Of a stretch of DNA of 64,000 bases, positions 1 to 64,000 are shown in pieces. The notes below the pieces were generated by a model, which had not been told where the DNA came from, searched no databases, and worked only from the letters and a program-made list of their open reading frames with translations. Position numbers and translations under genes: made by a program. Position 1 is the first letter of the stretch. Each line of letters opens with the position of its first letter. The stretch lies in NCBI RefSeq assembly GCF_001921205.1, contig NZ_MSIE01000049.1, positions 1 through 64,000 on the forward strand, written 5' to 3'. Source of the stretch: Actinophytocola xanthii. GTDB taxonomy: Bacteria; Actinomycetota; Actinomycetes; Mycobacteriales; Pseudonocardiaceae.

Positions 1-65
1 TGCGCATGCGGATCCCTCGAAACATAGTGGAGTGCCCGGCAAAAAACTGTTTCGGTCTCACCGCG

Positions 66-125
66 CGGGGCACGATCCATGCCCTCTACCACCTACAACA
101 CCGAGCCAGCCGAGATCGTGCCCCG
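66..125. repeat. 12-bp perfect inverted repeat with 36-nt loop
   Basis: CGGGGCACGATC at 66-77 is the exact reverse complement of GATCGTGCCCCG at 114-125. It lies in a stretch (1-279) where I see no credible gene. It could be a hairpin or an operator; nothing nearby decides which. Confidence 0.5.
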
Positions 126-279
126 ATCCCGAAATTCACACCGGATTCTCAGCAAGCCAGACCCGCTCCGCTGGCAGGAGAACCTGCGGGCTACGCCCTG
201 ACACGGTGGACCCACGTTCGGGTGTAGGCGGTGCGCGAAAGTCACCCTCATGCGAACGGCAGGCACAGCGCCGCGGCGT

Positions 280-420
280 CGCAGGGTCCATCATCACGAC
301 CTCCTCGGCGACGTCCTTGAGGATGACGCGTTCGACCACCCCGTCGGCGAGGACGAGGATCACGTTCTCCCCGTGCGGCATGAACGCGAGCTCGTACGCT
401 TGTGCGGTCTCACCCGGTCT
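280..420 (-). pseudogene. Relic of IucA/IucC-family (DesD-like) siderophore synthetase
   Basis: Read on the minus strand from 420 to 280, about 47 codons encode a stretch containing AYELAFMPHGENVILVL, then VILKDVAEEVVMMDP. This resembles the conserved active-site segment of NRPS-independent siderophore synthetases (IucA/IucC, DesD). The frame opens only after a TGA shared with the neighbouring gene, there is no start, and similarity stops after MMDP. An intact family member has about 550-600 residues, so this is a decayed internal fragment. Family recognition is from the motif alone. Confidence 0.55.
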
Positions 421-441
421 TCGGCCGACCGACCACGTAGA

Positions 442-1044
442 TCAGCCGATGGTGAGTCGGCCGCTGGTGAGCATCTCTCGTACGTACGACGGCCAGTCCC
501 TGTTCAATGTGCGCTCAAGCGCATCGTGGACGGCGTCACGTTCCTCTTCGCCGAGATCCTCGCGACTTCCGTCCGAGTAGAAGATGGTGTGGCGCTTCGC
601 CGCACTGCCCAGGTGGGAGTACGCCCGCCGACTGATCGTCAGGTAGAGGCCGAGTATCGGCAGTTCTGGAATCTCGAGCAGCGCTCGTTCCCAGTCGACG
701 CCCAGGCTGGCCCATGATTGATCCTTGGTGTCCAACCAGCGGGTCACATCGGTGAACCACACAGCCCTGTGAGCGGGATGTTCCTTGTTGTACAACCGAG
801 TAAAGCCTACGACGTCCTCCACATGCTGTGGTATCCCAACGCTGGGCACGGAGTGAGGAGCGACGGCGAATGCCGCCTCGGCCATCGGTGCCTCCGAAGC
901 CGCCTGCGGCCACTCGAGCGCGTAGATCAGCCAGAAGGGCGGATGGACGAGCAGCTTCTCGATGTCATCGTTCCCACGAGGTCGGTTGGGCATGGGCGAG
1001 ACCTTAACTGGGTCGTCGAAATCAGCCATCCAGCCTGCGGACAC
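442..1044 (-). CDS. Hypothetical protein, 200 aa
   Basis: I do not recognise a family. The product is a soluble, acidic protein rich in Trp and aromatic residues, with no signal peptide or membrane segment. Its features are an N-terminal Asp/Pro-rich stretch, a middle segment with WFTDVTRWL, and a helical C-terminus (LGEEERDAVHDALERTLNRDW). The GTG at 1044 has AGGA about ten bases upstream; ATG at 1029 is an alternative start. It is divergent from the lanthipeptide precursor at 1165, separated by 120 bp, so the two may share a control region. The siderophore-synthetase relic follows its stop codon. Confidence 0.5.
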   Translation of the reverse strand: MSAGWMADFDDPVKVSPMPNRPRGNDDIEKLLVHPPFWLIYALEWPQAASEAPMAEAAFAVAPHSVPSVGIPQHVEDVVGFTRLYNKEHPAHRAVWFTDVTRWLDTKDQSWASLGVDWERALLEIPELPILGLYLTISRRAYSHLGSAAKRHTIFYSDGSREDLGEEERDAVHDALERTLNRDWPSYVREMLTSGRLTIG

Positions 1045-1164
1045 CGGCTTGTCCTGATGACGGTTGTCATGGTCGAAATCCAGCCAATCGGACCAACGGC
1101 AACGTGACAGCCGCTCGTAGGCTCGCGCCTGGTATCACCACGCCCGTCAGAAGGGAGGTGACTC

Positions 1165-1293
1165 ATGAACCACATCCTCGACCTCCAAGCGCTTGACGAC
1201 AGTTCCGAGACGCATCCCGAGGCTCCGTCGGTGTTCAGCTCGGCCAGCGCCGGCCTGTGCATCAGCTGCCTGAGCCTCACCGTGTGCGGCTGA
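1165..1293 (+). CDS. Class III lanthipeptide (SapB/labyrinthopeptin-like) precursor, 42 aa
   Basis: This short ORF starts at ATG 1165 after an excellent ribosome site (GGGAGGTG, 1153-1160) and ends at TGA 1291-1293. The leader begins MNHILDLQ, matching the ILDLQ/LFDLQ recognition motif of class III leaders such as RamS. The predicted core (residues 25-42) is SSASAGLCISCLSLTVCG. It contains two canonical labionin motifs Ser-x2-Ser-x3-Cys: Ser25/Ser28/Cys32 and Ser34/Ser37/Cys41, plus an extra Cys35. RamS has the same doubled motif. The dedicated synthetase starts 84 bp downstream. Expected product: a two-ring labionin or lanthionine surfactant or morphogen peptide (inference). Confidence 0.85.
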   Translation: MNHILDLQALDDSSETHPEAPSVFSSASAGLCISCLSLTVCG

Positions 1294-1305
1294 CGACCAT
1301 CAACG

Positions 1306-1347
1306 CCAGGTGAACCGGTGGGCCCCACCTGCCGGTTCGCCACCTGG
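1306..1347 (+). terminator. Stem-loop between precursor and synthetase genes (likely partial terminator)
   Basis: CCAGGTG (1306-1312) pairs with CACCTGG (1341-1347), and AACCGG (1313-1318) with CCGGTT (1332-1337), with a three-base bulge. It lies just after the precursor stop codon and before the synthetase GTG. This is the usual place for an attenuator or processing hairpin that makes a RiPP precursor transcript more abundant than that of its enzyme. There is no U-tract. Confidence 0.55.
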
Positions 1348-1377
1348 ACAGACCCAGCTGATCGGCGGTGTCACCGA

Positions 1378-3975
1378 GTGGACATGCGGTACCTGGAGTT
1401 CTGCCTCACCGACCCGCTCTTCTACGATTCTCCACGGGAAATCGCGGACGCCGCCGCCAGGGACTACCTGGCTGATCTCACGGTGCCAGCGGGCTGGACG
1501 GCGTCTCGCAAGGGAACCTGGACGTTCCTGCGGCCGCCTGCGGCCTCACTGCCGGCCCAGGGCTGGAAGGTTCACGCCTCGGCCACCCTCGACAATGCGC
1601 GGGACGTGCTCCGCGAGGTGTGGGACTACTGCGTTCCTCGCGGTGTCACGTTCAAATTCCTCGCCAGTCCGGTAGATCTTCTCCTGCGCAACAGCAAATA
1701 CGCCGATCGGGCCGGCAGTGGCAAGTTCGTCGCCATCTATCCGCAGGACGTCGACCAGCTCGGAACCATCCTGCGGGAGCTCGGTGCGGTGCTGGACGGA
1801 TCGAAGGGACCGTACGTCCTCAGCGACATCCGATGGGGTTCAGGGCCGCTCTACGTCCGCTACGGAGGCTTCGCCGAGCGATTCTGTCGGTCAGACAACG
1901 GGGAGCTGGTGCTGGCCATTGCCACCCCGGACGGTCGGCTCGTTCCCGATCAGCGCCGGGCAAGCTTCACCCCACCGTCATGGGTCGACATCCCCGAGGT
2001 GGTGGCCACCAGCATCGAAGCCCGGACGAACCAGGGAGCCGCGACGCGGTTCCCGTTCCGAATCGTCAGGTCACTGCACTTCTCGAACGGCGGCGGCGTC
2101 TACCTGGCCGTCGACAGCCGCAGCGGTCGGGAGGTCGTGCTCAAGGAAGCCCCACCATACGCCGGGCTCGACCAGGACGGGACCGATGCCGTGCAGCGCC
2201 TCCTGCGTGAGCGGGACTTCCTGAAGAAGCTGGCGAACACCGGTGTCGTCCCCGAGCTGTACGAGCATCTGGTCTGCTGGGAGCACCACTTCCTGGTCGA
2301 GGAGTACATCGAGGGACGGTCCGTCGGCCGGGAGATGGTCGAACGCATCCCCCTGATCCGCGCGGGGACCGACGACGGGCACGTCCGGGAGTACGCCGCG
2401 TGGGCGCTGGGCGTGCTGGACAAGGTGAGCCGCTGCGTCCGGGTCATGCACGACAACGGGATCGCGTTCGGCGACCTCCACCCGCACAACATCCTGCTGC
2501 GGCCCGACGGCGGGGTCCGGTTCATCGACCTCGAGATGGCTTCCTACCTCACCGACGAGGAGCGGCCGGCGCTCGGCGCGCCGGGTTATGTGGCACCCGA
2601 CGGACGCGCCGGTGGCGATGCCGACCGCTACGCGCTGGCCTGCCTGCGTCTGAGCATGTTCCTGCCACTGACCACGTTGTTCCCGTTGGACCGGGACAAG
2701 GCGGCGATGCTCGCCGACTCGGTCGTGCGGCGCTTCGGACTCCCCGAGTCCTACGCCACCGAGATCATCGAGACCACGCGGGACCGCGGCGGTGCAGGTC
2801 CACGCAAGCGGAGCCGCGCCGCCGAGCTCGCCGCCGACGTCGACGCCGGTACCCCGGACTGGCCGGTGCTGTGCCGCTCCATGCGGGACGGCATCCTGGC
2901 CAGTGCCACGCCGACGCGGACCGACCGGCTGTTCCCCGGGGACATCGCGCAGTTCAGCCATACCGGCATCGGCATGGCCTATGGGGCGGCCGGTGTGCTG
3001 CACGCGCTCGCCGCGGCGGGCTTCGGCAGGTTCCCCGAATACGAGGACTGGCTGCTGAACTCCGTCCGACAGGGACGGTGCGACGGGCAGGTCGGCTTCT
3101 ACACCGGGCTGCACGGCGTCGCCTACGTGCTGTCCGGGCTGGGCCGCGACGACGACGCGCTCGCCGTGCTGGACAGGGCGATGCTCGCGCCGAGGGACGC
3201 GCTGCCGGCGAGCTTGTTCGCCGGGCTGGCCGGAGTCGGGCTCAACCTGCTGCACTTCGCTCTCCGCACCGGAGACTCGTCGCTGCTCGACCAGGCGGTC
3301 GACCTCGGTACGGAGTTGGCCGGGCGGCTGGGGCTCCCGCTCGCACCGGCCGCCACGACCGGGACGCAGCGCGCCGGTTTGCTGCACGGGCCCTCCGGAG
3401 CGGCGCTCCTGTTCGTGCGGCTCTTCGAGGCCACCGACGACCAGCGGTTTCTTGACCTGGCGGAGGCGGCACTGCGGCGCGACCTCGACCGGTGTGTGGA
3501 GGTGGGCGACGGGAGCCTCCAGCTGGACGAGGGCTGGCGGGCGATGCCCTACGTCGAGACCGGCAGCGTGGGTGTCGGGCTGGTACTGCGGGAGCTCCTC
3601 CGCCACCGGGAGCGGCCCGACCTCGCCACCGCGTTGTCCCGCATCCGGCGTGCGGCGGAAGCGGAGCTGGTGATCTGCTCCGGACTGTTCAACGGGCGGG
3701 CCGGACTGATCACCTTCCTCACGGCGGCAGGAGGCGACGACGCGGCACTGAACCGCCACCTGAGGCGACTCGCCTGGCACATCGTGTCCTATCAGGACCA
3801 TGTGGCTTTCCCGGGCGACCAGTTGATGCGACTGTCCATGGATCTGGCCACCGGGTCCGCGGGCGTCCTGCTCGCGGTGCGCGGTGCGCTCGACCACAAC
3901 GGCCCCATGCTTCCCTTCCTGACCCCACCAGAGAGCCGCGTGTCGCGGCAGCCGCGGAGGATCGCCACATCATGA
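1378..3975 (+). CDS. lanKC: Class III lanthipeptide synthetase (RamC/LabKC-like), 865 aa
   Basis: The enzyme would phosphorylate Ser residues of the precursor, eliminate phosphate and cyclise Cys onto dehydroalanines. Three domains are visible: an N-terminal lyase domain (about 1-210, with GWKVHASAT near residue 62), a Ser/Thr kinase (about 225-480: VVLKEA lysine, catalytic GDLHPHN near 364, IDLE metal site, GAPGYVAP) and a LanC-like cyclase (about 500-865). The cyclase has LLHGPSGAAL and SGLFNGRAGL but no Cys/Cys-His zinc triad, as in RamC and LabKC. GTG 1378 gives the typical start MDMRYLEFCLTDPLFYDSP; its ribosome site is weak. The stop overlaps the next ATG. Confidence 0.93.
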   Translation: MDMRYLEFCLTDPLFYDSPREIADAAARDYLADLTVPAGWTASRKGTWTFLRPPAASLPAQGWKVHASATLDNARDVLREVWDYCVPRGVTFKFLASPVDLLLRNSKYADRAGSGKFVAIYPQDVDQLGTILRELGAVLDGSKGPYVLSDIRWGSGPLYVRYGGFAERFCRSDNGELVLAIATPDGRLVPDQRRASFTPPSWVDIPEVVATSIEARTNQGAATRFPFRIVRSLHFSNGGGVYLAVDSRSGREVVLKEAPPYAGLDQDGTDAVQRLLRERDFLKKLANTGVVPELYEHLVCWEHHFLVEEYIEGRSVGREMVERIPLIRAGTDDGHVREYAAWALGVLDKVSRCVRVMHDNGIAFGDLHPHNILLRPDGGVRFIDLEMASYLTDEERPALGAPGYVAPDGRAGGDADRYALACLRLSMFLPLTTLFPLDRDKAAMLADSVVRRFGLPESYATEIIETTRDRGGAGPRKRSRAAELAADVDAGTPDWPVLCRSMRDGILASATPTRTDRLFPGDIAQFSHTGIGMAYGAAGVLHALAAAGFGRFPEYEDWLLNSVRQGRCDGQVGFYTGLHGVAYVLSGLGRDDDALAVLDRAMLAPRDALPASLFAGLAGVGLNLLHFALRTGDSSLLDQAVDLGTELAGRLGLPLAPAATTGTQRAGLLHGPSGAALLFVRLFEATDDQRFLDLAEAALRRDLDRCVEVGDGSLQLDEGWRAMPYVETGSVGVGLVLRELLRHRERPDLATALSRIRRAAEAELVICSGLFNGRAGLITFLTAAGGDDAALNRHLRRLAWHIVSYQDHVAFPGDQLMRLSMDLATGSAGVLLAVRGALDHNGPMLPFLTPPESRVSRQPRRIATS

Positions 3976-5084
3976 GAAGCACCAGACCGCTGGCCCGCCT
4001 GGCGATGATCATCATCGCCATCATCGCGGTGACGTCTCCCGGGGCGGCATCGGCAACAGGTGCGCGGCGTGTGCACGTCGTGTGGCCGGGCCAGTCCGTC
4101 CAGGCCGCCATCGACGCCGCCGCGCCCGGCGACACGGTGGTCCTGCGACCGGGCACGTACCGGGAGAACCTGTCCATCACCACGAATGGTCTGACCCTGG
4201 TCGGGTTCGGCGCCAGGCTGGAGGCACCGGCCGTTCCGACACCCGCCGGCTGCGTGCCGGCCGAGCAACCCAACCCCGTCGGCGTCTGCGTCAGCGGGGA
4301 AACGGACGCGGACACCGGACAGACCGTCGAGGTAGCCGACGTCACCATCCGGGGCCTGACCGTGGGACGGTTCCCGTCGACCGGGATCATGGTGCTGCAC
4401 GGCCGGCGCACCCGGATTGAGCGCGTGGACGCCACCGGTGGCACCGCGTACGGGATTCTCATCCTCCGGTCCTCGGACAACACCGTGACGGGCAGCACGC
4501 TCCATGGTGGACAGTCCGCGGGGCTCTACATCGGCGAGTCTCCCGAGGCACGTAGCACCGTCACCGGAAACCGGATGTACGACAACGTGACCTTCGGGAT
4601 CTACGTGCGTACCGCCTCATACGGCATCATCACCGGCAACCAGGTGGAGGGAAGCTGCATCGGCATCGGTTTCATCCCTACCCACCCGGCCGAGGACGCC
4701 GTGGCGCACTGGCGGGTCACCGCGAACCGGATCACCGCGAACAACCGGCTGTGCGAGAGCGCATCCGGTCCGGTGACGGGAATCGGCGTGTACCTCGGCG
4801 GCACCAAGGAGATCACTGTGGACCACAACCGAATCGAGGCCAACACGGGCGCCCCCGGGACGCCTCACTCGTGGGGCGGGGGAATCGTCGTGAACGACGG
4901 GTCACTGTACGGCTTTCCCAACCAGCCGATCGACAACCAGATCCGCCACAACCTCCTGCGTGACAATCTTCCCTACGACATCATGGTTGTGGTGCCCGGC
5001 ACCGGCAACACCATCACCGCCAACCGCTGCGAAGCCAGCTCCCCGCCCGGCTTGTGCCGACCCCGGACAGGGTCGCGGCGGTAG
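3972..5084 (+). CDS. Secreted right-handed parallel beta-helix protein (NosD/PbH1-like), 370 aa
   Basis: The protein has a signal peptide (MRSTRPLARLAMIIIAIIAV, cleavage after AASA). Next come VWPGQSVQAAIDAAAPGDTVVL and GTYRENLSI, typical of the N-cap of PbH1/NosD-like beta-helices. The remainder is a run of Asn/Gly-rich coils (DNTVTGS, RSTVTGNRMYDN, YGIITGNQVEG, NRITANN). No lyase or hydrolase active site is evident. The ATG overlaps the lanthipeptide synthetase stop codon (ATGA), so it is translationally coupled to it. That is an unusual partner: it could act on cell-wall polysaccharide or bind the exported peptide. The role is unknown. Confidence 0.85.
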   Translation: MRSTRPLARLAMIIIAIIAVTSPGAASATGARRVHVVWPGQSVQAAIDAAAPGDTVVLRPGTYRENLSITTNGLTLVGFGARLEAPAVPTPAGCVPAEQPNPVGVCVSGETDADTGQTVEVADVTIRGLTVGRFPSTGIMVLHGRRTRIERVDATGGTAYGILILRSSDNTVTGSTLHGGQSAGLYIGESPEARSTVTGNRMYDNVTFGIYVRTASYGIITGNQVEGSCIGIGFIPTHPAEDAVAHWRVTANRITANNRLCESASGPVTGIGVYLGGTKEITVDHNRIEANTGAPGTPHSWGGGIVVNDGSLYGFPNQPIDNQIRHNLLRDNLPYDIMVVVPGTGNTITANRCEASSPPGLCRPRTGSRR

Positions 5085-5165
5085 GCCCACGCGCTCCGCG
5101 AAGGGGCGACGTCTCGGCGCCGCTCGACCGCCTCCTTGGCCGGTCTCGGCCGCTCGGCTCCCGAG

Positions 5166-6731
5166 TCAGTAGGTGAAGGCGCTGATGAGTTCGTTGATCT
5201 GGCGGGCGGTCGCCGCCAGGTTCGCGCCGGACTGTTGGGTCGCGGCGGCGCCTTCGTCGGTTGACGTGGCCGAGGTGGAGATCTGGGCCAGGGAGTTCTC
5301 GATGCCAGCCGACGTGCCGCTCACCTCGTCGACGTGGGTGGAGATGCCCTCGGTCATGATGGACTGTTCCTCGACGGCGGCCACGATGCGTTGCTGGTCG
5401 TCGTTGATCTGGCGGATGACCGCGTTGATGCTGTCGATCGCGGTGACCGTCTCGCTGGTCACCTGCTGGATGAGGCCGATCTTGGTCTTGACGTTGTCGG
5501 TGGCCTTGGCCGTCTCCTGAGCGAGGTCCTTGACCTCGCCGGCGACCACGGCGAACCCCTTGCCCGCGTCGCCGGCGCGCGCGGCCTCGATGGTGGCGTT
5601 GAGCGCGAGGAGGTTGGTCTGTTCTGCGACCGAGGTGATCGCCCCGACGATATGGCCGATCTCCAGGCCGGCCGCGCGCAGGCGCTCCACCCCCGCGGCG
5701 CTGTCCTCCGCCGCCCTGATCGCCCCGGTGGTCGACAGCACCGCAGTGGAGCTGGCGCTCGCGACGCTTCGCGCTGACTCGCTGATCTGGCTCAACACCT
5801 CCGCGATCCGCGTCACGGCCTCCTTGACCCGCCCGGCGGAGGTGGTGGCGGCGTTCGTGCGGTTCAGGGTCTCCTTGGTCGCCGCGCCCAGTCGGTCGGA
5901 CACCGAGTCGAGTTCGGTGCCGGCTGCGGTCAGGGCGGACGCGCGGTCGCCCATGTCGGCGAGGACAGTCCGGATCGACCCGGTCGCGCCGTTGAGCGCC
6001 CGCGCCATCTCGCCGAACTCGTCCTCGCGGATGATCTCCACCTGGTAAGTGAGGTCCTTCGCGGCCACCGCGCGCAGGCCGCGCACCATGCCCATCATCG
6101 GACGGTGGATGGCCCGGTAGGTCCACATCGAGAACCCGATGAACGCGGCAGCGGCGGCAATCCCACACGCGATGATCCACCACAGCCCGGACAGCCCCGC
6201 ATCGTCGGCGAGCTGTTTTTGCTGTTCGACCGCCTTCGACAGGTTGTCGTCGAGCGTGCCCATCTGGTCTTCCAGCTGGGAGAACAGGGTCATGAACGAG
6301 GAGACCCCGGCCTGGGCGGCGGAGTGGTCGGTTTGCGCCGTCGTCACGAGCCGCTCGGCCAGCTCGGTGTACCCGACGAGGGAGGGACGCAGGTCGGTGA
6401 ACTGCTGCCGGAGGCCGGCCGGCGCCATCCCCGCCGCGGCGTCGAAGTGTTGAATCATGGCTTCGACGTGGTCAGACACCTCGGCGACGCCGTACGTGGC
6501 ACGCTGCTCGTCGGTGCTGGCGTTCAACGCCGCCATGACGTCGGCGCGGAGACCGTCGTGCATCATGTCCGCGTTCCACTGCTCACTCATCGCCGCGCTG
6601 ACCGTCGCGAGTGATGCCGTCCCCTGCGCCTGAACGCTGTTCGCATACGCCGCGACACCGAGCATCGCCGCGAGCGCGCCCACGCCCACCACCGCGCCAC
6701 CCAGCACTCGCAACCGGATCGTCAGCCGCAT
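5166..6731 (-). CDS. Methyl-accepting chemotaxis protein, 521 aa
   Basis: A transmembrane chemoreceptor that senses a periplasmic-side ligand and signals to CheA/CheW. It has an N-terminal membrane helix (about 8-30) and a roughly 150-residue helical four-helix-bundle-like sensor. A second membrane helix ([20 protein letters not shown]) is followed by HAMP and a long MA signalling domain carrying the hairpin-tip hallmark [23 protein letters not shown] 6731 has a perfect AGGAGGT site upstream. No other chemotaxis gene is in the window. Its presence implies a motile stage, known for few filamentous actinomycetes. Confidence 0.95.
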
Positions 6732-7389
6732 CCCGACCTCCTGACATGTTGACCACCAGGTCTTCGATCGGCACCTCGACGTCGGACATGAACGAATTTC
6801 TGGCAAGCACCGGCTCAGCAACCGTTGCTCCTGCTGCGTCACCGGCAAACAGCAGCCGCCGCGGACAGACTTCCCGTTCGGGAGGTCCGATCAGTGAGGC
6901 GACGGCGGCGAACGCCAGCGAAAGGCGAGAAGCCACCAGCGATCCAGCACGAACGACACGGCTGGTGGGATCACTAACGGTGACACCCAGGACCGCCAGA
7001 CTGACCCGCTGTGACCAGGCCCCGTACCACGTGGGACCAGCCGGCCCTGCGCTACGCGCTGACACGGCGGCGTGCCACTGTCGTGGCCGGTCTCTCCCTC
7101 AACGGGGTGCACCCTGTCCACGATCGACGTCGACATCGGTGACGCAGGGACGCACAGGGCCGGAGGGCCTGGTCAGTGCCGGTTCGGTCGGTGCGGGGTG
7201 GGGCCTGGGGAGACGCAGCCACCGAGGTCATGTAGTCTGAAGGAGGTCGTTTAGTTTTGTGTTCGTGTTCAACGCGCTCGCGAGACTTGTTGCGGGCGTT
7301 CGTTTCTCCAGGTTGGTCGAAGCGGTCGTCGCAGACAACCCGGCTCGTCGACAACGACGGTCCGTACCCCACCTGTTGAGGAGACAACT
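6732..7389. other. Intergenic region between chemoreceptor and cold-shock gene
   Basis: The open frames here look like chance high-GC frames, with no recognisable domain. The last 150 bp form the cold-shock leader. An orphan consensus ribosome site, GAAGGAGGT (7239-7247), precedes two possible short leader ORFs: GTG 7259-7408, which overlaps the cold-shock start codon, and TTG 7257-7379, whose TGA overlaps the cold-shock ribosome site. Confidence 0.4.
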
Positions 7390-7593
7390 ATGGCTCAGGG
7401 CGTTGTGAAGTGGTTCAACTCGGAAAAGGGCTTTGGCTTCATCGCCCCCGACGACGGCGGTGCCGACGTGTTCGTGCACTACTCGGAGATCTCGGGCGGT
7501 GGCTTCAAGTCCCTCGAGGAGAACCAGCGCGTGCAGTTCGACGTGGGCCAGGGCCAGAAGGGCCCGCAGGCAACCGGCGTCACCCCCATCTGA
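7390..7593 (+). CDS. cspA: Cold-shock protein, CspA family, 67 aa
   Basis: A single OB-fold nucleic-acid chaperone that binds single-stranded RNA or DNA and relieves secondary structure. The full family length is present, starting [18 protein letters not shown], with RNP1 (KGFGFI) and RNP2 (DVFVHYSEI) intact. ATG 7390 follows TTGAGGAG at good spacing. It is monocistronic, closed by a strong hairpin at 7598. It has a long 5-prime leader as cold-shock genes often do; whether the leader is thermoregulatory cannot be seen. Confidence 0.97.
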
Positions 7594-7597
7594 GTCA

Positions 7598-7620
7598 GGT
7601 CCCAGGCCTCACCTGGGACC
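7598..7620 (+). terminator. Hairpin terminator of the cold-shock gene
   Basis: GGTCCCAGG (7598-7606) and CCTGGGACC (7612-7620) form a perfect 9-bp stem with a five-base loop (CCTCA), starting four bases after the cspA stop codon. Confidence 0.8.
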
Positions 7621-7633
7621 CGACTACTTGCCA

Positions 7634-7666
7634 CCGGCAGGCTCATCGCACAGAAGAGCCTGCCGG
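7634..7666. terminator. 11-bp stem hairpin at the convergent gene ends (bidirectional terminator)
   Basis: CCGGCAGGCTC (7634-7644) pairs perfectly with GAGCCTGCCGG (7656-7666) across an 11-base loop. It spans the stop codon of the minus-strand membrane-protein gene. With the hairpin at 7598 it separates two convergent transcripts. Confidence 0.7.
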
Positions 7667-8713
7667 TTTGGCGTGTGCGGCCGGAGTACCGCCAACACCC
7701 GCAGCACCCGGCGCGCTGCCCCCGGCGGTCTTCTCGGTGGCGAGCCGCCGCTGGCGGTAGGCGAGCGCGGCCACGAACAGTCCCAGGCCCCAGAGCGGCC
7801 AGAGGGTCTCGGGCATGTTGGTCACCCACTTGCCCTCGACGCCGGTCGCGACGGCGAGCCGGATGTACATCACGCCGGCCGAGGTCACCAGGACCGCGAC
7901 GATCGTCGCCGGGACCACCGCGAGGTTGATCGGCACGCGCTTCCCGGCCAGGCCGACCATCCAGCGCGGGAAGCGCTCACCCCACGGCCGCAGGAGACCG
8001 ACGGTCAGCAGCGCACCGCCCGCCCCGAGAGTCGCCAGCGCCGCGCCGCCCAGCCACAGACCGCTCTCCACACCCTCGCGGTACATCTGCTCCTCCAGAC
8101 CCACGCTCCAGCCGAGCGCCCACGCCCACCGGGTCACGCAGTAGACGAGCGGGACGACGACGGCGACGATCACGGCCGGCCTGCCGAAGCGGACGAGGTC
8201 CAGCTCTCCGCCACGACGGCCGTACCGCATCGCGGTCCACGCCCACCCGATACCGGCCAGCAACAGCAACGTCAGGTTCGCGCCCGGCCACTGGATCAGG
8301 TCGCCCCATCCCGCGTCCGGCGGAAAGCCGAAGAAGGTCTTGCTGACCGCGAGAATCGGCGTGTATGCCACGATGACCAGCGGACGGTAGTCCTGGATCA
8401 CGAACATCAGAACGACGGCGTAGAGGCACGCGGGCACCAACAGGGCGTAACGCCACCCGCCCCGGCCGACGCCGCGCGCCATCAGCAGCGCGACGATCCC
8501 GCCGAGGAACCCCAGGACGGCGATGATCGGCCCGGCCACCTCGGGCGTCGACAGTCCCAGCAGGTTCGCGTCGATCGCGTCGGGGCCTTCGTCGACCATG
8601 AGGGGATCGCCGACCCCGAAGGGGTAGGCCCGGCCGGTGATCGCCCAGTAGAGACCCGCGAGGCCGTACAGGAACGAGAAGCCCGCGGTGAGGTATTCGA
8701 TGTACTTTCGCAT
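7643..8713 (-). CDS. Polytopic membrane protein, 356 aa, function unknown
   Basis: About nine or ten hydrophobic helices are visible, for example ITPIIAV-type segments at GPIIAVLGFLGGIVALLMA, LLVPACLYAVVLMFVI, LTLLLLAGIGWAWTAM and PAVIVAVVVPLVYCVTRW. The soluble tail is short and Ala/Gly-rich. I do not recognise a family. ATG 8713 (MRKYIEYLTAG) is preferred over longer GTG starts because the extension looks non-coding. It is divergent from a sensor kinase/response regulator pair, with palindromic sites between, so it is the likely regulatory target. It may be a channel, transporter or signal-processing protein for the kinase. Confidence 0.75.
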   Translation of the reverse strand: MRKYIEYLTAGFSFLYGLAGLYWAITGRAYPFGVGDPLMVDEGPDAIDANLLGLSTPEVAGPIIAVLGFLGGIVALLMARGVGRGGWRYALLVPACLYAVVLMFVIQDYRPLVIVAYTPILAVSKTFFGFPPDAGWGDLIQWPGANLTLLLLAGIGWAWTAMRYGRRGGELDLVRFGRPAVIVAVVVPLVYCVTRWAWALGWSVGLEEQMYREGVESGLWLGGAALATLGAGGALLTVGLLRPWGERFPRWMVGLAGKRVPINLAVVPATIVAVLVTSAGVMYIRLAVATGVEGKWVTNMPETLWPLWGLGLFVAALAYRQRRLATEKTAGGSAPGAAGVGGTPAAHAKPAGSSVR

Positions 8714-8747
8714 GCTCACAGCCTGGTCAGCGGGCGTGCGGCGGCAC

Positions 8748-8765
8748 ATGTGCCGACCGGCGCAT
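8748..8765. promoter_or_regulatory. Imperfect copy of the divergent-promoter palindrome
   Basis: ATGTGCCGACCGGCGCAT is an imperfect version of the palindrome at 8787-8808. Their centres are 41 bp apart, about four helical turns. It may be a second binding site for the adjacent NarL-type regulator. Confidence 0.5.
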
Positions 8766-8786
8766 CCTCGGGTGCCACGCGGGCGT

Positions 8787-8808
8787 CGATATGCCGATCG
8801 GCATATCG
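8787..8808. promoter_or_regulatory. Perfect 22-bp palindrome between divergent genes (operator candidate)
   Basis: The half-site CGATATGCCGA is followed by its exact reverse complement, with no spacer. It lies 35 bp before the kinase start and 74 bp before the membrane-protein start on the other strand. The position suits an autoregulatory operator for the two-component system. Confidence 0.65.
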
Positions 8809-8842
8809 CGGGGATCCAGGGGCGCCACCTAGGCTCGTGATC

Positions 8843-9976
8843 ATGTGCCTCCGCCGCGTGCTGGCCGCCTGCGGCGTGCTCGCTCTCGCGGCGGGGACGC
8901 TGCTGGTCCCGGCTCCGCCCATCGGCATCGTCACGCCGGTCACGCTCTGGCTCGGGCTGGCCGTCCTGCTCGCCCTCTGGCCGAGGACGCGGGCCGCTTC
9001 GCCCTGGGCGGCCGGGGCCGCCGCAGGTCTGTCCGCCGCGGTCACCGTGGCCTACCTGGTCCTACGGCCCGGCGGTTCGAGTGAGGGCCCGGTCCTGTGG
9101 TTCCTGCTCGAACCGGCCGGCCTGGCCGTCTACGTGTACCTGGCGTTCCGCTGGGCGCCCCCGAGGTCCGCGCTGACCGGCGGCGGAGCCGCCGTGCTCG
9201 CCCTGGCCATGACCGTGCAGCGGTACCTGCCGGCCGAGGCGGTCGTGGAGGCGATCGCCGGAAGTCTCGTCTGGCTGATCCCCGGCGTCGTCGCCGGCCT
9301 GGTCGCCTGGTACCCGCGGCTCATGGACGAGCGGCGGGAACGGGCCGTCGCCGAGGCTCGTCGTGCACAGCGCGTCGACCTGGCATCCGACCTGCACGAC
9401 TTCGTCGCCCACGACGTGAGCGAGATAGTCGCCCAGGCCCAGGCGTCGCGCATGGTCCTCGCCGGCGACGATCCCCGGCTCACCGAGACCTTCGAGCGCA
9501 TCGAGGCCGCGGGGCTGCGCGCGTTGGCGTCCATGGACCGCACCGTCCACATGCTCCGGGACTCCGGCGGGGCGGCTCGCACGCCCGTCGGCGTCCTCGC
9601 CGACCTGCCAGAACTGGTCGCCCGCTTCTCCCAGGGCGGCATGGGCGTCCGGCTCGACCCGACCACCACCGAGGTCCCCCGGGAAGCCGCCGCCGTGGCC
9701 TACCGCATCGTGGTGGAGGCACTCACCAACGTCCGCCGCCACGCACCTTCGGCCTCCACGGTGGACGTCACGGTCGCGGTGGAAGGACGGGACCTGCGCG
9801 TCACCGTCGCCGACGACGGCACCGACGAGACACGACCGAGCGGCCGGGCGCACGCCGGACTCGGCCTGCCCGGCCTCGCCGAGCGCCTGGCGTCCGTGGG
9901 CGGGACGCTCAGCGCCGGCCCTCGGGAACCCCGCGGCTGGTCCCTTTCCGCACGCATCCCCCTGGACGGCCGATGA
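8843..9976 (+). CDS. DesK/NarX-type sensor histidine kinase (HisKA_3), 377 aa
   Basis: The N-terminal half has about five or six membrane helices and no extracellular domain. A dimerisation/phosphoacceptor domain follows, with [17 protein letters not shown] (His near residue 185). The compact ATPase domain shows [16 protein letters not shown] (N box), VADDGTD and [16 protein letters not shown] (G boxes). It phosphorylates the regulator encoded next, whose ATG overlaps its TGA. The start is ATG 8843; an in-frame GTG two codons earlier is possible. The signal is unknown; the membrane-only sensor suggests envelope or lipid state, or a membrane partner. Confidence 0.92.
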
Positions 9977-10617
9977 TCCGCATCCTGATCGCCGACGACC
10001 AGGAAGGCATCCGCGGGGCCTTCCGGATGGTCCTGGACGCCCAGCCCGACCTCACCGTGGTGGCGGAGGCCGCCGACGGCGAGAGCGCACTCGCCCAGGC
10101 CCGGCACCTCAAGCCCGACGTGGTGCTCGCCGACATCCGCATGCCCGGTCTGGACGGGCTGGAACTCACCCGGAAGCTGGCCGGCCCGGGAGTGGCCGAC
10201 CCGATGCGCGTCATCGTGGTCACCACCTTCGACCTCGACGAGTACGTCCACACCGCGCTGCGCGACGGGGCCTGCGGATACCTGTTGAAACGCTCGGGTC
10301 CGACACTGCTGGTCGAGGCGGTCCGCGCGGCGATGGCCGGGGACACCCTCATCAGCCCGCAGATCACCGTCCGGTTGCTCAAGCGGATGATCCCCGCCGC
10401 CCCTCCCCCACCGGAACGTGACCCGTTGAGCGGACGGGAACTGGAGGTCGTCCGCCTGGTCGCCGAAGGCCGCACCAACGCCGAGATCGCCACGAACCTG
10501 TTCATCAGCCCCGGGACGGTGAAGAACCACCTCGCGAACGTGCAGCGCAAACTCGGAGTCAACAACCGCGTCGGCATCGCCGCCTGGGCGTGGGCGACGG
10601 GACGGTCAAGGCCATAG
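9973..10617 (+). CDS. NarL/LuxR-family response regulator, 214 aa
   Basis: The receiver domain (about 1-120) has the acidic pair DD (9-10), phosphoacceptor Asp54 in [10 protein letters not shown], the switch Thr in VVTTFD, and Lys in YLLKRS. The C-terminal HTH (about 148-205) has [20 protein letters not shown] and [18 protein letters not shown]. The ATG overlaps the kinase stop (ATGA), so the two are co-translated. It probably binds the palindromes upstream of the kinase gene. Confidence 0.95.
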
Positions 10618-10638
10618 CCCATACCGCGGCCGCGTGAC

Positions 10639-11559
10639 TCAGGTGATCGCGCCGTCCGCGAGGACGGCATGCACTCCCCACGTCTCGTTCACGACCTGGG
10701 TGATGCGCAGGTCCACGACCAGGCTGGCGAGCGCCGCGGCCGTCCCCCGGTCCAGGTCGTGCAGACTCTGCATCCACGTCACCATCGCGGTGAGCGCGTG
10801 CGCCATCGCCATGTTCAGGTCGGCGTCGAACCCGAAGGTGACGCGCCCGCCGGGGGTGGTGGCGTGCAGGCCGGGAACCGGGGCCTCGGTGGCGATGTCG
10901 AGCGTCACGACCGTCGTCATCGGACATTCGATCGCGGTGCCGCACACCTCGCCGTCGCCCTGGGCGGCGTGGCCGTCGCCGAGGTGCAGCAGTGCGCCGG
11001 GGACGGTGACCGGCAGGAACAACGTCGTCCCGGCGGTCAGGTCGCGGCAGTCGATGTTTCCGCCGCCGACGGCCCGTGGCGGGATGGTGGAGTGTTGACC
11101 CGGTTCGTCCGGTGGCATGCCGATCACGCCGAGGAATGGCGCGATTCGCACGGTGTGGCCGCGGTCGCTGGTGGCGGTTCCCCCGGCGGCGTCGATCTCC
11201 CAGAGGAGCGATGAAGGTGCTCCCCGCAGACCCAGCGTGCGGTTCAACGCGTTGTCCTTCGCCCCCGCGTTCGTCCAACCCCAGTCACCCGGGCTGGCCG
11301 AGCGGATGTGCACCGCGAGCACGTCCCCCACGTCCGCACCGCGCACCTCGATCGGGCCGGTGAGGCAGTGGCCGCGCCGTTCGTCGAACATGGTGGGCCG
11401 CCGCTCCCCCGGCGACTGCTGCCGTTCGAGGTATCCGTGCGCGTCGAGGGATCGCACGACGACCGTGTCACCGGGCTCCACCGTCAGCACCGGCACCGCA
11501 CCGCGGTCGAACACGTCCGTGGTGGTTCCGCGCTCAGCATTCAGCTCGTGGACGCTCAC
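10639..11559 (-). CDS. Acetamidase/formamidase family protein, 306 aa
   Basis: This cytoplasmic amidohydrolase family (FmdA/AmdA) releases ammonia from formamide, acetamide or related amides. Recognisable blocks are GDTVVVRSLDAHGY, GPIEVRGADVGDVLAVHI, FLGVIGMPP, GGGNIDCRDL, FLPVTVPGALLHLGDGHAAQGDGEVCG and ECPMTTVV. GTG 11559 overlaps the stop of the upstream reductase (GTGA), so it is the last gene of a MOSC-reductase-amidase operon. The substrate here is not evident; coupling to an N-oxide-reducing system hints at amide or amidoxime metabolism (inference). Confidence 0.88.
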   Translation of the reverse strand: MSVHELNAERGTTTDVFDRGAVPVLTVEPGDTVVVRSLDAHGYLERQQSPGERRPTMFDERRGHCLTGPIEVRGADVGDVLAVHIRSASPGDWGWTNAGAKDNALNRTLGLRGAPSSLLWEIDAAGGTATSDRGHTVRIAPFLGVIGMPPDEPGQHSTIPPRAVGGGNIDCRDLTAGTTLFLPVTVPGALLHLGDGHAAQGDGEVCGTAIECPMTTVVTLDIATEAPVPGLHATTPGGRVTFGFDADLNMAMAHALTAMVTWMQSLHDLDRGTAAALASLVVDLRITQVVNETWGVHAVLADGAIT

Positions 11560-12503
11560 GCGAGTTCCTCGTCCTGGTAGGGGCCGACGACGAGTTCGGT
11601 CGACCTGGCCCGCGACACGCAGGCCACCATACTGGCGACACGCTCGCTCTCGGTCAGCACGGAGTCGGCGTGCTCGACCTCGCCGTCGAGGACCGCGACG
11701 CGACACGTGCCGCACACGCCGGCTTCGCAGGACGAACCAACGCGAACGCCTTCGCCGCGCAGCGCGGCGAGCAGCGAGAGGTGTGCGGGAACCCCCACCC
11801 GTCGCCCGTCCGGGGCCCAGACCGCCGTGAACGGCGAGGACAGTTGCCGGTGGCCGGCCGCGAACTCCTCCAGGTGAATCCGGCTGAGGCGCCAGTGCGC
11901 CGTCAGCGTCCGCACCGCCCGCACGAGTGCCGGGGGGCCACAACAGTAGATGCGCACGTCGTCGTCCGGAACGCCGAGGTAGGGCCACAGGTCGAGCCGT
12001 CCCCGGCCGCCGCTGTGGTGCACGGTGTCCTCCGGACCGGCGAACTCCTCCAGGAACGGGGTTTCCGCGGCGGACCGCGTCAGGTAGAGCAGCCGCACAC
12101 CAGCGCGGCCCGCGGCACGCAACCGGCGCACCATCGCCCGGATCGGGGTGATGCCGATGCCCCCGGCGATGAACAGGTACCGAGGCGAGGGTGCCAGAGG
12201 GAACCTGTTGGCCGGCGCGGAGACCACGAGCGTGGTGCCCACCGCCACGTCGTCGTGCATGCTCACCGAACCACCCCGGCCGTCGGTGTCGCGACGCACG
12301 CACAGGACGTACTCCCGGGGCTGGGCGCCGCCCGGCTCGACGAGGCTGTAGGCGCGCCTGTGCCCGGCCGGAGTGGACACCACGACGTGCGCACCGGGCT
12401 CATACGCCGGTAGCCGGGACCCGGCCGGGTCCCGCAGAACGAACCGGCGGACGGTAGGGGTGAGTTCGCCCGCCGCGCTGACCCGCAGCCGAAGCTCAGA
12501 CAC
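11556..12503 (-). CDS. FMN/2Fe-2S oxidoreductase (phthalate dioxygenase reductase/VanB type), 315 aa
   Basis: This NAD(P)H-dependent electron-transfer protein has a flavin-binding barrel (RAYSLVEP), a nucleotide-binding domain (FIAGGIGITPIRAMVRRL, YCCGPPALV) and a C-terminal plant-type [2Fe-2S] ferredoxin with Cys ligands in SSCEAGVCGTCRVAVL and MVACVSRA. It would pass electrons to an oxygenase or, given the adjacent YcbX-like MOSC gene, to that molybdenum enzyme. GTG 12503 is placed 11 nt after GAAGGG; GTG 12512 is possible but too close to it. It overlaps the MOSC gene end. Confidence 0.9.
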   Translation of the reverse strand: MSELRLRVSAAGELTPTVRRFVLRDPAGSRLPAYEPGAHVVVSTPAGHRRAYSLVEPGGAQPREYVLCVRRDTDGRGGSVSMHDDVAVGTTLVVSAPANRFPLAPSPRYLFIAGGIGITPIRAMVRRLRAAGRAGVRLLYLTRSAAETPFLEEFAGPEDTVHHSGGRGRLDLWPYLGVPDDDVRIYCCGPPALVRAVRTLTAHWRLSRIHLEEFAAGHRQLSSPFTAVWAPDGRRVGVPAHLSLLAALRGEGVRVGSSCEAGVCGTCRVAVLDGEVEHADSVLTESERVASMVACVSRARSTELVVGPYQDEELA

Positions 12504-13278
12504 CGACCGCACTGCCCTTCGCCAAGGTCCCGGCAGTCAGGACTTCCACGTAGATTCCCATGAACTGGTGTCCGTAGGTCCGGTGGATCATGCTCACCAC
12601 CGCCAGGTCGCGACGGCCGGTTCCCGGACCGACCTCGGTCGCGGCGCAGCGCCTGGTTCTGTGCACGGCCCGCACGCGCACCCCACCGAGGTCGAGCTCC
12701 CGACCGACCGCGTCCATTTCGGACCACGCCGGCAGTCCGTCGACGACGACGTTGGCCCGGAACCGGAGCGGGTCGACGACGGTGCCGGTGCGCGCCTCCA
12801 GGTCTCGGATCGAGGCCAGGCTGACCACCGAGACCCAGTTCATCGGCCCGTCCCCCGCCGCCGCCGCGTCGGTGAAGCGCCTACCCGGTTCCCGTGCGAG
12901 CACAGGCGTGACGCCCGCGGGCAGGTCGAGGACGGGCGTGAGGAACCGCATCGCCTCGTCGCGGCCTTCCTCGGTGCCCAGGTCGGCCTTCAGCACGTCG
13001 TGACCCGCGACTCGCACGGTGAGAACATCGGTCCCGGTGTCCACATGGGTGTCGAGTCCGGCGAGGCGGGGGTCCGACACCAGCGCGAAGAACTCCTGCT
13101 TCGGCAGCCCCACACGCGTGCCGGGCCGGTACCTGCCGTCCGGCCGGGCGAAGGCGAACCTGCGGTCGTTCGGAAACCCCGTGCCCGGTCGGAGCGCGAC
13201 ACGGTCCAGCGGCTGCGCGCTGAGCCCTTTGACCGGATAGACGAACAGTGCGTCCACCCGGCCTCGTCCCTCCACCAT
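12496..13278 (-). CDS. MOSC domain protein, YcbX/mARC-like molybdoenzyme, 260 aa
   Basis: It has an N-terminal MOSC beta-barrel domain (VYPVKGLSAQPLDRVAL, FPNDRRFAFARPDG) and a C-terminal MOSC domain. The motif RRCAATEVGPGTG fits the molybdenum-liganding Cys region of YcbX and the eukaryotic amidoxime-reducing component. These enzymes reduce N-hydroxylated compounds and need an electron donor; the very next gene encodes a flavin/2Fe-2S reductase. In E. coli YcbX the ferredoxin is fused; here it is separate. ATG 13278 follows GGGAGA. Confidence 0.85.
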   Translation of the reverse strand: MVEGRGRVDALFVYPVKGLSAQPLDRVALRPGTGFPNDRRFAFARPDGRYRPGTRVGLPKQEFFALVSDPRLAGLDTHVDTGTDVLTVRVAGHDVLKADLGTEEGRDEAMRFLTPVLDLPAGVTPVLAREPGRRFTDAAAAGDGPMNWVSVVSLASIRDLEARTGTVVDPLRFRANVVVDGLPAWSEMDAVGRELDLGGVRVRAVHRTRRCAATEVGPGTGRRDLAVVSMIHRTYGHQFMGIYVEVLTAGTLAKGSAVGV

Positions 13279-13319
13279 GGATGATCTCCCGTGGGTGCGT
13301 GCTGTGTGAGCCGTGATCG

Positions 13320-13943
13320 TCAGTCGACGGCCGTGTCGGCCGCGACCCCGCCGCGGCGACGGCGGAGGTGCCGGACCACCTCGATGACACCGGTCACCAC
13401 GAACGCGAGACCGACGCCGACGGCGATCGCGAGCAGCGTGTTCTCCTGGAACACGACACCGCCGAGATATCCCGAGAGGGCGGTGTACGCGCTCCACGCG
13501 GCGGTGGCGAACCCGACGAACATCATGTACTTGCCCAGCGGGTAGCCGACCAGCCCCGTGGACAAGGTGGCCAGGTAGCGTCCGAACGGGATGAACCGGG
13601 TGGTCACGAGGATGAAGCCGCCGCGGACGTCGAGCTCGCGGGTGAACCAGTCGTGCGCCGCTCGCCGTTTGGTGCCGGGTGGCAATCGCCTGAGGACTCG
13701 TACCCCGAGCAGGCGTCCGACCGCGTAGGGGATGAGGTCTCCCAGGAAGGCGCCGAACGCGGTGGCGGCGATGACGAGGACGATGTCGGTCTGCCCGGTG
13801 GCGGCGTAGACACCGGCGACGATCACGACAGCCTCGCTCGGGATCAGCGGGAGGAACGAGTCCAAGCAGGACACCACGACGAGCACCGCGTACAGCCACG
13901 GTGACGCGATGAGCGACTCGGCCAGCCGTAACCAGTCGATCAT
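13320..13943 (-). CDS. DedA-family membrane protein, 207 aa
   Basis: The DedA/VTT architecture is present: a hydrophobic start (LYAVLVVVSCLDSFLPLIPSE), the conserved acidic/glycine segment FGAFLGDLIPYAVGRLLG, and the signature TTRFIPFGRYLATLSTGLVGYPLGKY, followed by two C-terminal helices. Members are linked to undecaprenyl-phosphate or phospholipid flipping and membrane homeostasis. It lies 41 bp upstream of the MOSC gene in the same direction and may be the first gene of that transcript. A dyad at 14027 lies upstream. Confidence 0.92.
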   Translation of the reverse strand: MIDWLRLAESLIASPWLYAVLVVVSCLDSFLPLIPSEAVVIVAGVYAATGQTDIVLVIAATAFGAFLGDLIPYAVGRLLGVRVLRRLPPGTKRRAAHDWFTRELDVRGGFILVTTRFIPFGRYLATLSTGLVGYPLGKYMMFVGFATAAWSAYTALSGYLGGVVFQENTLLAIAVGVGLAFVVTGVIEVVRHLRRRRGGVAADTAVD

Positions 13944-14026
13944 GGGTCGCCACCGGCGTCGGGAGGAGCGGAGGGACCGTACCGGGGATTCCGCGAACTC
14001 ATGCGGAAAACGCTAGAGAAGCCACC

Positions 14027-14055
14027 GGTTGACAGCAATTGCAAGTTCGTCAACC
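14027..14055. promoter_or_regulatory. Inverted repeat upstream of the DedA gene
   Basis: GGTTGAC (14027-14033) and GTCAACC (14049-14055) flank a 15-bp spacer containing the palindrome GCAATTGC (14035-14042). The region is AT-richer than its surroundings. On the minus strand TTGACG could serve as a -35 element for the DedA transcript. Confidence 0.4.
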
Positions 14056-14086
14056 TGTGTTTTCGCGGGAGGTAATCGGCGCGGGC

Positions 14087-14998
14087 TCACCCCTGGTCGG
14101 CCGCGGCGGCCATGATGTGGCGGGTGCGCTCGCGCAGCAACTGGTGCGTGCGGTCGTTGTGGTTGCGCGGGTGCCACGCCATGCCGATCGCCAGGGACGG
14201 TAGCGCCAGGGGGATCGGGAACGTGCGCAACCCGAGCGTGTCCAACATCGGCCGGCCCAGCCTGGCCGGTGCGACGCAGACGACGTCGGTTTCGCGAGCC
14301 AGGAACAGCGCGCTCGCGAAGGTGGGGACCACGGCGACCACCCGCCGGCGCAGGCCCAGGTCGCCGAGCCGCTCGTCGATCGGGCCGTGGACTCGGCCGC
14401 GTCGCGACATGACGATGTGGTCGGCCGCGGCGAACCGCTGTGGACTCACGGTCTTCGTCCTGGCCAGGGGATGGTCCGGCCGCACCGCGCCGACCAGGGT
14501 CTCGGTGACGAGGGTCGTCGAGCGGATCTCCGGCTCACCGGGGCGGATGATCCCGATCTCCAGGTCCACCAGCCCTTCGCGCAGCGCCGGGGTGTCCTCG
14601 ATGCTCTCCGGCCGCAGGCGCAGGGAGATGCCGGGAGCCTCGATCCGCAGGTCGTCGATGAGCGAGGGGATGAACGTGGTGGCGAGCATGTCGGTGACCT
14701 GCAGGTCGAACATGCGTACCGCGGTCCGCGGGTCGGCGGTGTTCGACGGCGCGAACAGGGCCCGCGCCCGGGCGGCGACAGCGTGCACCTCGCCGCGCAG
14801 CTCGAGGGCCCGGGGAGTGGGCACGAGATCGCGTCCGGCCCGCACGAGGAGCGGGTCGTCGAAGGCGCGTCGCAACCGAGCCAGGGTTCGGCTCATCGCC
14901 GGCGCGGAGGTGTTCAGGCGTGCCGCCGCCTTCGTCACGCTGCTCTCGGTGAGCAGCACGTCCAGCGCCTCGATGAGGTTCAGATCGACGTGGTCCAC
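14087..14998 (-). CDS. LysR-family transcriptional regulator, 303 aa
   Basis: The N-terminal winged HTH (DLNLIEALDVLLTESSVTKAAARL, then SAPAMSRTLARLRRAFDDPLLVR) is followed by a periplasmic-binding-like effector domain. GTG 14998 gives MDHVDLNLIEALDVLL, the usual LysR beginning. It is divergent from a five-gene catabolic operon with 97 bp between, the classical arrangement for a LysR activator controlling its neighbour and itself. The effector is unknown, presumably the operon substrate or an intermediate. Confidence 0.93.
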   Translation of the reverse strand: MDHVDLNLIEALDVLLTESSVTKAAARLNTSAPAMSRTLARLRRAFDDPLLVRAGRDLVPTPRALELRGEVHAVAARARALFAPSNTADPRTAVRMFDLQVTDMLATTFIPSLIDDLRIEAPGISLRLRPESIEDTPALREGLVDLEIGIIRPGEPEIRSTTLVTETLVGAVRPDHPLARTKTVSPQRFAAADHIVMSRRGRVHGPIDERLGDLGLRRRVVAVVPTFASALFLARETDVVCVAPARLGRPMLDTLGLRTFPIPLALPSLAIGMAWHPRNHNDRTHQLLRERTRHIMAAAADQG

Positions 14999-15095
14999 CT
15001 CCGGATTATCACATCTGAAATGACCCTGTACCGACGTTGCACTGGTGTGAATCGGCCGCGGTTCCCTACCGTCGGCACCGACAGGAGGAGAACTG

Positions 15096-16217
15096 ATGCG
15101 GGCTGTGGTGATCGGTGGCGGAATCGTGGGCCTGACGAGCGGGCTCGCGCTGCGCCGGGCGGGGATCGACGTGATGATCTGCGAGCGCGCGCCGGAGATC
15201 CGCGCCGCCGGGGCGGGACTGGGACTCTGGGCCAACGCCCTGGCGGTGTTCGACGAGCTCGGCATCGGCGAGCAGGTGCGGGCCAATGGCAAACCCAGCG
15301 AGATGTACTTCCACGACCCGGCCGGGCGGCTGCTGGAAACCCCGGAGTTCGGTGTCGAGGACCACCAGTACCTACTGGTGCACCGGGCGAAGCTGAACGA
15401 CCTGCTCGCCGACGCCGTGGGGCGAGAGAACATCCGCCTGGCCACCGCGTTCCAGACCTACGAGGAACACCACGACCAGGTCACCGTTCGGCTGTCCGAC
15501 GGCAGCGCCGAGAACGCCGACCTACTCGTCGGGGCGGACGGGACGTACTCGGCGGTGCGCGCGCAGCTGGTGCCGGGCGCCGAGGCGCAGGAACACCCCG
15601 GCCACCAGGTCTGGCGCGCGGTCATACCGGCCCCCGGCATCGCCGTGTCGGAGGATCGACTGATCCTGGGCACCCACGGCTGCCGAGGCGGGTACGTACG
15701 GACCCACGACGGGTTCGTCTACTGGCTGGTTAACCAGTTCAGGTCACCCGCGTTGACCGGCAGCCGGAAGCAGCAAGCCCTGCACCGGGCCCAGTATCTC
15801 GAGCAGGGAGCGCCGAATCCGGTCCTGGCCGAGCTGATCGCCGCGACGCCGGAGGAGCAGATCCTGCACAACCAGATCATGCTCGTGCCACCGCTGCCCC
15901 ACTGGGTTTCCGGGCGGGTCGCGCTCGCCGGTGACGCGGCGCACGCGATGTCGCCGCACATCACCGCCGGCGCGACGCTCGGCATCGAGGACGCCGTCCT
16001 GCTCAGCTACCTGCTCACCACCGCCGCCGACGTGCCCGCCGCGCTGGCCGCCTACGAGGCCAGCCAGATCCCGCAGTACGCCAGGGTCTCGCGGCTGTCG
16101 GCGGCGGTCGAACACTCCCGCACGCCGCAGGAGTTCGCGCACCACTACGCCGCGTTCAGTCACTGGATGATCACCCAGGAGCCGCGGCACCACGGGCCGA
16201 ACCGGGTCACGGCATGA
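15096..16217 (+). CDS. FAD-dependent aromatic-ring monooxygenase (PHBH/UbiH class), 373 aa
   Basis: A class A flavin monooxygenase. It has the N-terminal dinucleotide fold VVIGGGIVGLTSGLAL, the DG-type motif (LLVGADGTYSAVRAQL) and the FAD ribityl motif VALAGDAAHAMSPHITAGATLGIEDA. It uses NAD(P)H and oxygen, most likely to hydroxylate an aromatic acid or amide. The start is ATG 15096 after AGGAGGAG. It is the first gene of an operon with overlapping stop/start junctions under a divergent LysR gene. The substrate cannot be read from the sequence. Confidence 0.92.
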   Translation: MRAVVIGGGIVGLTSGLALRRAGIDVMICERAPEIRAAGAGLGLWANALAVFDELGIGEQVRANGKPSEMYFHDPAGRLLETPEFGVEDHQYLLVHRAKLNDLLADAVGRENIRLATAFQTYEEHHDQVTVRLSDGSAENADLLVGADGTYSAVRAQLVPGAEAQEHPGHQVWRAVIPAPGIAVSEDRLILGTHGCRGGYVRTHDGFVYWLVNQFRSPALTGSRKQQALHRAQYLEQGAPNPVLAELIAATPEEQILHNQIMLVPPLPHWVSGRVALAGDAAHAMSPHITAGATLGIEDAVLLSYLLTTAADVPAALAAYEASQIPQYARVSRLSAAVEHSRTPQEFAHHYAAFSHWMITQEPRHHGPNRVTA

Positions 16218-17968
16218 CGTTCACAGTGGAGGTGGACGTGCCGGTGCCGATGCACGACGGTGTCGCGCTCGCCACCAACGTGTGGCGGCCGGCGGGGCCG
16301 GGACCGTTTCCCGTGCTGCTGGTCCGCACCCCGTACGGCAAGGACGACGCCGGAACGTACTGCAATCCGAAGTTGCCGGACGTGTTCGCCTTCGTCGAGG
16401 CCGGATATGCGGTGGTGGCACAGGACGTCCGCGGGACCTCCCGCTCCCCGGGAGCGTTCGAACCGCACGTGCACGAGGGTCGTGACGGCGTCGACACCCT
16501 CCTGTGGCTCGCCGCGCAGCCGTGGTGCGACGGCGCGGTCGGCATGTGGGGCGGGTCCTACATGGGATTCGCGCAGTGGCAGGCTGCCGCCTCCGGCGCA
16601 CCGGCACTGCGGGCGATCGCGCCGGTGATGAGTTCCGCCGACCCGTACGGGGCACCGTGGTACTCCCCCGGCGGCGCGTTGTCGCAGGACGCCGTCCTGA
16701 CCTGGGGCACACTCTCGGCACTGCGCAACCTGCGCCGCGACCTCGCCGGTGATCCGGCCGACGCCCAAGCCCTTCTCGCGGGACTGTCGGACCCGCGGCT
16801 GCTGCACGACCCGCTGCCGGTCGCCGACCGCGGCGCCCTGACCCGCTCCCTGCCCTGGGTGGGCGAGGTGCTCGACCATCCGGAACGGGACGCGTTCTGG
16901 CAGGACGTCGCGGCGATCGACCGGTGCGCCGACATCACCGTTCCGGCGTTCCAGGTGGGCGGCTGGTACGACGTGTTCATCGGCGAGACCGTGCGGTCCT
17001 ACACCACGATGCGCCGCCACGGTGGCAGCGCCGCCGCCCGCGAGGGCCAGCGGCTGCTCATCGGGCCCTGGTCGCACGCCGACGGCACCGACCTCGGCAC
17101 CTTCCCCGACCGGTCCTTCGGGCTCGACGGCAGCATCAAGGCCGTCGACGTCACCGGGGCGCACCTGCGGTTCTTCGACCGCTGGGTCCGCGGCCGGGCG
17201 GACACCCCCGACGACGGCAACCGGGTCCGGATCTTCGTCATGGGTATCGACCGGTGGCGCGACGAGATGGACTGGCCGCTGCCCGACACCCGCTACACCG
17301 ACTTCTTCCTGGACGGGACCGGCCACGCCAACAGCGCCGCCGGCGGCGGCGTACTGACGCGCGACGTCCCGTCGGAGACGGCCGTGGACACCTTCCGCTA
17401 CGACCCGCGCCGGCCGGTTCCCACCCTGGGCGGCACCGTGCTCGCCGCCGCGCCCGGCGCCTATCCCGGACCCGCCGACCAGGCGGCGGTCGAAACCCGC
17501 GAGGACGTGCTGTGCTTCACCACCGCCGTCCTCGACCGTCCCGTCGAGATCACCGGCCACGTCAGCCTGGTACTGCACGTCTCGTCCTCGGCACCGGACA
17601 CCGACTTCACCGGCAAGCTCGTCGACGTGCATCCCGACGGGAGAGCGATCCTGCTGTGCGAGGGGATTCGGCGCGCCCGGTACCGCGAGTCACTCATCGA
17701 AGCGGCGCCCCTCACCCCCGGGACTGTCTGCGAGCTGAGTATCGACCTGTGCGTCACCTCGAACGTCTTCCTGCCCGGGCACCGCATCAGACTCGAGGTC
17801 TCCAGCAGCAACTTCCCCCGCTACGACCGCAACACCAACACAGGCGGGCCGATCGCGACCGAGGGCGAGGACGACCTGGCCGTCGCGGTGAACCGGGTCC
17901 ACCACGGACCGGCCCACCCCAGTCGCCTTGTCCTGCCGCTGATCGAACGGACGGAGGCGTGGGCATGA
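16214..17968 (+). CDS. CocE/NonD-type hydrolase (X-Pro dipeptidyl-peptidase S15 fold), 584 aa
   Basis: An alpha/beta-hydrolase of the cocaine-esterase family. N-terminal blocks include MHDGVALATNVWRP, LLVRTPYGKDD and VVAQDVRGTSRSPG. The nucleophile Ser is in GMWGGSYMGFAQW. A C-terminal jelly-roll domain follows (EITGHVSLVLHVSSSAPDTDFTGKLVDVHPDGRA, GHRIRLEVSSSNFPRYDRN), as in CocE and glutaryl-acylases. There is no signal peptide. It probably hydrolyses an ester or amide bond of the operon substrate. The ATG overlaps the upstream TGA. Confidence 0.93.
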   Translation: MTFTVEVDVPVPMHDGVALATNVWRPAGPGPFPVLLVRTPYGKDDAGTYCNPKLPDVFAFVEAGYAVVAQDVRGTSRSPGAFEPHVHEGRDGVDTLLWLAAQPWCDGAVGMWGGSYMGFAQWQAAASGAPALRAIAPVMSSADPYGAPWYSPGGALSQDAVLTWGTLSALRNLRRDLAGDPADAQALLAGLSDPRLLHDPLPVADRGALTRSLPWVGEVLDHPERDAFWQDVAAIDRCADITVPAFQVGGWYDVFIGETVRSYTTMRRHGGSAAAREGQRLLIGPWSHADGTDLGTFPDRSFGLDGSIKAVDVTGAHLRFFDRWVRGRADTPDDGNRVRIFVMGIDRWRDEMDWPLPDTRYTDFFLDGTGHANSAAGGGVLTRDVPSETAVDTFRYDPRRPVPTLGGTVLAAAPGAYPGPADQAAVETREDVLCFTTAVLDRPVEITGHVSLVLHVSSSAPDTDFTGKLVDVHPDGRAILLCEGIRRARYRESLIEAAPLTPGTVCELSIDLCVTSNVFLPGHRIRLEVSSSNFPRYDRNTNTGGPIATEGEDDLAVAVNRVHHGPAHPSRLVLPLIERTEAWA

Positions 17969-18456
17969 GCGCACTGCAGGAGTTGGTGGACCGGACGGCT
18001 GTCGCCGATGTCGTCGCCGGCCTCGCCCACGCCCAGGACGACCGGGACTGGGCCGGCCTGCGGCGACTGTTCGCCGACGAGGTGCTGCTGGACCTGTCGA
18101 CCCACCACTTCGGACGCCCCCCGACGACCGTGCCCGCGGGCGACCTGGTCGAGCTGGCCCGCGGCACGTTGACCGGCTTCGACTGCACCCACCACGCCGC
18201 CTCGAACCTCGCCGTGCGGCTGTCCGGCGACGAGGCCGAATGCCGCACGCACATGATCGCGTATCACCACGTCCCGGCGGACCCCGGTGTCGTCGACCAC
18301 TGCACGATGCGCGGCTACTGGCAGCTCCGGCTCCGCAAGCTCGGCGGACGCTGGCTGATCACCCATTGGGCGGTGGTACGCACCGCTCCGTGGGAAGGCT
18401 CGCCGGACGTCTACGCACTCGCCGCCGCGCTGACGACCACCGCGAAGGAGGAGTGA
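17965..18456 (+). CDS. SnoaL/NTF2-like protein, 163 aa
   Basis: A small alpha+beta-barrel protein starting MSALQELVDRTAVADVVAGLAHAQDDRDWAGLRRLFADEV, the usual helix-strand opening of SnoaL_4-type proteins, and closing with GGRWLITHWAVVRTAPW. Family members serve as cyclases, dehydratases, isomerases or the small subunit of ring oxygenases. It is translationally coupled to the hydrolase gene (ATGA overlap). The catalytic role is open. Confidence 0.85.
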   Translation: MSALQELVDRTAVADVVAGLAHAQDDRDWAGLRRLFADEVLLDLSTHHFGRPPTTVPAGDLVELARGTLTGFDCTHHAASNLAVRLSGDEAECRTHMIAYHHVPADPGVVDHCTMRGYWQLRLRKLGGRWLITHWAVVRTAPWEGSPDVYALAAALTTTAKEE

Positions 18457-18458
18457 GG

Positions 18459-18773
18459 ATGTTCTACGAGATCCGCACGGAGTACGCCAGGCCCGGCTGC
18501 GGCGCCGGACTGGCCAGCTACATGGACGAGACCGTCGTTCCGCTGCACCGCGAGATGGGGATGAACGTCGTGGGGACGTTCACCGTGATCGACGACGAGG
18601 ACTCGTTCGTCTGGATCCGACGGTTCGAGGACGCCGACGACCGCGAACGCGTCCTGGCGGCCGTGCACCGGCATCCCCGGTGCGCCGCCGTGGTCGACAC
18701 CTTCTCCGCGCTCGTCGGCAGGACCGAGTCCACTGTCCGCCTGGAACCGACGGACGGGTCCGCGCTTCGCTGA
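18459..18773 (+). CDS. NIPSNAP-family protein, 104 aa
   Basis: A ferredoxin-like alpha+beta-barrel: MFYEIRTEYARPG, then a helix, GMNVVGTFTV, DSFVWIRRFEDADDRERVLAAV, typical of NIPSNAP/EthD-like dimers. Such proteins often accompany aromatic catabolic genes, sometimes binding intermediates; no catalytic residue can be named. The start lies two bases after the upstream stop, with GGAGG inside the end of that gene. Confidence 0.85.
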   Translation: MFYEIRTEYARPGCGAGLASYMDETVVPLHREMGMNVVGTFTVIDDEDSFVWIRRFEDADDRERVLAAVHRHPRCAAVVDTFSALVGRTESTVRLEPTDGSALR

Positions 18774-18819
18774 CCGGACCCGTGCCTGTCCTGTCCCGCC
18801 CACTCGAGGAGAACAGCTC

Positions 18820-20520
18820 GTGAACGCCACTGACGCGTACCGGCAGAGCCGGGACCAGCTGCTGCGACTGCGTGGCGAGCACGCCCGCGCCGTGGCCGAG
18901 TTCCGGTGGCCGGAGCTCGGTACGCGGTTCAACTGGGCGGTGGACTGGTTCGACGCCATCGCGGACGGCAACGACCGTCCGGCACTCGTCGTCGTGGCCG
19001 AGGACGGGTCCGCGACCGAACGTACCTTCGCGGAGATGTCCCGTGCCTCGGATTGTTTGGCGTCGTGGCTGTCCATGCACGGCGTCCGCCGCGGCGACCC
19101 GGTACTGCTGATGCTCGGCAACCAGGTCGAGCTGTGGGAAGCGATGCTGGCCATCATGAAGCTCGGCGCGGTGATCGTGCCGACCACCACCGCCGTGGGA
19201 CCAGCGGACCTCGAGGACCGGATCGTCCGTGGCCGCGTCCGGCACGTGATCTGCGACGCCGCGGACACCGAGAGCGTCGACCAGGTGCCCGGCGACTACA
19301 CGCGGATCAGCGTCGGTGCGACCGAGGGCTGGGCGAACCTGCGGACAGCCGCCGAACTGGCCCCCACCGGCGTCGCGCACCCGGGCACGGCGCCGCACGA
19401 TCCGCTGCTGCTGTACTTCACCTCCGGTACGACGTCACGCCCCAAGCTGGTCGAGCACACGCAGGTCTCCTACCCGGTCGGCCATCTGTCCACGATGTAC
19501 TGGCTGGGCCTGCGGCCGGGCGACGTGCACCTGAACCTCTCCTCGCCGGGATGGGCCAAGCACGCGTGGTCCTGCTTCTTCGCACCGTGGATCGCCGAAG
19601 CGACAGTCGTCGTCCTCGACTACCGGCGCTTCGACGCGGCGGCGTTGCTGGATCAGCTGCACCGTAGGAGGGTCACCTCGTTCTGTGCTCCACCGACCGT
19701 CTGGCGAATGCTGATCACCGCCGAGCTCGGCGAGCGCCCGGAGGTGCTGCGGGAGGCGATCGCCGCCGGAGAGCCGCTCAACCCCGAGGTCATCGAGCAG
19801 GTCCGGCGGGCGTGGGGCCTGACGGTGCGCGACGGGTTCGGTCAGACCGAGACCACCGCCCAGGTGGGCAACACTCCGGGCGCCGCGGTCCGGCCCGGCT
19901 CGATGGGGCGGCCGCTGCCGGGGGTTCCGGTGGTCCTCGTCGACCAGACCACCGGTCGCCCGGTCACCGGAGCAGGGGAAGGCGAGCTGTGCCTCGACCT
20001 GTCGACGCGTCCGCTGCCGCTCATGACCGGCTACCGCGACGACCTCGAACGCAACGCCGACGCGATGAGCGGCGACTACTACCACACCGGCGATGTGGCC
20101 AGTCGCGACGCCGAGGGCTACGTCACCTATGTCGGCCGCACCGACGACGTCTTCAAGGCGAGCGACTACAAGATCAGCCCGTTCGAACTCGAGTCGGTCC
20201 TCATCGAGCATCCGGCGGTCGCCGAGGCGGCGGTGGTTCCGGCACCGGACTCGGTCCGGTTGGCCGTGCCCAAGGCGTACATCGCCCTGGCGCCCGGGCA
20301 GGAGCCGACGGAGGAGACCGCGCTGTCGATCCTGCGGCACGCCCGAGAGCGCCTCTCCCCCTACCAGCGGGTGCGCCGGATCGAGTTCCGTGATCTGCCG
20401 AAGACGATCTCCGGCAAGATCCGCCGCATCGAGCTCCGGAAACGCGAGCAGGAACGGCGAGACGGCCGGCAACCGAGCAACGAATGGCGAGACGACCAGT
20501 TCCCCGGCCTGAAGAGCTGA
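18820..20520 (+). CDS. Acyl/aryl-CoA ligase, AMP-binding family, 566 aa
   Basis: An adenylate-forming enzyme that activates a carboxylic acid to its CoA thioester. The phosphate loop is LYFTSGTTSRPK. Also seen are the aromatic/Gly motif RDGFGQTETT, hinge-region YHTGDVASRDAEGYVTYVGR, KISPFELESVL, and the catalytic C-terminal Lys in LPKTISGKIRR. Its length suits medium-chain or benzoate-type (MACS-like) ligases. GTG 18820 follows GAGGAG. It is the last gene of the LysR-linked operon, consistent with feeding a ring-cleavage or beta-oxidation product into CoA metabolism. Confidence 0.92.
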   Translation: MNATDAYRQSRDQLLRLRGEHARAVAEFRWPELGTRFNWAVDWFDAIADGNDRPALVVVAEDGSATERTFAEMSRASDCLASWLSMHGVRRGDPVLLMLGNQVELWEAMLAIMKLGAVIVPTTTAVGPADLEDRIVRGRVRHVICDAADTESVDQVPGDYTRISVGATEGWANLRTAAELAPTGVAHPGTAPHDPLLLYFTSGTTSRPKLVEHTQVSYPVGHLSTMYWLGLRPGDVHLNLSSPGWAKHAWSCFFAPWIAEATVVVLDYRRFDAAALLDQLHRRRVTSFCAPPTVWRMLITAELGERPEVLREAIAAGEPLNPEVIEQVRRAWGLTVRDGFGQTETTAQVGNTPGAAVRPGSMGRPLPGVPVVLVDQTTGRPVTGAGEGELCLDLSTRPLPLMTGYRDDLERNADAMSGDYYHTGDVASRDAEGYVTYVGRTDDVFKASDYKISPFELESVLIEHPAVAEAAVVPAPDSVRLAVPKAYIALAPGQEPTEETALSILRHARERLSPYQRVRRIEFRDLPKTISGKIRRIELRKREQERRDGRQPSNEWRDDQFPGLKS

Positions 20521-20544
20521 CCGCTCGACCAGAAGCGTCCTCGG

Positions 20545-21132
20545 TCATCGCAGCGTTGCGAGCACCATGCCCGCCACCCGGTCAGCCCGCTCGCAGTCCG
20601 GCCCGCCTGCCGAAGGATCGACGACGACGTCGATGACCGCGACCGACGCGTCGTCGGCCACCCCCAGGAAGATCTTGCACGACCCGTACTCGGCGATCAT
20701 CTCGTCCGGGGCCCGGATGACCGGGTAGCCGTCCACCTGATCGACACTCCACTGGGAACAGTCCACAGTGCCACACTGCGCGTACTGGCCGGTCAGCCCG
20801 ACATCCTCGAAGATCACGAGCCGCAGGTAGGTCGACGAGTCCGCGGTCTCGCCGTCGGCACGCAGGTCACATGTGGCTTCCCTTGCCTGGGTGCGCGGCA
20901 GCCCCAGCTCACGCCGCTGGAACTCGTCGAGAAGTGCGCACGGGTCGCCGACGAACGTCCCCACGTCCAACGGCCGCGCGACCGGTGGTACCTCCACCGA
21001 GGTCGACAACGGCGAGGTCACCGACTCACCCGCCGGCGAGTCCCCGGAGTCCGAGCCACACCCGGCCACGGCGACCCACCCGGCCACCACGAGGCCGAGC
21101 ATCGAAGCCGTCCCGAAGTCGAACCGCCCCAT
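20545..21132 (-). CDS. DUF3558-type lipoprotein, about 195 aa
   Basis: It has a short hydrophobic signal ending in the lipobox AVAGC, then a low-complexity Ser/Thr/Pro linker. A globular domain opens PPVARPLDVGTFVGDPCALLD and carries paired cysteines, the pattern of DUF3558 proteins common in Pseudonocardiaceae. It is a surface-anchored protein of unknown function. A paralogue lies at 42931. ATG 21132 is chosen; GTG 21141 is in frame and possible. Confidence 0.85.
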   Translation of the reverse strand: MGRFDFGTASMLGLVVAGWVAVAGCGSDSGDSPAGESVTSPLSTSVEVPPVARPLDVGTFVGDPCALLDEFQRRELGLPRTQAREATCDLRADGETADSSTYLRLVIFEDVGLTGQYAQCGTVDCSQWSVDQVDGYPVIRAPDEMIAEYGSCKIFLGVADDASVAVIDVVVDPSAGGPDCERADRVAGMVLATLR

Positions 21133-21255
21133 CGCCTCCACCCCGCGGGTTGACGTAGTCGGCGTACGTCCGGGGTGATGCTACCGTGCGCCAGGTCATC
21201 GCGCCGTCGGCGACGCCGGACACGATCTCCCTGGTCATCGGGTCATCCGCTCCGT

Positions 21256-24156
21256 TTACCGCGTCCCGGTGGCGGCTGGTGTTCGGACCCGGAACGAGGT
21301 CGCGAGGTGCTCGACGGAGATCAGGTAGGTGCGGACGGCATCAGGAGTGATCGTCCAGCTCACCGTGGTCGACGCGCCTGGGGCCAGGCGCACCGGGGTG
21401 ACCGCGAACGTCGAGTCGCCGACCTTCAGCTCGGCGTCGTAGGTGCCTGGCGAACTGCCGACGTTCTTCACCCGCACCGCCACGGAGACCGGCTCGCCGA
21501 CCTCGACGGTGTCCTGGCTGACGGTCAGCTCGTAGGGGGTGAAATGCGGCGCGTTCACCGGCGGTTCGGGTGCGACCCACTCGATCGCGTTGTCGAAGAT
21601 CTCTTTCGCGTCGGCCGTCCAGGCGGCGGGGTCGGCGCCGTGCATGGACAGCAGCACGTGTCGGTTGTTGGCGCGTTGGTCGACGGCGACGCCACCGCCG
21701 ATGACACCGCTGTTGCGGCCCAACGCGCCGATGATCCGCCTGCCGTCGCCTTCGTAGCCACCGAACCAGGCCGCCCACTTGGGTAGGTCCGAGTCGACCG
21801 GGGCCAGCATCACGTGGTCACCGACCTGCCGGTCGCCGAAGATCGGGTGCTGCGCGGTGACCTCGTAGCGGAGGTCCTCCCCGTCGATCCAGCCCGCCGT
21901 AGACCAGGTTTCCTCGGGTTGACCGGTGTGCGTGGACAGCTGACGGAGCCCGTTGGGGTGGCCGGTCGGGTGGTCGAGGAAGAGCACACCGGCGCCGCTC
22001 GCGTCGGTGGCGTCCAGCATCGCCTGGAACCGGGCCTGGTCGTAGCCTCCCCCGCTGTTGTACCCAATCAGCACAACGGGGTGCCGGGCGGCCTGCTCGA
22101 GTTCGCTGTAGGAGTAGGTGGTCGCTGGGACGCCGGCGGGCGTGAACACGTGGTCAACGTACTCCTGGGCGTACGACTCCGGAGTGGACACGACGGCCAC
22201 CGACGGCGGTCTCTGGCGCAAGGTGAAATTCGCCTCGGTCGCCGCGTCCACCGTGATGGTGACCTGGCTCGGGCGCGGTGCGGTGAAGGACGGGTGAATG
22301 ACCTCGACGGAGTAGGTGCCCGCCGGAACGAGCGGGATCGTGTAGCGCCCGTCCGCGCCGGTGGTCGCGGAGACGTTCCGGGGCACGTCGAGGAGGCTGA
22401 TGGTCGCCCCGGGCACGCCGTGGCCGGACTCGGCGAACACCACCGTGCCGATCAACTGTCCACTCGGGACGTCCTGGAGCGGGACGGCCACCGGCGTGAA
22501 GGAGTTCTCCCCGACAACCACGTCGGACACGGTGGCGGCCTCGAAACCGAACGCGGACACGACCACCTCGTACGCGCCCGGCTCGAGGCGGGTGCTGAAG
22601 GTGCCGTCCGCATCCGTGGTCACTGTGCGATTGCCCGGCAGGACGACGACTTTCGCGTCACCGACCGGGTCACCCGACGCTCCCGCGGTGACCGTCCCGG
22701 TGATCCCGGAGCGCACCGCGACCCGGGCGGTGGCCTCGTAGGCGTTGATCCGACCGTGCCCGAACCGGGTGTCCGGCCGGTCCGGCGAGTTGCGGTCGTC
22801 CCAGAACGACGTGTCGGCGAGCGCGGCGAACAGGGCGTCGACGGACAGGCCGGGCGCGGCGGAGCGCATCAGCGCGGCCGTGCCGGCAGTGTGTGGGGTG
22901 GCCATCGAGGTACCGGAGAACGTGCTGTGGCCGCCGCCCGGGTTGGCCGAGTACACATCCACCCCCGGCGCGGAGATGTTCGGCTTGACCCACTCCTCCG
23001 GCCACTCCGCGGGCGGTTCGGTCCACTGGTCCTTGCGAACCACGCCGCCGCAGGAGAACGAGGCCACGTTGTCCGAGGAGTCCGTGGCACCGACGGCGAT
23101 CGCCTCGTAGACGTTCCCGGGACTGGCGGTACCGGCCGTGCCGCAGTTGTTCCCGATGGCGATGACCGGAACGATGCCCGCGGCCCGGATGGCCTGCGTC
23201 GGCGCGATCATCTCCTCGAGAAGACCGTTGGCGCCCAACGACATCGACACCACATCGGGAGGTGAGCCGGCTGGTTCGCCATTGATGTCGGTCGGCGCGA
23301 CGGCCCACTGCATACCGGCGGCGATCTGCGCGAACGTACCGCGCCCGTTGGGGATGACCAGGCCATGCATGTACTCCGCGTCGGGCGCGACGCCGATCGC
23401 GGTGCCGGAGGTGTCGCCGCCGACCACGGTGCCGGTCACGTGCGTGCCGTGCTCGGCCGAGTCCCGGGGCAAGGAGTCGACTCGTCCGCCGCTGACGTCG
23501 AACTCCGCCCAGCCGCCGGGGTGCCTCGGGTCGCGGGGGTTGGTGGTGGCCATCTTGTCGGCCAGGTCCGGGTGGTCGATCGCCACACCGGTGTCCAGCA
23601 CCGCGACCTTCGCGTCGGCGCCGGTGACGCCGAGGTCCCGCCAGACCCGCGCGGCCTCGATCTTGTCCACACCCCAGGTGAGCCCCTGCGCGCGGACGTC
23701 CGCGGATTCCTTCACGTCCGGCAGGGTCAGCTCGAAGTTGGGGATCAGGTGGTCGACACCCGGAATGTCGGCGAGCGCCGCGAGGGCTTCGGCGCGGGCC
23801 GGGAACTCGACGACGAGCATGTTGGTGAGCCAGAGGCGGTTCAGCACGGTGAGGTCGTCGCGGGCTTCCAGGTGCCGCACGACCTCGGCCTGGCTCTCGG
23901 CCGCGTGCTCGCGCAGGGTGTCGATGACGACGTCGTAGCCGCCGTCGTGCTCGGTGACGTTGGGCAACATCAGCAGCGCCTGTACCGGCTCACCCTCGTC
24001 CGCGGCGTCGACCAGGGCGGCGAGTTCCGGCGCGATCGGCGCGGCGTCGGGTTGGGCCGCGGCGTTCGTCGGCGAGATGGCAGTGCCTGCCAGGCCGGCG
24101 AGTACGGCGATCGTGGCCAGTCTGGACCTCGTGGAGCTCACCCGGAAGCGCCGCAT
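21256..24156 (-). CDS. Secreted subtilase (S8) with carboxypeptidase-like and CARDB domains, 966 aa
   Basis: The signal peptide ends near NAAAQ, followed by an I9-like propeptide region (about 50-150). The catalytic triad is Asp188 (VAVLDTG), His236 (HGTHV) and Ser near 416 (GTSMATPH). After the protease come two carboxypeptidase regulatory-like repeats (SGITGTVTAGASGDPVGDAKV; GQLIGTVVFAESGHGVPGA), a Rossmann-like insert, and a C-terminal CARDB-type beta-domain (YELTVSQDTVEVGEPVSVAVRVKNVGSS). An extracellular serine protease, probably nutritional or wall-associated. A PASTA-like gene lies just upstream in the same direction. Confidence 0.95.
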   Translation of the reverse strand: MRRFRVSSTRSRLATIAVLAGLAGTAISPTNAAAQPDAAPIAPELAALVDAADEGEPVQALLMLPNVTEHDGGYDVVIDTLREHAAESQAEVVRHLEARDDLTVLNRLWLTNMLVVEFPARAEALAALADIPGVDHLIPNFELTLPDVKESADVRAQGLTWGVDKIEAARVWRDLGVTGADAKVAVLDTGVAIDHPDLADKMATTNPRDPRHPGGWAEFDVSGGRVDSLPRDSAEHGTHVTGTVVGGDTSGTAIGVAPDAEYMHGLVIPNGRGTFAQIAAGMQWAVAPTDINGEPAGSPPDVVSMSLGANGLLEEMIAPTQAIRAAGIVPVIAIGNNCGTAGTASPGNVYEAIAVGATDSSDNVASFSCGGVVRKDQWTEPPAEWPEEWVKPNISAPGVDVYSANPGGGHSTFSGTSMATPHTAGTAALMRSAAPGLSVDALFAALADTSFWDDRNSPDRPDTRFGHGRINAYEATARVAVRSGITGTVTAGASGDPVGDAKVVVLPGNRTVTTDADGTFSTRLEPGAYEVVVSAFGFEAATVSDVVVGENSFTPVAVPLQDVPSGQLIGTVVFAESGHGVPGATISLLDVPRNVSATTGADGRYTIPLVPAGTYSVEVIHPSFTAPRPSQVTITVDAATEANFTLRQRPPSVAVVSTPESYAQEYVDHVFTPAGVPATTYSYSELEQAARHPVVLIGYNSGGGYDQARFQAMLDATDASGAGVLFLDHPTGHPNGLRQLSTHTGQPEETWSTAGWIDGEDLRYEVTAQHPIFGDRQVGDHVMLAPVDSDLPKWAAWFGGYEGDGRRIIGALGRNSGVIGGGVAVDQRANNRHVLLSMHGADPAAWTADAKEIFDNAIEWVAPEPPVNAPHFTPYELTVSQDTVEVGEPVSVAVRVKNVGSSPGTYDAELKVGDSTFAVTPVRLAPGASTTVSWTITPDAVRTYLISVEHLATSFRVRTPAATGTR

Positions 24157-24250
24157 GCGTCCACCTCAGCAGAGTATGAAGTTTCAACTAACTCCCAGGA
24201 TGGTGGATAACCAACAGCCTTTCAATGCTCTGTTCGGCCGCCTGGCCGGA

Positions 24251-24562
24251 CTACTCCGCATCGGGCTGGGGCGCGGCAGCCTCTTCCAGGCAGGTCGGGA
24301 GTGGGCGGCGTGGCTCACGGACACCACTCGGGTCGCCGGCATCGGTCACCCAGACGGTCACCGCCTCCCACCGGGTCAATCGGGTTCCCGCGGCCGGCAG
24401 CTGGGCCACGACCAGCCCATTCAACAGCGGATGTGGACTGTCAGGATCAGGTCCCTGCAGGAGCAACCCCGCATCGTGACCACTCAGCCATGCGTCGAGA
24501 GCTTGCCTGCCCTGGAAATCGGGGACCACTACCGGCTGCGCGTCCGGTCGGTTCTCGCCCAA
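24251..24562 (-). CDS. Small PASTA-like domain protein, 103 aa
   Basis: The frame contains one PASTA-like unit: VVVPDFQGRQALDAWLSGHD, a variable part, then VVAQLPAAGTRLTRWEAVTVWV, matching the family pattern of VPD(L/F)xG at the start and QxPAAGTxxxxGxxVxVxV at the end. PASTA domains bind peptidoglycan stem peptides. No signal peptide or membrane anchor is apparent. The only start is TTG 24562, because an in-frame TGA lies three codons upstream. It is oriented with the subtilase 94 bp downstream. Confidence 0.6.
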   Translation of the reverse strand: MGENRPDAQPVVVPDFQGRQALDAWLSGHDAGLLLQGPDPDSPHPLLNGLVVAQLPAAGTRLTRWEAVTVWVTDAGDPSGVREPRRPLPTCLEEAAAPQPDAE

Positions 24563-24618
24563 CTCAACTCACCCGCTCGTACTCTACCGCCAGTCGATGC
24601 CGAAATGAAGGCACCAGG

Positions 24619-24650
24619 CTTCTAAGGAAGGTTCGCGTTGTTCTTAGAAT
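24619..24650. promoter_or_regulatory. Operator copy 1: CTTCTAAG - N16 - CTTAGAAT
   Basis: CTTCTAAG (24619-24626) and CTTAGAAT (24643-24650) form an inverted repeat with one mismatch, ending 3 bp before the regulator start codon. A second copy lies before the next gene. It is probably bound by the regulator itself. Confidence 0.65.
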
Positions 24651-24653
24651 GCT

Positions 24654-25316
24654 GTGGTGGAGGACATCGAGGCGATCGTGGTGCTGCAGGATCCCGTCCG
24701 GCGGCAGTTGTACGAGTACGTGGTCGCCCAGGACCACGACGTGAGCCGGAACGAGGCAGCCGAGGGCGCCGGGATCGGCCGCACGCTCGCCGCGTTCCAC
24801 CTCGACAAGCTCGTCGATGCCGGACTGCTCGCCACCGAGAGCCGACGACTCACCGGGCGTTCGGGCCCGGGCGCCGGGCGGCCGGCGAAGCTCTATCGCC
24901 GGTCCGGCGCCGAACACCACGTCTCGGTCCCCGCCCGGGACTACCGCACCGCCGCCGACCTGCTGGCCGAGGTGGCGGACGGCGCCCGGCTGGATGTCGA
25001 GCTGCGGGCCGCTGCCGCACGGGAGGGACGGGCCGCGCGGGCCGCCGCCGGACCGATCGAGGACCTCGACGCGGTGCGGGCCGTCCTGTCCGCACGCGGC
25101 TACGAGCCGCGCACAGACGCGGACGGCGCCGTCCTTCGCCTGGTCAACTGCCCGTTCCACGTCCTCTCGGAGCGGCACCCCGCGCTGATCTGCGGCATGA
25201 ACCTGGCACTGTTGGAAGGCCTCATCGGGGACACCGAAGGGCTGCGGGCCCGCATGGACCCCCGGCCCGGGATGTGCTGCGTCAGCGTTACAGCTTCTAA
25301 AAATAATGACGATTGA
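24654..25316 (+). CDS. ArsR/SufR-like winged-helix regulator with Cys cluster, 220 aa
   Basis: The N-terminal winged helix has DPVRRQLYEYVVAQDHDVSRNEAAE and IGRTLAAFHLDKLVDAGLL, followed by the wing. The C-terminal domain has the cysteines of NCPFHVLSERHPALICGMN and MCCVSV, in the arrangement used by SufR-type repressors to hold an Fe-S cluster. It is likely an iron-sulfur or redox-sensing repressor. Inverted repeats of the same sequence flank the gene: one touching its start, one straddling its end and preceding the DUF3291 gene. GTG 24654 or 24657 starts it. Confidence 0.88.
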   Translation: MVEDIEAIVVLQDPVRRQLYEYVVAQDHDVSRNEAAEGAGIGRTLAAFHLDKLVDAGLLATESRRLTGRSGPGAGRPAKLYRRSGAEHHVSVPARDYRTAADLLAEVADGARLDVELRAAAAREGRAARAAAGPIEDLDAVRAVLSARGYEPRTDADGAVLRLVNCPFHVLSERHPALICGMNLALLEGLIGDTEGLRARMDPRPGMCCVSVTASKNNDD

Positions 25317-25324
25317 CTTAGAAG
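25294..25324. promoter_or_regulatory. Operator copy 2: CTTCTAAA - N15 - CTTAGAAG
   Basis: CTTCTAAA (25294-25301) and CTTAGAAG (25317-25324) repeat the dyad found before the regulator gene, with one mismatch and nearly equal spacing. The site overlaps the regulator stop codon and ends 24 bp before the DUF3291 start. Confidence 0.65.
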
Positions 25325-25348
25325 GGCAAGGATGGTGAGGTGGGTTCC

Positions 25349-25840
25349 ATGAGCGGACACCACCTCGCCCAGCTCAATGTGGGCACGCTGAGACACCCTC
25401 TTGACGACCCACGCATCCACGGCTTCACCTCGATGCTGGCCACCCTGAACGCCGTCGCCGACCGGGCACCCGGCTTCGTGTGGCGACTGGTCGGCGACGG
25501 GAGCAACGACGCCACCGCGGTCCAGACCACCCTCGGCGCGGACGTCATCGTGAACATGTCGGTCTGGGAGAGTCGCGAGAGCCTGTGGGACTACGTCTAC
25601 CGCAGCGGCCACCTGGACGTGCTCCGGCGCCGCGCCGAGTGGTTCGTGCTGCCGAAGACGGCGTTCCAGGTGATGTGGTGGATCCCGGCCGGTCACCTTC
25701 CCACCGTGGACGAGGCGGTCGAGCGACTGGAACTCCTGCGGGCGCACGGCCCGTCGCCCAGAGCCTTCGGGTTCAGGGACGCCTACACTGCCGCGGACGC
25801 CGGCCTCGACGTCGCACCCGATCGACGGTTGTCGTGCTGA
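25349..25840 (+). CDS. DUF3291 family protein, 163 aa
   Basis: Family features: HHLAQLNVGTLRHPLDDPRIHGFTSMLATLNAVADRAPGFVWRL at the start, NMSVWESRESLWDYVYRSGH in the middle and PAGHLPTVDEAVERLELL near the end. The fold is a dimeric alpha+beta-barrel related to antibiotic-biosynthesis or heme-degrading monooxygenases; the biochemical role is unproven. ATG 25349 follows GGTGAGGTGG. It has its own copy of the operator carried by the preceding Fe-S type regulator, so the pair looks like a small regulon. Confidence 0.87.
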   Translation: MSGHHLAQLNVGTLRHPLDDPRIHGFTSMLATLNAVADRAPGFVWRLVGDGSNDATAVQTTLGADVIVNMSVWESRESLWDYVYRSGHLDVLRRRAEWFVLPKTAFQVMWWIPAGHLPTVDEAVERLELLRAHGPSPRAFGFRDAYTAADAGLDVAPDRRLSC

Positions 25841-25847
25841 GGCGGAG

Positions 25848-27410
25848 CTACTGCCGGTCCGGGAGGCTGAACGCGTAGAAGGTTCGGCTGCGGGTGCCGA
25901 TACCGGCGCGTTCGTAGCCGTTGCCCCAGTACACCGAGCCGTCCACGATCGCGGGGCCGGAGTTCGACGAGCCCTCGCCACGGGTCTCCCAGAGCACCTG
26001 GCCGGTCGCGGCGTCGATGGCGTACATGTAGCCGGCCAGGGAGCCCGCGTAGAGCACGCCGTTGGCGACGCTGACCGCGCCCTGGGCCAGGCCCTGGTGC
26101 GGTTCCCCGACGTGCCAGACGACCTCACCGGTGGCCGCGTCGAGTGCGGCGATGGAGCTGTAGTCGATCACCGTGCCGTCCGGCAGCTCGTACTCCTCCC
26201 TGCCGAAGTTGGTCTCCACCAGGTATACCCGCTCGCCGTCGGTGGCAGTGCCCCACTGAATCCCGCCGACCTCGGAGCCGGGCGCGAGGGCGGCGCTCCA
26301 CACGATCTCACCCGTCGTGGCGTCGACCATCCAGTAGATGCCGCTCTTCTGCCCGGCACCGACCAGCTTGCGCTGCTGACCGTCGGCCCCCGTGACGGTC
26401 AGCAGGTGCGCACCGTCGGCGAAGTCGTGGTCCGGGCCCGGGATCGGCGGGCAGTTGTTCGGTGGCGGACCGATGATGCAGCCGCCGTTCCACGTGTCGA
26501 ACGCGTCCTCCCCGGCGGTCCACCTGATGTCGCCGGTGGCCGCGTCCATCGCCACGATCGAGTTCAGGTGGTTGCCCGGCGAGCACTCGCTCGGCGTCCC
26601 GCCGTTCTCCTGGCAGTCCTCGACGTCGTTCGGCACGGTGTAGTTGTTGCCGGTGGTGATGTAGAGGGTGCCGGTGTCCGGGTCGATCGCCGGCGTGCTG
26701 CTCCAGATGGCGTTGCCGCTGTACCTGCCGTTCGTCGCGGGGTCCTCCGGGGACTCCGGGGTCGTGTAGGTCCGCCAGAGGATGTCGCCGGTGGCCGCGT
26801 CCACAGCGGTCATGCTGCCCCGGAACGTGCAGCAGTCGTAGTCGGGGTTGATCGCGGCGACCTCCTCGTCGGAGGACACGCCTTGGTAGAGGACCCCGTC
26901 GTACACCATCGGCGACTGGGTCAGGATGGCGGACGGGTGCTCGTCCATGGTCGTGGACCAGCGGAGATCCCCGTTCGCGGTGTCGATCGCCAGCAGCCGG
27001 GCCCCGCGCTGAGTTCCGATGTAGACGGTGTCGCCGACCACGGTCGGGCTGCTGCGCGACACCGCCTCGGCGATGCCGACGTAGTCAGGGATCGAACGCT
27101 GCCAGATCAGCGCGCCGGTCTGGGCGTCCACTTTGGAGAAGTAGCCACCCCAGTCAGGGAAGTAGACCGCGCCGTCGACCACCGCGGGCGTGGCGGAGAC
27201 GTCCCCTTGCGTGGACTGTGTCCACCTGGTGTCCAGGTCGGGCACCGTCGTCGTGGACAGGGTCCGCTCGACCGGGTTCCAGCGGGTGTTCGCGTGGTCG
27301 TATCCGCCCATCGACCAGTCGGCGTCACCCTGCGCCGCGACGGGAGCGCCCTGCACCGCGCCCACCACGGCGACCGCGATCAGCGCGAACGTAAGCCTCA
27401 CTGCACGCAT
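25848..27410 (-). CDS. Secreted PQQ-type eight-bladed beta-propeller (polyvinyl-alcohol dehydrogenase-like), 520 aa
   Basis: A signal peptide (cleavage near PVAAQ) precedes a PQQ-enzyme-repeat propeller. Blades carry GALIWQRS, GDLRWSTT, GDILWRTY, GDIRWTAG, GEIVWSAA, GEVVWHVG and GQVLWETR. A vicinal Cys pair occurs in DYDCCTF; other Cys lie in ECSPGNH and GGCIIGPPPNNCPPIP, as in secreted quinoprotein alcohol dehydrogenases. No cytochrome domain is attached. It probably oxidises an alcohol outside the membrane if PQQ is available; a purely structural propeller cannot be excluded. ATG 27410 follows GAGGTGGCAG. Confidence 0.87.
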   Translation of the reverse strand: MRAVRLTFALIAVAVVGAVQGAPVAAQGDADWSMGGYDHANTRWNPVERTLSTTTVPDLDTRWTQSTQGDVSATPAVVDGAVYFPDWGGYFSKVDAQTGALIWQRSIPDYVGIAEAVSRSSPTVVGDTVYIGTQRGARLLAIDTANGDLRWSTTMDEHPSAILTQSPMVYDGVLYQGVSSDEEVAAINPDYDCCTFRGSMTAVDAATGDILWRTYTTPESPEDPATNGRYSGNAIWSSTPAIDPDTGTLYITTGNNYTVPNDVEDCQENGGTPSECSPGNHLNSIVAMDAATGDIRWTAGEDAFDTWNGGCIIGPPPNNCPPIPGPDHDFADGAHLLTVTGADGQQRKLVGAGQKSGIYWMVDATTGEIVWSAALAPGSEVGGIQWGTATDGERVYLVETNFGREEYELPDGTVIDYSSIAALDAATGEVVWHVGEPHQGLAQGAVSVANGVLYAGSLAGYMYAIDAATGQVLWETRGEGSSNSGPAIVDGSVYWGNGYERAGIGTRSRTFYAFSLPDRQ

Positions 27411-27763
27411 ACCTGCCACCTCACGCAGAGCAACGGGACGACTACGCCGTAGTGTGCGGCGGTCGAACGAGCGTCGTCAACCGATTCCCTTTTCCGGAAC
27501 GGTCGCCAACGAAAACCGCGCCGAAAGCCGGAAAAGCCTGGTGGACGCGGCTGGGTCGGGTCCTTTCGTGATCAGCAGGTGGCTCGTTTTCGGGGAACTT
27601 TTCGCAACGACTCCGAAAGATCTCGCCCGCCACCGCCCCGCCGGCCCTCTCCTGCGCGAGTCGACCACGCGGCCACGCGATGAACGCGGCGATGCCGATT
27701 CGATGAAGACGGTGGCCAAGACTTGCTCCGGCAACACAGCCACCCTTCTCGAAGAGGAGAGAC
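27411..27763. other. Intergenic region between divergent genes
   Basis: No credible gene is seen in these 353 bp. It holds the upstream regions of the PQQ propeller (minus) and the Cys-rich secreted protein (plus). It is somewhat AT-richer around 27480-27640 (runs such as CCCTTTTCCGG and GTTTTCGGGGAACTTTTCG). I cannot assign promoter elements confidently. Confidence 0.4.
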
Positions 27764-28330
27764 ATGCGTCAAACGTTCAGACGCGCTGGGTTACTCGGGA
27801 TGGCCTTCCTGCTCGCGCTGGCGGGAACGGTGTTCGTGGCCGGTACGGCGTCGGCCGCGAAGTCGAGACAGGCGTTGGACACCGCGTCGGTCACGCAGGC
27901 CTGCGAGATTTCGGCCTGCGCCAAGGATGTGCAGAGCATCCCGGCCAACGCGGCGGTCGACACCTACTGCTCCCACCCCGGGGGCGGGTTCAACCTCACC
28001 TACACCAATCCCACCTTCGGGCGTGGCGGGTACATCCCCGTCACGAACTTCGCGAACAACACCCGGAACCCCGAGCAGTGTGGTGCCTTTTCCGGTTCCT
28101 TCGCGCGGACAAGGGTTGCGACCAACCTGTGGTCCTGTTCAGGCGGAGGATGCGTGAACTTCGGCAACGTCCTCCAGCGCGGTGAGCAGCTCCGGGCCTT
28201 CTGCCACCTTCCGCCGGGCCAACCCAACTCGTTGCTCGTCTACGTGCCACGCAACACGTTCGCGGGCTTCGTCCGCACCTCCGAGCTGGACATCAACCCC
28301 AGCGTCCCGAGCTGCAACCAGGGATTCTGA
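27764..28330 (+). CDS. Cys-rich secreted protein with SH3-like region, 188 aa
   Basis: The signal peptide (MRQTFRRAGLLGMAFLLALA, cleavage after SASAA) leads to a mature domain of about 155 residues with eight cysteines, suggesting four disulfides. The C-terminal part (VATNLWSCSGGGCVNFGNVLQRGEQLRAFCHL, then YVPRNTFAGFVRTSEL) resembles a bacterial SH3-like barrel. It could be a wall-binding or inhibitor-like protein. ATG 27764 follows GAGGAGAG. A strong hairpin closes the gene, separating it from the RiPP cluster. Confidence 0.8.
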   Translation: MRQTFRRAGLLGMAFLLALAGTVFVAGTASAAKSRQALDTASVTQACEISACAKDVQSIPANAAVDTYCSHPGGGFNLTYTNPTFGRGGYIPVTNFANNTRNPEQCGAFSGSFARTRVATNLWSCSGGGCVNFGNVLQRGEQLRAFCHLPPGQPNSLLVYVPRNTFAGFVRTSELDINPSVPSCNQGF

Positions 28331-28346
28331 CCCCGACCCACGAACA

Positions 28347-28372
28347 GCCGGGCCGTCCCCGGGCGGCCCGGC
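28347..28372 (+). terminator. Hairpin terminator after the Cys-rich secreted protein
   Basis: GCCGGGCCG (28347-28355) pairs perfectly with CGGCCCGGC (28364-28372) across an eight-base loop, followed by a pyrimidine-rich run. It isolates the RiPP cluster from upstream transcription. Confidence 0.8.
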
Positions 28373-28502
28373 CTTCCCTTCCTGGGAAGGATTCGGGCGA
28401 CTTCCCGAGCCACAGGGGTGCGTGGTCGCTTCCGGCGGGAAAAGCAGGAATGTCACGGTGTTGAGTGTCGACGAGATCGGCCGGACGAGGGGAATCATCA
28501 CA

Positions 28503-29564
28503 ATGTCTGGTACCGCTGCCACTGTTTCCGGCGGGCCCACCGATATCGTGTGGGACATTACCTACGCCTGCCCGCTGCGGTGCACGCACTGCTATTCGGA
28601 GTCGGGACGGCGCCCGACGCGGCAGCTGACTCCCGCGGAGCTGCTGCGGGTCGCCGACGCGATGCTGTCGCTTCGCCCGTCGACGATCGTGCTCGCCGGT
28701 GGTGAGCCGCTCGTCGTCCGGGGGTTGTCCGACGTCGTCGACCGGATCACCGCCGCCGGTGTCGAGGTGCTGCTGTACACCAGCGGGTGGTCGCTATCGC
28801 CGACGATGATCGACGAGGTGGTGGCCAGGTGTGCCGCGGTGAGCGTCAGCCTCGACGGTGCCACGGCCGAGGTGCACGACGCGGTCCGCGGCCGCAGCGG
28901 CTCGTTCGACCGGGCCATGCGGTCCCTCACGATGCTGAACGACGCGGTGCGCGAACGCCGACGCGCCGGCGGGACGCCCTTCGAGTTCGGCATCGACGCG
29001 ACGATCGTGCGCAGCAGCTTCGACCAGGTCGCCTCGTTCTGCGAGGACATCGCCCCGCGGTTCAGCGAGCTCAGCTACGTCGCCCTCGGCCCGGCGATGC
29101 CGATCGGTCTCGGCAGCCGCGCCGTGTTCGTCGAGCACGAACTCCTCGACGACGAGCAGGTCGACCGGCTGACCGCCCCCGAACAGCTCGCCTACCTCAG
29201 GTCGCTGGCGCCGCCGCCGGTCCAGGTCTCCGTGACGGACAACCGCCTGCTGTCCTACCGTCCGGATCTCCTCGCCCGGGGCCGCATCCCCGCGATGCAG
29301 GTCGAGCCCGACGGCCTGGTGCGGGCGATGGCGATCTACGAGGGCACGGTCGGGAGCCTGCTCACCGACCCGCCTGCGGAGCTCTGGCGCCGCTCGGTCG
29401 ACCGATGGCGTGACCCGTTCGTGGTCGACACCCTCACCCCGGTGCGCACGATGCGGGAGTGGGCCGAGGCCACCAGGCGCCTGGACTACCGCTTCGGCAC
29501 CGACGACGACCGGGCCCGCATCGACAACCGGCCCGTCTTCCTTTCCCTGTCCCCGTCCCGGTGA
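28503..29564 (+). CDS. Radical SAM peptide-modifying enzyme 1 (MftC-like, degenerate SPASM), 353 aa
   Basis: The radical SAM signature CX3CX2C is CPLRCTHC, in DITYACPLRCTHCYSESG. The surroundings resemble the peptide-modifying family that includes MftC of mycofactocin. SAM-binding GGE-type motif: VLAGGEPLV. The C-terminal region has the SPASM-like pattern VEPDGLVRAMAIYEGTVGSL, but every auxiliary-cluster cysteine is missing (Ala/Met instead). It is about 60% identical by eye to the enzyme at 33216. ATG 28503 after GAGGGGA matches the paralogue length better than GTG 28458. It lies 46 bp before the small precursor gene. The reaction is unknown; Cys-Calpha thioether, epimerisation or C-C crosslinking are candidates. 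Confidence 0.9.
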   Translation: MSGTAATVSGGPTDIVWDITYACPLRCTHCYSESGRRPTRQLTPAELLRVADAMLSLRPSTIVLAGGEPLVVRGLSDVVDRITAAGVEVLLYTSGWSLSPTMIDEVVARCAAVSVSLDGATAEVHDAVRGRSGSFDRAMRSLTMLNDAVRERRRAGGTPFEFGIDATIVRSSFDQVASFCEDIAPRFSELSYVALGPAMPIGLGSRAVFVEHELLDDEQVDRLTAPEQLAYLRSLAPPPVQVSVTDNRLLSYRPDLLARGRIPAMQVEPDGLVRAMAIYEGTVGSLLTDPPAELWRRSVDRWRDPFVVDTLTPVRTMREWAEATRRLDYRFGTDDDRARIDNRPVFLSLSPSR

Positions 29565-29610
29565 GCGATCGCCGGGAACATCACGGCTACCGAGGAGGGA
29601 GGTGACACCG

Positions 29611-29694
29611 ATGGCGTACGACATCAACGATCTGCAGCTCCTGGAGGAGGCCGAGGCCGACCTCGAGCTGTTCCCGTGCAAGTGCACCTGCTGA
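29611..29694 (+). CDS. Putative RiPP precursor peptide with CKCTC core, 27 aa
   Basis: ATG 29611 is preceded by a very strong ribosome site, GGAGGGAGGTGA (29594-29605), sharing GGGAGGTGAC with the first lanthipeptide precursor. The acidic leader begins MAYDINDLQLLEEAEADLEL; its DLQLLEE resembles the class III/IV leader recognition helix. The peptide ends FPCKCTC: three Cys and a single Thr, no Ser. It sits between a radical SAM gene and an ABC exporter, and is followed by a 14-bp hairpin. This is far shorter than known class IV precursors (about 50 aa). The product could carry at most one (methyl)lanthionine; the remaining Cys residues are plausible radical SAM targets. Confidence 0.8.
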   Translation: MAYDINDLQLLEEAEADLELFPCKCTC

Positions 29695-29709
29695 TCACCC
29701 GCTGGTCCC

Positions 29710-29741
29710 GGTCCGTCAGCCCGGCGGCGGGTTGGCGGACC
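29710..29741 (+). terminator. 14-bp intercistronic hairpin after the precursor gene
   Basis: Position 29710 pairs with 29741 inward to 29723 with 29728: GGTCCGTCAGCCCG against CGGGTTGGCGGACC, fourteen consecutive pairs including two G-U, with a four-base loop. It lies 15 bp after the precursor stop and 26 bp before the exporter ATG. Probable attenuator or RNase barrier raising precursor mRNA over the exporter. Confidence 0.65.
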
Positions 29742-29767
29742 GGACGGCGTCCACCGAAGGAGAGATC

Positions 29768-31444
29768 ATGCCGACCGAACCCGCGCGGGCGCCCGTCGCG
29801 TCCACGGCCAAGCTGTGTGCGACGGTGGTCGTGGCCGGGTCGGCGCTGGTGCTCCCGGTCCTGTCGGCGCGCGCGGTCGACGTGATCCTCGCCGGCGGCA
29901 CGCCCGGTCCCGCGCTGCTCGCCTTCGCCACCGTGCTGGTCGTGGCGACGCTCGCCGAGATGTGCGGCGAGGTGACCGGCGTCCTCGCCGAGACCGCGGT
30001 GCTCGGCCGGCTGCGGCACCGCCTGCTGGGGCACGTCTTCCGCCTCGGCGTGCCGGGTTCACGGCGCTACGGCGTCGGTGACCTGCTGACCCGGTTCACC
30101 GCCAACGCCGCCGCCATGGCCAGGGCCACGCCCTACCGCATCGAGGCGGCGGTCGGGATCGCGGCGGCCGTGGCCGGCTGGCTCGCACTGTGCGTGATCG
30201 ACTGGCGGGCCGGCGTGGCCCTCGCCGCGGGGACCCTGCCGCTGGTGTTGCTGATCCGAACCCGGCTTCGCACGTCGACCAGCCGGTTCGCCGACTACCT
30301 CGACCGGCTGGCCAGCATCGCCGCACGGCTCACCGACGCGCTCACGGGGCGCCGGACGATCCGCGCGGCAGGCACGCTGGACCGCGAGGTGCGGCGGGTG
30401 CTGGCGCCGCTGCCCGCACTCGCCGCCGCCGGGCTCGCCACCTGGGAGGTCCGCCGGGCCGTCTCCTGGCAGCTCGGCCTCGCCCAGCACGGGCTCCGGA
30501 TCCTGGTGCTCGTCATCGCCGGTCTGGGTGTCGCGACCGGCCGGCTCTCCCCCGGCGGTTTCCTCGCCGCGTCCCTGTACCTCACTGTCGCGCTCGGGTT
30601 CGTCCAGCAGCTCGACACCCTGCTCTTCCTCGCCGACGCCCGCGCCGGCGCGGACCGGGTCCACCAACTTCTCCGGGAGCAGCCTCGGTTCCGCGCCGGT
30701 GGCACCGGGACCCCGGCGCCGGGGCCCGGGTCGCTCGCCTTCCGCGGTGTGCGGGTCCGGATCGACGGGCGGACCGTCCTGGACGGGATCGACCTCGAGG
30801 TGCCGGCCGGCACGGTGCTGGCCGTGGTCGGCCGCTCCGGGAGCGGGAAGAGCACGCTCGGCCTGCTGGCCGGTCGACTCCTCGATCCCGACGACGGCGA
30901 GGTGTCGCTGGACGAGGTGCCGTTGCACACCATGGCGCCGGCCGAGGTGCGCACCGCCGTGGGCTACGCCTTCGAAAGGCCGGTCCTCCTCGGCGACACT
31001 CTCCGCGAGGCGATCGCCTTCGGCCGGCCGGTGCCCGACCGGTCCGCGCCGGAGCGCGCCTGCCGGCTGGCCCAGGCCGAGGACTTCGTTCGCCGGTTGC
31101 CGCACGGCCTCGACACGCTGCTGGCCGAGGCGCCGTTGTCGGGTGGAGAGTTGCAGCGGGTGGGGTTGGCGCGTGCGGTGGTCACACCACCTCGGGTGCT
31201 TGTGCTGGACGACGCGACGTCCGGCCTGGACACGGTTACCGAGGCCCGACTCACGACGGCCTTCACCGAGGCGCTGGCCGGTCGCACGCGGTTGGTCGTC
31301 GCGCACCGCGTGGCGACCGCGGCGCGTGCCGACCTGGTCGCCTGGCTCGACCGCGGCCGGGTGCGCGCGGTCGCGCCCCATTCGGTGCTGTGGACGACCG
31401 AACCCGACTACCGGGCCGTGTTCAGCGCCGGGGAACTGCCGTGA
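29768..31444 (+). CDS. ABC exporter half-transporter 1 (type IV fold), 558 aa
   Basis: An N-terminal membrane domain of six helices and a C-terminal nucleotide-binding domain. Walker A is GRSGSGKST, the signature is LSGGELQ, Walker B is VLVLDDATSGLD and the H-loop VVAHR. In Walker B the usual catalytic Glu is Asp, so this half probably forms the degenerate ATP site of a heterodimer. There is no C39 leader-peptidase domain. Expected role: export of the modified CKCTC peptide with the partner at 31441. ATG 29768 follows AAGGAGAG. The end overlaps the partner start (GTGA). Confidence 0.92.
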   Translation: MPTEPARAPVASTAKLCATVVVAGSALVLPVLSARAVDVILAGGTPGPALLAFATVLVVATLAEMCGEVTGVLAETAVLGRLRHRLLGHVFRLGVPGSRRYGVGDLLTRFTANAAAMARATPYRIEAAVGIAAAVAGWLALCVIDWRAGVALAAGTLPLVLLIRTRLRTSTSRFADYLDRLASIAARLTDALTGRRTIRAAGTLDREVRRVLAPLPALAAAGLATWEVRRAVSWQLGLAQHGLRILVLVIAGLGVATGRLSPGGFLAASLYLTVALGFVQQLDTLLFLADARAGADRVHQLLREQPRFRAGGTGTPAPGPGSLAFRGVRVRIDGRTVLDGIDLEVPAGTVLAVVGRSGSGKSTLGLLAGRLLDPDDGEVSLDEVPLHTMAPAEVRTAVGYAFERPVLLGDTLREAIAFGRPVPDRSAPERACRLAQAEDFVRRLPHGLDTLLAEAPLSGGELQRVGLARAVVTPPRVLVLDDATSGLDTVTEARLTTAFTEALAGRTRLVVAHRVATAARADLVAWLDRGRVRAVAPHSVLWTTEPDYRAVFSAGELP

Positions 31445-33192
31445 CCGGCCGGGGGTGGCGCGCCGGCGCCGGGTACCGGCTGCTGGTCTCGGCGCTGCGG
31501 CGACAACGGCGCGGACTCGCATGGATCCTGCTGTGGTCGGTGCTGGAGTCGGTGCCGCCGTTGCTGTCCGGGCTGCTGGTGTCGGTGGCCATCGACGGCT
31601 TCCTCGCCGGGGACGTGGCGGGCGCGCTCGGCGCGCTCGGGTTGTTCCTCGGCGCCGCCGTGGTGGGGGCCCTCGCCACGAGACAGGTGTTTCCGTGGCT
31701 GGCCCGCGTGGTGGAGGCGGTCCGCGACTCGTTCGTCGTCGCGACCGTGACCGGGGCGCTCACCGACGCCGTCCAGTCATCCGGACCCTCGGACACTGCC
31801 GGCGTCGCCCGGCTGACCGAACACGTCCAGTCGGTTCGCGAGGTGCTGTTCGCCGTCCTGCGCATTGTCCGGCAGATCGCGTTCACCGTGGTGGCCGCGT
31901 TGATCGGGCTGTGCCTGCTGGCCCCGGTGGTCGCGCTGGGCACCGCGCTGGCGGTGGGCCTCGCGATGGCGGTGTTCCTCGTCCGCATGCCGAAGCTGGC
32001 CGCGACCCAGAAGACGGTCCTGCTGGCCGAGGAGAAGGTCGCCCGGCGCGCGGGTGCGGTGTTCGGCGGGATCCGGGACGTGGTCGCGTGCGGAGGGGAG
32101 CGCCAGGCCGCCGGCGATGTCGGTCGGGCGGTCAACGACCACGTACGACTGTCCAGAAGGCTGGCGGTGGCGACCTCGTCCCGGATGGTGGTCGTCTTCC
32201 TCGGCGGTCAGCTTCCGCTGCTGGCCCTGCTGGCGGCCGCACCGTGGCTGCTCGTCGGCGAGCACCTCAGCGTCGGCGAGCTCGTCGGGGCGGTCACCTA
32301 CCTCACCGCGGGGCTCGAACCGGCACTGCGCAGGCTGCTGGAGGTGCTCGCGACCTGGGGACTGGAGATGGGGGTGAGCGTCGCCCGGCTCGGCGAGGGG
32401 TTCGCGCCGGGGGACGGGGCACGGCCGGCGACCGGTGGCGTGCCCGCGCCCGGCCGGATGAGCCTCACCGCGGAAGCTCTCACGTTCGCCTACTCCCCGC
32501 ACGCCGCACCGGTGTGCCGCGACCTCGGCTTCCGGTTGGCCGAGGGCGAGCACCTCGCGGTCGTCGGCCCGAGCGGCACCGGCAAGTCCACGCTCGTGAG
32601 CCTGCTCGCCGGTCTCCTGCCACCCACGCGGGGTCGGGTACTGCTCGGCGACACCCCGCTCGGCGACATCGCGGACGGCGAACTGCGGCGGGTGATCGGC
32701 CTCATCCCGCAGGAGGCCTACGTCTTCGCGGGATCGCTGCGGGAGAACATCGGCTACCTGGCGCCGGGTGCGGGCGCCGGAGAGATCTCGGCGGCCGCGT
32801 CCGCCGTGGGTCTCGACGAGCTCGTCGCCCGGCTCGGCGGCCTGGACGTCACGCTCGGCCCCGAGGGTGCCGAGCTGTCCCACGGCGAGGCACAACTCGT
32901 CGCACTCGCCCGGGTCTACCTGTCGCCGGCCAGGATCGTGATCCTGGACGAGGCGACGTCCGCGCTCACGCCGGACGAGGAGGCGACCGCGGAGGCCGCG
33001 TTCACCGCCCGCGGCGGGACGCTCGTCGTGGTCGCCCACCGGATCAGCTCCGCCGTACGCGCCGGCCGTGTGCTCCTGCTCGACGGTGACACGGCGGTGA
33101 TCGGCACGCACGACGAGCTGGTCCAGCTCTCGTCCACCTACGCGGACCTGGTCGGCCACTGGCGGCACGACGCCATGTCGGCCGCCACCTGA
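31441..33192 (+). CDS. ABC exporter half-transporter 2, 583 aa
   Basis: Six-helix membrane domain plus a nucleotide-binding domain with Walker A GPSGTGKST, Q-loop region IPQEAYVFAGSLRENIGY, signature LSHGE (not LSGGQ), Walker B IVILDEATSAL with catalytic Glu, and H-loop VVAHR. With the upstream half it gives an asymmetric heterodimer: one site has the canonical signature of half 1 and one is degenerate. GTG 31441 overlaps the first half stop. It is followed 23 bp later by the second radical SAM gene in the same transcript. Confidence 0.92.
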   Translation: MTGRGWRAGAGYRLLVSALRRQRRGLAWILLWSVLESVPPLLSGLLVSVAIDGFLAGDVAGALGALGLFLGAAVVGALATRQVFPWLARVVEAVRDSFVVATVTGALTDAVQSSGPSDTAGVARLTEHVQSVREVLFAVLRIVRQIAFTVVAALIGLCLLAPVVALGTALAVGLAMAVFLVRMPKLAATQKTVLLAEEKVARRAGAVFGGIRDVVACGGERQAAGDVGRAVNDHVRLSRRLAVATSSRMVVVFLGGQLPLLALLAAAPWLLVGEHLSVGELVGAVTYLTAGLEPALRRLLEVLATWGLEMGVSVARLGEGFAPGDGARPATGGVPAPGRMSLTAEALTFAYSPHAAPVCRDLGFRLAEGEHLAVVGPSGTGKSTLVSLLAGLLPPTRGRVLLGDTPLGDIADGELRRVIGLIPQEAYVFAGSLRENIGYLAPGAGAGEISAAASAVGLDELVARLGGLDVTLGPEGAELSHGEAQLVALARVYLSPARIVILDEATSALTPDEEATAEAAFTARGGTLVVVAHRISSAVRAGRVLLLDGDTAVIGTHDELVQLSSTYADLVGHWRHDAMSAAT

Positions 33193-33215
33193 GTACTCAT
33201 CCGGAGGGAATCTCC

Positions 33216-34262
33216 ATGACGACGCCCGACCGCCCCGACTACATCGTCTGGGACATCACCTACGCGTGCCCGTTGCGGTGCGAGCACTGCTACTCCGAGT
33301 CGGGGCGACGACCGACCCGGCAGCTCGACCACGACGAGATCCTGCGGGTCGCGGACCGCATCATCGAGCTCGCACCGGCGGCGGTCGGCATGGCCGGCGG
33401 CGAAGCACTGGTGGTGCGGGGAGTCTTCGACATCATCGAGAGGATCATGGACGCAGGCATCGAAGTCCTCCTCTACACCGGCGGGTGGCCACTGCGGCCG
33501 CACATGATGGCCGACCTCCTGCGGCTACGGCCCCGGGTGCACGTGAGCGTGGACGGCGCGACCGCCGCCGTGCACGACCGCATCCGTGGCCGAGCCGGTT
33601 CGTTCGACCGGGCGATGGCCGCGCTGCGCCTGCTGGACGAGGCCAGCGAGGCGGCACGGCGGGATGGCGGCGAGCCGCTCGAGTTCGGCCTGGACGCCAC
33701 GATCGTCCGCAGCAGCTACGACCAGCTCGACCTGTTCTGCACCGACATCGCCCCGCGGTTCCCGGAGCTGGGCTTCCTCGCGCTCAGCGCGGTCGTGCCC
33801 AGCGGGCTGGCCAACCGGGCCGGGTTCGTCGAGCACGAGGTGCTGAGCGACGAGCAGACCGCCTCGTTCACGACCGCCGCGCTGCGCGATCGGCTGCGGG
33901 CACTGACCCCAGCAGACGTGGAACTGTCCACATCGGATAACAAGGCGATGATGATGCACCCCGACCAGGTCGCCAACGGGAGCGCGTTCCGGGGAATCGC
34001 GGTCGAGCCGGACGGCGCGGTCCGCGCGATGTGCATTTACGAGGGCGTGGTGGGCAACCTGCTCGCGGACGAGCCGGCGGAGCTGTGGCAACGCGCGCGG
34101 GCGCGGTGGAGCGACCCGTTCGTGGCCGACACCCTCAGACCGGTTCGGAGCATGCGACAGTGGGCCGAGGCGGTCCGCCGGATCGACTACCACTTCGGCA
34201 CCGACTCCGACCGCGCCCGGATCGACCGGCGACCCGCGTTCGCCGCGCCCGTGTCCGTGTGA
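33216..34262 (+). CDS. Radical SAM peptide-modifying enzyme 2 (paralogue, degenerate SPASM), 348 aa
   Basis: The start YIVWDITYACPLRCEHCYSE gives the CX3CX2C cluster site; GMAGGEALVV is the SAM-binding motif. The C-terminal region VEPDGAVRAMCIYEGVVGNL keeps the SPASM-like spacing but only one of its cysteines. It is co-linear with the enzyme at 28503 (shared ESGRRPTRQL, EFGxDATIVRSS, LYTxGWxL, FGTDxDRARID), so this is a gene duplication. Two copies suggest two different positions or two reactions on the same small peptide. ATG 33216 follows CGGAGGGAA. The next gene begins 7 bp after its stop. Confidence 0.9.
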   Translation: MTTPDRPDYIVWDITYACPLRCEHCYSESGRRPTRQLDHDEILRVADRIIELAPAAVGMAGGEALVVRGVFDIIERIMDAGIEVLLYTGGWPLRPHMMADLLRLRPRVHVSVDGATAAVHDRIRGRAGSFDRAMAALRLLDEASEAARRDGGEPLEFGLDATIVRSSYDQLDLFCTDIAPRFPELGFLALSAVVPSGLANRAGFVEHEVLSDEQTASFTTAALRDRLRALTPADVELSTSDNKAMMMHPDQVANGSAFRGIAVEPDGAVRAMCIYEGVVGNLLADEPAELWQRARARWSDPFVADTLRPVRSMRQWAEAVRRIDYHFGTDSDRARIDRRPAFAAPVSV

Positions 34263-34269
34263 GGCGAGC

Positions 34270-36942
34270 ATGAGCGTCGACGACCTCCTGCTGACCGACT
34301 GCGCGGCCGCGGCGCTGGCCCGTGCGGACCTGCCGGGCTGGCGGCTCAACCTGGGCGACTTCTGGTGTTACGTCGAACCGGCCGCCGGCCGAACCCGTGC
34401 GCAGGGCTGGAAGCTCCACGTCTCGGCCACCCCGCTGTCCGCGCCGGCGGTGCTCGCCCGGTCGGCCGAGGTGCTGCTGGCGCACGGATGTCCGTTCAAG
34501 TTCGCCGCCGGACTCGCCCAGGTGGCGGAACTGGGACACCGCCAGGCGGACCGGGCCGGTGGCGGCAAGTTCCTCACCGCCTACCCCGACCGCGGCCCCT
34601 ACGAGTTCCGCGAGCTGGCCGAGGCACTGCACCGGGCGACCGAAGGGCTGCCGGGGCCCGGCGTGCTCTCCGACCGCCGGTACCGGCCGGGCAGCCTGGT
34701 GCACTACCGGTTCGGCGCGTTCGGCGGCGTCCGAATGCTCGGCAACGACGGGGTGTACGAGTCGATGCTGGTACATCCCGACGGCAGCCTCGTGCAGGAC
34801 CGGCGCACGGCGTGGTTCTCGCCGCCGTCATGGGCGCCACCGGACCCGTTCGGGCACACCCGCCCCGCCGCCACCCGCCGGTCCGTGCTGCTGAACGGCC
34901 GATATCTCGTTCGCGAGGTGATCCGGCACGCGTTCACCGGTGGAGTGTTCCGTGCCGTCGACCAGGAGACCGGCGCCGAGGTCATCGTCAAGCAGGCGCG
35001 TCCGCATGCCGGCGCCACCCTCGCCGGCACCGACGCCCTCGACCAACGGCGGCACGAGGCGGCGATGCTGGAGCTGTTCGCGGAGTCCGGGTACACGCCC
35101 CGGCTGCTTGACGTCTTCGAGCAGCAGGGTGAGGTGATGCTGGTGCTGGAGTCGGTGCCGGGAACCACGCTGCGGCAGTGGGTACGGGACCGGGGCGGGC
35201 GAGACGGCGTCCCCTGGCGGGAGACCGCGCTCGGGCTGGTAAACCTGTTGACGCTGGTGCACGGCAGAGGGCTGGTGGTCCGGGACTTCACCCCGAACAA
35301 CATCATGGTCACCCCGGAGGGGGGCGTGCGGCTGGTCGATCTCGAACTGCTCGCGGAGCCGGGCACGTGCGTGGTGCGGGGCCACACACCCGGGTATGGC
35401 GCTCCGGAGCAGGTTCGGGCCGCCTCACCTGGTCCTGCCCCGTCGCCGGCAGCGGATCTGTTCAGCCTCGGTGCGACCTTGTTCTACCTGGCCAGCGGCG
35501 CGGACCCGGTGCTCTGCGCGGACGAGCCGCCGGCGCGGGCGATCGCGGAACGAGTCGGGAGCTGGCTGGGCCGCCTCGAGCGGGACAGCGTCGTCGCGCG
35601 CCGGCTCGCGCCGGTCGTCGTCGCCCTGATGCACGAGGAGCCGGACCGGCGCCCGGACCTGGCGGCCGTCCGCGACCATCTCACCCGTGCCGAACCGGCG
35701 GAACCGCTGCCGGTCAGCGGCTCACCGCCCCGGGCGATCGACGGCGACGCACTGGACCGGCTGATCACCGACGGCTTCGGCCACCTGCTCGACACGATGC
35801 GACCCGACGACTCCTCCGGACGGCTGTGGCCCTCCGGGGACTTCGGTGCCACGACCGACCCGCTGAACGTGCAGCACGGCGCCGCGGGGGTGCTCGGCGC
35901 ACTGATCGCCGGCTGCCGCGCCGGTCTCGACCTGACCGACGCCGTCGCCGGGACCGCGGCGTGGATCGCCCGCCGGGCGCCGCGGGAGCCCCGCGTCCTC
36001 CCCGGGCTCCATTTCGGACGGTCCGGAACCGCCTGGGCCCTGCTGGATGCCGCGACGATCCTCGGCGACGAGGAGCTCGCGCGTACCGCCAGGGACCTCG
36101 CCAGCCGGGTACCGGTTCGCTGGCCCAACCCCGACGTCTGCCACGGGATGGCCGGTGCCGGGCTCACCCAGCTCCGCTTCTGGGAGGTCACCGGCGACGA
36201 CGAGTTCCTGGCCAGGGCGCGAACCGTGGCCGAGAACCTGGCCGCCGCCGTCGGGCGGCACGACGACGGCGCGGTCCACTGGCCCATCCCCAGGGACTTC
36301 GAGTCCACCATGGCGGGCATGTCCCACCACGGGTTCGCCCACGGGACCGCCGGTGTCGGCACGTTCCTGCTCGCGATGGCCGAGCTCACCGACGAAAGCG
36401 CCTACCTCGACCTGGCCACGGCCGCCGCGGACACGCTGAGCGCGGCGGTACAGCGCGACCGCGGCGCGGCCTACTGGCCGAGCAGGGTGGGTGGCGGCCC
36501 ACCGAAGACCAACTGGTGCAGTGGCTCCTCCGGCGTGGGGACGTTCCTGGCGCGGATGTGGCGCCACAGCCACGACGACCGGTACGGCGAGCTGGCCGGC
36601 GCCGCAGGGCTGGCGGTTCGGCGATCGAGGTGGCACGCCGGGCTTTCCCAGTGCCATGGCCTCGCCGGTGACGGTGACTTCCTGCTGGACCTGGCCGAGA
36701 TCACCGGGGACGACCGTTACCGGGACTGGGCGGCCGAGCTCGCGGTGAGCTTCAGCGTGCGGGCCGCGTTGCGCCACGGACGCATGGTCGTGCCGGACGA
36801 GACCGGGATCGCGGTGGTCGCCGACTTCGGGACCGGCCTCAGCGGCGCATTGACATTCCTGCTGCGGCTGCGCGGTGGTGGCCTCCGTCCATGGCTGCCC
36901 GAGGTCCTGGCGAGCGACCGGGCGCCGGCGGCGTCCACGTAG
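34270..36942 (+). CDS. lanL: Class IV-like lanthipeptide synthetase (LanL type), 890 aa
   Basis: Three domains: a lyase (about 1-200; GWKLHVSAT near 47), a kinase (about 215-480; EVIVKQAR, catalytic VRDFTPNNIMV near 337, VDLE, GYGAPEQV) and a LanC cyclase (about 520-890). The cyclase has zinc ligands typical of class I, II and IV enzymes: Cys750 (NWCSGSSG) and Cys795-His796 (QCHGLAGDG), plus the FAHGTAGVG histidine. It should phosphorylate and eliminate Ser/Thr, then add Cys. The synthetase at 1378 lacks these ligands, so the window holds both types. The only local substrate found has a single Thr. Its 3-prime end overlaps the antisense regulator gene. Confidence 0.9.
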   Translation: MSVDDLLLTDCAAAALARADLPGWRLNLGDFWCYVEPAAGRTRAQGWKLHVSATPLSAPAVLARSAEVLLAHGCPFKFAAGLAQVAELGHRQADRAGGGKFLTAYPDRGPYEFRELAEALHRATEGLPGPGVLSDRRYRPGSLVHYRFGAFGGVRMLGNDGVYESMLVHPDGSLVQDRRTAWFSPPSWAPPDPFGHTRPAATRRSVLLNGRYLVREVIRHAFTGGVFRAVDQETGAEVIVKQARPHAGATLAGTDALDQRRHEAAMLELFAESGYTPRLLDVFEQQGEVMLVLESVPGTTLRQWVRDRGGRDGVPWRETALGLVNLLTLVHGRGLVVRDFTPNNIMVTPEGGVRLVDLELLAEPGTCVVRGHTPGYGAPEQVRAASPGPAPSPAADLFSLGATLFYLASGADPVLCADEPPARAIAERVGSWLGRLERDSVVARRLAPVVVALMHEEPDRRPDLAAVRDHLTRAEPAEPLPVSGSPPRAIDGDALDRLITDGFGHLLDTMRPDDSSGRLWPSGDFGATTDPLNVQHGAAGVLGALIAGCRAGLDLTDAVAGTAAWIARRAPREPRVLPGLHFGRSGTAWALLDAATILGDEELARTARDLASRVPVRWPNPDVCHGMAGAGLTQLRFWEVTGDDEFLARARTVAENLAAAVGRHDDGAVHWPIPRDFESTMAGMSHHGFAHGTAGVGTFLLAMAELTDESAYLDLATAAADTLSAAVQRDRGAAYWPSRVGGGPPKTNWCSGSSGVGTFLARMWRHSHDDRYGELAGAAGLAVRRSRWHAGLSQCHGLAGDGDFLLDLAEITGDDRYRDWAAELAVSFSVRAALRHGRMVVPDETGIAVVADFGTGLSGALTFLLRLRGGGLRPWLPEVLASDRAPAAST

Positions 36943-37603
36943 GCGCGCGCCCGGCCGGGGCGTTCGGGTCGCGGCCGAGACCGGCCTCCCTGGCCAGCAC
37001 GATCGCCTCGGCCCGGCTGCTCACCCGCAGCTTCGCGAAGATCGTGGAGATGTGGTTGCTGATCGTCTTGCCGGCGAGGTGGAGCTGCTGGGAGATCGCC
37101 GAGTTGGACGCACCCGCCGCCACCAGGTCCAGCACCTGCCGTTCCCGGGCGGTGAGGTGGGTGAACGTGGTTGCCGAACCCGACCCGGCGGGCCGGGTCA
37201 GCAGGCGGCCGAGCCGCGTGTGAATCCGTGAGCCGAACACCGTGCTGCCGGCGGCGACGGATCGGACGGCTCGGACGATCTCGGTGTCGTCCGCGTTCTT
37301 CAGCAGGTAGCCGCGGGCGCCGGCGTGCACCGCCGCGCACAGGGTGGCGTCCAGGTCCTGCCCGGTGAACACGAGCACGGCCACGCCGGGTGCTGCCTCG
37401 CGGAGCTCCTCGATGCCGGCGAACCCAGCCACCTGCGGGTCCAGCACCAGGACATCGGGCTGGCGGGCGACGGTTTCCCGTACGACGGCGGCGCCATCGT
37501 CGATCTCGCCGACCACCTCGATGTCGGGCTCGGCCGCCAGGACCGTGCGCAAGCCGTAGCGCAGGATCGGTTGGTCATCACACAACAGCACGGACAACGG
37601 CAT
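36839..37603 (-). CDS. Orphan NarL/LuxR-family response regulator, 254 aa
   Basis: The receiver domain has the acidic pair CDDQ and phosphoacceptor Asp in VLVLDPQVAG (Pro and Gln follow, where family members usually have a DxxMP-like loop), with Lys in YLLKNAD. The HTH has LTARERQVLDLVAAGASNSAIS and KTISNHISTIFAKLRVSS. A roughly 45-residue Pro/Ala-rich tail follows, whose coding sequence runs antisense through the last 104 bp of the synthetase gene. No kinase gene is adjacent. ATG 37603 follows GGGGGA. Convergent to the RiPP operon and divergent from the SARP gene, it is a probable cluster regulator. Confidence 0.88.
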   Translation of the reverse strand: MPLSVLLCDDQPILRYGLRTVLAAEPDIEVVGEIDDGAAVVRETVARQPDVLVLDPQVAGFAGIEELREAAPGVAVLVFTGQDLDATLCAAVHAGARGYLLKNADDTEIVRAVRSVAAGSTVFGSRIHTRLGRLLTRPAGSGSATTFTHLTARERQVLDLVAAGASNSAISQQLHLAGKTISNHISTIFAKLRVSSRAEAIVLAREAGLGRDPNAPAGRAPTWTPPAPGRSPGPRAAMDGGHHRAAAAGMSMRR

Positions 37604-37895
37604 GTGGTTCCCCCAGTACCTTCTTCGTGCTTCCTGTCAACGCCTGCCGGGTGGCGTCGCGGGAGGCACCCAGCACGGTCCCCACGCACGCTGCGGCCTG
37701 GCAACCGCGCGAGGACACCCCCGATCGTCCGACCGGCCCCTCCCCCGGCACACGACAGGCCCCCATACTGGCTACGGGGCCTGGACAGGTCGCTGGAGCA
37801 CACGCTGGACCAGACCCTTCCCGGAGGCGGGACAGCGTCTTCCGGGTGCGGTACCAGGAGCGCTAGGTTGGCCCAGTCCTCAGGAGGGGGCGTCC

Positions 37896-40655
37896 ATGAC
37901 GGGCAGGCACGGGACAGGCCAGCTGCGTTTCGAGGTACTCGGTCCCCTGCAGGTCCTCCGCGACGGTACTCCCGTGGAGTTCGGTCGTCCGCAGCAGCGG
38001 GTCGTGCTCGCCGCGCTCCTCCTGAACGCCAACCGCCCACTCGGCAGGGACCGGTTCGTGCATGCGGTCTGGGGTCCGGCGGTCCCCGAGTACGCGGTCA
38101 ACCTGCTCCAGAAGCACGTCTCCGGGCTGCGCCGCCTGTTGGCGCCGCCCGGTGCCGACCTCGCCAGGTACGACAGGGTGACGTGGACCGACGCCGGATA
38201 CGTGTGCGCCGTGCGGCCGGGCGAACTGGACCTGGACGACTTCGACCGGGAGGTCGAGCGTGCCGCGGGCGCACGGGCCCGCGGCGACTCGCGAACAGCG
38301 TCCCGGGCGTTGCGTGACGCGCTGGCACTGTGGCGTGGGCCGTTGTGCGCGGGGCTCACCGCTCCGTTCCTGGACGCGTACCGGGACCAGCTCGCCGAGC
38401 GGCACGTCGGTGTGCTGGAGGATCGGATCGAGCTCGAGCTGACCTTCGGCGACCGCGCGGACCTGGTGCCCGAACTGCGGGCGCTGGTCGCCGAACACCC
38501 CCTGCGGGAGCGGCTGCACGAGTTGCTCATGCTGGCCCTCTACCGGTCGCAGCGCCAGGCCGAGGCGCTGGCCGCCTACCACGACCTGCGCCGGCACCTC
38601 CTGGAGGAACTGGGCATCGAGCCCACCGACCGGCTGCAGCGGCTCCAACGGCGGTTGTTGTCCGCCGACCCCGCGCTCATTCCCGCCGCCGCGGCCGAAC
38701 GGCCCGCCATGCCGGAGCCCGACGGCCGGCCCCGCATGGCGGCCCCGGCCGTACCCGCCCAGCTGCCGCACCGGATCCGGCACTTCGTCGGTCGCCGGGA
38801 CGAGCTGGCCCGGCTGCGCGACCTCACCCGCGGCGACCGGCGGGCCTCGCTCGTCACGATCACTGGCACGGCCGGGGTCGGCAAGACGACCCTTGCCCTG
38901 CATCAGGCCCACCAGGTGCGCGGCCAGTTTCCCGACGGACAGCTCTACGTGAACCTGCGCGGCTTCGACGGTAGCGGGACCCAAGTTGAGGCGGGCGACG
39001 CGCTCATGGGGTTCCTCGACGCGCTGGGGGTGCCGTCCCACCAGGTGCCGACACAGCTGGACCTGCGGGCCGCGCTGTTCCGCAGCGTGCTGCACGACCG
39101 CCGGGTGTTGCTGGTGCTCGACAACGCCGCGACCGCCGAACAGGTGCGACCGCTGGTGCCCGCGTCCGACGGGTGTCTGGTGATCGTCACAAGCCGCAAC
39201 TCGCTCATCGGGCTGGTGGCCGTCGACGGGGCCGAAAGGGTGCACCTCGACCTGTTCGACGCGACGGAGGCACGCCAGCTGCTGACCACCCGCCTCGGCG
39301 CCGACCGGTTGACCGCCGAGCCGGACGCCGTCGAGGAGATGCTCATCTCGTGCGCCGGCCTTCCCCTGGCGCTCGGCATCGTCGCCGCGCGGGCGGCCTG
39401 CCACGCAAGCTTCCCACTCGCGGTGCTCGCCGGGCAGCTGCCGGCGCACCAGGGTGAGCTCGACGCGTTCCGCGGCGACGACGAGTCCACCGACCTGCGT
39501 GCCGTCATCTCCTGGTCCTACCGGGTACTGGCACCCGACCCGGCCCGGCTGTTCCGCCTCATGGGCGTCCACCCGGGACCGAGCATCACGGTCGCCGCGG
39601 CGGCGAGCCTGCTGGGCGAGAGCCTTTCCAGTGCCGCCGCGGCGTTGACCGCGCTTGCCACAGCCAACCTGGTCGACGAGCGCAGTCCCGGCCGCTACGG
39701 CTTCCACGACCTCCTGCGCGCGTTCGCCAGCGACGAGGCACAGGTTGCGGAGTCCGAAGCAGACCGACGGTCGGCGCTGCATCGAGTGCTGTTCCACTAC
39801 GTGCGAACCGCCCAGTGCGCCGACCTGCTCATCAACCCGAGCCGTGAGCCGCTGGTTCCGGTGCCGCCGGTACCGGGTGCCGTTGCGGTGGACCACGAGG
39901 ACGAGACGTCAGCGCTCACCTGGTTCAGCGCCGAGCTGCCGGTACTACTGGCCATTGTCGACCTGCCACGACGAGTCCGGTCCGATCCGGACACCAGCCT
40001 CCTGCTCTGGGGGCTCGAGACGTTCCTGGATCGTCGGGGTTACTGGCACGAACGCCAGTATGACGACGGATATGCCGGCTACCAACAGGTTCTGGCGTAC
40101 GTCGGTCAGTCGGGTGACCGAGGCGGAGAGGCGCGCACCCACATCCACCTGGCCTGGGTGTTGGAGCGGCAGGGCAAGCACCGGCCCGCGCTGGCGCACG
40201 CCCAGCAGGCCCTGGCGCTGTTCACCGCGATGGACAACAAGATCGGCCTCGCGGAGTCGCTCAACGCGGTCGGCTGGTGCCACATCCAGCTTGGAGAGCC
40301 CGAGCCAGCCGTCGACCACTGCATGCGGGCGTTGCGCCTGCACCGGGTGACCGGCCACCGCGACGGCGAAGCGCACACGCTGGACAGTCTGGGCTACGCA
40401 TACCAAAGGCTCGGCCAGCACGACAAGGCGGTGCTGTACTACGGCCGCGCCGTGGATCTCTGGCGAGAGCTGGATGTCCCGTGTTACGAGGCGGACACAC
40501 TGACCCGCATCGGAGACGCGCACCACGCCCGCGGGAGCCTCGGCTCAGCACAGGACGCGTGGCGCCAGGCCCTGTTGTTGTTCGAGCGGTTCGGTCACCC
40601 GGCCGCCGCCGAGATCAAGTCAAAAATGGACGCTGAGACGAGTGGAGGTACGTAG
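37896..40655 (+). CDS. SARP/AfsR-family regulator (BTAD, NB-ARC, TPR), 919 aa
   Basis: The N-terminal OmpR-like winged helix (LRFEVLGPLQVLRDGTPVEFGRPQQRVVLAALL) precedes a bacterial transcriptional activation domain (to about 255). An NB-ARC/AP-ATPase follows, with P-loop GTAGVGKTTLAL and kinase 2 VLLVLDNA. Tetratricopeptide repeats fill the C-terminal 160 residues. AfsR-like activators switch on secondary-metabolite operons. ATG 37896 follows AGGAGGGG at good spacing. Its TAG abuts the ATG of the 109-residue precursor-like protein (TAGATG), so regulator and RiPP module are co-translated. Confidence 0.93.
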   Translation: MTGRHGTGQLRFEVLGPLQVLRDGTPVEFGRPQQRVVLAALLLNANRPLGRDRFVHAVWGPAVPEYAVNLLQKHVSGLRRLLAPPGADLARYDRVTWTDAGYVCAVRPGELDLDDFDREVERAAGARARGDSRTASRALRDALALWRGPLCAGLTAPFLDAYRDQLAERHVGVLEDRIELELTFGDRADLVPELRALVAEHPLRERLHELLMLALYRSQRQAEALAAYHDLRRHLLEELGIEPTDRLQRLQRRLLSADPALIPAAAAERPAMPEPDGRPRMAAPAVPAQLPHRIRHFVGRRDELARLRDLTRGDRRASLVTITGTAGVGKTTLALHQAHQVRGQFPDGQLYVNLRGFDGSGTQVEAGDALMGFLDALGVPSHQVPTQLDLRAALFRSVLHDRRVLLVLDNAATAEQVRPLVPASDGCLVIVTSRNSLIGLVAVDGAERVHLDLFDATEARQLLTTRLGADRLTAEPDAVEEMLISCAGLPLALGIVAARAACHASFPLAVLAGQLPAHQGELDAFRGDDESTDLRAVISWSYRVLAPDPARLFRLMGVHPGPSITVAAAASLLGESLSSAAAALTALATANLVDERSPGRYGFHDLLRAFASDEAQVAESEADRRSALHRVLFHYVRTAQCADLLINPSREPLVPVPPVPGAVAVDHEDETSALTWFSAELPVLLAIVDLPRRVRSDPDTSLLLWGLETFLDRRGYWHERQYDDGYAGYQQVLAYVGQSGDRGGEARTHIHLAWVLERQGKHRPALAHAQQALALFTAMDNKIGLAESLNAVGWCHIQLGEPEPAVDHCMRALRLHRVTGHRDGEAHTLDSLGYAYQRLGQHDKAVLYYGRAVDLWRELDVPCYEADTLTRIGDAHHARGSLGSAQDAWRQALLLFERFGHPAAAEIKSKMDAETSGGT

Positions 40656-40985
40656 ATGCCCGAGGTGCGGATAACGCAGAAGGACATCGACAGTCTCGGC
40701 AGGAAGCTCGACCAGCTGGCACCGGAGCTCACCGAGCGCGAGCAGGCACTGCTGGCGTTCGTGTTCAGCGTCGCGGCCGACGTGATCCAGCGCTCCAGGA
40801 GCGGCCCTGTTCTCTCTGCCGCGGCGAAGCAGGACCAGCCGGTCGTGGTGACCTCGGAGACGACGGCATCCTCGGTCCACGAGCAGTTCGCCAGTGCCTT
40901 CACCCCGGCGAGGTCGATGGCGAAACCGGTGCTCGGCAGAATCGGTCCCGGCAGCATCGGACCGGCCCCGACCCCCCAGGACTGA
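40656..40985 (+). CDS. Putative precursor of a B12-radical-SAM-modified RiPP, 109 aa
   Basis: I do not recognise a named family. Residues 1-50 look like a helical leader (ITQKDIDSLGRKLDQLAPEL, then REQALLAFVFSVAADVIQRS), a pattern of repeated Leu/Asp positions followed by an Ala-rich helix. Residues 51-109 are low-complexity, without Cys, rich in Val, Ser, Thr, Ala and Pro, ending IGPGSIGPAPTPQD: a plausible core for C-methylation. It starts directly on the SARP stop codon and ends 14 bp before a RiPP-maturation radical SAM gene. The alternative is a partner or chaperone of that enzyme. Confidence 0.6.
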   Translation: MPEVRITQKDIDSLGRKLDQLAPELTEREQALLAFVFSVAADVIQRSRSGPVLSAAAKQDQPVVVTSETTASSVHEQFASAFTPARSMAKPVLGRIGPGSIGPAPTPQD

Positions 40986-40999
40986 TCGGACCGCTGGCT

Positions 41000-42850
41000 A
41001 TGCTCTCCACGCCCGAACAGCGTCACGACTGTCCCGTCGTGCTGGTTTCGATGCCGTTCATGGAAGTCTACCGCCCGTCGATCCAACTAGGACTGCTCAA
41101 GGCGATCGGGGTGACCAGCGGGTTCCCCGTCCACACACTGCACGCCAACCTGGACTTCGCGGCCCGCATCGGGGTGGAGCACTACCGGTTGCTGACCGAG
41201 CAACGCGGACAGCAGCTCGGTGACTGGTTGTTCTCGCTCGCCGCCTTCGGTGACCTGGCGCCCGATCCCGGTTCGTACTGGGTGGACGGCTTCGCCCGTA
41301 GGCTGGCGACGACCGGCCGCCCCCAAGCCGAACTGCGGGAGTGGCTGCTGCGGATCAGGAACGTCGAGGTACCCGCCTACCTCGACTCCCTGCTGGACCC
41401 GGTGCTCCGACACAAGCCGAGGCTCGTCGGGTTCACCTCGACCTTTCAGCAGAACGCGGCGTCGTTCGCACTGGCCCGGCGGATCAAGAGCCGGTACCCG
41501 GAGATCACCATGGTTTTCGGCGGCGCGAACTTCGACGGCGAAATGGGGGTGGAACACGTTCGCGCGGTCGACGTCGTCGACGTCGCGGTCATCGGGGAAG
41601 GGGACGTGGCCTTTCCGATGCTGTTGGACGCCGTGGCCGCCGGAGCCGATCCCGGTTCGGTGCCCGGCACCGCGAGCCGAGCCGACGACGGCGTCCGCCG
41701 CACAGCGCCACGCCCGTTGTCGCACAAGCTCGACGAGCTGCCGGTGCCGGACTACGACGAGTACTTCGAGCGGGCCGAGCGGCTCGACCTGCTGGACCGG
41801 ACCGACCGCCCGGAGATCTGGCTCCCGTTCGAGTCGGCGCGCGGTTGTTGGTGGGGCGAGAAACACCATTGCACGTTCTGTGGCCTGAACGGAACGTCGA
41901 TGCGGTTCCGCTCCAAGTCCGCCCAGCGCGTGTTCGACGAGCTCGCGCACCAGGCCCGGCGGTACGGAGGGTTTCGTTTCGCCGCCGTGGACAACATTCT
42001 CGACCTCGCCTATCTGCGGACATTGATCCCCATGCTTCTCGGCACGGACTACGAGCTCTTCTACGAGGTCAAGGCCAACCTCACGCGTGCCCAGGTCCGG
42101 TTGCTGGCGCAGGGCGGGGTGCGCCGGCTGCAGCCGGGACTGGAGTCGCTGAGCTCGCACGTGCTCCAGCTCATGCGCAAGGGGGTGACGGCAGGACAGA
42201 ACGTCAACCTGCTCCGGTGGGCCCGCTACTACGGCATCCACGTCCAGTGGAACCTGCTGTGGGGCTTTCCCGGGGAGACCGAGCAGGACTACGCGGAGCA
42301 GGCGGCCGTGCTGCCGCACCTGGTTCACCTGCAACCGCCGGAAGGCGCGACCCGAGTCTGGTTGGAGCGGTTCAGCCCGCTGTTCACCGAGCCGGACCTG
42401 ATGGCCGTGCGGTCCCGGGCACCCGAGGCCACCTACCGAGCGGTCTACCCGAAGGACGTCGACCTGGACCGGGTCGCCTACTTCTTCGAGTACACCCAGG
42501 CCGACCAGCTACCCGACCGGGTCTACGACCAGCTGGCCCATGCGGCGGCCCAGTGGATGGAAGCGGAACCGGCCAACCTCACGTACCGGTCGGCTCCCGG
42601 CCTGCTCCAGATCGAGGACACCAGACCGGGCCGCGCGGGCGTGTACCGTTTCGAGGACACGATCGCCGACATTTACGTTGCCTGCAGCGAACGGCCCCTG
42701 TCCGCGCGAGCGGTGCGGGACAAGCTACGACTGACCACCGAGGAGCCCACGATCCAGGCCGTCTTCGACGAGTTCGCCCAGCGCGGCCTGATGTTCCTCG
42801 ACGGTCGCCGCGCTCTCGCGCTCGCCCTCCCCGCCGTCCCGGGCCGTTGA
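41000..42850 (+). CDS. B12-binding radical SAM RiPP maturase (TIGR03975-like), 616 aa
   Basis: The N-terminal part is a cobalamin-binding Rossmann-like domain (VLVSMPFMEVYRPSIQLGLLKA, VGFTSTFQQNAAS, VFGGANFDGEMG, VIGEGDVAFPMLL). The radical SAM cluster motif has the unusual spacing CX7CX2C in CWWGEKHHCTFCGLNG, characteristic of RiPP maturation radical SAM protein 1. A C-terminal winged-helix-like tail (PLSARAVRDKLRL) may be a peptide-recognition element. Family members are proposed C-methyltransferases acting on unactivated carbons of a peptide. The upstream 109-aa protein is the likely substrate. ATG 41000 has only a weak ribosome site, suggesting coupling. Confidence 0.9.
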   Translation: MLSTPEQRHDCPVVLVSMPFMEVYRPSIQLGLLKAIGVTSGFPVHTLHANLDFAARIGVEHYRLLTEQRGQQLGDWLFSLAAFGDLAPDPGSYWVDGFARRLATTGRPQAELREWLLRIRNVEVPAYLDSLLDPVLRHKPRLVGFTSTFQQNAASFALARRIKSRYPEITMVFGGANFDGEMGVEHVRAVDVVDVAVIGEGDVAFPMLLDAVAAGADPGSVPGTASRADDGVRRTAPRPLSHKLDELPVPDYDEYFERAERLDLLDRTDRPEIWLPFESARGCWWGEKHHCTFCGLNGTSMRFRSKSAQRVFDELAHQARRYGGFRFAAVDNILDLAYLRTLIPMLLGTDYELFYEVKANLTRAQVRLLAQGGVRRLQPGLESLSSHVLQLMRKGVTAGQNVNLLRWARYYGIHVQWNLLWGFPGETEQDYAEQAAVLPHLVHLQPPEGATRVWLERFSPLFTEPDLMAVRSRAPEATYRAVYPKDVDLDRVAYFFEYTQADQLPDRVYDQLAHAAAQWMEAEPANLTYRSAPGLLQIEDTRPGRAGVYRFEDTIADIYVACSERPLSARAVRDKLRLTTEEPTIQAVFDEFAQRGLMFLDGRRALALALPAVPGR

Positions 42851-42930
42851 CCCGACGGTCTGCCCTGTGTTGCGGGCGAAAAGTCAAGTACGGTCGGATG
42901 GGCACCGTCGGCGAACCGGGGGTAATCGGC

Positions 42931-43530
42931 TTGTCTGCGAAGATGGCGATCTGCGTTGTCGTAGCCGGTGTGCTGGCCGGATGCACGTCGGCTCCGTCGG
43001 AGGAGAGCACGGCACCGACCACCACGGCACCTATCACCACATCGTCTCCCGCCGTGTCAGCACTGACACCACTGCCTTCCACGCCGCCGCCGATCGCCCG
43101 GCCGCTGGACGCGAGTCGGTACGCCACCGAGGGCACGGTGTGTGACCTCCTGACCGACGACCAGGCCGTCGAGCTCGGTCTGCGGGGCACCGCGAACCCG
43201 TACAACGCGAACGACGGGAGCATGCTGACCTGCAGCCGGAACGGCTTCGACACCGACCGGGACGTCGAGTACAACTTCTGGCCCGACTCCGACGTGTTCG
43301 CGGCGCAGTTCGGCGACCGGAGGCGGCAGGGCGGTGACGACGCACACCTCGTGGACGTCGCGGGCCAGCCTGCCGTCGTGAACGGGAACGATCCCCAGCC
43401 GGCCTGTCTGGTGACCCTCGGGCTCGCGGAGCGCCAGGGTGTCGAGGTCCTGGCCAGTGACGGGAAGAACCGCGCGTGTGCGCTGGCGATGGCGGTGGCG
43501 GAGCGGATGGTGCGCAACACCACCGGGTAG
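42931..43530 (+). CDS. DUF3558-type lipoprotein, about 199 aa
   Basis: The signal peptide has Lys at the N-end (MSAKMAICVVVAGVLAGC) with lipobox LAGC, then a Thr/Pro-rich linker. The globular part opens PPPIARPLDASRYATEGTVCDLLTDDQAVELGL and has four Cys, like the DUF3558 lipoprotein at 20545. TTG 42931 after GGGGGT is preferred; ATG 42898 gives a longer, less typical signal and ATG 42943 a shorter one. Function unknown. Confidence 0.82.
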   Translation: MSAKMAICVVVAGVLAGCTSAPSEESTAPTTTAPITTSSPAVSALTPLPSTPPPIARPLDASRYATEGTVCDLLTDDQAVELGLRGTANPYNANDGSMLTCSRNGFDTDRDVEYNFWPDSDVFAAQFGDRRRQGGDDAHLVDVAGQPAVVNGNDPQPACLVTLGLAERQGVEVLASDGKNRACALAMAVAERMVRNTTG

Positions 43531-43615
43531 GTCCCGACAGCACGCGTGACGACGGAGACGACCGCGCTTTCGCCGTGCGGGGAGTACTGAACGCGATGCC
43601 GTAAGGTCTGCCGGC

Positions 43616-45799
43616 GTGCTGGAGACGCTGGATTCGGTGCCGTGGGCCGAACTCGACCTCGCGGGGGTATCCGAGGAGACGCTACCCGAGCTGTTGCGCA
43701 CCATGGCCGGTCCGGACGACGAGGCCGCGGTCGCCGCGTTCCACGACGTGCGGTGGGAGGTCCTGCACCAGGGCACGGTCTATGCGGCAACCCCTGCCGT
43801 CGTGCCCTTTCTCGTCGAGGTGCTCGAGGTGGTGGGGCCGGTGTTGCGGGGTGCGGTCGTCGAGTTCCTCGGGGACCTGGCACACACCGTGGAGCTCGAC
43901 CCGGACGAGGACCTCCGCGTCGAGGTGCGGGCCGCCGTCACCGCCGAGGTGGACCGGCTGCTGCCCATGCTCGCCGACGACGACCCGTGGTTGCGGTACG
44001 TCGCCGCCTACGCGGTGTCCGGGTGTCCGGACCGGGCAGCGGACGTCCTGGCCGTGCTGGGCCGGCGCTGGCAGGACGAGCCGGACCCGCGGGTGCGGGC
44101 AGGCCTCGTCATCGCCGCCGCGACCCTGGACCGGCGCACCGACCTGGTCAAGGACGGCCTCGGCACGCGCCAACCGCCGGTGGTGCGGGCCGCGGCGGTG
44201 CTGGCCGCCGTCCGGACCGGGCGGCGGTGGCCGGGTGCCAAGGCGGTCGCGGCCGTCCGCGCCGCGTGGCGGGACGGCGACCCGTTCGCCGGCGCCGAGT
44301 GGGACGGCGATGGCCGGTGGCGCCCGCCGGACTGGTACCCGGAGGCGATGGCCGACCTCCTCGACAGCCTCCCACCCACCGACCAGCCGCCGATTCTCGC
44401 GGCGTTGCTGCACTCCGCCGACCCCGTCGTGCGCGAGCGGGCGCTGTTCCACGCCGGCATGGCCATCGGCACCCGGCGGTCGTTGCGAAAGTCGTTGCCG
44501 CCACTGCTCGTTCCCGCGCTCGCCGACCCCGAACCGGCGGTCCGGCTCGCGGCCGCCGACGCCATCCGGCGGGCAGGCCGGGCGGTCGCGCCGCTGGCGG
44601 ACACGTTGGCGGACCTGGCCGACCGCGACGACGAGGCCGCCGGGCAGGCGGTCGCCGCGCTGGTCGAGCTCGGCGACCCGCGGGCCGCTGACCTGGTGCC
44701 CCGCCACCTCCGCGGCGGGACCGCCGCCGGTGACATCGGTGTCGCACTGGCCAACGCGGGCGCGCCGGCGACGGACACCCTGCTCTCCGCCGTGCGCCAC
44801 CGACTCGCCGCGTTGGCCGGCGGAGCCGAGCAGCGGTTCCGGGTGACCCACGAGTTCTACCGGGCGTTCCACATCTCCGAGATCACGGCTCTCCTGCGGC
44901 TCGTGCGGGCCTGGGGGCCGGCCGCCGCGGCCGCGGCGCCGGAGCTCATCGGCCTGATCCGGGCGGAGCAGGCGGTCCGTGATGCGACGGCGGCGCTCGC
45001 GGCGATGGGTCCGGCCGCCGCCGACGTGGTCCCCGAGCTGCCGACGTTCACCCCGGGGTTCCTCGAGCGGCGGGGGAACAACGAGGTCCGGCTGGCCGTG
45101 GCCCGGGCACGCTGGTGCCTGGGAGGCGAGGCCGGTCCCGCCGTCGACGAGGCGTGGCTGCACGTGGCCCGCGGCGGCTACGCCCCCGGCGGAATCGCGT
45201 TGCTGAAGGAGATCGGCGAGCCGGCGCACGTGCTGGCGCCCAGGATGCGGCGGGCCCGGGACCACTGGCTGGCGCAGGAGGAGATGGAGGACCGCGGCGA
45301 ATGCGTCAGCGTCGCCCGCCTGCTGTGGGAGTGGACGGGCGACCCCGAGGAAGCCCGCCCCACGACACGCGTCATGCTGGCCGACATCGACCCGGACCTG
45401 ATCCCCTACGACCAGTTCGAGGCCGCGATCCTCGCCGTCGAGCTCGGCGAACCGGATGCCGTGCCGACGCTGCTCGGCATGCTGGAACCGGACGACCGGT
45501 CGTTCCTCCAGGTGATGAGCGCGCACCGGGTGCTCTGGCGGCGGACCGGCAACCCCGAACCGTTCCTGAGCTACGTGCGCACCAGACTCGGCGCCGACCA
45601 GCCGCCCAACACCACGAGCTGGCCGCTGATCCTCGACCTGCTCGCCGAACTGGGCCCGGCCGCGGCTCCACTCCACCCGACGCTGCGCTCGTTCGCCATC
45701 CGCGACGAGCAGGTCACGGCCTACACCCACGGCGACACCCCCGGCATCGCCGACGAACAGGTCCGCACCGCCATCCAGGCCGCGGCCGGCGGCTCCTGA
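43616..45799 (+). CDS. HEAT-repeat protein, 727 aa
   Basis: A cytoplasmic alpha-solenoid built of HEAT/PBS-lyase-like repeats. Examples are DPWLRYVAAYAVSGCPDRA, DPRVRAGLVIAAATLDRR, DPVVRERALFHAGMAIG, EPAVRLAAADAIRRAG and AGQAVAALVELGDPRA. There is no catalytic motif, signal peptide or membrane helix. Such proteins serve as protein-protein scaffolds. GTG 43616 is the first sensible start. It stands alone, with a hairpin after it. Confidence 0.9.
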   Translation: MLETLDSVPWAELDLAGVSEETLPELLRTMAGPDDEAAVAAFHDVRWEVLHQGTVYAATPAVVPFLVEVLEVVGPVLRGAVVEFLGDLAHTVELDPDEDLRVEVRAAVTAEVDRLLPMLADDDPWLRYVAAYAVSGCPDRAADVLAVLGRRWQDEPDPRVRAGLVIAAATLDRRTDLVKDGLGTRQPPVVRAAAVLAAVRTGRRWPGAKAVAAVRAAWRDGDPFAGAEWDGDGRWRPPDWYPEAMADLLDSLPPTDQPPILAALLHSADPVVRERALFHAGMAIGTRRSLRKSLPPLLVPALADPEPAVRLAAADAIRRAGRAVAPLADTLADLADRDDEAAGQAVAALVELGDPRAADLVPRHLRGGTAAGDIGVALANAGAPATDTLLSAVRHRLAALAGGAEQRFRVTHEFYRAFHISEITALLRLVRAWGPAAAAAAPELIGLIRAEQAVRDATAALAAMGPAAADVVPELPTFTPGFLERRGNNEVRLAVARARWCLGGEAGPAVDEAWLHVARGGYAPGGIALLKEIGEPAHVLAPRMRRARDHWLAQEEMEDRGECVSVARLLWEWTGDPEEARPTTRVMLADIDPDLIPYDQFEAAILAVELGEPDAVPTLLGMLEPDDRSFLQVMSAHRVLWRRTGNPEPFLSYVRTRLGADQPPNTTSWPLILDLLAELGPAAAPLHPTLRSFAIRDEQVTAYTHGDTPGIADEQVRTAIQAAAGGS

Positions 45800-45827
45800 T
45801 CAACCTCCGCCAGAGCGGGAACACCCA

Positions 45828-45847
45828 CGGACTCGACAGCGAGTCCG
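45828..45847 (+). terminator. Hairpin after the HEAT-repeat gene
   Basis: CGGACTCG (45828-45835) and CGAGTCCG (45840-45847) form an 8-bp perfect stem with a four-base loop, 29 bp after the stop codon. Confidence 0.6.
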
Positions 45848-45901
45848 TCCTCAGTGGAACCAAGCGGATCGGCATGGTGACCGCCGGGGGCGGGCACGGC
45901 G

Positions 45902-47104
45902 ATGGCTGAGGGATCGTTCCGACGACTGCTGGCCGCCACCGCCCTGTCCGACACCGCCCAGGGCGTGTTCACGATGGCGAGCGTGCTCACAGCCGCCGGC
46001 GCGGCGGGATCGGCCTGGCTGGTGGCGGCCGTGACCGCGGCGGCGACCCTGCCGTGGCTGGTGCTCGGTATCCCGATCGGCATGGTCGTCGACTCGGTGA
46101 GCCGGCGGTGGACCCTGGCCGCGGCGAGCCTCGGCCGCGCGGCGTTGATGCTGCTGCTCGGCTGGCTGCTGCTGGCCGGGAACGCACCGGCGTGGCTGCT
46201 GCTGGCGGCGGTGTTCCTGGTCGGAGCGCTCCAGGTGATGCTGGAGACCTCGGCCGAGGCCGTGCTGCCGGGGATCGTCGAGCGAACCGGGCTCACCCGC
46301 GCGAACGGGCAGCTGGCGGTCGCGACCCGGGTGACGAACCAGTTCGTCGGACCCGCGGCGGCCGGGGTGCTCTTCGGACTGTCCGCCGCGCTGCCCTACC
46401 TGATCTCGGCGGCGGCGTGCCTGGTCGCGGTGGTGCTGCAGGTCGCGGTCGTTCCCACCCGCACCGCGGCGCCCGGCGGGCCGGCGAGGTTCGGCGCCGG
46501 GATCCGCGCGATCGCCCGGGACCCGGTGCTGCGGACGCTGGTGACCGTGAGCGGGGTGACCACGCTCGCCAACGCCGCCTTCCTGACGGCGCTGGTTCCC
46601 TATGCCGTCGCGCCCGGGCCGTTGATGCTCAGCAGCGCCGCGTACGGCGTCACGGTCAGCGTCATCGGCGTCGGGGCGGCCGTCGGGTCGCTGCTCACCG
46701 CCCGGCTGGCGGCGCTCGTCGGGCGTGCTCGCGTGCTGTGGCTGTCCCGGGTGGGCTGGGCGCTGCTGTTCACCTCCCCACTGGTCACCGGCGGGTGGGT
46801 GTTCATGCTGCTCGCCGGGGCGGGCAGCATCCTGGGCGGCATGTGGGCGGTGATGGCCCTGACCGTCCGCCAGACGACCGTGCCGCGCGAGCTGCTCGGC
46901 CAGGTCGCCGGCGCCACCCGCAGCCTCACCTACGGCGCAACGCCGATCGGCGCGGCCCTGGGCGGAGCGCTGACCGCGGCGGGAGGCGCGTCCTCGGTGT
47001 TCCTGAGCGCGGCGGCGATCACGCTGCTGCTGATCGTCCCGCTGCGCCGGTCGCTGTCCGAGCGCAGGCTGCGGGCCGCGGAGGACCGGGTGAGCACCGG
47101 ATGA
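45902..47104 (+). CDS. MFS transporter (EntS/MFS_3-like), 400 aa
   Basis: About twelve hydrophobic helices, with the loop 2-3 motif GIPIGMVVDSVSRRW and a second-half equivalent in TARLAALVGRARVLW. The VLPGIVERTGLTRANGQL segment is typical of MFS_3 exporters (enterobactin exporter or macrolide efflux type). It probably exports a small hydrophobic or siderophore-like compound; the substrate is not evident. ATG 45902 follows a G-rich run. No partner genes are adjacent. Confidence 0.88.
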   Translation: MAEGSFRRLLAATALSDTAQGVFTMASVLTAAGAAGSAWLVAAVTAAATLPWLVLGIPIGMVVDSVSRRWTLAAASLGRAALMLLLGWLLLAGNAPAWLLLAAVFLVGALQVMLETSAEAVLPGIVERTGLTRANGQLAVATRVTNQFVGPAAAGVLFGLSAALPYLISAAACLVAVVLQVAVVPTRTAAPGGPARFGAGIRAIARDPVLRTLVTVSGVTTLANAAFLTALVPYAVAPGPLMLSSAAYGVTVSVIGVGAAVGSLLTARLAALVGRARVLWLSRVGWALLFTSPLVTGGWVFMLLAGAGSILGGMWAVMALTVRQTTVPRELLGQVAGATRSLTYGATPIGAALGGALTAAGGASSVFLSAAAITLLLIVPLRRSLSERRLRAAEDRVSTG

Positions 47105-47384
47105 ACGGCAAACCCTGGCACCTCGACGCACCACAAGGGACGGTTCCCGAGCACATACGCTCCCCTGGTCGCGTTGCCCCGTCTCGGCCCGTGGCGCGTA
47201 ATTTCGCCGGCAAAGCACTCGATCAATGCGTCCGGGAAACGATCACGCCTCGCCATTCTCCCGACCAGGGACGCGGCAACTCCCTCTTGAAGGTTCGGAA
47301 ACAATCTGGCAACCTGCAAGGAAGCGGCGATGTTGTCCGAAACTTCCGATGTCGTTTTGGTGCGTGCCCGTCGCGTAAGCGTGG

Positions 47385-47400
47385 ATGTTAACGCTAACAT
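47385..47400. promoter_or_regulatory. cre-like LacI-family operator, copy 1
   Basis: ATGTTAACGCTAACAT: its central 14 bp fit the catabolite-responsive pattern TGWNANCGNTNWCA and are nearly palindromic. The same 14-mer recurs with one change at 57343 and at 57478, both beside GH43. Confidence 0.6.
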
Positions 47401-47567
47401 TCACCTAACTGATTACCGCTGTCGCTTCGACAAGGAGCTGCGATGAGGCCCGACGCGATTCTGTGCAGGTCCGGCAGCATGGCAAACCGCTTCCGCTGAC
47501 GGAGCACGACGAGCGCGCCCGCCTCACCCATCGGAGCAGGGCCGGATCCCCACCACAACCAGCAGGC

Positions 47568-47581
47568 TGGGAGCGCTCCCA
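47568..47581. promoter_or_regulatory. CelR/CebR-type operator
   Basis: TGGGAGCGCTCCCA, a perfect 14-bp palindrome identical to the published operator of CelR/CebR repressors that control actinomycete cellulase genes. It lies 48 bp upstream of the GH62 ATG. Confidence 0.85.
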
Positions 47582-47629
47582 AGAACGCGTCTCGGGCCTT
47601 GGCGGCCCCGGAACCCGAAGGAGAACACC

Positions 47630-49147
47630 ATGAGTCGGATGGGCCAGGCCCCACCACCCACCGCGCCACCGTTTCGCAGGCGCCGTGCTCGCCGCATCGG
47701 GCGGGCACGCGCGCTGATCACCCTGCTCGTGACCGTCCTCGTCGCTCCCGCCGCCGCCGCGCTCAACGCCGGTGCGGCGTCGGCGGCGACCGTCGACACG
47801 ACCGCGTGGTACGTGCTGGTCAACCGCAACAGCGGCAAGGCCATGGACATCGCCAACACGTCCACCAGCGACGGGGCGATCGCCCAGCAGTGGGCTCGCC
47901 ACGACGGAGCCAACCAGCAGTGGCAGTTCGTGGACTCCGGTGGCGGCTACTACCGGCTGAAGTCGAAGAACTCCGGCAAGGTTCTCGACGTGAACAACTT
48001 CTCCACCGCCGACGGGGGGAAGGTCCAGCAATGGACGGACCTCAACGGAACCAACCAGCAGTTCCGTCTCGCCGACTCCGACGGCGGCTACGTCCGGCTG
48101 ATCAACCGCAACAGCGGCAAGGCCGTGGAGGTGACCGGCGCGTCGACCACGGACGGAGCAGCCGTCCTCCAGTACACCGACCTGAACGGGTCCAACCAGC
48201 AGTGGCAGCTCGTCCGCGTGACCGACAGCAATCCCGGCGCGTGCTCGCTTCCCTCGACATACCGCTGGACCTCGACCGGATCGCTGGCGAACCCGAGGCA
48301 GGGGTGGGTCTCGCTCAAGGACTTCACCCACGTCGTCCACAACGGCAAGCACCTGGTCTACGCGACGACGCACGACACGGGAACAAGCTGGGGCTCGATG
48401 AACTTCACGCCGTTCACGAACTGGTCGGACATGGCCTCGGCCGGCCAGAACGCGATGAACCCCGGTGCTGTCGCGTCCACGCTGCTCTACTTCGCGCCGA
48501 AGAACATCTGGGTGCTCGCCTACCAGTGGGGTCCGACCGCGTTCAGCTACCGGACCTCGACCGACCCCACCAACGCCAACGGGTGGTCCGCGGCCCAGCC
48601 CCTGTTCACCGGAAGCATCTCCGGCTCCAACACGGGCCCCATCGACCAGACGCTCATCGGTGACGGTACGAACATGTACCTGTTCTTCGCCGGGGACAAC
48701 GGCAAGATCTACCGCGCCAGCATGCCGATCGGGAACTTCCCCGGCAACTTCGGCTCGTCGTACACGACGATCATGAGCGACTCGACGAACAACCTGTTCG
48801 AGGGGGTCGAGGTCTACAAGGTCAAGGACCAGAACCAGTACCTGATGCTCGTCGAGGCGATCGGCAGCAACGGGCGTTACTTCCGGTCGTTCACCTCCAG
48901 CAGCCTGAACGGCTCGTGGACGCCGCAGGCCGCCACCGAGAGCAACCCCTTCGCCGGCAAGGCCAACAGCGGCGCGACCTGGACAAACGACATCAGCCAC
49001 GGCGACCTGATCCGCAGCAACCCCGACCAGACCAAGACCATCGACCCCTGCAACCTGCAGTTGCTCTACCAGGGACGCAGTCCCAACTCCGGCGGCGACT
49101 ACGGCCTCCTGCCCTATCGCCCGGGTCTGCTGACACTACAACGCTAG
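47630..49147 (+). CDS. Secreted GH62 alpha-L-arabinofuranosidase with N-terminal ricin module, 505 aa
   Basis: A long Arg-rich n-region and signal peptide (cleavage near GAASAAT) is followed by a three-repeat ricin B-like lectin (about 55-195; each repeat NSGK...QW). The GH62 catalytic domain opens [31 protein letters not shown] and continues [28 protein letters not shown]. It removes arabinose side chains from arabinoxylan outside the cell. The ricin module is nearly duplicated in the GH43 enzyme at 55250. CelR and cre-like boxes lie upstream. ATG 47630 follows GAAGGAG. Confidence 0.94.
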
Positions 49148-49157
49148 AACACGTCCG

Positions 49158-49172
49158 CGTCCGACACGGACG
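49158..49172 (+). terminator. Short hairpin after GH62
   Basis: CGTCCG (49158-49163) and CGGACG (49167-49172) pair across a three-base loop, ten bases after the stop. It is a small stem, so only a weak terminator candidate. Confidence 0.4.
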
Positions 49173-49212
49173 ACCCGACCTTGACGATTGACGATCGCCG
49201 GGCCACAGTTAG

Positions 49213-49224
49213 GCGAACGTTCGC
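49213..49224. promoter_or_regulatory. 12-bp palindrome before the LacI gene (autoregulatory operator candidate)
   Basis: GCGAACGTTCGC is a perfect palindrome with the central CG typical of LacI-family operators. It lies 21 bp before the GTG of the regulator that heads the sugar-importer operon. Confidence 0.55.
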
Positions 49225-49245
49225 TCTCGCTGGGGAGGGTCGTCC

Positions 49246-50244
49246 GTGTACGTGTCGCTCAAGGATGTCGCGGCGCGTTCCGGCGTGAGCTTCCAGACTG
49301 CGAGCAAGGTCCTCAACGGCAACTCCGGGGTGGTCTCACCCAGCACCCGGGAGCGCATCCTGCGAGCCGCGGCAGACCTCGGCTACGTGCCCAACGCGAT
49401 GGCCCGGGGTCTGGTCCGGCAGGCCTCGGTCACGATCGGGGTGCTGGCGGACGACTTCTCCGATCTCGCGGTCTCGCAGTTCGTGTTGGCCGCTCAGCGG
49501 GCCGCGGCCAGCCGTGGCCACGGCGCCCTCATCAGCAGCGTGCACGCCGATGTCGACGCCGACCTGGCCGTTCGCAAGCTCCTGGAGTACCGCGTCGACG
49601 GCATCCTGGTGGCGGCACCGTCACTGGAGGACGATCCGAGGCTCGGCGCGGCGCTGCGCGGCCCGCTACCCGTGGTCAGCATCAACCGGATCCATGGCCG
49701 TCGGGTTCCGGTGGTCGGGTCCGACCACGCGGTCACCGGCACCCTGGCCGCCGAGCACCTACTCGGCCTCGGGCACCGTCGGATCGGCACGGTCACCGGA
49801 CCGCGGCGACGACAGGTGGTGCAGCGCCGGATGCACGGGTTCCGGGAGGCGTTGCGCGCCGCGGGCGAACCGCTGCCCGAACAGCGGGTCGTCGAGGCGG
49901 ACTGGAGCTTCGAGAGCGGCCGGGCCGCGGCACACCAGTTGCTGGACACCGATCCGACGGTCACGGCCGTCTTCGCACACAACGACGTCATCGCCGTGGG
50001 CGCGCTCAAGGCGTTGCACGAGCGTGGCCTGCGGCTACCCGACAACTGTTCCGTCGTGGGCTGCGACGACCTGTCCTTCGCCGAGTACCTCGTCCCGCCG
50101 CTGACCACTGTGCGCATCCCGTTCCAGGAGACCGGCGAACGGGCGGCAACCCTGCTCCTCGACCGCATCGGAGGGCGGCAGATCCGCGCACGCGACCTGC
50201 TGCCCGTGGAACTCGTCGTCCGTGCGTCCACCTCGTCCCCCTAG
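49246..50244 (+). CDS. LacI-family transcriptional regulator, 332 aa
   Basis: The N-terminal HTH and hinge are VSLKDVAARSGVSFQTASKVLN, then RILRAAADLGYVPNAMARGL, followed by a sugar-binding core (TIGVLADDFSDL, VVSINRIHGR, LGHRRIGTVTGP, SVVGCDDLSFAEYLVPPLTTV). It is likely a repressor released by an arabino- or xylo-oligosaccharide. GTG 49246 follows GGGAGGG. It heads an operon with an importer and GH51, and a perfect palindrome sits in its promoter. Confidence 0.94.
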   Translation: MYVSLKDVAARSGVSFQTASKVLNGNSGVVSPSTRERILRAAADLGYVPNAMARGLVRQASVTIGVLADDFSDLAVSQFVLAAQRAAASRGHGALISSVHADVDADLAVRKLLEYRVDGILVAAPSLEDDPRLGAALRGPLPVVSINRIHGRRVPVVGSDHAVTGTLAAEHLLGLGHRRIGTVTGPRRRQVVQRRMHGFREALRAAGEPLPEQRVVEADWSFESGRAAAHQLLDTDPTVTAVFAHNDVIAVGALKALHERGLRLPDNCSVVGCDDLSFAEYLVPPLTTVRIPFQETGERAATLLLDRIGGRQIRARDLLPVELVVRASTSSP

Positions 50245-50254
50245 GACGGTGACA

Positions 50255-51598
50255 ATGAACAGCCCTCCCGTTCCCCGATCCGCGCTCACCCGGCGCGACC
50301 TGCTCCGCGCCACCGTGCTGGGGGCCGGCGCCATGGCCATCAGCGGTTGCTCCTCGATCGGCGCCGGTCTGCTCGCCACACCTCCCGCCTCCGGCACCGT
50401 GACGTACTGGAACCTCTTCGGTGGTGGCGACGGCATCCGCATGCGTGAGATGGAGGACGGGTACCGCAAGGCGAACCCGGACATCGAGCTGCGGACCGCC
50501 ACCTTCATGTGGGGCAACCCGTACTACACGAAGTTGGCACTGTCCACCGTCGGCGGCCGGCCGCCCGACGTCGCGGCATCGCACCTGACCCGGATGAAGA
50601 CCCTGGTCCTGGGAAACCTGCTGCAGGAGCTGCGCCCCGAGGACCTGGAACGACACGGCATCACCGCCGAGAAGTTCAACCGGAAGGCGTGGGAGGCCGG
50701 CCTGGTCGACGGGAAGTGCTATGCGATCCCGATCGACACCCATCCGTTCGTGCTGTTCTACAACACGAAGATCTGCGAGCAGGCCGGTCTACTCGACGCC
50801 GAGGGCAACCTCGCACCGATCGAGGGTCCGGACGCGTTCGAGAACGCCCTGAGCAGGGTCAAGCAGGTCACCGGCCGGTACGGTGCCACCCACGGCATCA
50901 CCTCCCCTTCCTCGGCGCCGTGGCGGCTGTTCCAGACCCTGTACGCCCAACTGGGCGGCGAGGTGCTGGCCGACGACGGCGCACGGGTCGTACTCGACGA
51001 CACCAAGGCGAAGCAGGTACTCGACTACCTGCGGATGCTCACCGTCGAGAAGCGACTGATGCCGGGCAGCGTGGACTACCAGGGCGCGATCGCGCTGTTC
51101 GCCAGCGGCGCGGCCGGGTTCCACCTCAACGGCGAATGGGAGATCTCGACGTTCCAGGACGCGAAGATGCCGTTCAGCATGACGCTGGTGCCCAACGTCT
51201 TCGGCGGACCGTACGTGGTACAGGCCGACTCGCACACTCTCGTGCTGCCGGTACGGCCGGAGCCGGACCCGGCCGCACTCGACCGCTCGATCGGTTTCGT
51301 CCGGTCCATGCTCGACCAGAGCCTCACCTGGGCGCAGGGCGGCCATGTGCCGACGTGGCAGCCGGTCGCCACCAGCGATGCGTACCAGAAGCTCACCCCG
51401 CAGTCCCAGTACGCGGCGGCCGCCACCGCCGCCGTCTACGACCCGCCCGGCTGGTATTCCGGCTCGGGGTCGAACTTCGAGACCGTCATGGGCTCCGCGG
51501 TCGGCGCCGTCGAGGCCGGCGACCTGTCGCCCGAGGAAGCGATCGCGCAACTCCGTTCCAAGCTGGCCGTTCTGGCTGCCACCGCGTCACCGGTGTGA
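50255..51598 (+). CDS. Sugar ABC transporter substrate-binding lipoprotein, 447 aa
   Basis: A Tat-type lipoprotein signal: LTRRDLLRATVLGAGAMAISGC, with twin Arg and lipobox ISGC. The mature protein belongs to the family 1 extracellular solute-binding proteins (VTYWNLFGGGDGIRMREME, PPDVAASHLTRM, YAIPIDTHPFVLFYN, GAAGFHLNGEWE). It captures oligosaccharides, presumably arabino-xylo-oligomers, for the permeases encoded downstream. No importer ATPase is in the operon, so a shared MsiK-like ATPase elsewhere is expected. Confidence 0.93.
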   Translation: MNSPPVPRSALTRRDLLRATVLGAGAMAISGCSSIGAGLLATPPASGTVTYWNLFGGGDGIRMREMEDGYRKANPDIELRTATFMWGNPYYTKLALSTVGGRPPDVAASHLTRMKTLVLGNLLQELRPEDLERHGITAEKFNRKAWEAGLVDGKCYAIPIDTHPFVLFYNTKICEQAGLLDAEGNLAPIEGPDAFENALSRVKQVTGRYGATHGITSPSSAPWRLFQTLYAQLGGEVLADDGARVVLDDTKAKQVLDYLRMLTVEKRLMPGSVDYQGAIALFASGAAGFHLNGEWEISTFQDAKMPFSMTLVPNVFGGPYVVQADSHTLVLPVRPEPDPAALDRSIGFVRSMLDQSLTWAQGGHVPTWQPVATSDAYQKLTPQSQYAAAATAAVYDPPGWYSGSGSNFETVMGSAVGAVEAGDLSPEEAIAQLRSKLAVLAATASPV

Positions 51599-51620
51599 GC
51601 GACAAACGAGGAGGTTGGCC

Positions 51621-52604
51621 GTGGCCAGCACCGACATCACCGGCCGAGCCGGGACAGTCGCCCCCGCGCGGCCCGAACCCCGCGGGGGCCGGCACGCTCG
51701 GACGCCGAAAAAGCCGAGGCGCGAGAACCGCCTGACCGGACACGGTCGGCCCGCGCTGCTGTTCCTCGCGCCGTTCCTCGCGCTGTACCTGCTGTTCATC
51801 GTCGGACCGGCCATCTACGGCCTGGTGATGAGCTTGTTCAACACCAGCATGGTCGCTCCGGGCCTCGGCGAGTTCGCCGGCTTGGACAACTACGCCGAGG
51901 CGCTGTCGAGCAACGACTTCTGGTCGTCGCTGTGGCACACCATCTGGTTCACGATCCTCACCACGCCGCCGCTCGTCGCGCTCGGCCTGGTGTTCGCGCT
52001 GCTCGCCGAGCGAGCGCGCCGGGCGCGGTGGTTCTTCCGACTGGCGTTCTTCTTACCCTACGTTCTGCCGTCGGCGGTGGTCGCGCTCATCTGGATCTGG
52101 ATGTACACCCCGGAACTCGGTCTGCTCAGCCGAGCGGTGACGTCGCTGGGGTTCGCCGAACCCGACTGGCTCGGCAACCCGGACTTCGCGATGGTCTCAC
52201 TGGCTATCACGACCGTGTGGTGGACACTCGGGTTCAACTTCGTGCTGTACCTCGCGGGTCTGCAGGAGATCCCGCGTGAGCTGTACGAGGCCTCGGCCAT
52301 CGACGGTGCGGGACCCTGGCAACAGATCCGCCTGATCACGGTGCCGCTGCTCGCCCGCACCACCTCGCTGGTGGTGGTGCTGCAGGTCATCGCCTCGCTG
52401 AAGGTGTTCGACCAGATGTACATCATGACCCAGGGCGGTCCGAACTTCGCGACCCGCTCGGTCCTGCAGTACGTGTTCGACGTCGGGTTCACCGACCTCC
52501 GCAGTGGCGCCGCCGCGGCCGCGTCCACCTTGTTCTTCGTCGTCGTGCTCGCGGTGTCGACCATCTGGCTCGTCATGACCCGCCGCCAGGAACCGGAGCT
52601 GTAG
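51621..52604 (+). CDS. Sugar ABC transporter permease 1 (MalF-like), 327 aa
   Basis: A cytoplasmic basic N-terminus of about 45 residues, then six membrane helices. The EAA loop that contacts the ATPase is EIPRELYEASAIDGAGPWQQIRLITVPLL. It matches MalF/UgpA-type permeases (FLAPFLALYLLFIVGPAIYGLVMSLF at the start, QGGPNFATRSVLQYVF near the end). GTG 51621 follows GAGGAGG. It pairs with the permease at 52607. Confidence 0.95.
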   Translation: MASTDITGRAGTVAPARPEPRGGRHARTPKKPRRENRLTGHGRPALLFLAPFLALYLLFIVGPAIYGLVMSLFNTSMVAPGLGEFAGLDNYAEALSSNDFWSSLWHTIWFTILTTPPLVALGLVFALLAERARRARWFFRLAFFLPYVLPSAVVALIWIWMYTPELGLLSRAVTSLGFAEPDWLGNPDFAMVSLAITTVWWTLGFNFVLYLAGLQEIPRELYEASAIDGAGPWQQIRLITVPLLARTTSLVVVLQVIASLKVFDQMYIMTQGGPNFATRSVLQYVFDVGFTDLRSGAAAAASTLFFVVVLAVSTIWLVMTRRQEPEL

Positions 52605-52606
52605 AC

Positions 52607-53500
52607 ATGGCAATCCTCGCGCACAGCGACGACGTCCAGCCGCTGACCGCCGCACAGGCACAGCGCTACGCCGACACCGCCGACCGTCGAACACGCCTGT
52701 TCAACCGGTGCTGCACCGCGGTGCTCATCGCGTTCGCCCTCCTGTGGCTCGTTCCGCTGGCCTGGGCCCTCGACACCGCTCTCAAGCCCAACGGCGAGAC
52801 CATCAACCCCACCTGGCTCATCGAGAACCCGACTCTCGCGTCGTTCCGGACGTTGCTCGCCGAGGGCGACATCCTCGACTGGTACGCCGCGAGCTTCATC
52901 ATCTCGACGCTGTCGGCGGCCGGGACGGTGATCACCGCCAGCCTGGCCGCCTACGCGCTGTCCCGCATGCGGTTCCGGTACCGCTGGCTGGCGTTCTGGT
53001 TCATCCTGCTGGGCATCATGATCCCCCGGCAGGTCCTGATCGTGCCGCAGTTCCAGGAGCTGGACAGCGTCAACCTGTTGAACACGTACTGGGCGGTGAT
53101 CCTGCCGTCGATCCCCATCGCGATCGCGGTGGTCGTGTTCAAGCAGTTCTTCGACGGGATCCCGAAGGACCTCGACGAGGCGGCGCGCATCGACGGAGCC
53201 GGCTTCTTCCACATCTACCGGCAGGTCGTGCTGCCCCTCGCTCGCCCGGCCCTGTCGGCGGTGGCGATCTTCAGCTTCGTGTGGACGTGGAACGACCTGC
53301 TGTGGCCGCTTCTCGCGCTGAGCAACCCGGAGGTCATGACGATCCCGGCCGGTCTGGCGACCGTTCAGGGGACGTACGGGATCCGGTACGCCGACACGAT
53401 GGCCTCGGCCATTCTCGGCGCGCTCCCACTGGTGCTGGTGTTCCTGCTGTTCCAACGCCGCATCGTCGAAGGAATCGCCGGCACCGGTCTGAAGGGATAG
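52607..53500 (+). CDS. Sugar ABC transporter permease 2 (MalG-like), 297 aa
   Basis: Six membrane helices and a MalG-type EAA loop (GIPKDLDEAARIDGAGFFHIYRQVVLPLARP), ending in FLLFQRRIVEGIAGTGLKG as is usual for this partner. The ATG lies two bases after the previous stop. It completes the importer membrane part; the ATPase is missing from the locus. Confidence 0.95.
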   Translation: MAILAHSDDVQPLTAAQAQRYADTADRRTRLFNRCCTAVLIAFALLWLVPLAWALDTALKPNGETINPTWLIENPTLASFRTLLAEGDILDWYAASFIISTLSAAGTVITASLAAYALSRMRFRYRWLAFWFILLGIMIPRQVLIVPQFQELDSVNLLNTYWAVILPSIPIAIAVVVFKQFFDGIPKDLDEAARIDGAGFFHIYRQVVLPLARPALSAVAIFSFVWTWNDLLWPLLALSNPEVMTIPAGLATVQGTYGIRYADTMASAILGALPLVLVFLLFQRRIVEGIAGTGLKG

Positions 53501-53503
53501 TCC

Positions 53504-55009
53504 ATGCAGCACGCCGCACTGACCATCGATCCGGCGTTCCGCATCGCGGAGGTGGATCCGCGCCTGTTCGGTTCCTTCGTGGAGCACATGGGTCGGTGCG
53601 TCTACACCGGAATTTTTGAACCGGGCCACGCCACCGCGGACGACGAGGGGTTCCGCGGTGACGTCGCCGAGCTGGTCAGGGAACTCGCCCCACCGATCCT
53701 GCGGTACCCGGGGGGCAACTTCGTGTCCGGCTACAACTGGGAGGACGGTATCGGCCCCCGGGAGAGCCGGCCGAGGACGCTGGACCTGGCCTGGCGGTCG
53801 TACGAGACCAACCAGGTGGGCGTGGACGAGTTCACGAAGTGGGCCCGCCGGATGGGTAGCGAGCCGATGATGGCGGTCAACCTCGGCACCCGCGGCATCG
53901 ACGCGGCACGCAACCTCGTCGAGTACGCCAACCACCCGGGCGGCTCGTACTGGTCGGACCTGCGCCGCCGCAACGGAACGTCCGAGCCGCACGGGATAGC
54001 GCTGTGGTGCCTGGGCAACGAGATGGACGGGCCGTGGCAGCTCGGTCACAAGACCGCGGCGGAGTACGCACGGCTCGCGGCCGAGACGGCGCGGGCCATG
54101 CGCAGGGTCGACCCGTCGATCGAGCTGGTCGCGTGCGGCAGCTCGCACCAGCGAATGCCGACCTTCGGCGACTGGGAGGCCACCGTACTCCGCGAGACCT
54201 ACGACCTGGTCGACTACGTCTCCCTGCACGGCTACTACGAGCAGCGTGGCGACGACCGCGGCAGCTTCCTCGCCAGCGGGGTCAACATGGACCGCTTCAT
54301 CGAGTCGGTGATCGCCACCTGCGACCACGTACGCGGCGCGGGACAGCACAGGAAACGTGTCAACCTGGCCTTCGACGAGTGGAACGTGTGGTATCTGGGC
54401 AAGTTCGCGGGCGAGGAGAACCTGGACTGGTCCGAGCGCCCACGCCTCATCGAGGACCAGTACTCGGTGGTCGACGCGGTCGTGGTCGGCAGCCTGCTGA
54501 TCTCCCTGCTGCGCCACGCCGACCGGGTGAAGATCGCCTGCCTCGCCCAGCTCGTCAACGTCATCGCGCCGATCCGCTCCGAACCGGACGGCCCGGCGTG
54601 GCGGCAGACCACCTTCCACCCGTACGCGCTCACCTCCCGTCACGGGCGCGGATCGGTCCTGCGGGTCGAACCCACCGGTCCCACCTACGAGACCTCGTGG
54701 ATGGGCGAGGTTCCCGTCGTCGACGCGACGGCCGTCCACGACGAGGAGACCGGCACGGTCACGGTGTTCGCGGTCAACCGCGACCAGCACGAGCCGGTGG
54801 CACTCGACATCGACCTACGATCGCTGCCCAACCTCACGACGGGCGAGCACACGGCACTGTTCGACGACGACCCCGATGCGACGAACACCGCGGCCCAGCC
54901 CGATCGGGTCACTCCGACCCGGCTCGCCGACGTGAAGGCCACCGAAGGCACGATCACGGCCGTGCTGCCAGCTCTGTCCTGGAACATGCTGCGCTTCGAC
55001 TCCCGGTAG
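53504..55009 (+). CDS. abfA: Cytoplasmic GH51 alpha-L-arabinofuranosidase, 501 aa
   Basis: It has no signal peptide. The GH51 hallmarks are FGSFVEHMGRCVYTGIFEP at the N-terminus, LRYPGGNFVSGYNWEDGIGP, the acid/base Glu in LWCLGNEMDGPWQ and the nucleophile Glu in LAFDEWNVWY. It releases arabinose from imported arabino-oligosaccharides. It starts 4 bp after the permease stop, last in the LacI operon, so uptake and hydrolysis are co-expressed. Confidence 0.96.
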   Translation: MQHAALTIDPAFRIAEVDPRLFGSFVEHMGRCVYTGIFEPGHATADDEGFRGDVAELVRELAPPILRYPGGNFVSGYNWEDGIGPRESRPRTLDLAWRSYETNQVGVDEFTKWARRMGSEPMMAVNLGTRGIDAARNLVEYANHPGGSYWSDLRRRNGTSEPHGIALWCLGNEMDGPWQLGHKTAAEYARLAAETARAMRRVDPSIELVACGSSHQRMPTFGDWEATVLRETYDLVDYVSLHGYYEQRGDDRGSFLASGVNMDRFIESVIATCDHVRGAGQHRKRVNLAFDEWNVWYLGKFAGEENLDWSERPRLIEDQYSVVDAVVVGSLLISLLRHADRVKIACLAQLVNVIAPIRSEPDGPAWRQTTFHPYALTSRHGRGSVLRVEPTGPTYETSWMGEVPVVDATAVHDEETGTVTVFAVNRDQHEPVALDIDLRSLPNLTTGEHTALFDDDPDATNTAAQPDRVTPTRLADVKATEGTITAVLPALSWNMLRFDSR

Positions 55010-55013
55010 CCAG

Positions 55014-55145
55014 GGTCTTGTGGTGAGCGCCCAGGGCGGTGACCGCGGCGGCGAAGTCGCGGGCGACCGTGTAGTTCTTGGCGTTGTCGGTCAGTACGCG
55101 GTGAATGCGCGGGATGCCCTGGGCCAGGCGTCCATGCACGGTCAA
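55014..55145 (-). pseudogene. IS481-type transposase fragment
   Basis: The minus-strand frame reads RLAQGIPRIHRVLTDNAKNY followed by TVARDFAAAVTALGAHHKT, resembling the second DDE-motif segment of IS481 transposases (RVLTDNG.Y ... F...L...GI.H). Only about 44 codons survive; the first Asp, the Glu and all ends are absent. It lies between the convergent GH51 and GH43 genes beside a long inverted repeat. Confidence 0.6.
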
Positions 55146-55167
55146 ACGAGCGTCAGCGTGTCCCATC

Positions 55168-55223
55168 GAGGCCTCCGGTGCGGTGGTGATTGCGAAGTCA
55201 GTCACCACCGCGCCGGAGGCCTC
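55168..55223. repeat. 22-bp inverted repeat, 12-nt loop, between convergent genes
   Basis: Bases 55168-55189 (GAGGCCTCCGG, then TGCGGTGGTGA) pair with 55202-55223 with one mismatch. It adjoins the transposase relic and lies 26 bp from the end of GH43. It may be a bidirectional terminator or a leftover insertion-sequence end. Confidence 0.65.
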
Positions 55224-55249
55224 ACCCATGATCAAGCCAACGAGTACAC

Positions 55250-57310
55250 CTAGGGCGTGGTGAGGTCGAAGCGGCCGACGGTCACCGCGCCGCCGAGAGA
55301 CTGCGTGGCGTAGTTGAAGATCCCGTAGCGGTAGCCCATGAAGAACTGCCAGGTGTTGTTCAGTGTCAGCGCGTTGCCCAGTGGCGTGAAGACGGTTCCG
55401 TCGGTGCTGTAGGAGAAGCGGGCCTGTCTGCCGGCGCCGGGGCGGATGTCGGCATTGACCCGGAGCCAGATCCTGCTGCCCGTGATCGGCGCGCTCGCCA
55501 CCTCGGTGCCGGTGTTCGTGGTGTTCCAGCTGCCGTCCATGGCAAGACCGTTCGTCATGGCGACCCGGGTGGTGCCGTTGTCGCGCTTGACGCCGATCCA
55601 GGCGGAGGACTGGCGGAGCATCGCGAGCCCGGCTCGGTCCCCGTCACGCATCGCGCCGTGGTCCAGTTCGATCGTCGCCGTCGAGGTGGGACCCTGGATG
55701 CGGTGGGTGAGGGTGTTGCGGGCGGCGTACAGGTCGCTGGTGACCGTGGCCGTCCGCAGGGTCAGGCCGTTGTTCACCTGGTACCGGCTGGTGTCGGGAT
55801 CGTGGTTCCACTCCCACTGCGGGCCCAGCGCCGTGCCGGCGAAGGTGTCGGTGCCGATGAGCGGTTTCACGGGCCGGAGCGGCAGTGGCGCCGGGTAGTT
55901 CACGCCCCACCTGCCGTTGACGGTCTGCAGCACCGGCCAACCGTCGGAGGTCCAGGTGATCGGTGCGAGCGCGGGCACTCGGCCGCCGGGGTAGGCGTCG
56001 ACGAACGCCATGTAGTACCAGGAACCGTTGGGCAGCTGGACGAGCCCGCCCTGGTGTGGCACGCCGCCGCCGCTGATCGGACCGGGGAGGTCGAGCAGGA
56101 CCTGGCGCACGGTGTACGGGCCGAACGGGCCGTTGTCGGACTTCAGCACGTACTGGCCGTTGGCCGGGCGGGTCAGCCAGATGTAGTAGCTTCCGCCGCG
56201 TTTGTAGAACCGGGCACCCTCCAGCGTCCCGATGTTCGACGGGGTCTGGAAGACCTGCTGCGCGCGGACCTGGGTACGGCCGTCCGCGGACAGCTGGGCC
56301 ACGCTGATCGTGGTGTTGCCGTAGGCGACGTACATGGTGTCGTTGTCGTCGATCAGCATGCCCGCGTCGTAGTAGCAGTTGTCGATCTGTGTGTGCCGGT
56401 TCCACGGGCCCTCCACGCTGGAGGACGTGTAGATGAACGTGTCGTTGAACTCGATGCAGCCGGCCCAGTAGTAGGTTTGGTTGCTCGGCCGGTAGGCCAA
56501 CGTCGACGCCCAGATGCCCTTGACGTAGGCGCGCTGACCGTTCGTCAGGTCGTACTTCGTGCCGAACTCGAGCGAGGGCACCGCGTGGCCGGCGAACTCC
56601 CAGTTGACCAGGTCGTAGGACCGCAGGATCGGCGCGCCCGGCGAGTAGTGCATCGTCGACGCCGTCATGTAGTACACCTCGCCGACCCGGATCACCTCCA
56701 CGTCCGCGAAGTCCTGCCACACGACGGGGTTCGTGAACTGGTCGGCGGGTTGCTGGCCGCCGTCCACCCGGACGAGCTGCCACTGCTGGTTCGCACCACC
56801 CCAGTCGGCGTACTGCACGACGTTCGCGCCGTCCGAAGTGGATGCGTTCTGCACCTCGACGGCCTTGCCGCTGTTGCGGTTGACCAGTCGGACGTAGCCG
56901 CCGTCGGAGTCGGCAAGCGTGAACTGCTGGTTGGTCCCGTTCCCGTCGGCCCACTGCACGATCGCCCCGCCGTCGGCCGTGGAGAAGTTGTGGACGTCGA
57001 GGACCTTGCCGGAGTGGCGAGACTTCAGCCGGTAGTAACCTCCTCCGGCATCGAGGAACTGCCACTGCTGGTTCGCGCCGTCGTTGCGGGCCCACTGCGT
57101 GATGCGCGCACCGTCGTTCGTGGCCGAGTTGTAGACGTCCAGAGCCTTGCCGCTGTTGCGGTTCACCAGCACGTACCACGCGCTCGTGTCCACTGTCGCA
57201 GCCGCGCTCGGTGTCGGGTTGAGGACCATCGCGACGGCGCTCACCAGCGCGGCGACCAGCAGTGTCACCGTGCCGGTCAGCCGACCGGACCTGCCTCGCG
57301 TGAGAATCAT
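55250..57310 (-). CDS. Secreted GH43 enzyme with ricin module and C-terminal lectin-like domain, 686 aa
   Basis: The signal peptide (cleavage near SAAAT) is followed by a ricin B-like lectin (about 40-185) very close in sequence to that of the GH62 enzyme. A GH43 five-bladed propeller follows (NPVVWQDFADVEVIRVGEVYYMT, GIWASTLAYRP, DNCYYDAGMLIDDNDTMYVAYG, TLEGARFYKRGGSYYIW, HQGGLVQLPNGSWYYMAF). A C-terminal concanavalin-like domain (about 490-686) is typical of GH43 beta-xylosidases and arabinofuranosidases. Two cre-like boxes lie upstream. It works on arabinoxylan fragments; exact specificity is not readable. Confidence 0.93.
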   Translation of the reverse strand: MILTRGRSGRLTGTVTLLVAALVSAVAMVLNPTPSAAATVDTSAWYVLVNRNSGKALDVYNSATNDGARITQWARNDGANQQWQFLDAGGGYYRLKSRHSGKVLDVHNFSTADGGAIVQWADGNGTNQQFTLADSDGGYVRLVNRNSGKAVEVQNASTSDGANVVQYADWGGANQQWQLVRVDGGQQPADQFTNPVVWQDFADVEVIRVGEVYYMTASTMHYSPGAPILRSYDLVNWEFAGHAVPSLEFGTKYDLTNGQRAYVKGIWASTLAYRPSNQTYYWAGCIEFNDTFIYTSSSVEGPWNRHTQIDNCYYDAGMLIDDNDTMYVAYGNTTISVAQLSADGRTQVRAQQVFQTPSNIGTLEGARFYKRGGSYYIWLTRPANGQYVLKSDNGPFGPYTVRQVLLDLPGPISGGGVPHQGGLVQLPNGSWYYMAFVDAYPGGRVPALAPITWTSDGWPVLQTVNGRWGVNYPAPLPLRPVKPLIGTDTFAGTALGPQWEWNHDPDTSRYQVNNGLTLRTATVTSDLYAARNTLTHRIQGPTSTATIELDHGAMRDGDRAGLAMLRQSSAWIGVKRDNGTTRVAMTNGLAMDGSWNTTNTGTEVASAPITGSRIWLRVNADIRPGAGRQARFSYSTDGTVFTPLGNALTLNNTWQFFMGYRYGIFNYATQSLGGAVTVGRFDLTTP

Positions 57311-57342
57311 GTCGACAGCGCTCCCCGATCGGCGATGACGGG

Positions 57343-57356
57343 TGTTAACGCAAACA
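57343..57356. promoter_or_regulatory. cre-like operator, copy 2
   Basis: TGTTAACGCAAACA, 32 bp upstream of the GH43 start codon on the opposite strand. It has one substitution relative to the box at 47386-47399. Confidence 0.55.
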
Positions 57357-57477
57357 GCAGGTCGATGAGGTCACCTGACAGCGCTCGTGATCCAACCCAC
57401 CGCGTTGTCGGAACATAAGTCCGATGTTTCCATGAAAGCACCGAACGAACGGCCGAGTCAACAGCGGGAAGCGAGAA

Positions 57478-57491
57478 TGTTAACGCTAACG
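57478..57491. promoter_or_regulatory. cre-like operator, copy 3
   Basis: TGTTAACGCTAACG, just beyond the stop codon of the GntR gene and about 170 bp upstream of GH43. With copy 2 it could allow looping by a LacI-type repressor. Confidence 0.55.
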
Positions 57492-57498
57492 TCGTGCC

Positions 57499-58230
57499 CT
57501 ACCCGAAAAGGCGGCGCTGTATCTCGCGACGGTAGTCCTCGAGGGTGTTGTCCAGGTGCACGGCCGCGGCCGCGGCGGCCGCATCCGGTTTGCCGTCACG
57601 GATCGCCCGGTAGATGGCGGCGTGTTCCTCGACCGCCTCCGCCGCGTGCCCGCCGACCGTGCCGCACAGGCCGATCGTGCTGGACTGGCGTTGCAGGCGG
57701 CGCGCCTCCCGCACCGAGGCGACCAGGAACTGGTTGTGGGACGCGACGGCGACGGCCAGGTGGAAGTCGTCGTCGCCGCGGTCGAACAACGCCGCCTCCC
57801 CGGTGACGTGCCCCTGCCGACAGAGCTCGACCGCCGTCTCGATCGCGCGCAGCTCCGCCGGGGTCGCGTTGGTCGCGGCCAGTCTGCTGGCGGCGGTCTC
57901 CTGGATGCGACGGAACTCGAACAGCATGTACACGTGATCGAGGTCGGTCGGCAGGAAGAATCCGCCCCAGCGTCTGGAACCCAGCATCCCGTCGTCGTCG
58001 GCGACGTACAGGCCGCGGCCCTTGTGCACCCGGACCCGCCCGATCGCCGAGAGGATCTTCACCGCTTCGCGGACCATGCCACGACTGGTTTCCAGCCGGG
58101 TCGCCAGCTCCTTCTCGGTGGGCATCCGGTCCCCCGGCCGCAGCTCCAACTCCGCGATGAACTGGAGAATTCGCTCCGCGACGACCTCGTACCCGGGTCG
58201 GTACGAGGAGCGCGACTCGACCTCCGCCAT
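57499..58230 (-). CDS. GntR-family regulator, FadR/FCD subfamily, 243 aa
   Basis: A winged helix (RILQFIAELELRPGDRMPTEKELATRLETSRGMVREAVKILSAIG, wing VRVHKGRGLYV) precedes the all-helical FCD ligand domain (FEFRRIQETAASRLA, FHLAVAVASHNQFL, EEHAAIYRAIRDGKPDAAAAA). Family effectors are organic or sugar acids, with metal-binding Asp/His residues. It lies between the esterase and GH43 genes, all on the minus strand, and may control this enzyme block. Confidence 0.93.
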   Translation of the reverse strand: MAEVESRSSYRPGYEVVAERILQFIAELELRPGDRMPTEKELATRLETSRGMVREAVKILSAIGRVRVHKGRGLYVADDDGMLGSRRWGGFFLPTDLDHVYMLFEFRRIQETAASRLAATNATPAELRAIETAVELCRQGHVTGEAALFDRGDDDFHLAVAVASHNQFLVASVREARRLQRQSSTIGLCGTVGGHAAEAVEEHAAIYRAIRDGKPDAAAAAAAVHLDNTLEDYRREIQRRLFG

Positions 58231-58339
58231 GCGCGGAGATACTACCGGAGCGCGAGATCGCCGGGATGAGTCTGACTCATCGGTCGCCGGACGCCAACTC
58301 CTCCTCGTGCCGGCGTCCGGCGCCGTTCAGGGATGAGTG

Positions 58340-59599
58340 TCAGCCGACCGCGCAGGACGCGCCGTTCAGGGTGAACGAGGTCGGCTTGCCGGTGTTGCCG
58401 GTATGGCTGGCCTGGAAGCCGATACTGACCGTGGCGCCAGGTGCGATGCTCGCGTTGTGCGCCACGTTCCTCGCCGTCACCTGCCCGGACGTGGGTGAGT
58501 AGGTCGCGTTCCAGCCGGACGTGATCGCCTGGCCGGCCGGGAGGGTGAAGGCCAGCGTCCAGCCGTTCGCCGCGGCGGTGCCGGTGTTGCTGATCGTGAG
58601 TTCCGCGGTGAGGCCGCCGGTCCAGGCGTTGACCGTGTTGGTGACCCGGCAGGCCCCTGGCTGCGGCTCGGGGTCCGGATCGGGGTCGCTGCCCTGGAAC
58701 TGGGTGATGAACCGCCATGCCTCGCCCGAGGTCCACGTCCGCCAGCCCTCACCGCCGCCGTCGATCGGGGCCGGGGTGTGCCCGCCGTCGAACGCCGCCC
58801 ACACGACCGGGTACCCGGCCCGGCAGCCCGAGTAGGTGGTGACGATGTGGCTACGGCTGCCCTGCGCCGGCTCCGGCGGGTTCTGCGGCGTGCAGCCGTT
58901 GTTGCGGACGAACGTGTCCCGCAGGCTTCGGCCCATCGAGATGTTGAGCACGTTGTCGGTGAGGCCGTGGATGCCCATGTACGCGATCGGCTGGGTTCCG
59001 CCGGAACACCCGCTCAGCTGCGCACCCGAGTAGACCACCACCGCCCGGAAGACGTTCGCCCTGGCACACGCGAGGGCGTAGCTCATTCCACCGCCGTAGC
59101 TGAAACCGCCGGCGAAGATCTGGGTGGTGTCGACGCACAGCGCGGCCTGCAGCTGCCGGAGCATGTCGTCGACGAACGTCACGTCCCGGCCACCGGAGTT
59201 GGCCCAGCCGTTGCTGATGCCCTGCGGCGCGACGAAGATCGTTCCGTTGTTCGCGCTGTCCGCGAGCCGCCGCAGCCCGTAGTAGGACCAGTTGTACCCG
59301 TCGGACCCACCCGAGTCGACGTCGTTGGCGGTGCCGTTGAGCCAGTGGAACCCGAAGAACAGCCGGTACTGACGGTTCTGGTCGTAGTTCGCCGGGAGCC
59401 GCAGGATGTAGGTGCGGTTCTGCCCGCCGCTCTGGATCGTGTGGCTGCCGCTGGTCAACCCGGGGGCCGACCCGCAGCCGGCGGAGGCGGCCGTCGCTCC
59501 GACGTCCTGCTCCGGCGCCGCCTGTGCCGCCACGGCACCGCCGCCGATCGAGAGGAGCAGCGCCGCTACCGCTCCGAGAAGATATCCTCGCTTGACCAT
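58340..59599 (-). CDS. Secreted CE1/PHB-depolymerase-like esterase with C-terminal CBM2, 419 aa
   Basis: The signal peptide ends near AQAAP. The alpha/beta-hydrolase domain (SAGCGSAPGLTSGSHTIQSGGQNRTYILRLP, LFFGFHWLNG, nucleophile Ser in GGFSYGGGMSYALAC, FDGGHTPAP with the His) belongs to the LpqC/feruloyl and acetyl-xylan esterase group. After an Asp/Pro linker comes a CBM2 (CRVTNTVNAWTGGLTAELTISNTG, NGWTLAFTLPAGQ). It removes acyl decorations from xylan on plant cell walls. ATG 59599 follows GAGGAG. Confidence 0.92.
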   Translation of the reverse strand: MVKRGYLLGAVAALLLSIGGGAVAAQAAPEQDVGATAASAGCGSAPGLTSGSHTIQSGGQNRTYILRLPANYDQNRQYRLFFGFHWLNGTANDVDSGGSDGYNWSYYGLRRLADSANNGTIFVAPQGISNGWANSGGRDVTFVDDMLRQLQAALCVDTTQIFAGGFSYGGGMSYALACARANVFRAVVVYSGAQLSGCSGGTQPIAYMGIHGLTDNVLNISMGRSLRDTFVRNNGCTPQNPPEPAQGSRSHIVTTYSGCRAGYPVVWAAFDGGHTPAPIDGGGEGWRTWTSGEAWRFITQFQGSDPDPDPEPQPGACRVTNTVNAWTGGLTAELTISNTGTAAANGWTLAFTLPAGQAITSGWNATYSPTSGQVTARNVAHNASIAPGATVSIGFQASHTGNTGKPTSFTLNGASCAVG

Positions 59600-59648
59600 C
59601 ACAACTCCTCTGCTGTTCGAACCTCGTCGTTCTCCGCGTCGGGTTGTC

Positions 59649-62504
59649 CTATGCGCGTTGCAGCTGGAAGCGTTGGTTGGCGGCGCCGGTGACCGTCCAC
59701 TGGGAGATGCGTGCTCCGTCGGTGGTGGCCGCCGACCACACGTCCATGGCCATGCCGCTGTGTCGGTTGACGAGGCTGACCGCGCCGCCGCCATGGTCAG
59801 CCACCCGCCACTGCTGGCTCGTGGCGCCGGTGTCGGGCTGCTGGGTGATGTCGGCACCGGTGCCGGTGCCCGCCACCTGCAGCACGAGGCCGCTGTGCCG
59901 CGCGCGGACCCGGTAGAAGCCACCGCCGGAGTCGAGGAAGTCGAACTGCTGGTTGGCTCCGCCGGTGGCCGACCACTGGTGCAGGAGCGCACCGGCCGCG
60001 GTGGACGCCCCGCTGATGTCGGCGAGCTTTCCGCTGTGCTGGACGACCAGCCGGTAGTACACCCCGGTCTCCACCGCCGACCCGGCCTCCTGCCCGGTCG
60101 CCCGGTAGGTGTGGCCGGCCTGGACGGTGAACTCCACCAGGTCGCTCTCCGGCTTCGTCGGTGTGACCGCGGTGCCGGTCGTCTGGTCGACGAGTTGGTA
60201 GGTGCCGGTGAACATGCGGCTGCGAACCCGGACGGTGCCCGCACGGTCGGGCGTGACGGTCAGCTCGGTGATCCGGCCGCCCGACCACGTCGCGCCCACG
60301 GTGTGGCCCCCGCGGCCCCGCAGGCCGGTGACGTTCCCGGTCGGCCATGCCGGCGGCAGCGCGGGCAGCACGTGCAGCTCGCCGTTGTGGCTGTGCAGCA
60401 GCATCTCCGCGATGCCCGAGGTGGCGCCGAAGTTGCCGTCGATCTGGAACGGTGGATGCAGGTCGAACATGTTGGGCGCGAGCCGTTCGGTGGTGACGAG
60501 GTCGCGGACCAGCTTGTGCGCCCGGGCACCCTCCTCCATCCGCGCCCAGAAGTTGATCTTCCAGGCGAGGGACCAGCCGGTGCCCGCGTCACCCCGCAGC
60601 TCCAGGGTCCTGCGTGCGGCCTCGAACAGCTGCGGTGTGCCGCGTCGGGTGATCTGGTTGCTCGGGTGCAGACCGTACAGGTGCGAGACGTGCCGGTGGT
60701 TCGGCTCGGTCTCCACCCAGTCGTACAGCCACTCCTGGACGTTGCCCCGCGAGCCGACCTTCATCGGGGCCAACCGCTGCCGGGCGGACCGAACCTGGTC
60801 CCGGAAGGCGGAGTCCACACCCAGCACCTCGCTCGCGCTCGCGCACCCGTCGAACAGGTCCCTCAGGATCTGCATGTCCATCGTCGGACCGGCGCAGACG
60901 CTGACCCCCGAGTGGTGGGCCAGCTCCGGCGAGTTCGACGGGTTGGTGACCAGCGACCCCAGGGTCGGCTCGGTCACCAGCGTGCCGAGGAAAAACTGGG
61001 CGGCACCCTTCATCGCAGCGTAGTTCGCGCGCAGGAACTCGGTGTCGCCGGTGAACCGGTAGTGGTCCCAGATCAGCGACGCGAGCCAGGCGCCGCCGGT
61101 CTGCCACATGCCCCAGAACGCGCCGTCGACAACCGAGGTGCCCCGCCACGCGTCGGTGTTGTGGTGGGTGACCCAGCCAGACGCGCCGTACTGCACCCGA
61201 GCGGTGCGGGCTCCGGTGACCGCGAGCTCGCCGACCATGCGGAACACCGGCTCCAGGCACTCGCCGAGGTTGGTCGTGTCGGCGGGCCAGTAGTTCATCG
61301 GCAGGTTGGCGTTGATCGTGTACTTCGAGTCCCACGGCGGGGCCAGCTGGTCGTTCCAGATGCCCTGCAGGTTCGCCGGCTGGGTACCCGGCCGAGACGA
61401 GGAGATCAGCAGATACCGGCCGTACTGGAACAACAGCGCCGAGAACTGCGGGTCCTCGACCGACCCGTGCCGGGCGATCCGGACATCGGTCGGCTGGTCG
61501 GCCGCCGAGGTGCGCCCGAGATCGATCGTCACCCGGTTGAACAGGCCCTGGTAATCGGCCACGTGCCGGGCGCGGAGGGCGTCGTACCCCGGCGCCGCGC
61601 CCAAATGTCTCCTGGCGATGCCCTGGTAGTCGCCGTTCACGGTCTGGTGGTTGACGTAGCTGGTGCCGATCGACACCAGCAGCGTCACGCTGTTGGCGTT
61701 CGACACCCGCAGCGTGCCGCCAGAGCTACTGGTGCTGCCGCCCTCGGCGACAGCCCTGGCCAGCGCGAGGAACCGCACCGACCCGGCGATGCCGCGCGCG
61801 TCGCCGGAGATGCCGTCCAGTGCGATCGTCGCGCTGTCCGGGCTCGAGACGGTCGCCCGCTGCGGGCTGGCGAACGCGGCCGAGAACGAGATCGATCCGG
61901 CTGTCGCCGCGGTCAGTCGCATGACGATCACCTGGTCCGGCGCGCTCGCGAACACCTCGCGTCGGTACCGCACACCGTTCGCGACATAGGTCGTGCCCGA
62001 TGTCGCCGTGGTGAGGTCGAGCCAGCGCTCGTACTCGGACACCCCGCTCACCGCAGGCAGGGTGAGCCGGAGGTCGCCGACGGGCTGGTACGGGAGCTGG
62101 GCAGCCGGGTTGCCCAGCATGGTCTGGTCGATCAGGGTCTGCGCCTGCCCCCACTGGTTGGCGAACACCAGCTGCCGGATCTGGGCGATTGCGCCCGCGC
62201 CTCGGGGGTTGTCGTAGTTGTGCGGACCGCCGGCCCACACCGTGTCCTCGTTGAGCTGTAGTCGTTCGGTGTCGGTGTTGCCGAACACCATGGCACCGAG
62301 GCGGCCGTTGCCGACCGGCAGCGCACGCAGCCAGTCGGAGCCGGCCGCCTCGTCGTACCACAGTGCCTGGTCACCCGCCGCCCGCACGTCCGCTGGCGGG
62401 GCCGAGCCCGCGCGGGCGGTCGCCGTCCACCCGGCACCCGCGAACACGGCGCCCGCGCCGACCGCCCCGAGGCGCATCGCCTGCCGCCGCGTCAGGTCCG
62501 GCAT
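59649..62504 (-). CDS. Secreted GH95 glycosidase with C-terminal ricin module, 951 aa
   Basis: A Tat signal (LTRRQAMRLGAVGAGAVFAG) precedes the GH95 layout: N-terminal beta-domain (LWYDEAAGSDWLRALPVGNGRLGAMVFGN, RLQLNEDTVWAGGPHNYDNP), linker, (alpha/alpha)6 barrel (NLQGIWNDQLAPPWDSKYTINANLPMNYWPA) and C-terminal beta-domain (about 720-810). A ricin-type lectin (about 810-951) is appended. GH95 enzymes are alpha-L-fucosidases or alpha-L-galactosidases, here probably trimming hemicellulose side chains. It is oriented with the esterase and GH10 genes, 28 bp after the latter. Confidence 0.93.
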   Translation of the reverse strand: MPDLTRRQAMRLGAVGAGAVFAGAGWTATARAGSAPPADVRAAGDQALWYDEAAGSDWLRALPVGNGRLGAMVFGNTDTERLQLNEDTVWAGGPHNYDNPRGAGAIAQIRQLVFANQWGQAQTLIDQTMLGNPAAQLPYQPVGDLRLTLPAVSGVSEYERWLDLTTATSGTTYVANGVRYRREVFASAPDQVIVMRLTAATAGSISFSAAFASPQRATVSSPDSATIALDGISGDARGIAGSVRFLALARAVAEGGSTSSSGGTLRVSNANSVTLLVSIGTSYVNHQTVNGDYQGIARRHLGAAPGYDALRARHVADYQGLFNRVTIDLGRTSAADQPTDVRIARHGSVEDPQFSALLFQYGRYLLISSSRPGTQPANLQGIWNDQLAPPWDSKYTINANLPMNYWPADTTNLGECLEPVFRMVGELAVTGARTARVQYGASGWVTHHNTDAWRGTSVVDGAFWGMWQTGGAWLASLIWDHYRFTGDTEFLRANYAAMKGAAQFFLGTLVTEPTLGSLVTNPSNSPELAHHSGVSVCAGPTMDMQILRDLFDGCASASEVLGVDSAFRDQVRSARQRLAPMKVGSRGNVQEWLYDWVETEPNHRHVSHLYGLHPSNQITRRGTPQLFEAARRTLELRGDAGTGWSLAWKINFWARMEEGARAHKLVRDLVTTERLAPNMFDLHPPFQIDGNFGATSGIAEMLLHSHNGELHVLPALPPAWPTGNVTGLRGRGGHTVGATWSGGRITELTVTPDRAGTVRVRSRMFTGTYQLVDQTTGTAVTPTKPESDLVEFTVQAGHTYRATGQEAGSAVETGVYYRLVVQHSGKLADISGASTAAGALLHQWSATGGANQQFDFLDSGGGFYRVRARHSGLVLQVAGTGTGADITQQPDTGATSQQWRVADHGGGAVSLVNRHSGMAMDVWSAATTDGARISQWTVTGAANQRFQLQRA

Positions 62505-62532
62505 CGGGCGCCTCCGTCCACGAGAACCCGGA

Positions 62533-63999
<1,467 letters not shown>

Positions 64000-64000
64000 G

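What the first reader, a model, noticed from the sequence alone, without database searches (positions are those of the whole stretch)
28503..36942. RiPP cluster joining two radical SAM enzymes with a class IV-like lanthipeptide synthetase
Order: radical SAM, 27-aa peptide, ABC exporter pair, radical SAM, LanL-like synthetase, all one direction with 4-bp overlaps or short gaps. The two radical SAM genes are duplicates bracketing the peptide and exporter. Lanthipeptide loci normally use one dehydratase/cyclase plus tailoring enzymes; I know of no described class built on two MftC-like radical SAM proteins and a LanL-type enzyme acting on a CxCxC core. The product could combine a (methyl)lanthionine with radical-made links. 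That the enzymes share one substrate is inference from gene order.
Basis: partly seen in the sequence, partly recalled or inferred. Interest (0 to 1): 0.93.

Follow-up and report, generated by a model that had tools for sequence, protein, structure and literature searches.

The report
Radical-SAM-tailored class IV lanthipeptide gene cluster
An actinobacterium carries a small gene cluster in which a ring-forming lanthipeptide enzyme is paired with two copies of an unstudied radical enzyme, and related clusters suggest that the radical enzyme acts on a two-residue mark, an aromatic residue followed by proline, at the start of the peptide.

Summary
In detail: rSAM1, a 27-aa peptide (29611-29694), two ABC exporters, rSAM2 and a LanL lie on one strand, 28503-36942. 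LanL scores 1060 bits against NCBIfam's class IV model (cut-off 650). The same order occurs in three other named strains, and in 58 of 80 named loci found through the rSAM a LanL/LanKC synthetase is nearby, so this is a recurring system. The rSAM is not MftC-like: only CX3CX2C is invariant, with no SPASM cluster cysteines. The CxCxC core is not the shared feature. Precursors beside the rSAM share an aromatic residue plus Pro, usually plus Cys, at the start of the core: among class IV-like loci 27 of 27 with the rSAM and 0 of 27 without; among class III-like loci 25 of 25 and 4 of 27. The loci are related by descent, and a tree-controlled test has only 3 supported pairs (p 0.25). Most likely LanL makes one Cys23-Thr26 methyllanthionine and the rSAMs alter the adjacent Phe-Pro(-Cys). 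The radical chemistry is open: auxiliary clusters needed by known crosslinking rSAMs are absent, and the cysteine used by known epimerases is not conserved. New variant of a known kind.

The parts
28503..29564 (+). rSAM1, 353 aa, radical SAM enzyme with CX3CX2C and GGEP, no SPASM cysteines
   Evidence: sister clade to rSAM2, SH-aLRT 96
29611..29694 (+). precursor peptide MAYDINDLQLLEEAEADLELFPCKCTC; leader with DLQLLE, core motif Phe21-Pro22-Cys23-Lys-Cys-Thr26-Cys27 (leader/core border inferred)
   Evidence: NF038157 15.7 bits, cut-off 19; related peptides in L024/L042, L052, L055, L067
29768..31444 (+). ABC1, exporter half-transporter (membrane + ATPase); no peptidase domain in the Pfam scan
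31441..33192 (+). ABC2, exporter half-transporter
33216..34262 (+). rSAM2, 348 aa, paralogue of rSAM1; AlphaFold model pLDDT 95.3; its clade bears Cys273, absent from rSAM1
34270..36942 (+). LanL, class IV lanthionine synthetase: RamC_N, kinase (RDFTPNN), LanC-like domain with WC750 and C795-H796
36839..37603 (-). LuxR-type response regulator, possible cluster regulator (60% identical protein at the same end of the L042/L024 cluster)
37602..40655 (+). SARP/AfsR-type regulator (BTAD, NB-ARC, TPR domains; true start uncertain); 69% identical protein beside the L042/L024 cluster

Best explanation
This is a class IV lanthipeptide cluster with an added radical tailoring step. LanL phosphorylates and eliminates the only hydroxyl residue of the core (Thr26) and closes one methyllanthionine, most likely to Cys23, three residues before it. 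Separately, the rSAM enzymes recognise the aromatic-Pro step (Phe21-Pro22, followed by Cys23) at the leader/core border and modify it or the adjoining Cys. rSAM1 and rSAM2 arose by duplication and act on the same peptide, one after the other or as a pair. ABC1/ABC2 export the product, and a protease encoded elsewhere removes the leader. Shown by sequence: the genes, their order, the recurrence, the association of motif and rSAM, the lack of conserved auxiliary-cluster cysteines. Inferred: the ring, the substrate, the site of action, export and leader removal. The radical reaction is open; redox-neutral chemistry (alpha-carbon epimerisation or another rearrangement at the aromatic-Pro-Cys step) fits the single-cluster anatomy somewhat better than an oxidative crosslink.
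For: Class IV synthetase by curated model. Same gene order in L052, L055, L067. 58 of 80 named rSAM loci hold a synthetase match. One caller used for loci with and without the rSAM, loci sharing a precursor with an earlier one dropped: [WYFH]P at positions 9-46 in 27 of 27 class IV-like rSAM+ loci and 0 of 27 rSAM- (1 of 27 anywhere); [WYFH]PC 23 of 27 and 0 of 27; class III-like [WYFH]PC 25 of 25 and 4 of 27. rSAM- relatives of one leader type read LRDCNSTC where rSAM+ read LYPCQITC, so CxxTC goes with LanL and aromatic-Pro with the rSAM. Core WPCRITI (L025) has one Cys and one Thr three apart; [ST] three after the Cys in 33 of 34 distinct class IV-like PC precursors. Only CX3CX2C is invariant in 65 lanthionine-linked rSAMs.
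Against: Phylogenetic control is thin: 8 changes of rSAM presence on the synthetase tree, 3 supported independent pairs, none the other way, sign test p 0.25. 22 of 80 rSAM loci have no synthetase match in the fetched DNA; 9 of them form an outgroup, the others lie elsewhere in the tree, three on contigs under 12 kb. Two precursors in multi-precursor clusters lack the motif (LRSCWVTC in L078, LMACTVTC in L101). Three rSAM+ loci gave no candidate precursor (L058, L099, L111). [WYFH]PC occurs deep in the core of one rSAM- precursor family (L214-L219, L242). In class III-like PC precursors Ser/Thr three after the Cys holds in only 19 of 30. The one-ring topology rests on residue spacing alone.
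Confidence: 0.6

Rival explanations
1. The rSAM is a peptide epimerase: it makes a D-residue at or next to the aromatic-Pro-Cys step, which helps LanL close a ring with the Cys before the Ser/Thr, as OspD does for OspM in landornamide. A mass-neutral change.
For: Proteusin epimerases hold only the radical SAM cluster (PMC8326336, passages). In landornamide the rings are Cys2-Ser7 and Cys10-Thr14, Cys first, and OspM depends on D-residues made by OspD (PMC10028609, passages); here the spacing is also Cys first ([ST] three after Cys in 33 of 34 distinct class IV-like PC precursors). The epimerase EpeE is among the structural matches, Z 17.8, below 31 other entries.
Against: Known epimerases use a critical cysteine, strictly conserved among PoyD homologues. 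Here the best candidates are C175 in 53 of 65 and C161 in 37 of 65, and L066 has no cysteine outside CX3CX2C though its precursor keeps YPC. The rSAM2 model shows only helices after residue 281, so no C-terminal RRE as in proteusin epimerases. rSAM- LanL clusters also have Cys-first CxxTC cores, so a D-residue would not be needed for that ring.
Confidence: 0.3
2. The rSAM makes a crosslink from the aromatic side chain to the residue two on (Cys, or Pro/Glu/Asp in a few), a three-residue cyclophane or thioether, giving a lanthipeptide-cyclophane hybrid (-2 Da).
For: First residues W 41, Y 13, H 8, F 6 of 68 distinct motif-bearing precursors. Three-residue cyclophane enzymes link Trp or Phe at i to i+2 (PMC11002830, passages), and a title in its reference list extends this to Tyr and His. 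SuiB Z 23.2, SkfB Z 24.9.
Against: Auxiliary clusters are described as essential for the modification by such rSAMs (PMC8326336, passages); none is likely here, as no further cysteine is invariant. Cys23 is also the best LanL ring partner.
Confidence: 0.25
3. The radical made at the aromatic-Pro step adds to the Dha/Dhb made by LanL/LanKC, a redox-neutral carbon-carbon link, which would explain why this rSAM family lives with kinase-lyase synthetases.
For: Frequent partnership with class III and IV synthetases, lack of conserved auxiliary-cluster cysteines.
Against: Core WPCRITI has only one Thr and one Cys, so the link would displace the methyllanthionine; no precedent in the papers I saw.
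Confidence: 0.1
4. The rSAMs act on another molecule and the aromatic-Pro motif is only a shared inheritance of the precursor lineages.
For: Only three supported independent comparisons on the synthetase tree; 22 of 80 rSAM loci without a synthetase match in range.
Against: The peptide lies between rSAM1 and ABC1; the motif recurs with several leader types and with both class III and class IV synthetases.
Confidence: 0.1

Closest known systems
ALQxL family class IV lanthipeptides (NCBIfam NF038157) with LanL synthetases (NF038150)
   Same: Synthetase; leader (relatives L025, L040, L054, L074 pass the cut-off, the window peptide falls just below); CxxTC-type spacing also in rSAM-less members.
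   Different: Of 51 loci fetched for an above-cut-off LanL, 2 show the rSAM (L224, L225; the window, G125 and G162 clusters not among them). With the rSAM the residues before the first Cys become aromatic-Pro.
Landornamide pathway (OspD rSAM epimerase + OspM lanthionine synthetase)
   Same: rSAM and lanthionine synthetase on one peptide, Cys before Ser/Thr (PMC10028609, passages).
   Different: Proteusin leader, class II-type synthetase (recalled), epimerase family with C-terminal RRE and critical Cys (PMC8326336, passages); none of these seen here.
Thuricin CD TrnC/TrnD
   Same: Two rSAM enzymes of one cluster acting together as a complex (PMC12093266, abstract).
   Different: Make thioether crosslinks, with auxiliary clusters (abstract and section headings); no lanthionine synthetase (recalled).
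Triceptides (XncB, OscB, MscB)
   Same: Aromatic residue at motif position 1 (PMC11002830, passages).
   Different: SPASM-containing rSAMs; no lanthionine synthetase mentioned in the passages.
SkfB (PDB 6efn)
   Same: Highest structural match, Z 24.9, rmsd 3.4, 276 residues aligned at 20% identity.
   Different: SkfB is a sactisynthase with RRE and auxiliary cluster (recalled).

Membership tests
Class IV lanthionine synthetase (LanL) | Curated whole-protein model above cut-off | tested here: met
   NF038150 1060.5 bits, cut-off 650; class III model 444.7, cut-off 575
Class IV lanthionine synthetase (LanL) | Lyase, kinase and LanC domains in one protein, with zinc-site Cys and Cys-His (ligand role recalled) | tested here: met
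   RamC_N, Pkinase, LANC_like; WC750, C795-H796, RDFTPNN by motif
Class IV lanthipeptide | Product contains (methyl)lanthionine | not testable with these tools
   no product data
ALQxL class IV lanthipeptide precursor (NF038157) | Leader model above cut-off | tested here: inconclusive
   window peptide 15.7 bits, cut-off 19: below it; four of seven relatives scanned pass
Mycofactocin maturase MftC | TIGR03962 above cut-off | tested here: not met
   99.8 (rSAM1) and 85.5 (rSAM2) bits, cut-off 265
Radical SAM/SPASM peptide maturases (sacti-, ranthi-, triceptide enzymes) | Auxiliary-cluster cysteines in the C-terminal domain | tested here: not met
   In 94 family members only C18, C22, C25 are invariant; in 65 lanthionine-linked ones the next is C175, 53 of 65
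Proteusin-type (PoyD/OspD) peptide epimerases | Only the radical SAM cluster | tested here: met
   by sequence: CX3CX2C alone invariant; cluster content not measured
Proteusin-type (PoyD/OspD) peptide epimerases | Strictly conserved extra cysteine as H-donor | tested here: not met
   No extra cysteine common to the 65; L066 has none
Proteusin-type (PoyD/OspD) peptide epimerases | C-terminal RRE | tested here: not met
   Model of rSAM2: helices only after residue 281; rSAM1 not modelled
Proteusin-type (PoyD/OspD) peptide epimerases | Match to a curated epimerase model or fold | tested here: inconclusive
   Only the best 25 of 51 and 42 NCBIfam matches were printed; no proteusin epimerase among the 50 structures shown
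Three-residue cyclophane (triceptide) substrates | Aromatic residue at i, crosslink to i+2 | tested here: inconclusive
   Aromatic at i by selection; Cys at i+2 in 64 of 68 distinct motif-bearing precursors; crosslink not testable

The most novel reading that the evidence does not exclude
A family of radical SAM enzymes without auxiliary cluster, RRE or conserved donor cysteine performs a reaction not yet known for such enzymes (aromatic-to-i+2 crosslink or radical addition to a dehydro-residue) on an aromatic-Pro-Cys step, producing hybrid lanthipeptides with class III or class IV synthetases across actinobacteria. In this window a duplicated pair of these enzymes acts on a seven-residue core.
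Probability: 0.35. Interest if true: 0.85.

Novelty: new variant of a known kind. Interest (0 to 1): 0.72.

Why it matters
It ties an uncharacterised radical enzyme family to a short substrate mark, so its reaction can be tested with peptides as small as WPCRITI behind their leader. It would show what a radical SAM enzyme without auxiliary-cluster cysteines or an evident leader-binding domain can do to a peptide, and it adds a tailoring step to class III and IV lanthipeptides. A 2020 survey stated that no secondary modification had been reported for class IV (PMC7268733, passages).

Tried and rejected
Considered and rejected: MftC-like function; sactisynthase or other SPASM enzyme; the neighbouring B12-rSAM gene (41000-42850) as part of the system, since among the loci only L033 and L104 show a B12-rSAM match and the ORF before it (40656) has one match; the upstream secreted protein 27764-28330 and the gene at 25848-27419 likewise (one match each). 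Those single matches were not listed by locus. A PoyD-specific NCBIfam model was not seen, but only the best 25 matches of 51 (rSAM1) and 42 (rSAM2) were printed. Fourteen rSAM loci without a synthetase match, of 32 such loci (duplicates included), were read for a simpler system: L075 keeps a YPC precursor; in the others I saw no convincing precursor. The model's coordinates were not in the script box, so distances of C175 or C161 to the SAM site could not be measured. Counting cautions: hold some genomes twice (L024 = L042, L101 = L224); one search drops loci with no candidate (III+ 1 of 31, III- 10 of 40, IV+ 2 of 32, IV- 1 of 29) and loci sharing a precursor string with an earlier one (5, 3, 3, 1). 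'Class III-like/IV-like' means that the N-terminal-domain match to the window LanL is under/over 150 bits; some synthetases above NCBIfam's class IV cut-off fall in 'III-like'. Controls came from genome-search hits for NF038150, so class III controls are those that this class IV model also finds; they were fetched with about 5 kb or 8 kb of flank, so 'without rSAM' means none in that stretch. The whole-genome rSAM searches cover the family and class draws but not the phylum draw. Motif positions 9-46 were chosen; 'anywhere' counts are given beside them. Searches used different callers; one search used one for both groups.
Full report
What is there. Window 28503-36942 holds rSAM1, a 27-residue peptide, two ABC half-exporters, rSAM2 and a LanL synthetase on the + strand. 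rSAM1 and rSAM2 share 59% identity. LanL is class IV by NCBIfam (1060.5 bits, cut-off 650), with RamC_N, kinase and LanC-like domains and the WC and CH motifs of the zinc site (role recalled); its best match among solved structures by sequence is 8car (262 bits). The peptide has a DLQLLE leader and ends FPCKCTC. In frame it reaches 15.7 bits against 'ALQxL family class IV lanthipeptide' (cut-off 19), and four of seven relatives scanned pass that cut-off.

Recurrence. A scan of one genome for each of 84,980 species with an alignment of the two rSAMs confirmed 97 relatives, of which the best 80 were kept. In 58 of these 80 the fetched DNA also encodes a match to the N-terminal domain of the window LanL, median rSAM-synthetase gap 688 bp. 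Other relatives pair the same rSAM with one class III-like synthetase or with two in tandem. In draws of 394 genomes of the class, the window's own included, 5 had the rSAM at E<=1e-60 and 21 a LanL above cut-off. Of 51 loci fetched for an above-cut-off LanL (the window, G125 and G162 clusters not among them), 2 show the rSAM. So the rSAM is the exception among LanL clusters.

The mark. Precursors next to these rSAMs have an aromatic residue and Pro, nearly always followed by Cys, at the start of the core: LFPC, LYPC, LWPC, AHPC, QWPC. Of 68 distinct motif-bearing precursors, 41 have W, 13 Y, 8 H, 6 F; 64 have Cys next, the others P, P, E and D. I ran one precursor caller on synthetase loci with and without the rSAM. 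With loci sharing a precursor dropped, class IV-like loci have [WYFH]P at positions 9-46 in 27 of 27 with the rSAM and 0 of 27 without (1 of 27 anywhere); [WYFH]PC in 23 of 27 and 0 of 27. Class III-like loci have [WYFH]PC in 25 of 25 and 4 of 27, and [WYFH]P at positions 9-46 in 25 of 25 and 4 of 27 (8 of 27 anywhere). Precursors of one leader type make the point: without rSAM, MELDINALEMLPATEETQLRDCNSTC...; with rSAM, MELDVKALDMLPASEESELYPCQITC.... CxxTC is in both, so it belongs to LanL; aromatic-Pro goes with the rSAM. Limits: these loci are related by descent. On a tree of 118 synthetases the rSAM changes 8 times, but only 3 independent pairs are well supported; the motif goes the same way in 2.8 of 3 on average and never the other way, and the sign test cannot reach significance (p 0.25). 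Two precursors in multi-precursor clusters lack the mark (L078, L101), three rSAM+ loci gave no candidate (L058, L099, L111), and one rSAM-less precursor family has WPC or FPC deep in its core (L214-L219, L242). Of the 22 rSAM loci without a synthetase match, 9 form an outgroup and the rest lie elsewhere in the tree.

The enzyme. In 94 family members only the three cysteines of CX3CX2C are invariant. In the 65 next to lanthionine synthetases the next most common are C175 (53 of 65) and C161 (37 of 65); four lack both, and one of these (L066) has no further cysteine though its precursor keeps YPC. So an auxiliary cluster and a universal donor cysteine are unlikely. The AlphaFold model of rSAM2 is confident (pLDDT 95.3, pTM 0.92) and shows only helices after residue 281, so no C-terminal RRE. 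Structure comparison places it among peptide rSAMs and viperin: SkfB Z 24.9 (rmsd 3.4, 276 aligned), viperins about 23, SuiB 23.2, EpeE 17.8; a shared fold shows no function. A VEPDGxVRAM..YEGTVGN stretch looks to me like a SPASM region that has lost its cysteine (reading, with the SPASM pattern recalled). rSAM1 and rSAM2 form sister clades (SH-aLRT 96, quick tree); the rSAM2 clade was found only in the four two-rSAM clusters and bears Cys273.

How it most likely works. LanL dehydrates Thr26, the only Ser/Thr of the core, and adds Cys23. Ring closure with the adjacent Cys25 or Cys27 is unlikely on steric grounds (inference), and [ST] stands three after the Cys in 33 of 34 distinct class IV-like PC precursors, though in only 19 of 30 class III-like ones. 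The seven-residue core WPCRITI (L025) has just that Cys and Thr. The rSAMs act on Phe-Pro(-Cys). Two precedents bear on the reaction. In landornamide an rSAM epimerase prepares a peptide for Cys-first lanthionine rings (PMC10028609, passages), and proteusin epimerases hold a single cluster, but they also have a strictly conserved cysteine and an RRE (PMC8326336, passages), not seen here. Cyclophane enzymes link an aromatic residue at i to i+2 (PMC11002830, passages), but auxiliary clusters are described as essential for such crosslinking. I lean to redox-neutral chemistry and leave the product open. The two rSAMs may work as a pair, as TrnC and TrnD do (PMC12093266, abstract). Noursin shows that a class III synthetase alone can add a His-to-Dhb link (PMC10206099, passages), so extra crosslinks in the HPC group need not come from the rSAM.

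What is known. Walker et al. 2020 name radical SAM among enzymes present in lanthipeptide clusters in one sentence, and say that no secondary modification had been reported for class IV (PMC7268733, passages). Passages of PMC9576775 report class IV products but no rSAM-linked ones. Searches of the open-licence library listed no paper that by title or abstract opening describes this rSAM-LanL/LanKC family (one search matched 98,571 papers on loose terms and listed 12); one possibly relevant 2015 survey, recalled, is not held, and most subscription papers are absent. Verdict: real, recurrent, a new variant of class III/IV lanthipeptide pathways, with an unusually clean substrate hypothesis.

Noticed in passing
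window 1165-3975: A second, ordinary-looking class III lanthipeptide pair near the window start: precursor MNHILDLQALDDSSETHPEAPSVFSSASAGLCISCLSLTVCG and a LanKC-like synthetase, without the rSAM in the stretch fetched.
   Followed up: partly
G000:C153, about 40881-45764 (L036): The same genome holds a third copy of this rSAM (47% identical to rSAM2) beside LanKC-like matches and a precursor MIEILELQELEDDSVALWPCNTSSTASGRLES.
   Followed up: partly
window 40656-42850: A RiPP-type B12 radical SAM C-methyltransferase (TIGR03975, 626 bits, cut-off 282) directly after a 109-aa ORF with no family match, possibly its precursor: a separate RiPP locus next door.
   Followed up: no
L025 8750-9081: Three precursors in a row with cores WPCRITI, WPCQVTIET and WPCRITI, very short for lanthipeptides (recalled).
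   Followed up: partly
L214-L219, L242: rSAM-less LanL relatives with a nearly invariant precursor ending GPQACVNTCKRTVCSS[WF]PCCPSIV in two genera of the window's family and one genome of another family; such conservation hints at a conserved role rather than an antibiotic.
   Followed up: no
L061, L062, L063, L070, L073, L077, L090, L091, L093-L096, L098, L100, L106: Clusters with two class III-like synthetase matches in tandem after one rSAM and one-Cys, Ser-rich cores such as LWPCANSSHSSLGMA.
   Followed up: no
L107-L110, L112-L116: An outgroup of the rSAM (37-41% identical), five of nine in Microvirga, with no lanthionine synthetase match in the fetched DNA; partner unknown.
   Followed up: no
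L035 (= L086, Actinosynnema sp. ALI-1.44), 6086-12514: An rSAM of this family without a synthetase match lies near an MNIO enzyme (PF05114, 278 bits), a glycosyltransferase and a 29-aa peptide MKKMKKVVVRKTGSVRLTSPCNTYGALAF with no family match: possibly a different RiPP that uses the same rSAM.
   Followed up: partly
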